Assembly: GCA_003599475.1 (NCBI GenBank)
Contig: QZKK01000242.1
Location: forward strand, 1 to 20,434
Direction: 5' to 3'
Length of the DNA: 20,434 nucleotides
Origin: Desulfobacteraceae bacterium
GTDB taxonomy: Bacteria > Desulfobacterota > Desulfobacteria > Desulfobacterales > SURF-15
Every line of letters starts with the position of its first letter. Positions within the stretch are counted from its first letter, which is position 1. The notes beneath the pieces are model-generated. The model was not told the origin of the DNA. It worked only from the letters and a program-made list of their open reading frames with translations, and did not search any database. Positions 1 through 20,434 of this stretch are shown piece after piece. Made by a program: the position numbers and the translations under genes.

Positions 1-558
1 CCTTTCGGTCGGCGTCCAGGCTCGCCTGAGTTTCGTAAGCGTCAGCGAGGTTCCGGAATGTGCGGTTGAGCGTGCTCGCCCGGTTTCCAAGGCGATTGCG
101 TCTGTGCCTTCGATTTCATCGAGCGTTTCGCGGCTCTCGATGCCGTCCCAGTCGATTTTGGCATGCAATGTTTCAATTTTTGAGTTGCTTGAACCCTTGG
201 AGACGCTGTCAACTTCCAATTGGCGAGCAAGCTTGTGGGCAGCGAGCCGCCCGATGCCCTTCGATCCCGTGTAACGGCGATGGAAGATGTCGGAGCGTCT
301 CTCCCCTTGATCCTTGAGGCGGGACGCAACACGCAGGAATCCGGTCACAAACCGCTCGCTTGTCATGCCCGTTCCGTTGTCGCTCACTACGATACGGCCG
401 ATTTCGGGGCGATCCAATTGCTGGCCGTGGACCGTGACCTCGGTTGCATCCGCATCATAGGAGTTTTTGATCAGCTCGATAAGCGCCGTGGAATCCCGTC
501 CGACAAGAAGCTCACCAAGCTCTCGGAACAGGTGCGTGTCGACTGTGAACTTAGGCAT
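1..558 (-). CDS. GHKL (Hsp90/MutL/MORC-like) ATPase, N-terminal 186 residues; runs off the left edge
   Basis: The reading frame stays open from an ATG at 558 to the window edge, so the C-terminus is missing. The visible 186 residues hold the complete set of GHKL nucleotide-binding motifs. The N-box is at residues 24-39 (TALIELIKNSYDADAT, with the catalytic Glu and Mg-binding Asn). The G1 box DNGTGM is at 60-65 and the G2/lid motif GSKGIGRLA at 98-106. This order and the short N-terminus fit an Hsp90/MutL/MORC-type ATPase better than a sensor kinase, because no histidine-phosphotransfer or transmembrane region precedes the domain. A GAGGG Shine-Dalgarno lies 5 bases before the ATG. The start overlaps the stop of the upstream methyltransferase gene by 8 bases (ATGCCTAA), implying translational coupling. 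GHKL ATPases beside DNA methyltransferases are known from restriction-modification-like operons (prokaryotic MORC/MutL-like families). The precise role here is inferred. Confidence 0.88.
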   Translation of the reverse strand, partial: MPKFTVDTHLFRELGELLVGRDSTALIELIKNSYDADATEVTVHGQQLDRPEIGRIVVSDNGTGMTSERFVTGFLRVASRLKDQGERRSDIFHRRYTGSKGIGRLAAHKLARQLEVDSVSKGSSNSKIETLHAKIDWDGIESRETLDEIEGTDAIALETGRARSTAHSGTSLTLTKLRRAWTPTER

Positions 559-2284
559 TTCGCCCTCTATCGGCTCCAGGTTGGCGCTGTGCGGCAAGCA
601 TCGAACAGGCGTGCTGCAAAGCTCGAATATCTTTCGTCTCAAGCCGCAACCCTTCACCCAATACGACCTTGTCCGCTCTTCGGCGGGCCTCCTCCTCGAA
701 ACCGTCTCGAAGCATGCGGTCTACCTCTTCAAACATGAGACCGGCAGATGGTGCAATCGGTATCGGCGCCATGCTCAGCGTACCGGGTTCAAGCTTGAGC
801 ACGCCGCCTCCGTAGCGACGACCGTGCAATTCAGCCCAAGCTCTTACGAAGCTCGTAAGAAATCCAAGAACAATCACTTCCGGAGAAATTTCCAGATCTT
901 TTTTCCATTGGACGGAATGCAGGGTATTGCTGCAGTGATAACGAGCGGAATTGATGACAAGCAGAGGCGAACCGAGGCGTGCGCATGTCGCGAAGGCATC
1001 CGGAACCGGAGGGGTCTTCAGCCTGAACCAGTCCGCACGCTGTGAGCACTTGAATCGATTTTCCACGCCTGCAGCAATTCCCTCTTCAATCCATCGCCGT
1101 ACGCCGGGATGACTGTCAAATCTTTGCATCGGCCGCACAAGAAAAACACTCGATCCTGCCTTCTCAAGATCCTGATGATCCTCCCTCGTAAATCGGAGAC
1201 CTGAAAGCCACCTTGTCTTGGCCACCACCGGTAATCGGGCGTTGCATGGGATGCCAAGCGTTTTTAGATCCTTTGTGCTTCGGATGAAATGGCGGTTGGC
1301 CCCCGTGACCAATCCAATTCGAACAGCGGCGATATCGCCCATACCATGGACCATTTCATGCTTTTTCAATTTGTCGAGCAGATCAATTGTCTCCGTGCTG
1401 ATTGCCCGGCCGTTTGCATTCGTTACATGCGACGTGGCCCATCGCTTGTTCGATTTTTTAAGAAGGTCCTCCAGATCCTCGGCGCGTTCTATGGCCTCTA
1501 TTTGGATTTTCCCTTTTTTTCCATAATCTGAAGCGGCCACGACAACGACAGGCTCGACCGTCCCTTCAAACAGTCTATCGCGAATATGGATCAGAAAGAC
1601 ATGACCGAAACGCTCTGTGAGTGCGTTGCGCACTGGAATTGCATAGTCGGCCTGGAGAATCGCTTCAGGAACCAGCATGGCCAATCGTCCCCCTTTTTCA
1701 ATGAAGCTCAGGGCGTGGACAAGAAAGTAGGCCCAAGTGCTTGCGGTTGCCGGAAGAGGAACTCCAGATGTTTCGACGGCATTTCTGGCTGCGTCTCTCC
1801 TCGAACCTTTGAGCCAGTGGTGCCTGACGTAAGGTGGATTTCCAACGATTGCCTTGAAAGGAGCGCCGGGTAATTCCCTGGGAGAAAGCTCAAGGAAGTC
1901 TCGAATTATACAGTTTTCTTTACGGAGCTCGTGACGGTTTTGAACGTGCTCGATGCAGCTTGGATCCACATCGACTCCGAAAACGAGACGGCTGGGCTCC
2001 TTTATCCCCTTTTTTGCCAGCACCCGGGTGGCTGCGGTGAGGAACGAACATCCACCGAAACTAGGATCGAGTACCGTTCCGTTTATGTCTGAAAGAGTCC
2101 AATTAACCAAAATTTCTGCAAGGTTTTCAGGTGTGTAGTACGCGCCTAACAAACGTTTGAGAGAAACATCAGACCCGTTGTAGGAAACGATTGCTTCCCC
2201 AGGGGATTGTCTCTCATGGGAAAGATTGTGCGGGACCTCGGTAATATTCGGCCCACTCGTGGCTATATGTGGCTGCTGGGCCAT
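551..2284 (-). CDS. N6-adenine DNA methyltransferase, Eco57I/TaqI-like (gamma class)
   Basis: This 577-residue protein is predicted to methylate adenine N6 in a specific DNA sequence. Motifs appear in gamma-class order: motif X YYTPENLAE (49-57), motif I DPSFGGCSF (73-81, SAM binding), motif II GVDVDP (103-108) and catalytic motif IV NPPY (149-152). The C-terminal half resembles the TaqI-like target-recognition region and ends with the family-typical YGGGVLKLEPG (491-501). The length fits a stand-alone methyltransferase, since no helicase or nuclease domain is visible. The ATG at 2284 has a GGAG Shine-Dalgarno 7 bases upstream and a possible extended -10 promoter at 2314-2322. The gene overlaps a GHKL ATPase gene downstream, so the two probably act together in a defence or modification system whose other genes lie to the left. 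The target sequence cannot be predicted. Confidence 0.92.
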   Translation of the reverse strand: MAQQPHIATSGPNITEVPHNLSHERQSPGEAIVSYNGSDVSLKRLLGAYYTPENLAEILVNWTLSDINGTVLDPSFGGCSFLTAATRVLAKKGIKEPSRLVFGVDVDPSCIEHVQNRHELRKENCIIRDFLELSPRELPGAPFKAIVGNPPYVRHHWLKGSRRDAARNAVETSGVPLPATASTWAYFLVHALSFIEKGGRLAMLVPEAILQADYAIPVRNALTERFGHVFLIHIRDRLFEGTVEPVVVVAASDYGKKGKIQIEAIERAEDLEDLLKKSNKRWATSHVTNANGRAISTETIDLLDKLKKHEMVHGMGDIAAVRIGLVTGANRHFIRSTKDLKTLGIPCNARLPVVAKTRWLSGLRFTREDHQDLEKAGSSVFLVRPMQRFDSHPGVRRWIEEGIAAGVENRFKCSQRADWFRLKTPPVPDAFATCARLGSPLLVINSARYHCSNTLHSVQWKKDLEISPEVIVLGFLTSFVRAWAELHGRRYGGGVLKLEPGTLSMAPIPIAPSAGLMFEEVDRMLRDGFEEEARRRADKVVLGEGLRLETKDIRALQHACSMLAAQRQPGADRGRNA

Positions 2285-2665
2285 TAAGCTTCTCCACTCA
2301 GTGACAGAGTTCGATCATACCACATCAGAAGCTGTGATTCTAAATAAAGAACCCTTCTGGTCCCCTATTTAAATGACGGTAAAACTTGCTTTCTTGGATG
2401 CCTTCTTCTTTCCACTTTCTTTTAAACTGGCTTTCGCGACAGATCCCCCGGAAAAAATCAAGTTATTTTATGCATTCGAGGCAATACCCCCATATACGGA
2501 TAATGTCAAGAAATTAGGGATTTCCAGTATTTCCATCGAAGGTCCGGCCGTAACGGCGAATGCAATCCTACGGATTTTCTGAGTCGAGCTTCCGAGCCGG
2601 CTTGATGCGGGCGTTCCGATGGGATAAAACCATATGAAAGACATGAAAGGGGAATTCCGGGAGAA
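2285..2665. other. 381-base divergent gap between the methyltransferase and EamA genes
   Basis: The gap is more AT-rich than its surroundings and lies between divergently transcribed genes. I see no RNA gene, tandem repeat or insertion-sequence end. Short frames on both strands have no protein-like composition or convincing start. A GATAAT near 2500 on the plus strand could be a -10 for the EamA gene, but its -35 is poor. None of the 7-9 base repeat families found in other gaps of this window occurs here. Confidence 0.6.
2314..2322 (-). promoter_or_regulatory. Possible extended -10 promoter for the methyltransferase operon
   Basis: On the minus strand the sequence reads TGG-TATGAT, an extended -10 element about 30 bases upstream of the methyltransferase ATG. 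No convincing -35 hexamer sits at 16-18 bases. The GGAG ribosome binding site lies between this element and the ATG, so the spacing is realistic. A further consensus -35 (TTGACA on the minus strand, 2512-2507) with a poor -10 lies upstream and is an alternative. Confidence 0.35.
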
Positions 2666-3580
2666 ATGCTTCAACCGAAACTAGAGTCCAAATCCACCGT
2701 ATTGAACGAACCACTGACGGTTCATGCCGGCGCACTGGCTCTGCTGGCCGCAACACTTTGGGGCGGGATGAATATCTCCATCAAAGTTTCCCTCGACGGA
2801 ATCCCCCCGCTCGCACTGGCGGCCATGCGGTTTGTGATCGGGATTGCGGTCGTGCTTGTTTGGACTTCCTTGAATCGGGTGCCGATCCGGATGAAGGATG
2901 GAGAAAAGCGAGGAATGGTTCAACTGGCGCTTCTCTTCGTTTTGCAGATCGGGGTTCTCAATATCGGAACTCATTTCACCCTCGCCAGTCGTTCGACAGT
3001 GCTCAACTCGACGCATCCGTTTTTTACCGCTGTCTTTGCTCACCTCTTCCTGACCGGAGATCGATTGAGCAGGCTGAAGGTGATCGGAATGAGCTGCTCG
3101 TTTCTCGGAGTGGTGGTAATTTTTTCCGAGAGCATCGCATTCGGCGACTTTCAGTATCTCAAAGGCGATCTGCTCATGTTATCCTCGGGGATGCTGCTCG
3201 GGCTGCGCCTTGTCTACACGAAACGCCTGGCGCAGGGCATGCACCCCGGAAAGCTTCTTGTCTGGCAATCCTCCTTGAGCATTCCGATTTTTTTCGTCCT
3301 CAGTGCTGTTTTCGAAAAGGATTTCAACTACAGATTCGATGCTGCCGTCGTTTTGGGGGTTTTATATCAGGGGGTGGTGATTGCAGGGTTCTGTTTCATT
3401 CTCTGGACGACGCTGCTGCGCCGCTACATGGCCAGCCGTCTGGGCGTGTTCCACTTTGTCACGCCTGTATTCGGTGTCTTGTTCAGCAACCTGCTGCTTG
3501 GCGAACCGATTTCATACGGCATCATCGCCAGCATGGTTTTGGTCGGAATCGGTATTGCGGTCGTAAACTCCGAGAGTTAA
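2666..3580 (+). CDS. EamA/DMT-superfamily transporter
   Basis: This 304-residue inner-membrane protein has about ten hydrophobic segments arranged as two EamA repeats, roughly residues 15-150 and 165-300. The first repeat opens with the family-typical ALLAATLWGGMNISIK. The second ends with a helix containing LLLGEPISYGIIASMVLVGIGI. Family members mostly export amino acids, nucleosides or other small metabolites; the substrate here is unknown. The ATG at 2666 follows a GGGAG ribosome binding site. The gene is monocistronic as far as can be seen. It converges on the OsmC gene, and a large inverted repeat fills the gap between their ends. Confidence 0.9.
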   Translation: MLQPKLESKSTVLNEPLTVHAGALALLAATLWGGMNISIKVSLDGIPPLALAAMRFVIGIAVVLVWTSLNRVPIRMKDGEKRGMVQLALLFVLQIGVLNIGTHFTLASRSTVLNSTHPFFTAVFAHLFLTGDRLSRLKVIGMSCSFLGVVVIFSESIAFGDFQYLKGDLLMLSSGMLLGLRLVYTKRLAQGMHPGKLLVWQSSLSIPIFFVLSAVFEKDFNYRFDAAVVLGVLYQGVVIAGFCFILWTTLLRRYMASRLGVFHFVTPVFGVLFSNLLLGEPISYGIIASMVLVGIGIAVVNSES

Positions 3581-3590
3581 ACGATCATGC

Positions 3591-3697
3591 GAGTGTTCAG
3601 GGGTTCAGTGTTCAGTGTTCAGCCAAGCCGTCCATCTGTCGGGATCGATAATAAAATCCAATTCCTGAACACTGAACCCCTGAACACTGAGCACTCA
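3591..3697. repeat. Inverted pair of GTTCAGT-type heptad arrays between convergent genes
   Basis: The left arm (3593-3615) consists of TGTTCAG/GGTTCAG units. The right arm contains its exact 23-base reverse complement (3665-3687), and further units extend both arms (left to 3622, right to 3697). About 49 bases separate the matching arms. The right arm ends one base before the OsmC stop codon, and the left arm starts 10 bases after the EamA stop. It could fold as a long hairpin and act as a bidirectional terminator, although neither side has a clean T-tract. The same unit recurs at 6981, 7135, 12040, 15542 and 15684. Confidence 0.9.
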
Positions 3698-3698
3698 C

Positions 3699-4172
3699 TT
3701 ACTGCTCCTCGATTTCCGTTTCCCACGAGCAGTCGATGCAATTGCGCACACTCTGGTATGCAGGGCACTTTTCCGCATAAACCGACAGCGCCCGATCCGC
3801 CTTTTCCCTCGTGCCGGTTGGAATGATAAGGTGGTAGCGAAGGCGGATCTTGGTGATTTTCAATACACCGTCCACATCCTCGATGTCACCTTCGACATCG
3901 GTTACCAGATTCTCAGCCGATGGAATTCCCCGCGCTTCCAGCGCGGCACCTAATGTTCCCGCCAGTCAGCCGGAAACTCCGGCAATGATGTAATCGAGGG
4001 TGGCCGGGTATTCCGGGCCTGTGATTTTGCGGCCGTACTTCTGCTGGTAAAAATCGCGAATGCCGCCGTGAACGCCAAAGTGGATCGGCCCGGAAAAGCC
4101 ATCGATGCGGGCCGAACGGTGAGATCCCTCATGCTTGATGATACGGATTCGGCTGGTATGTGCGACAGTCAT
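3699..4172 (-). CDS. OsmC-family protein, predicted selenoprotein (Sec69 encoded by TGA at 3968-3966)
   Basis: Two collinear segments in the same frame are separated by a single TGA. Reading it as selenocysteine gives one 157-residue protein, a normal OsmC length. The first segment is 68 residues (MTVAHTSRIRI...DYIIAGVSG). The second begins LAGTLGAALEARGIP and includes EKCPAY with Cys136. OsmC/Ohr proteins use two redox cysteines: one at the head of the long central helix, and one in a C-P motif later. The TGA falls at the first and Cys136 at the second, so catalysis would use a Sec/Cys pair, probably in peroxide or thiol redox chemistry. The ATG at 4172 has a strong GGAGGTG ribosome binding site 4 bases upstream. 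A SECIS-like hairpin starts 19 bases after the TGA. OsmC-like selenoproteins have, as I recall, been reported in environmental and deltaproteobacterial data. A nonsense-mutated pseudogene is the alternative, made unlikely by the TGA position and intact downstream frame. Confidence 0.88.
3922..3968 (-). promoter_or_regulatory. Putative bacterial SECIS element with its UGA codon
   Basis: In the minus-strand transcript the UGA (3968-3966) is followed after 19 bases by a 6-bp all-GC stem CCGCGC/GCGCGG (3946-3941 with 3935-3930). The stem closes on the five-base loop UGGAA. An outer GGAA/UUCC pairing (3959-3956 with 3925-3922) can extend it. The loop has a G at its second position, 26 bases after the UGA. 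This fits the usual bacterial SECIS rules of a small G-containing apical loop about 16-37 bases from the UGA. SelB would bind here to insert selenocysteine. Confidence 0.8.
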
Positions 4173-4194
4173 TTTTCACCTCCATTTTCTTGAT

Positions 4195-4300
4195 GATAGA
4201 TGCTTGATGCTGGATCCTGGGTTCAGATGCTGGATGCCGGTTTCCGGATGCTGGATAAAAATTCCCGTTCGAATCCAGCACCCAGCATCAAGCACCTATC
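4195..4300. repeat. GATGCTG-type heptad arrays forming an inverted repeat
   Basis: The left block (4206-4253) is heptads GATGCTG, GATCCTG, a six-base GGTTCA, then GATGCTG, GATGCCG, GTTTCCG and GATGCTG. The right arm (4282-4300) is the reverse complement of 4195-4213 with one mismatch. The right arm runs into the 3' end of the SUMF1-domain gene and specifies its last residues and TGA stop. The left arm lies just upstream of the ribosome binding site of the OsmC gene. A one-arm copy of the family occurs at 7102-7120. Confidence 0.85.
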
Positions 4301-5040
4301 GGTATATTTTTTACGCATCGGAATCCCAGCCAGTGGGCTCCGTTTACGACATCTTCCGGACTCCAGCGGCATGTGATCCTTACAAATGAAGGCGATCCCA
4401 GAAAGCAGCCGCCTCGCATCGGTAAAAGATCCTCGATCCAGCGGCCTTCGCACATCTCCCATACGTTTCCGCACATGTCGTAGCATCCATAAGGGCTGAC
4501 CCCCTGGTCAAAAAGGCCGATCTCGGATGTATGTTCCAGACCGTAGCCCTTGTAGTTGCACCGGTCGGGCAGGAAGGTATGCCCCCATGCCCAAAGGCGG
4601 CCGTCGCTTCCGCGCCCGGCTTTTTCCCACTGCTGCTCCGTCGGAAGAGACTTTCCCGCCCACTCCGCATAGGCGCGTGCATCATCCCATCCGACGAAAA
4701 CAACCGGCTGAAGCGGTTGGTCCCATCCCGGTTCATCCCAGAGAAGGGGAGGGTCGTGGCCGGTTTGTTCCACAAATTTGCGGTACTGATAGTTGGTTAC
4801 CGGATAGCGGTCGATATAGTAGGATTCGAGATAGACCGAACGGGCAGGAACCTCCGTCGCAAACACGTGGTTCCATTTCTGTTCGATCAAATAAATCTGC
4901 ACCAACTGTTCTTCCGTTATCCCCATCGTAAACTGACCTTCAGGAACCAATACCATCTCGGCGCTATCCACAGGGGAGATGAGTTTATCCGGCAATGGGG
5001 CCGAACCGAGCTGTTCTCGAATATCCCAGCGATTCTGCAA
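4288..5040 (-). CDS. SUMF1/FGE-domain protein without the FGE catalytic cysteines
   Basis: This 250-residue protein is nearly all a formylglycine-generating-enzyme/sulfatase-modifying-factor fold. Typical motifs are MVLVPEGQFTMG (29-40), YYIDRYPVTNYQY (74-86), LPTEQQWEKAGRG (132-144), GNVWEMCEG (191-199), RGG (209-211) and GFRCV (239-243). True FGEs need a cysteine pair after the RGG motif. Here that stretch reads RGGCFLGSPSFVRITC, with Gly and Val near those positions, so sulfatase activation is unlikely. Related SUMF1 proteins include ergothioneine/ovothiol-type oxidases and non-enzymatic binding modules. The start used is TTG at 5040, with AGGA 8 bases upstream; ATG at residue 29 is an alternative. 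No signal peptide is seen. It lies 115 bases upstream of the OsmC gene on the same strand and may be co-transcribed with it. Its last codons lie in a repeat arm. Confidence 0.85.
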   Translation of the reverse strand: MQNRWDIREQLGSAPLPDKLISPVDSAEMVLVPEGQFTMGITEEQLVQIYLIEQKWNHVFATEVPARSVYLESYYIDRYPVTNYQYRKFVEQTGHDPPLLWDEPGWDQPLQPVVFVGWDDARAYAEWAGKSLPTEQQWEKAGRGSDGRLWAWGHTFLPDRCNYKGYGLEHTSEIGLFDQGVSPYGCYDMCGNVWEMCEGRWIEDLLPMRGGCFLGSPSFVRITCRWSPEDVVNGAHWLGFRCVKNIPIGA

Positions 5041-5197
5041 GACGTTTTTCCTATCGGAGGAGTCAGTCTGGATTCAATCCATCGTTTTTTTCAATATAGC
5101 AGAACTGTTTCCAAAACAAAAACGTCTTTCAACTGCAAATGATGATGCCTCGGAGCGGATTATCGATCGCGGTGCCCATCTGCTGGAAAAAGTTCAA

Positions 5198-5227
5198 TTG
5201 ACAATCCTTGAAAATATAGGATATACG
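5198..5227 (+). promoter_or_regulatory. Possible sigma70 promoter for the GntR-regulator operon
   Basis: A consensus -35 TTGACA (5198-5203) is followed by TATACG (5222-5227) at 18 bases, or by GATATA at 16 bases. The GGTGAGG ribosome binding site starts about 5 bases after the -10, so the leader would be very short. The regulator could bind and autoregulate here, but no obvious operator palindrome is visible. Confidence 0.4.
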
Positions 5228-5243
5228 ATTCGGTGAGGTGCGG

Positions 5244-5951
5244 ATGAGTATCGCTTATAAAACCAAAACGGATGTGGTGCGGGAAAAGCTTCGAAAGGAT
5301 ATCCTGGAAGGGCGTATCAAACCCGGCTGTCGCATCATCATATCCGAGATGGCCAAAGAATTCGGTCTGAGTGAAATCCCCGTCCGGGAAGCCATCCGTC
5401 GCCTGGAAAGCGAAGGGCTTATACAGTATACCCCTCATGTGGGCGCCGCCGTAAGCATCATCGACGAAAATGAATTTTTTGAAATCTACCTGATCCGAAT
5501 CGAACTGGAAGTTCTGGCCACCCGGTTGGCGGTTCCGCATATCGGTCATAGGGCATTAAGCAAATTGAAAAACCTGATGAGCAGGGCGGAGGCAGCGGTC
5601 GGACAGGGGATGCACGAGAAGCTGGGCCCGCTGAACAAGGATTTTCACCTGTCGATTTATCAGGCGGGGCCGTATGCCCATCTCTATAAGATGATCGTCG
5701 ATCTGTGGGACAAATTCGAGTTCTCGAACAGGGTTTTTTCGTACGTGCCGGACCGGGCAGCCGGTTCCTGGGAGGAACATCTCAGGATTCTCAAGGCAAT
5801 CGAAAGCGGGGATGCCGATACGGCGGCGGAGCTGGTCAGGATGCAGAAGCACAGGACCAAGAAGGCGTTGGAGCAATCGCTTGCAAAAAGCACCGGAAGG
5901 GTGCCGGGAAAAATCGAACCGGTCGATCCGGTTGGGATACGGAACGCATGA
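5244..5951 (+). CDS. GntR-family transcriptional regulator, FadR/FCD subfamily
   Basis: This 235-residue regulator has an N-terminal winged helix (about residues 8-70), including LRKDILEGRIKPG and the recognition region SEIPVREAIRRLESEGL. An all-helical FCD ligand-binding domain follows (about 80-215). Histidines in DFHLSIYQ, EEHLRILKAI and QKHRTKKAL fit the metal-binding FCD type that senses small carboxylic acids. I chose the ATG at 5244 because GAGG lies 5 bases upstream; GTG at 5238 would add two residues. The stop overlaps the next start (ATGA), so it is co-translated with the homoserine-dehydrogenase-like gene. It probably controls this gene and the downstream aminotransferase and transporter genes in response to their substrate; that role is inferred from context. 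Confidence 0.92.
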   Translation: MSIAYKTKTDVVREKLRKDILEGRIKPGCRIIISEMAKEFGLSEIPVREAIRRLESEGLIQYTPHVGAAVSIIDENEFFEIYLIRIELEVLATRLAVPHIGHRALSKLKNLMSRAEAAVGQGMHEKLGPLNKDFHLSIYQAGPYAHLYKMIVDLWDKFEFSNRVFSYVPDRAAGSWEEHLRILKAIESGDADTAAELVRMQKHRTKKALEQSLAKSTGRVPGKIEPVDPVGIRNA

Positions 5952-6982
5952 AAAAAAGACTGATTCTTTGCGGGTTCGGAAACGTCGGAAGAACCTTCGG
6001 GCGCATGATCGAGGACCGTCGGGAGATGGTGCGGATGAAATACGGGTTGGACCTGGAAATCGCAGCGGTGGTCGATATCGGCGGAGCGGCTGTTGCAAAG
6101 GAAGGGGCTCTGCCGCTCGATAGGCTTCTGAGGCATGTGGAAAACGGCGGTCCGGTTGAATCCTTGGAGGGATTCGGTTTCCCGGGGATATCCGGCCAGG
6201 AGGTGCTCTCGACGTTGAATGCGGAGGTTCTCGTCGAAACCACCCCGACCAACCTGAAGGACGGAGAGCCGGGAAGAAGGCACATCACCGCGGCTCTAAA
6301 CAGCGGACTCGATGTCGTATCCGCCAACAAGGGGCCGCTGGTCCTATACTTCAGGCAGCTCATGGACTTGGCCTCGGAAAAAGGCCGTCGAATCATGATG
6401 AGCGCGGCAACCGCCGCCGCACTCCCCTCGCTGGATGTGGGTCTGCTGTGCCTGGCGGGTGCACGGGTGCTCGCCATCGAGGGAATACTAAACGGGACCA
6501 CGAACTTCATCCTGACGCGGATGCGGAAAGAAGGATGCAGCTATGAAGCGGCCCTTCGTGAAGCACAGAAAATGGGGATTGCCGAAACCGATCCCAGCCT
6601 CGATGTGGAAGGCTACGACACCCGAAACAAGCTGGTTCTGATTGCAAACCGTATTTTCGATAAGAACTTCGGAACGGCCGATGTGGCTGTGAGCGGGATT
6701 TGCGGCATCTCGGGGGAAGACATCGAAAGAGCCGGTTCGCTCGGAAAAGTGCTCAAGCTCGTCGGTTCCGCAGAATTCGAAGAAAACGAGCTGAAGCTTC
6801 GCGTCGAACCCAGGGCGCTCGATCCGGACCACCCGCTTTCTTCGATCGACTTTTCCGAAAAAGGGATCAGCTACCTGACCGACACCATGGGGAGGGTGAC
6901 GGTGACCGGGGGCAAGAGCTCTCCGGTCGGAGCTGCGGCCGCCCTGCTGAAGGATCTGATCCACCTGTCGATCCTGAGATGA
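5948..6982 (+). CDS. Homoserine dehydrogenase-like enzyme (no ACT domain)
   Basis: The 344-residue protein should catalyse NAD(P)-dependent interconversion of aspartate semialdehyde and homoserine, or a related reaction. Visible features are the Rossmann motif GFGNVG (9-14), SANKGPL (125-131), GILNGTTNFIL (179-189) and the catalytic segment DVEGYDTRNK (219-228, Lys228). The frame is open further upstream, but the ATG at 5948 gives the standard family N-terminus (MKKRLILCGFGNVG) and overlaps the regulator stop by four bases. It lacks the C-terminal ACT domain of feedback-inhibited HSDs (about 430 residues) and has no fused aspartate kinase. Its setting, with a GntR regulator, aminotransferase and importer instead of thrB/thrC, suggests a specialised or catabolic role. 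The asd gene for the semialdehyde lies about 11 kb away. Confidence 0.88.
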   Translation: MKKRLILCGFGNVGRTFGRMIEDRREMVRMKYGLDLEIAAVVDIGGAAVAKEGALPLDRLLRHVENGGPVESLEGFGFPGISGQEVLSTLNAEVLVETTPTNLKDGEPGRRHITAALNSGLDVVSANKGPLVLYFRQLMDLASEKGRRIMMSAATAAALPSLDVGLLCLAGARVLAIEGILNGTTNFILTRMRKEGCSYEAALREAQKMGIAETDPSLDVEGYDTRNKLVLIANRIFDKNFGTADVAVSGICGISGEDIERAGSLGKVLKLVGSAEFEENELKLRVEPRALDPDHPLSSIDFSEKGISYLTDTMGRVTVTGGKSSPVGAAAALLKDLIHLSILR

Positions 6983-7008
6983 GTGTTCGGCGTTCAGATT
7001 CATAGAAC

Positions 7009-7046
7009 GTTGAAATCGTTAAAGTCGTTAAAATCGTTGAAATCGT
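7009..7046. repeat. Four 9-base tandem units GTTGAAATC
   Basis: Four units run in exact 9-base register: GTTGAAATC, GTTAAAGTC, GTTAAAATC and GTTGAAATC. They are followed by GT. No opposite-orientation arm is present in the same gap. The period differs from the 7-base arrays on either side, so this is a separate family. Confidence 0.85.
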
Positions 7047-7101
7047 ACCCACAGAGCGCAGGCAGAGAAATTTGATACGATCAAACAGGCGCCCATGATG
7101 A

Positions 7102-7120
7102 CCAGCATCCAGCATCAAGC
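7102..7120. repeat. One-arm copy of the GATGCTG heptad family
   Basis: The reverse complement reads GCTT followed by GATGCTG, GATGCTG and G. This is the same vocabulary and 7-base period as the block at 4206-4253, about 2.9 kb away. No partner arm is visible in this gap. Confidence 0.7.
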
Positions 7121-7190
7121 GACCGGTGGCTCGGCTGAACACTGAACACTGAACACTACTGAATCAGAATTCAGACAGGAGATGTGAAAA

Positions 7191-8360
7191 ATGAAGATAG
7201 CAGACCGAATGGAATCGATTCCCTTTTCAGGGATTCGAAAGGTTTTCGAAGAGGTGATCCGCCGGGAGAAAGCCGGAGAAAAGATCATTCACTTGAACAT
7301 CGGGCGGCCGGATTTCGATACGCCCAAAAACATCAAAGAAGCCGCAAAGAAAGCTCTGGACGAGGGTAAAGTCCATTATGCGTCCAATTACGGCATCCCC
7401 GAGCTCAGGGACGCCATCGCCCGGAAGCATGAGAAAGAAAACCGTCTCACCTACGATCCCGCCTCTGAAATCGTGGTTACCGCAGGGGCAAACGAGGGGG
7501 TTTTGCTGGCCATGATGGGGCTTCTCAACCCGGGCGACGAGGTGCTGATTCCGGATCCGGTATGGCTGCATTATTTCTACTGTGCAAGAATGGCGGGGGC
7601 CGAGCCGATTTCGGTTCCCACCCGGCAGGAAAACGAATTCGTTCCGAGCATCGACGATTTCAAAGCCCTGATCACCCCAAGGACCAGGATGATCGTGTTG
7701 ACCACTCCGAACAACCCCACCGGGGCGGTGGCAAGCAGAAACGCGCTGGAGGCATTGGCGAAGCTTGCCAGAGAAAAGGATCTCTTCGTCATGTCCGATG
7801 AGATCTACGAATCGATGGTCTATGACGGCAGCAGGCATATCAGCATCGCCGGTCTTCCCGGAATGAAGCAGCGCACCATCGTCGTCAACGGATTTTCCAA
7901 GAGATACTCCATGACCGGGTGGCGCCTGGGCTGGATTGCTTCCGACAGGGAGCTGGTTTCGGCAATGATCCGCATCCATCAGTACACCACCGTCTGTGTG
8001 ACCACTTTCGCCCAGCATGGCGCCGTCGAAGCGCTGACGGGACCGCAGGGTGAGATCGAAGCGATGATTGCCGAATTTGATCGGAGAAGAAAGCTTGTCT
8101 ACGATAGGCTCTCGGCCATGCCCGGAGTCAGTACCTTGAAGCCAAAGGGCGCATTTTACATATTCCCCAACATCGAGGGCACCCGTAAATCCTCTGAACA
8201 GATCACGCAGTATCTTCTTGAAAACGCAAAGATCGCCGTCGTTCCCGGCAGCGTCTTCGGAAAATACGGGGAGGGCTACATCCGCATCTCCTATGCGAAT
8301 TCGTATGAAAACCTGGAGAAGGCGATGGATAACATGCATGCCGCACTGAAGAAGCTCTGA
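7191..8360 (+). CDS. Class I PLP-dependent aminotransferase (aspartate aminotransferase-like)
   Basis: This 389-residue cytoplasmic enzyme should transfer an amino group between an amino acid and a 2-oxoacid. Fold-type I hallmarks are visible: Tyr67 region YASNYGIPELRDAI, TTPNNPTG (171-178), SDEIYE with Asp203 and Tyr206, the PLP lysine Lys237 in NGFSKRYSMTGWRLGW, and carboxylate-binding Arg365 in GYIRISYA. This fits the I-gamma-type aspartate aminotransferase family, whose members vary in substrate. The ATG at 7191 has AGGAG 9 bases upstream. A repeat-filled gap of 208 bases separates it from the HSD-like gene, and 111 bases separate it from the binding protein gene. It probably acts on the compound imported by the downstream ABC system; that is inferred. 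Confidence 0.93.
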   Translation: MKIADRMESIPFSGIRKVFEEVIRREKAGEKIIHLNIGRPDFDTPKNIKEAAKKALDEGKVHYASNYGIPELRDAIARKHEKENRLTYDPASEIVVTAGANEGVLLAMMGLLNPGDEVLIPDPVWLHYFYCARMAGAEPISVPTRQENEFVPSIDDFKALITPRTRMIVLTTPNNPTGAVASRNALEALAKLAREKDLFVMSDEIYESMVYDGSRHISIAGLPGMKQRTIVVNGFSKRYSMTGWRLGWIASDRELVSAMIRIHQYTTVCVTTFAQHGAVEALTGPQGEIEAMIAEFDRRRKLVYDRLSAMPGVSTLKPKGAFYIFPNIEGTRKSSEQITQYLLENAKIAVVPGSVFGKYGEGYIRISYANSYENLEKAMDNMHAALKKL

Positions 8361-8369
8361 AGGGGAAAG

Positions 8370-8390
8370 TGAAACCCGAAACCTGAACTC
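8370..8390. repeat. Short TGAAACC-type heptad block after the aminotransferase gene
   Basis: Three units in register, TGAAACC, CGAAACC and TGAACTC, lie 10 bases after the aminotransferase stop. The first two are identical to units in the right arm at 12201-12214. No opposite arm is evident before the next gene. Confidence 0.6.
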
Positions 8391-8471
8391 TCATTTACAT
8401 GGCGCGGTCCTGCCGGATTTTCAAAGGACAGGATCGATCTAAACCCAAAACGCAAATCAGGAGAAATCAAA

Positions 8472-9455
8472 ATGAAACGGTTGAGAAGTTTATCGGTTTT
8501 CTTGGTCGTGTCCGTTGCAGTGCTCGGCATCGCTTTCAGCGCCCCGGCGGCCGATAAAGTACGGGTCGCCCTGGGAGATGTCGCCTCCGTTGAAACCCTT
8601 TGCCTGATCGTAGCCCTCGATCGCGCCAAGGATCGCGGGCTCGACTATGAGATGACGGCATTCTCCAAGGAGGAGCTTGCCATCCAGGCCATCATCAACG
8701 GCCAGATGGATGTCGGCATCGGAACCCCTTACTCGGTCATTCAGAAAACCAACGTCCCGCTTCGCAATTTCTTCCAGGTGAGCAAGCTGGTTTTTTACCC
8801 GGTGGTATCCAAAGAGTATAAAACATGGAAGGACCTGGACGGTCAACCCTTTGCCTTCCATGCCCGAGGGACCGGCACCGAAGCGATCGGAAACATCATC
8901 GCGAAACGGGAGAACATTTCGTTCGGCACCCGAAGCTACATTCCCGGTTCCGAGAACCGGATCATCGCCATGATGAAGGGGCAGGTCAAAGCGACCATCG
9001 TCGACCTGGCCAACAAGAACCTTCTGATGAGCAAGGCGGGGGATCGTTTTCACGTGCTGCCGGGAGTTTCCGACCCGGTCAGCGACGAGGTTCTGTTCGC
9101 CGATCTGGGCTGGTTGAAAAAAAATGAGGAGAAAGCGACGATTCTGGCAGAAGAGCTCCTGCGGACGTGGCGGGAAATGCTCAAGGATCCCACAATCATC
9201 GAGAAGGAGAGAAAGAAGCGGAACCTGCTTTCAGACCTCCCCAAAGAACTGTTGGCGGAAGTGGATTCCTTCTACAAGCAGGCTGTCGAGGGGGGGCTTT
9301 ACGACCCGAACGGCGGAGGTGCAAGCGCAGCCAAATCGGACTTCGAGTTCTATGTAAATGCCGGTCAGTTGAAGGGGCCGGTAGAAAGCCTGAAAGTCGA
9401 AGACTTCTGGTATCTTGCTCCGCTGGAAGCGGCCAAGGCCAAACTCGGTAAATGA
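8472..9455 (+). CDS. ABC importer substrate-binding protein, NMT1/TauA/SsuA-like
   Basis: This 327-residue periplasmic protein should capture the substrate for the downstream permeases and ATPase. The N-terminus is a classical Sec signal peptide: MKRLR, a hydrophobic stretch (about 7-22), then SAPA with cleavage predicted after Ala26. No lipobox cysteine is present, so it should be soluble. The mature part has an NMT1/THI5-like pattern (VRVALGDVAS, QAIINGQMDVGIGTP, FAFHARGTGTEAIG). That family binds taurine, alkanesulfonates, nitrate, pyrimidine precursors or aromatic acids, and the ligand here is not readable. AGGAG lies 8 bases before the ATG. A strong hairpin right after the stop may let this gene be expressed above the permeases. 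Confidence 0.9.
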   Translation: MKRLRSLSVFLVVSVAVLGIAFSAPAADKVRVALGDVASVETLCLIVALDRAKDRGLDYEMTAFSKEELAIQAIINGQMDVGIGTPYSVIQKTNVPLRNFFQVSKLVFYPVVSKEYKTWKDLDGQPFAFHARGTGTEAIGNIIAKRENISFGTRSYIPGSENRIIAMMKGQVKATIVDLANKNLLMSKAGDRFHVLPGVSDPVSDEVLFADLGWLKKNEEKATILAEELLRTWREMLKDPTIIEKERKKRNLLSDLPKELLAEVDSFYKQAVEGGLYDPNGGGASAAKSDFEFYVNAGQLKGPVESLKVEDFWYLAPLEAAKAKLGK

Positions 9456-9464
9456 GTTGACTCT

Positions 9465-9509
9465 AAAGCCGGCTGCCCTCGGGCAGGCGTGCCATCGGCA
9501 GCCGGCTTT
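9465..9509 (+). terminator. 13-bp perfect hairpin after the binding-protein gene
   Basis: AAAGCCGGCTGCC (9465-9477) pairs perfectly with GGCAGCCGGCTTT (9497-9509) around a 19-base loop. It starts 9 bases after the stop codon. The 3' flank (CAATTTC) is only weakly T-rich, so it may be a partial terminator or an mRNA-stabilising 3' structure inside the operon. Uneven binding-protein versus permease expression by this means is common in ABC operons. Confidence 0.65.
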
Positions 9510-9519
9510 CAATTTCATC

Positions 9520-9682
9520 GGAATGATGGAATATTGGAAGAATGGAATATTGGAAGAATGGAATGTTGGGATGAAAGCGCAATGGAATCACGGTGCATCA
9601 AAGCATCCGATTGAGGGGTCGATCCAGAAAGACAGAATTCCGCCAAACCCACTATTCCAACATTCCAGTATTCCATCATTCC
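9520..9682. repeat. Inverted pair of 8-base (GGAATATT-type) arrays before the permease gene
   Basis: The left array (9521-9568) has six octads in register: GAATGATG, GAATATTG, GAAGAATG, GAATATTG, GAAGAATG and GAATGTTG. The right array (about 9652-9682) is the reverse complement of similar octads. Bases 9520-9539 pair with 9663-9682 with a single G-U wobble. About 120 bases of non-repeated sequence lie between the arms. It lies between two genes of one importer, so it probably inserted or grew inside an operon. Confidence 0.85.
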
Positions 9683-9689
9683 AAAAAAT

Positions 9690-9710
9690 AACCGATAACC
9701 GATAACCATT
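9690..9710. repeat. Three AACCGAT-type heptads directly upstream of the permease start
   Basis: Units AACCGAT, AACCGAT and AACCATT run in 7-base register and end 8 bases before the permease ATG. They occupy the place where a ribosome binding site would be expected. The reverse complement (GGTTATCGGTT) resembles the array vocabulary at 19174-19208. Confidence 0.7.
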
Positions 9711-9718
9711 CAGTAAAC

Positions 9719-10483
9719 ATGGCTTCTTTTCTCCGGCATCCGATAACGTTGAGGATTTTTTCGATTGTCATCGTGTTCGGCGCATGGGAATATGCGGGCC
9801 GCATTCCGATCAGCCCGGCATTTCCGACTTTTCTGGAAACGATGGCCGCTCTTTTCGGCATGATCGCAGACGGCTCCATGATCGCCGTCTACCCCGTTAC
9901 CCTCCAGCCCCTTGCCATCGGCCTTGTCATATCCTCTCTTCTAGGGGTGGGTTGCGGGATCTTCATGGGGCTCAATGAAAAAGCGGAATGGTTCGGAGCC
10001 CCGATTTTCATCGTGCTGCAGGCTGCACCGCTTGCGGCCCTTGTACCGCTTCTTACTTTCGTCTACGGCATCGGGCTCACATCGAAGGTTCTCACCGTCT
10101 GCATCATGGCTCTTCCCGGCATCGTCTTGAATGCCTTCAACGCCGTGCGGCACACTCCCCAGTCCCTGATCGAGATGGGCAGCTCCTATCTGGGGAGTCG
10201 ACGTCAGATCATCCTGAAGATCATCCTGCCTTCCGCCAGTCCGATCATCTATGCGGGTCTGCGTCTGGGCGCTGCGATGGGATTCATCGGCGCAATTCTC
10301 GCCGAACTGATGATCACTCCGACAGGAATCGGCGATCTGATCACCTATAACCAGTCGGTGGCCGAATACCCCAAGATGTATGCAGCCATCTTTTCGATCA
10401 TGGTTTTTGCGGTGGTCTTCATCGAAGTTTTAGAGCGGTCCGAATACAGATTTTTCAGACCGGACAAGAGGGTAGATTCATGA
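9719..10483 (+). CDS. ABC importer permease 1 (SsuC/TauC-like)
   Basis: This 254-residue inner-membrane protein has about six hydrophobic segments. The binding-protein-dependent permease signature is visible as EMGSSYLGSRRQIILKIILP followed by a glycine-rich helix (about residues 149-190). That EAA loop docks with the ATPase. The ATG at 9719 gives a family-like N-terminus, but no Shine-Dalgarno is seen because heptad repeats run up to 8 bases before it. The stop overlaps the ATPase start (ATGA). Together with permease 2 it probably forms a heterodimeric channel, whereas SsuC/TauC systems usually use two copies of one permease. Confidence 0.92.
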   Translation: MASFLRHPITLRIFSIVIVFGAWEYAGRIPISPAFPTFLETMAALFGMIADGSMIAVYPVTLQPLAIGLVISSLLGVGCGIFMGLNEKAEWFGAPIFIVLQAAPLAALVPLLTFVYGIGLTSKVLTVCIMALPGIVLNAFNAVRHTPQSLIEMGSSYLGSRRQIILKIILPSASPIIYAGLRLGAAMGFIGAILAELMITPTGIGDLITYNQSVAEYPKMYAAIFSIMVFAVVFIEVLERSEYRFFRPDKRVDS

Positions 10484-11274
10484 ACACCCCCATCGAATCC
10501 GTTTTAGAGACTCCGGTCTCCGCCGCCGTCTCCGTCGAAAAGATCTCAAAAGTCTACCCCGGGGGAGTCGAGGCCCTCAACGGCATGACGCTTCAGTTTC
10601 CGAAGGGGGAACTCACTTCCCTGCTCGGGCCTTCCGGCTGCGGAAAAACGACCCTGTTGAAGATCATCGCAGGGCTTCTCCCGCCGACCTCCGGAACGGT
10701 TAAGGTCAACGGCCGGCAGGTCAAAGGCCCGGGGCCGGAGCGCGCCTTCGTGTTCCAGGATTTCGCCCTGCTGCCTTGGGCCTCGGTGATCCGCAACGTC
10801 GCCTTCGGATTGGAACTTCGCGGTGTGGCGAAATCCGAACGCATGGCGGTTGCGGAGAGACAGATCGCCAGCGTGGGGCTGAAGGGATTTGAAAATCATT
10901 ATCCCCATCAACTGTCCGGAGGCATGCGGCAGCGGGTGGGGCTGGCGCGTGCGCTCGCCGTAAATGCCGAAGTCCTTTTGATGGATGAACCTTTTTCGGC
11001 GGTCGATGAGCAGACCCGCAGGAAATTTCAGGAAGATCTCTTGGGGGTGGTACAGAACGAACGGAAGACTTTTATCTTCGTCACTCACTCGATCGAAGAG
11101 GCGGTCTACCTTTCAGACAGCATCGCCTTGTTGCTCCCGCGGCCCGGCCGCGTTTCCGAAATCATCAAGCCCAGGATCCGGCGCGACATCAGCCCGGATG
11201 CGATCCGCAGGGATGCCGTTTATCTGGATACGGTAGAGCGCATCTGGCAAGGCCTGCGGCGCTACATCGAATAG
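10480..11274 (+). CDS. ABC importer ATPase (SsuB/TauB-like)
   Basis: The 264-residue cytoplasmic ATPase powers the importer. All ABC motifs are intact: Walker A GPSGCGKTT (50-58), Q-loop Gln93 in VFQDFALLPW, signature LSGGMRQ (145-151), Walker B LLMDEP (166-171), D-loop SAVDEQ and H-loop His203 in VTHSIEEA. The phrase VFQDFALLPW is typical of nitrate/taurine/sulfonate-type ATPases. An N-terminal extension of about 17 residues precedes the domain. The gene starts within the stop of permease 1 and lies 10 bases before permease 2, so the three are one transcriptional unit. Confidence 0.95.
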   Translation: MNTPIESVLETPVSAAVSVEKISKVYPGGVEALNGMTLQFPKGELTSLLGPSGCGKTTLLKIIAGLLPPTSGTVKVNGRQVKGPGPERAFVFQDFALLPWASVIRNVAFGLELRGVAKSERMAVAERQIASVGLKGFENHYPHQLSGGMRQRVGLARALAVNAEVLLMDEPFSAVDEQTRRKFQEDLLGVVQNERKTFIFVTHSIEEAVYLSDSIALLLPRPGRVSEIIKPRIRRDISPDAIRRDAVYLDTVERIWQGLRRYIE

Positions 11275-11284
11275 AGGAAGCGGT

Positions 11285-12037
11285 ATGAAACTGTTTGGAA
11301 TCAAGCTGCCCACAACGGCCTCGCTGATCATCTGGGCGCTGATCTGGGAAATCATCGGCCGGTTCGAACTGTCGATTCTGCTGCCGCCCTTGAGCCATGT
11401 GTTTATCCGGATGTACGAGATCATTCCCACCGCGACATTTTTCAACGCGTTCTGGATCACGGCAAGATGCTTTTTGATCGGTACCGGCATTGCCATCGTC
11501 GTCGGAATCCCGATCGGGGTCCTGATGGGCCGGTCCGTTCTCTTCGATCGGATGCTCCTGCCGTGGGTGAACATGTTTTTGAGCGCACCGCTGACCGCCC
11601 TGGTTCCGGTTTTGATGACACTTTTCGGTTTTGGTGAAAAGACCATCATCCTCACCACCCTGCTGTTTGCGATCTGGATCATCGTTCTCGATGCGCGCGC
11701 CGGGGTTAAGGGGATTTCGACTTCACTCGTAGAGATGGCGCACTCTTACGGCGCCAACCCCTGGCAGTCGTTTATGAAGATATATGTCTGGGCGGCATTG
11801 CCGGAGATTCTGGCCGGGATCCGCCTGGGTTCGATCCGGGCGATAAAGGGAGTCATCATCGGACAGCTTCTCGTTTCGATCGTCGGCTTCGGCCGGCTGT
11901 TCGAGCTCTACTCATCCAATTTTTTGATGGAACACATGTGGGCCATACTGCTGGTGCTTTTCTTTTTTGCATTTCTTCTGGCGGAAGTGCTTCAAAAGAT
12001 CGAACGCAAGTTCGAATACTATGCCTCATCCAGATAG
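11285..12037 (+). CDS. ABC importer permease 2 (SsuC/TauC-like)
   Basis: This 250-residue membrane protein has about six hydrophobic helices and the permease loop EMAHSYGANPWQSFMKIYVW followed by ALPEILAGIRLG. It is clearly different from permease 1 but of the same family. A GAGGA ribosome binding site lies 7 bases before the ATG. The stop codon (TAG, 12035-12037) is followed within two bases by a heptad repeat array. It is the last gene of the importer cluster and converges on the prepilin peptidase gene. Confidence 0.93.
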   Translation: MKLFGIKLPTTASLIIWALIWEIIGRFELSILLPPLSHVFIRMYEIIPTATFFNAFWITARCFLIGTGIAIVVGIPIGVLMGRSVLFDRMLLPWVNMFLSAPLTALVPVLMTLFGFGEKTIILTTLLFAIWIIVLDARAGVKGISTSLVEMAHSYGANPWQSFMKIYVWAALPEILAGIRLGSIRAIKGVIIGQLLVSIVGFGRLFELYSSNFLMEHMWAILLVLFFFAFLLAEVLQKIERKFEYYASSR

Positions 12038-12039
12038 AG

Positions 12040-12235
12040 TGTTCAGTGTTCAGGGTTCAGGGTTCGGGGTTCGGGAAGGAGCAGGGAAGAGACGAACGAT
12101 TAAGCTGGCCCGGTTTAGCTAATTTGAAATTTGAGACTTGAACATTGTTTGGAATTTGGTGCTTGTGATTTGTGATTTTGCAGGCGGCCGGCGGCTTCGC
12201 TGAAACCCGAAACCCGACACCCGACACCTGAAACC
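12040..12235. repeat. Five-plus-five heptad arrays in opposite orientation between convergent genes
   Basis: The left array (12040-12074) is five heptads in perfect register: TGTTCAG twice, GGTTCAG, then GGTTCGG twice. The right array (12201-12235) is five heptads of the opposite strand sense: TGAAACC, CGAAACC, CGACACC twice and TGAAACC. Both fit a general NNTTCRGG-like unit, but the arms are not exact complements, so a stem would be imperfect. The left array begins two bases after the permease stop, and the right array ends on the first base of the prepilin peptidase stop codon (12235-12237). Confidence 0.88.
12121..12180. repeat. Third heptad array (AATTTGA/TTGTGAT type) nested between the two arms
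   Basis: Eight heptads in register run from 12121 to 12176: AATTTGA twice, GACTTGA, ACATTGT, TTGGAAT, TTGGTGC and TTGTGAT twice, followed by TTTG. The composition is AT-rich, unlike the flanking GC-richer arrays, and no reverse-complement partner lies in this gap. Confidence 0.75.
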
Positions 12236-13011
12236 TAAGGTGTAATCAGCCCGAAATACCAGGAGATCAAATCCGGGCCGATAAAGATGTACGCGATGGC
12301 TCCGATGGAAAGAAACGGGCCGAAGGGGATGGCAAGCTTCAGGCCTCCTTTCTGGTGCAGCATCACCAAGACTCCGGATATCGTTCCCACCGCAGAAGCC
12401 GAAAATATTGTAAACAGAACCCCCTGCCATCCGACAAAGGCTCCGATCATCGCCAGCAGCTTGATGTCTCCACCCCCCATGCCTTCTTTCCCCGTAATCG
12501 AATGATATCCCCATGCGATGACATAAAGGATCCCGCCGCCGATCAAAATGCCCGAAAGCGATTCTTTGAAGGTGATTTCAGGCAGCAGGAAAGATGCTGA
12601 AAAGCCGATCAGAATGCCCGGAAGACTGATCCCGTCCGGGATGATTTGAAAATCGATATCGATATATGTGATTACCAGGAGGCTTGCGATAAAACCGTAA
12701 TAGATGAGGGCTTCCCAGCTCAGGCCGTAGCGCAGGTAGGTCAGTACGGCAAATGCGCCGCCCATGATTTCAATGACGATATACCTCAACGGGATACCGG
12801 CTCCACAGGCGCGGCACCTGCCCCTGAGGAGAAGGTAGCTGATGACGGGAATGTTGTCGTAGAATGGAATGTCGATTCCGCACTCCGGGCAGGCCGATCC
12901 CGGATAGATGATCGATTTTTTAATCGGCAGCCGATAGATGCAGACGTTCATGAAGCTGCCGATGCACAATCCGAAAATAAAGATGATGACGTCGGAAAAA
13001 AAATCTGGCAT
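12235..13011 (-). CDS. pilD: Prepilin peptidase (type IV leader peptidase, A24 family)
   Basis: The 258-residue inner-membrane aspartic protease cleaves leader peptides from type IV pilins or type II secretion pseudopilins and N-methylates the new N-terminus. The N-terminal domain has GSFMNVCIYRLP (18-29) and a zinc-type four-cysteine module, CPECG (41-45) and CRACG (66-70). The peptidase domain has YIDIDFQIIPD (116-126) and GGGDIKLL (179-186), which hold the two catalytic aspartates, within about seven membrane helices. The length matches bifunctional PilD/GspO. No pilin or secretion gene adjoins it, so its partners are elsewhere. It is divergent from lon across 155 bases. Its ribosome binding site is weak. 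The symbol could equally be gspO. Confidence 0.93.
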   Translation of the reverse strand: MPDFFSDVIIFIFGLCIGSFMNVCIYRLPIKKSIIYPGSACPECGIDIPFYDNIPVISYLLLRGRCRACGAGIPLRYIVIEIMGGAFAVLTYLRYGLSWEALIYYGFIASLLVITYIDIDFQIIPDGISLPGILIGFSASFLLPEITFKESLSGILIGGGILYVIAWGYHSITGKEGMGGGDIKLLAMIGAFVGWQGVLFTIFSASAVGTISGVLVMLHQKGGLKLAIPFGPFLSIGAIAYIFIGPDLISWYFGLITP

Positions 13012-13106
13012 AGGTTATCGCTCGACTTTCTGTTTGAATGCTCGTATCTTCTAAAAGAGCGATCATTTGTTGTCAAATGAAAATTATGCTTTACTTTTGT
13101 ATGTTT

Positions 13107-13120
13107 CGTATCAGGATACG
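13107..13120. promoter_or_regulatory. Small dyad CGTATC-AG-GATACG upstream of lon
   Basis: Two perfect 6-base arms separated by two bases lie 46 bases before the lon ATG, in the divergent gap shared with the prepilin peptidase gene. It could be an operator. I see no clear sigma32, CIRCE or consensus sigma70 promoter here; a TTGTCA near 13070 lacks a well-spaced -10. Confidence 0.35.
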
Positions 13121-13166
13121 GCCTTGCCGAATATGATCATTCAAAAATCCGATACCCGAGGAGCGC

Positions 13167-15542
13167 ATGGCTGAGACCGATAAAGACGATCTGATTACCA
13201 TCATCGACGAAGACGAGAACGAGCTTGACATCCCCCATACCCTGCCGCTGATGCCGGTACGCGATGTAGTCATATTCACGGATATGCTGCTGCCGCTTTT
13301 TGTCGGGCGTGAACGATCGGTTCGCGCCATCGAATCCGCGGTCGAAAAGGATCGGTACCTTTTCTTGTCCACCCAGAAGGATCCCACGCTCGAGGATCCG
13401 AAACCGGATGAGATCTTCAAGGTGGGAACCGTGGCCCGGATTCTTCGGATGCTGAAGCTTCCGGACGGAAGGGTCAAGGCACTGGTGCAGGGGGTGGTAA
13501 AGGGCAATATCCTTCGATATGTGAGAAAACGCTCCTTCTACCGGGTGTCGGTCAAGATCCTGCCGGAAGCGCGGGTGACCGAAGTCGATATCGAGACCGA
13601 GGCGCTCATGAGAAACGTAAGGGAGCATTCCCAGAAGATCCTGGAGCTCCGCGGAGAGTTGACCGGAGATGTCGGAAATATTCTCGAAGGCGTCGAGGAT
13701 CCCGGAAAACTCGCCGATCTGATTGCTTCAAGCATCCGGTTGAAGGTCGATGAATCTCAAGCACTGCTTGAAATCATCGATCCTGTCGAACGGCTGAAAA
13801 AGATCAACGACCTGCTTTCACGGGAATTGAAACTCTCGGCCATGCAGGCAAAGATACAGTCCACTGTCCGGGATGAAATATCGAAGAGCCAGCGCGACTA
13901 CTTCCTGAGGGAGCAGGTGCGCGCCATCCACAAGGAGCTTGGCGAACAGGACGAAAGAGCCGAAGAGATCCAGGAGTACAAGAAGAGGATCAAACGGGCG
14001 AAAATGAAACCGGAAGCGGAAAAGGAAGCCGACCGTCAGCTCCGGCGGCTGGAACAGATGCATCCGGAATCCGCCGAATCCAATATCATCCGCACCTACC
14101 TCGACTGGCTGGTGGACATGCCCTGGAGCAAGAACACCAAGGATATTCTGGATATCAAGCAGGCCAAAGAGATCCTCGACTCCGGCCACCACGGCCTTGA
14201 CAAGGTCAAGGATCGGATTCTCGAGTACCTGAGCGTGCGGAAACTGAACCCCAAAATGAAAGGCCCCATTCTCTGCTTCGCGGGTCCACCCGGAGTTGGA
14301 AAGACTTCATTGGGACGGGCCATCGCAGACGCCATGAAGCGAAAGTTCATCCGAATTTCTCTAGGAGGGATACGAGACGAAGCGGAAATCAGAGGCCACC
14401 GGCGCACCTATATCGGAGCGCTCCCCGGCCGGATCCTGCAGGGGCTGCGCCAGTGCGGATCGAACAACCCCGTATTCATGATGGATGAAATCGACAAACT
14501 GGGGTCCGATTTCCGGGGCGACCCTTCATCGGCTCTCCTGGAGGCGCTCGACCCGGAGCAGAACTCGGAATTCAGCGATCATTATCTCAATGTCGCCTTC
14601 GATCTCTCAAAGGTCATGTTCATCCTGACGGCAAATGTCATCGATACCATCCCACCGGCCCTGATGGACCGGATGGAAGTGATATCGCTCTCCGGGTATA
14701 CCGAGGAGGAGAAAGCCGTCATCGCCAATAAGCATCTGATTCCCCGGCAACTGAAGGAAAACGGGCTCAAGCCGAAGAATTTGGCGATCAGTTCCGGTGC
14801 ACTGTTTCAGATCATCAACGAATATACCGCAGAAGCGGGCGTCAGAAACCTTGAACGTGAAATCGGATCCATTTGCAGGAAAGTCGCGCGCCGCATGGCA
14901 GAGGGTGAAAAGGGTCCGTTTCAGATCACAAAGGGAAGCCTTCAATCCTACCTTGGGGTTGCCAAGTACTACCCGGAAATGGATCAGGAGGCCAGTCAAA
15001 TCGGACTCTCCACAGGCCTTGCATGGACCCAGGTCGGCGGGGAGGTGCTCTATGTCGAAGCGGCATTGATCGCCGGCAAGGGAGATCTTATCCTGACAGG
15101 ACAGCTTGGAGAGGTGATGCAGGAATCGGCCAGAGCCGCACTCAGCTATGCACGAGCGAATACAGCCCAGTTCGGGATCGAAGAGAGCATGTTCGAAAAT
15201 ACGGACATCCACATCCACGTTCCTGCCGGAGCGATTCCGAAAGATGGTCCGTCTGCGGGTACGGCGATGGCCACGGCGCTGATTTCCATTCTCGCGCGAA
15301 AGCCGGTCAATAAAAATGTCGCCATGACCGGGGAGATTACGCTGAGAGGCCGCATCCTGCCGGTGGGCGGGCTGAAGGAAAAAGCGCTCGGGGCACTGCG
15401 TGCGGGAATAAAGATCATCATCATTCCGGAAAAGAATAAAAAGGAGCTGTCCGAGATCCCGGCCAGCATCAAGCGGAAGCTCAAGTTCGTGCCGGTTTCC
15501 CACATGGACCAGGTCCTGGAGATCGCCTTCAGTACCGACTGA
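13167..15542 (+). CDS. lon: ATP-dependent Lon protease
   Basis: This 791-residue LonA-type AAA+ protease degrades misfolded and regulatory proteins in the cytoplasm. Domains in order are an N-terminal LAN substrate domain (about 28-220, starting LPLMPVRDVVIF), a helical coiled region, the AAA+ module and the C-terminal serine-lysine protease. Walker A is GPPGVGKT (373-380) and Walker B ends at Asp440-Glu441 (FMMDEID). The catalytic dyad is Ser696 in KDGPSAGTA and Lys739 in VGGLKEK, with the spacing of E. coli Lon. The length matches the family. A GAGGAG ribosome binding site precedes the ATG. The stop TGA is fused to a heptad repeat array. Confidence 0.97.
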   Translation: MAETDKDDLITIIDEDENELDIPHTLPLMPVRDVVIFTDMLLPLFVGRERSVRAIESAVEKDRYLFLSTQKDPTLEDPKPDEIFKVGTVARILRMLKLPDGRVKALVQGVVKGNILRYVRKRSFYRVSVKILPEARVTEVDIETEALMRNVREHSQKILELRGELTGDVGNILEGVEDPGKLADLIASSIRLKVDESQALLEIIDPVERLKKINDLLSRELKLSAMQAKIQSTVRDEISKSQRDYFLREQVRAIHKELGEQDERAEEIQEYKKRIKRAKMKPEAEKEADRQLRRLEQMHPESAESNIIRTYLDWLVDMPWSKNTKDILDIKQAKEILDSGHHGLDKVKDRILEYLSVRKLNPKMKGPILCFAGPPGVGKTSLGRAIADAMKRKFIRISLGGIRDEAEIRGHRRTYIGALPGRILQGLRQCGSNNPVFMMDEIDKLGSDFRGDPSSALLEALDPEQNSEFSDHYLNVAFDLSKVMFILTANVIDTIPPALMDRMEVISLSGYTEEEKAVIANKHLIPRQLKENGLKPKNLAISSGALFQIINEYTAEAGVRNLEREIGSICRKVARRMAEGEKGPFQITKGSLQSYLGVAKYYPEMDQEASQIGLSTGLAWTQVGGEVLYVEAALIAGKGDLILTGQLGEVMQESARAALSYARANTAQFGIEESMFENTDIHIHVPAGAIPKDGPSAGTAMATALISILARKPVNKNVAMTGEITLRGRILPVGGLKEKALGALRAGIKIIIIPEKNKKELSEIPASIKRKLKFVPVSHMDQVLEIAFSTD

Positions 15543-15713
15543 GTGTTCAGCGTTCAGTGTTCAGAGAAGAGACCCGATTGAACGTCTGACATCAAATTCC
15601 GCCAAGGGCGGGAAAAGCCCAACGTCGAATAAAGGAAAGATCATTCTCTGGATCAACCCTGACCGCTTGCAGCCGCGGCCTTGCTGAACACTGAACCCTG
15701 AACACTGAACACT
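15542..15713. repeat. Inverted GTTCAGT-type heptad arrays between lon and tsaB
   Basis: The left arm (15542-15564) begins with the last base of the lon stop codon and has units TGTTCAG, CGTTCAG and TGTTCAG. The right arm (15684-15713) has four reverse-complement units. Bases 15542-15564 match the complement of 15684-15706 at 22 of 23 positions. The 119-base interior contains a small CCGCC-AAG-GGCGG hairpin (15599-15611). The right arm ends just before the tsaB ribosome binding site. Confidence 0.9.
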
Positions 15714-15729
15714 TTAAGAGGGCTTATCG

Positions 15730-16428
15730 ATGCTCATTCTTGCGCTCGACACCTCCACCCGGAGCTGCAGCATTGCGGTGGTTGAAAATCAGAGTTTGAT
15801 CGCGGAAGCGACTGTTCTCCGGAAGCAGACGCACTCCATCCACCTGATGGAGCTGCTCGATCAGGTTCTTCAGATGGCAGGAATCGGCCTCGATTCGGTG
15901 GAAGGTTTTGCCGTCGTTCGGGGACCCGGCAGCTTCACCGGCTTGCGTATCGGGATCAGCACGGTAAAAGGGCTTGCCGAAGCAACCCGAAAGCCGCTGG
16001 TCGGAGTTTCAAGCCTCCGTGCGCTGGCCTGCCAGGCCGGGCACGGCAGAAGGCTCATATGCCCGATGCTCGATGCAAGGAAGGGTGAGCTTTACTTCAC
16101 ACGCTACAGATACCGGAAGCATGCGATGGAGAGGCTTTCCGAGATCCATGTCGGACCCATCGAAGAGGCGATCGGGGGACTGGATGAATCTTGTCTGTTC
16201 ATCGGAGACGGGGCTTTGCTTTACAAGGATTCGATTCGGTCCAGGCTCGGACGGAAAGCCGAGTTCGCTCCTCCCCAACAAGGAATCATCCGGGCATCTA
16301 CGGTGGCGTTTTTGAGCATGGATAATTTTATCAGACAGGAGACGGACGATTCGGAAACGTTCGTGCCCCGGTATATTCGGAAATCGGAAGCAGAATTCGT
16401 TTCCCAGACGGACCGATGCATCCTTTGA
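15730..16428 (+). CDS. tsaB: tRNA threonylcarbamoyladenosine biosynthesis protein TsaB
   Basis: This 232-residue protein is the TsaD partner needed for t6A37 modification of ANN-decoding tRNAs. The N-terminus MLILALDTSTRSCSIAV is the ASKHA-fold beta hairpin of TsaB. GFAVVRGPGSFTGLRIG (about 59-75) is the family signature. The length agrees with E. coli TsaB (231). The ATG follows AGAGGG at 7 bases. The tsaD partner is not in the window. The C-terminal half is less conserved, as usual for this non-catalytic paralogue of TsaD. Confidence 0.94.
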   Translation: MLILALDTSTRSCSIAVVENQSLIAEATVLRKQTHSIHLMELLDQVLQMAGIGLDSVEGFAVVRGPGSFTGLRIGISTVKGLAEATRKPLVGVSSLRALACQAGHGRRLICPMLDARKGELYFTRYRYRKHAMERLSEIHVGPIEEAIGGLDESCLFIGDGALLYKDSIRSRLGRKAEFAPPQQGIIRASTVAFLSMDNFIRQETDDSETFVPRYIRKSEAEFVSQTDRCIL

Positions 16429-16517
16429 CGGATTTCCGCTAACGGATTTATATCCTTAAGATTTCAAGGGAATTGTTATCGAAGAGAACGGCAGGGATCG
16501 CCTTAAGATTATATTTA

Positions 16518-16546
16518 TTGACATTTACCTGTCCAAGTGATAGATA
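16518..16546 (+). promoter_or_regulatory. Sigma70 promoter for the psd-pssA operon
   Basis: A perfect -35 TTGACA (16518-16523) is separated by exactly 17 bases from TAGATA (16541-16546), preceded by an extended -10 TG at one base. It lies in the 168-base gap after tsaB and about 68 bases before the psd ATG. This is the best promoter in the window, and the gap lacks the repeat arrays seen elsewhere. Confidence 0.75.
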
Positions 16547-16614
16547 AGTCTACTTTAAGCCAAAATTCCGGTCTCTTACACTGAAGCCGTTTAGGATTGT
16601 TCAATCAAATAAAC

Positions 16615-17286
16615 ATGGATAAGTTTTCCTGGCCTGAGCCGCCGAGTCAAACGGCGTTTCCAGTAGCGCGCGCCGGATATCCGATTATTTTTTTCGCCGC
16701 TTTTGCAACCGCCATTTTTGCCTTGCTCGAATGGCCGGTTTTGGCTATGACGGGGCTCGGGCTGACGATCTTTATCACGCTGTTCTTTCGGGACCCGGAT
16801 CGTATCGTTCCGGACCGGGAAGGTGCGATTGTATCACCGGCGGATGGGAAGGTGGTCTTCATCGGGCGCGTGGACAAAACCCCCTTCGATGATGAAGCCG
16901 TCTTGAAGATCAGCATCTTCATGTCCGTCTTTAACGCCCATGTGAATCGGATCCCCTGTGGGGGCATTGTAAGAAAAATTCAATATCATCCGGGCAAGTT
17001 TTTCGCTGCAAGCCTGGACAAGGCATCCGATCGAAACGAACGCAATGCTTTTCTGCTGGAAACGCAGAACGGAAGAAAGATCGGCGTCGTTCAGGTTGCC
17101 GGATTGATCGCACGGCGAATCATCTGCGGACTGCGGGAAAACGATGTCGTCACTTCCGGGCAAAGGTTCGGAATGATCTGCTTCGGCTCTCGGGTGGATC
17201 TTTATCTGCCGATCGATATGGAAACGAATGTGATCGCCGGGGACAATGTAAAGGCTGGAACCTCACTACTGGGGCATTTGAAATGA
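16615..17286 (+). CDS. psd: Phosphatidylserine decarboxylase proenzyme (short type)
   Basis: The 223-residue proenzyme decarboxylates phosphatidylserine to phosphatidylethanolamine at the inner membrane. Self-cleavage between Gly191 and Ser192 in the motif FGSRVDLYLP creates the pyruvoyl group on the alpha chain. The N-terminus has hydrophobic segments (about 20-60), then FFRDPDR and the conserved SPADGKV, and FMSVFNAHVNRIP later. This is the short Psd class common outside enterobacteria. I chose ATG 16615; TTG at 16597 would add six residues, and neither has a good ribosome binding site. The stop overlaps the pssA start (ATGA), so both steps of PE synthesis are co-translated. Confidence 0.94.
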   Translation: MDKFSWPEPPSQTAFPVARAGYPIIFFAAFATAIFALLEWPVLAMTGLGLTIFITLFFRDPDRIVPDREGAIVSPADGKVVFIGRVDKTPFDDEAVLKISIFMSVFNAHVNRIPCGGIVRKIQYHPGKFFAASLDKASDRNERNAFLLETQNGRKIGVVQVAGLIARRIICGLRENDVVTSGQRFGMICFGSRVDLYLPIDMETNVIAGDNVKAGTSLLGHLK

Positions 17287-18068
17287 GAAAAAGAAACCGA
17301 ACCAGAGAAGAAGGGCTGCCTCGGGGCATTTATATCCTGCCCAACCTGTTTACCTCCATGAACCTTTTCTGCGGATTTTATGCCGCGATTTCCGCAATCG
17401 GGGGAAGCTACGTGAAAGCGGCGGTGGGAATCCTCATCGCCGTCGTATTCGACGCATTGGACGGAAAGATCGCCCGCGCGACAAAGACCACCAGCCGCTT
17501 CGGGGTGGAATACGACTCCCTTGCCGATGTGGTTTCTTTCGGGCTTGCGCCCGGATTGATGATGCATATGTGGGCGTTGCAGCCGCTGGGAAGAATCGGC
17601 TGGCTGGCCGCCTTCCTGTTTATGACCTGCGGCGCCCTTCGGCTGGCGCGGTTCAATACCCAGGCCGGATCCGTTTCGAGCGAACACTTCGTCGGCTTGC
17701 CGATTCCAGCCGGAGCCGCAATGGTCGCAACGACGGTGCTGCTCTGCTACCGTCTGGGTATCGGAAGCGATGTAAACAGGATCCTGATGCTGATCATGCT
17801 CTACTGGCTGTCCTTTCTGATGGTCAGCTCGATCAGATACAACAGCTTCAAGAAACCCGAGCTGTTCCGAAAAATGAACTTCAACATGCTGGTTGCAGCC
17901 ATTCTGGTCATGATCTTTATCGCCGCTCATCCATCCATCGCCTTGTTCCTGATCAGCATTGGATACGTTCTATCCGGACCTTTCACCTCCATCTTGCGTC
18001 ACAGGACAATGAAGCGGAAGAAGGCTGAAGCCCTCACTGCCGAAGAACATCGATCGAGTCCCGTTTAA
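17283..18068 (+). CDS. pssA: CDP-diacylglycerol-serine O-phosphatidyltransferase (phosphatidylserine synthase)
   Basis: This 261-residue integral membrane enzyme makes phosphatidylserine from CDP-diacylglycerol and serine. The CDP-alcohol phosphatidyltransferase signature is exact: Asp60-Gly61, Ala64-Arg65, Gly74, Asp78 and Asp82. About seven to eight hydrophobic segments surround it. The N-terminus RGIYILPNLFTSMNLFCGF is typical of the type II PssA family. It starts within the psd stop codon. Its product is the substrate of Psd, which accounts for the pairing. Confidence 0.95.
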   Translation: MRKRNRTREEGLPRGIYILPNLFTSMNLFCGFYAAISAIGGSYVKAAVGILIAVVFDALDGKIARATKTTSRFGVEYDSLADVVSFGLAPGLMMHMWALQPLGRIGWLAAFLFMTCGALRLARFNTQAGSVSSEHFVGLPIPAGAAMVATTVLLCYRLGIGSDVNRILMLIMLYWLSFLMVSSIRYNSFKKPELFRKMNFNMLVAAILVMIFIAAHPSIALFLISIGYVLSGPFTSILRHRTMKRKKAEALTAEEHRSSPV

Positions 18069-18076
18069 TCATAACA

Positions 18077-18105
18077 GCCGGTCGATCGAAATTGAATCGT
18101 CCGGC
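18077..18105 (+). terminator. Weak hairpin after pssA
   Basis: GCCGG and CGAT on the left (18077-18086) pair with ATCG and CCGGC on the right (18096-18105), with one T-T mismatch and a 9-base loop. It begins 8 bases after the pssA stop. No T-tract follows directly, so termination is uncertain. Confidence 0.35.
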
Positions 18106-18143
18106 AAATCCGAAATTGTTGCTTTTCATGAGAAAGGTGCACG

Positions 18144-19166
18144 ATGACCAATAAACTTTTCAATGTGGCTGTCGCAGGGGCAACCGGCGCTGTCGGCAAT
18201 CAGATGATCTCCTGCCTGGAGGAGCGGAACTTTCCAGTAAAACAGATCAAGCTTCTTGCATCCAGCCGATCTGCCGGAAAAAAACTCCGCTTCCGGGGCG
18301 ATTTGATCGACGTGGAAGAGCTGACCGATCGATCTTTCGAAGGAATGGACATCGCCTTGTTTTCGGCGGGAGGAGGAACGAGCCAGAGATTCGCGCCCGC
18401 AGCCGCCGAAAGCGGGTGTGTGGTGGTGGACAACTCGAGCCAATGGCGCATGGATCCGGAAGTTCCCCTGGTCGTACCGGAAGTCAACCCGCATGCGGTT
18501 GCGCATTATCGGAGAAAGGGAATTATTGCAAACCCAAACTGCTCAACGATCCAGATGGTCGTTGCCGTTTCTCCGATCCACAAGAGGTACGGCATTCGGC
18601 GGATCGTTGTTTCAACCTACCAGGCCGTATCCGGAACAGGGAAAAAGGCCATCGACGAGCTTTTCAATCAGACGCGCGCATTGATCAATTTCCTCGGCTG
18701 GGAAAAAAGCGTCTATCCCCACCGGATTGCATTCAACTGTCTTCCGCACATCGATGTCTTTTTCGCAAACGGATATACCAAGGAAGAGATGAAGATGGTC
18801 AATGAGACGCGGAAAATTCTCGAAGACGACAGCATCGGAGTCACTGCCACAACGGTTCGCGTTCCGGTATTCTACGGGCACTCCGAGGCGATCAACATCG
18901 AAACCAGGGAACACGTCTCTGCCGACCAAGTCAGGGCACTGCTCCAGAAAGAAGCCGCTATCAAGGTAATGGACGATCCGGCAAAAAACATCTATCCTCT
19001 GGCAACCGATGCGGCCGGTCAGGATTTGACTCTGGTGGGGCGCATTCGGGACGATGAGTCCATCGCAAACGGGATCAACATGTGGGTGGTTGCAGACAAC
19101 ATCCGCAAGGGGGCTGCCACCAATGCGGTGCAGATCGCAGAGATTCTGGCGAGCGAATATTTATAA
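18144..19166 (+). CDS. asd: Aspartate-semialdehyde dehydrogenase
   Basis: This 340-residue NADP-dependent enzyme reduces aspartyl phosphate to aspartate semialdehyde, the branch point to lysine/diaminopimelate, threonine and methionine. The N-terminal Rossmann motif GATGAVG is at 12-18, and the catalytic Cys133 lies in NPNCSTIQM. The substrate-binding region includes VSTYQAVSGTGKKAIDEL and the VRVPVFYGHSEAI segment typical of the shorter bacterial class. The length matches that class. An AGGTG ribosome binding site precedes the ATG. The semialdehyde it makes is the classical substrate of the HSD-like enzyme at 5948, but the genes are not linked in one operon. Confidence 0.96.
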   Translation: MTNKLFNVAVAGATGAVGNQMISCLEERNFPVKQIKLLASSRSAGKKLRFRGDLIDVEELTDRSFEGMDIALFSAGGGTSQRFAPAAAESGCVVVDNSSQWRMDPEVPLVVPEVNPHAVAHYRRKGIIANPNCSTIQMVVAVSPIHKRYGIRRIVVSTYQAVSGTGKKAIDELFNQTRALINFLGWEKSVYPHRIAFNCLPHIDVFFANGYTKEEMKMVNETRKILEDDSIGVTATTVRVPVFYGHSEAINIETREHVSADQVRALLQKEAAIKVMDDPAKNIYPLATDAAGQDLTLVGRIRDDESIANGINMWVVADNIRKGAATNAVQIAEILASEYL

Positions 19167-19173
19167 GAGATGC

Positions 19174-19311
19174 GGTTATTCAGTTATTGAGTGATTCAGT
19201 TACCGGTTCGGGAGGAGTGAATTCAATGCGTGATCGTCCGTCCCGGTCGCATGAGAAGCGGGCTGTATCGGCGTGAATAACCGGTAATCAACGACTCAAT
19301 AATCAGTAACC
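19174..19311. repeat. Inverted 8-base (GTTATTGA-type) arrays between asd and greA
   Basis: The left arm (19174-19208) contains octads GTTATTCA, GTTATTGA and GTGATTCA, then GTTACCG. The right arm (19279-19311) is its imperfect reverse complement with two single-base gaps. The left arm starts 7 bases after the asd stop codon. The right arm ends 7 bases before the GGAG ribosome binding site of greA. The arrangement is the same as in the lon-tsaB gap but uses a different unit. Confidence 0.85.
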
Positions 19312-19331
19312 ATAGATTGGAGCGTATTCGA

Positions 19332-19799
19332 GTGGAACGAGTACCCATGACAAGACAAGGCTATGAAGCTTTGAAGAAAGAATTTGACCACTTGAAGTCG
19401 GTCGAAAGGCCTCAGATCATCAAGGCCATCGAAGCGGCCCGTGCCCATGGAGATCTTTCGGAAAATGCCGAGTACCATGCAGCCAAAGAGCGGCAGTCGT
19501 TTATCGAAGGACGGGTCAATGAATTGGGATACAAAATCAACCATGCGGAGATCATCGATACCGATCATCTGCCAAAAGATCAGGTGATTTTCGGTTCGAC
19601 GGTTCTATTGGAAAATATCGATACCGAAGAGACTGTCGAATACCAGCTCGTAGGGGTCGATGAGAGCGATATCGAAAAGGGTCGGATATCCTATTCTTCG
19701 CCTCTGGGCAAGGCACTGTTGGGGAAAAAACCGGGAGACTCGGTGGTTTTGAATGCGCCCGGAGGGAAGCGGCACTACGACCTGGTCGATATTCGTTAA
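19332..19799 (+). CDS. greA: Transcription elongation factor GreA
   Basis: The 155-residue factor enters the RNA polymerase secondary channel and stimulates cleavage of backtracked RNA. The N-terminal coiled coil (about 5-75) includes the tip motif HGDLSENAEYHAAKERQ with the acidic residues that help hold catalytic Mg2+. The C-terminal FKBP-like domain has FGSTVLL and ISYSSPLGKALLGKKPGD. I chose GTG at 19332 because GGAG lies 9 bases upstream and the start (MERVPMT) aligns with E. coli GreA (MQAIPMT). TTG at 19317 or ATG at 19347 are alternatives. The length fits the family. It is followed by rpoZ on the same strand. Confidence 0.95.
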   Translation: MERVPMTRQGYEALKKEFDHLKSVERPQIIKAIEAARAHGDLSENAEYHAAKERQSFIEGRVNELGYKINHAEIIDTDHLPKDQVIFGSTVLLENIDTEETVEYQLVGVDESDIEKGRISYSSPLGKALLGKKPGDSVVLNAPGGKRHYDLVDIR

Positions 19800-19842
19800 A
19801 CCGTTTATTTCGAAATCATGAACGACATCCGGAGGTTTAATC

Positions 19843-20145
19843 GTGGCGAGAATTACAGTGGAAGACTGCTTGAAACGTGTATCCAATCGATTTCTGCTGG
19901 TGAACATGGCAGCCAAGAGGGTTCGACAGATCCGGGAAGGATCCGAATATCTGGTCAGTTCCCCCAAGAATGAAGATATCGTCATCGCCCTGCGGGAAAT
20001 TGCCGCCGGCAAAGTGAACCTGCACAAAGTGGAAGAGGCACCAAAGGAGCTCACGGAGCAAACGAATCAAAAGGAGCTCGCGGAAATGGAGAAAACCGAG
20101 CCGGCGGATCAAGAGGAGCAAAAGGACGAGGCGGCAAATACTTAG
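19843..20145 (+). CDS. rpoZ: RNA polymerase omega subunit
   Basis: The 100-residue subunit binds the beta-prime C-terminus and assists polymerase assembly. The N-terminal 60 residues match the family (MARITVEDCLKRVSNRF, NEDIVIALREIAAGK). From about residue 63 the tail is rich in Glu, Lys and Gln with no clear fold. It may be variable or disordered. The start is GTG with GGAGG 7 bases upstream. It lies 43 bases after greA, so both polymerase-associated genes are probably co-transcribed. Confidence 0.95.
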   Translation: MARITVEDCLKRVSNRFLLVNMAAKRVRQIREGSEYLVSSPKNEDIVIALREIAAGKVNLHKVEEAPKELTEQTNQKELAEMEKTEPADQEEQKDEAANT

Positions 20146-20162
20146 ATCTCCTTGGTATTCCC

Positions 20163-20434
20163 TTGTCAAAATCGAGCCATACAGCAAGCCGTTCGCATCG
20201 ATCGTTGAACCGGTCTGTAGGCAAGGCATTGCACCGCTACAGCATGATCGCCGATGGGGATAGAATCGGAGTGGGGCTTTCGGGGGGTAGAGACAGCCTC
20301 ACCCTGATGCAGATGCTGGACGAACGACGCGCTTGGGTTCCGGTTCGCTACGAGTTGATCGCACTTTACATAGATCCCGGATTTGAAGACGGATTCGGCA
20401 CCGATCTTAAGGACTACTGCAGAGAAAAGGGATA
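20163..20434 (+). CDS. TtcA-like PP-loop tRNA thiolation enzyme, N-terminal fragment; runs off the right edge
   Basis: About 90 residues are visible before the window ends. VGKALHRYSMIADGDRIGVGLSGGRDSLTL aligns with the TtcA/TilS-type N-type ATP pyrophosphatase domain, with the PP-loop SGGRDS; TtcA usually has SGGKDS. These enzymes activate tRNA bases with ATP, and TtcA then 2-thiolates C32 using an iron-sulfur cluster. The cluster cysteines would lie beyond the edge, so the specific family member is not settled. The start is uncertain: TTG at 20163 has no good ribosome binding site, and the frame stays open back into rpoZ. TTG at 20205 is another option. Confidence 0.75.
   Translation, partial: MSKSSHTASRSHRSLNRSVGKALHRYSMIADGDRIGVGLSGGRDSLTLMQMLDERRAWVPVRYELIALYIDPGFEDGFGTDLKDYCREKG

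Follow-up and report, generated by a model that had tools for sequence, protein, structure and literature searches.

In the nearest known kind of system, proteins that carry HATPase_c_3, HEF_HK and HATPase_c domains adjoin Response_reg_2 proteins near restriction-modification (R-M) genes, among which C5 methylases are conspicuous (Bellieny-Rabelo 2021; PMC8011034, accessible part of the text). The same part of that paper speculated on signaling cascades controlling R-M systems, and it mentioned uncharacterized neighbor groups (OG_20, OG_16 and others) that might include the fourth gene discussed below. Another group of GHKL proteins, the MORCs and paraMORCs, was placed in R-M operons by Iyer 2008, the MORCs mostly with helicases (PMC2292703, available portion). 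A third point of comparison is provided by HgiDII and BbrUII, whose partners are 5mC methylases according to the available excerpt of PMC5867850, and a fourth by GHKL-Shedu (VcSduA/paraMORC3), which ends in a DUF4263 nuclease and needs its GHKL ATPase for phage defense (PMC12137116, available excerpt). The DefensePredictor study lists HATPase and REC among the domains of unvalidated predicted systems in the legend of its Fig. 6F (PMC13092281, accessible part), and nothing on the cassette described here was found in the accessible part of a BREX paper (PMC12839542). In a literature seen mostly as titles and abstract openings, with most subscription papers and all preprints outside it, only PMC8011034 was recognized as covering the kinase-plus-receiver kind, and no published activity was found for any member of the branch treated here.

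The locus to be compared with these systems lies at the left edge of a 20,434-nucleotide stretch of Desulfobacteraceae DNA (assembly GCA_003599475.1, contig QZKK01000242.1), the whole of which is called the window. The window is probably the entire contig; the remainder of the operon is absent from it and was hence read from relatives. Two minus-strand genes occupy positions 1–2284, a DNA methyltransferase (MTase) gene first (2284–551) and then a GHKL ATPase gene cut by the contig end, with the following features.

551–2284, minus strand: predicted N6-adenine DNA MTase with an Eco57I-like C-terminal domain, 577 aa (Pfam N6_Mtase, M_Eco57I_C, Eco57I; PADLOC)
2129–2146, minus strand: GAYYTP in translation, presumably the motif X region; G47, Y50, T51 and P52 invariant in the MTase alignment (A5)
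2051–2068, minus strand: DPSFGG in translation, presumably motif I (AdoMet binding); D73, P74, S75, G77 and G78 invariant in A5
1829–1840, minus strand: NPPY in translation, presumably the catalytic motif IV; N149, P150 and P151 invariant in A5
785–811, minus strand: GGGVLKLEP in translation; G492, G493, G494, V495 and K497 invariant in A5
551–558, minus strand: 8-base overlap ATGCCTAA between the MTase stop and the start of the ATPase gene, also present in six of the ten loci whose MTase is closest
1–558, minus strand: first 186 aa of a GHKL ATPase/histidine kinase with two heads, running off the contig (HATPase_c_3; second head deduced from relatives)
445–477, minus strand: ELIKNSYDADA, which we take as the N box; 74 of 75 relatives share E28, N32 and D35
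364–381, minus strand: DNGTGM, which we take as the G1 box; D60, G62 and G64 in 75 of 75 relatives
244–267, minus strand: GSKGIGRL, which we take as the G2 box; G98, K100, G101 and G103 in 75 of 75 relatives
37–57, minus strand: SGTSLTL, which we take as the G3 region; G in 75 and T in 73 of 75 relatives

The first gene was matched by Pfam N6_Mtase (E 1.1e-16), M_Eco57I_C (E 1e-12) and Eco57I and by the PADLOC model PDLC03267 MTase_II (304 bits), and from its motif order we take it to belong to the gamma class. These family matches provide, as a prediction, the cognate DNA methyltransferase that is one criterion for a Type II R-M system. Of 7999 proteins scored against the MTase, 1684 reached E ≤ 0.001; one of them, P0002, is 66% identical over 93% to the window's own protein (P0001). 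The cluster of P0001 is listed with two contigs, the second of which may extend further leftward.

The MTase stop codon (TAA, 553–551) overlaps the ATPase start (ATG, 558–556), and the coordinates confirm the minus-strand pair with an 8-base overlap that an earlier note on this DNA had described. The ATPase frame remains open to position 1, giving 186 aa from the ATG or 219 aa from an upstream GTG. The longer frame (1–657) was matched by HATPase_c_3 at E 2.2e-18 (67 bits against a cut-off of 25), and the nucleotide motifs are intact, with 12 positions in four regions showing the residues of 73–75 of the 75 full-length relatives; the GHKL motifs claimed for this gene are thus substantiated. Its N-terminal module is also weakly like MutL (E 1.8e-7, 30 bits against a cut-off of 180; PDB MutL, E 2.2e-4). 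The same note held the gene to be antisense to longer plus-strand frames, which was hardly borne out, those frames measuring 90, 85, 172 and 192 aa against 186 or 219 aa for an ATPase that is itself cut off.

Elsewhere in the window, no open reading frame of at least 60 aa gave a match at E ≤ 1e-3 to the profiles of the kinase head, the REC protein, gene 4 or PIN. Positions 2666–20434 look by eye like ordinary chromosome, with what we take to be a transporter, a formylglycine-enzyme-like gene, a GntR regulator, homoserine dehydrogenase and an aminotransferase. The translations further suggest presumptive ABC uptake genes at 8472–12037, Lon at 13167–15542, and prepilin peptidase, TsaB, Psd, Pss, Asd, GreA and RpoZ.

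The best plasmid matches of the ATPase fragment, in tblastn with no limit on target length, were proteins of Rhizobium sp. TH2 (760 aa, 51%) and Clavibacter californiensis (804 aa, 48%). Each begins with HATPase_c_3 and ends in a further head, an HATPase_c of the histidine-kinase type, both adjoin an MTase (divergently oriented in Rhizobium; annotated as hypothetical and matched by PADLOC MTase models in Clavibacter), and both ATPase genes are followed by two hypothetical genes. The closest relatives of the ATPase are about 775 aa long, and a conserved middle region lies between the heads. Relatives of the N-terminus were found by tblastn in 77 plasmid records, and others occur in 64 viral contigs, with the kinase head present on the locus in 35 of the latter. 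One viral contig (L091) has kinase, REC protein, gene 4 and a C5 methylase consecutively. An archaeal plasmid (L009, Halomicrobium) encodes a two-headed kinase together with a protein annotated as a response regulator; some 1.2 kb upstream, on the opposite strand, lies an N-6 methylase gene.

An alignment of ATPase N-termini, searched against a one-genome-per-species collection, confirmed at least 541 relatives, and the locus counts given here rest on the best 80 of these (L011–L090). Open reading frames in the loci were called mechanically by a script, without a gene finder, and an MTase was counted as nearby when it reached 60 bits with the profile and 350 aa within 3 kb before or 6.5 kb after the ATPase. 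Among these best 80 of at least 541, the C-terminal histidine-kinase-type HATPase_c was present in 72 loci and absent in 8, and a REC-type gene came next after the ATPase in 72 and not in 8. Sixty of the REC-type genes belong to one family, and the other 12 to another that was joined to it by position and by the receiver-like look of its N-terminus. A small gene occupied the fourth slot in 65 of the 80 loci (41 of one family, 12 PIN-like and 12 of a third family), the protein being without an assigned kind in 53. A DNA MTase was nearby in 67 of the 80 (47 of N6A type and 20 C5), at most 200 bp from the cassette in 57 and farther in 10, and none was found in 13 loci, some of which are at contig ends.

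On these comparisons of sequence, a conserved cassette of four genes is well supported, comprising a DNA MTase, a two-headed GHKL protein, a REC-domain protein and a small putative effector. Its gene order, conservation, domain make-up and candidate catalytic residues are seen in the relatives, and the window would be expected to continue likewise. The earlier note had called the pair the edge of a possible defense system; the pair is real, and the description was too modest for what the relatives reveal, namely a defined four-gene cassette. Its expectation of an R-M-like island with more genes to the left held in part, in that the pair is widely conserved and operon genes follow on the missing side in relatives, but no helicase belongs to the cassette, the cassette proteins scanned matched no restriction-nuclease family outside the common GHKL stretch, and the fourth slot is PIN-like in 12 of the best 80 loci.

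The PIN-like proteins occur in L043, L044, L050, L053, L054, L056–L059, L061, L064 and L066, and their standing in place of gene 4 suggests exchangeable effectors. A second branch of 12 loci (L069, L070, L072, L074–L077, L082, L083, L086, L087 and L089) has a different REC-type gene, a further gene of about 231 aa, which had no Pfam match in the one scanned, and a C5 methylase in 11 of the 12. Some copies look decayed, the ATPase frame being short or broken in L007, L036 and L063 (127, 432 and 364 aa, respectively).

In ten of the best 80 loci (L011, L012, L014, L015, L016, L017, L018, L019, L021 and L024), the profile of the window's MTase type gives the MTase a score above 700 bits. These loci come from Latescibacterota, Longimicrobiales, Caldilineaceae, Thiosymbion, Gemmatimonadota, Slackia, Bryobacterales, Thermoanaerobaculia, Deltaproteobacteria and Palauibacter. 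All ten have the order MTase, two-headed ATPase, REC protein, matching that of the window, and gene 4 was seen in nine, the contig of L017 ending earlier. When each ATPase start is placed by its similarity to that of the window, the 8-base overlap recurs in L011, L012, L014, L016, L018 and L024, and the other four have overlaps of 23, -1, -1 and -11 bases. Over aligned columns, the window is 62–70% identical to these loci in the ATPase N-terminus and 46–54% in the MTase. Across the 11 loci, the distances of the two proteins correlate (Mantel r 0.917, p 0.0001), as would be expected of genes inherited together, although this is no proof of function.

Searches that began from the MTase were also informative. 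A single-sequence search of genome contigs confirmed no relative, and the MTase alignment (A5) had no match in viral contigs. At E ≤ 1e-100, the same alignment found matches in 4 of 298, 1 of 297, 1 of 350, 1 of 347 and 2 of 64 genomes, in samples that may overlap. Seven of the nine were among the starting genomes; the other two (L163 and L164), a small sample found through the MTase alone, have the full set of four genes, ordered alike. Together with the 67 of the best 80 loci that have an MTase nearby, they put aside the prospect, which the earlier note had raised against its own idea, that the pair is conserved nowhere else.

The relatives also contain residues for a phosphotransfer chain, of which the window itself shows the methylase and the first head alone. 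The phospho-acceptor His is kept in all 75 two-headed relatives, and the receiver Asp is kept in all 32 relatives of the REC protein. In the C-terminal kinase head, the Asp of the G1 box is replaced by Asn in 55 of 75 relatives, including all of the closest (residue 708 in L016), and this head may therefore lack normal ATP binding. The Asn occurs throughout the window's branch, whereas the N-terminal head retains Asp. Gene 3 has a REC fold; in gene 4, a His and an Arg are invariant and a Glu nearly so.

Some copies of the cassette stand beside known or candidate defense genes, as the earlier note had proposed for the pair, although most of these neighbors were picked by eye. When five flanking proteins picked in this way were run against PADLOC, four gave strong matches and one a marginal match. 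The strong ones were PDC-S68 in L014, a Type I restriction enzyme (REase_I) and PDC-S23 in L024, and PDC-S01 in L016. In L001, the cassette is followed by a gene annotated as GIY-YIG, and this gene matches PDC-S14. Such neighbors, as individual examples chosen mostly by eye, fit a defense function. Among neighbor clusters common to at least 3 of 90 loci, no helicase was found as a cassette gene, and the only recognized helicase-type cluster was a Type I restriction subunit in three loci (L012, L024 and L069). Lone neighbors with helicase parts are a UvrD-type gene in L001 and the PDC-S68 protein in L014. In the cassette proteins that were scanned, no restriction-nuclease family matched beyond the shared GHKL stretch.

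On balance, it is somewhat probable that the window holds the front of a four-gene, R-M-like defense cassette. In it, a sensor resembling MutL and MORC would drive phosphotransfer from His to Asp and so release a small effector. That a methylase adjoins a GHKL module of the DNA type suggests marking of self against non-self, and the fused kinase, the receiver and the exchangeable last gene suggest a path from detection through phosphotransfer to an effector. The MTase would mark host DNA, and the N-terminal GHKL module would sense unmarked or abnormal DNA, changing shape upon ATP binding. The C-terminal histidine-kinase module would then phosphorylate its own invariant His, from which the phosphate would pass to the REC protein, at its invariant Asp. 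The phosphorylated REC protein could free or recruit the fourth protein (PIN-type in actinobacterial versions, unassigned in the window's type), and this might attack the invading DNA or the infected cell. In this way, the cassette may guard the cell against foreign DNA. More tentatively, it could represent a methylation-coupled immune class, in which a MutL/MORC-like clamp reads unmarked DNA and an Asn-G1 kinase licenses a receiver-bound effector, either a PIN-type nuclease or a family of no known function.

In its general plan, the cassette resembles the HEF_HK/Response_reg_2 set most, with HATPase_c_3 at the N-terminus, a His-containing dimerization helix, HATPase_c at the C-terminus, a neighboring receiver-type gene and R-M genes nearby (PMC8011034, accessible part). 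The C-terminal HATPase_c is present in relatives L001, L002, L016, L069, L008, L009 and L010. However, HEF_HK (PF19191) had no match at E ≤ 1 in L001, L002, L016, L069, L009 or L010, L008 reaching 17.1 bits against a gathering cut-off of 24.1, and Response_reg_2 (PF19192) was found at E ≤ 1 in none of the 32 REC relatives, with L001 at 11 bits against 27. Moreover, where C5 methylases accompany the HEF_HK set (PMC8011034, accessible part), the partner here is more often N6A (47 against 20 of the best 80 of at least 541 loci), and the term "PIN domain" is absent from that part of the text, in which the fourth gene with its PIN alternative was likewise not seen. The window's branch shares the HEF_HK plan, and there is a real chance that it is a distinct class.

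Likeness to the other systems is more limited. The MORC/paraMORC operons have in common with the cassette a GHKL module in R-M neighborhoods, but the cassette lacks a helicase and adds a histidine-kinase head and a receiver partner, and the words "receiver" and "two-component" are absent from the available portion of PMC2292703. As to the MORC domain that the earlier note had thought of, a regular expression for the MORC S5 motif GhXhhpXXRhl found it in none of 75 relatives; the window's fragment stops before that region. A helicase-containing MORC operon was rejected, a helicase not being a cassette gene. Unlike GHKL-Shedu (type I-D), the relatives L001, L002, L016, L069, L008, L009 and L010 end in HATPase_c and have no DUF4263 by Pfam; a Shedu-like nuclease fusion was rejected on the kinase-type HATPase_c at the C-terminus of the scanned relatives. 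The DefensePredictor systems of Fig. 6F resemble the cassette by the legend's domain names alone (PMC13092281, accessible part).

Of the rival explanations, the one that survives best, although we consider it unlikely, is that kinase and REC protein work together as a cytoplasmic two-component system controlling transcription of the MTase and its neighbors, making the cassette regulatory or epigenetic and not defensive. The C-terminal part of gene 3 has weak DUF4423 matches in 4 of 32 relatives (best E 0.004) and DprA_WH in 1 of 32, and that of the L001 REC-type protein has weak MarR_2 and IclR matches; this part could therefore bind DNA, and such helix-turn-helix or winged-helix likenesses on a REC fold fit transcription control as well. 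The cascades controlling R-M systems that were speculated on in the accessible part of PMC8011034 point the same way. Nevertheless, a dedicated fourth gene, PIN-like in 12 of the best 80 of at least 541 loci, better fits an effector than a regulon member, and the weak MutL likeness of the N-terminal GHKL module also speaks against a mere regulator.

A second rival, which we regard as rather unlikely, is that the fourth protein cuts DNA as a sequence-specific restriction endonuclease, in which case the whole would be a Type II-like R-M system gated by the kinase pair. The MTase is of the Type II kind by PADLOC, the cassette offers no other candidate nuclease, and the conserved His, Arg and Glu of gene 4 could be counted in its favor. 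However, gene 4 had no match to nuclease families or sequences, and PIN proteins fill the same slot elsewhere. PIN proteins are mostly RNases.

A third rival, and a very improbable one, takes the ATPase for a BbrUII/HgiDII-type restriction enzyme, with one GHKL gene beside a methylase. The 219-aa fragment, whose score would not decide the matter by itself, reached 89 bits with the NCBIfam model (NF050001) and 60 bits with PADLOC REase_II, but the NCBIfam cut-off is 550 bits, and the likeness covers positions 2–172 in the fragment and at most the first 176 of 659 model positions overall, which is the N-terminal GHKL stretch only. Two-headed full-length relatives score alike in the same partial manner (71 bits for L016 and 78 for L011). 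With a partner of N6_Mtase/Eco57I type in place of the 5mC methylases of those enzymes (PMC5867850, available excerpt), this candidate was rejected.

Lastly, an orphan MTase placed by chance beside an unrelated, ordinary sensor kinase is scarcely credible: the kinase C-terminus of two relatives matches ordinary kinase models such as AtoS and ZraS far below their cut-offs, but the conservation of the pair refutes chance, with the MTase nearby across many taxa and the overlap recurring in most of the closest loci. The ordinary sensor-kinase C-terminus that the earlier note had envisaged is true only to the extent that a histidine-kinase-type domain is there; it forms one protein with a MutL/MORC-like GHKL module and comes with a methylase.

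Two-component signaling and DNA restriction are normally separate, and the four-gene defense cassette favored here would weld both, raising the question of whether phosphotransfer gates restriction. It would also put on the map a putative effector family, that of gene 4, with no assigned function. Finally, the cassette would show what HEF_HK-like proteins do and would offer a testable role for the fusion of a GHKL module with a kinase.
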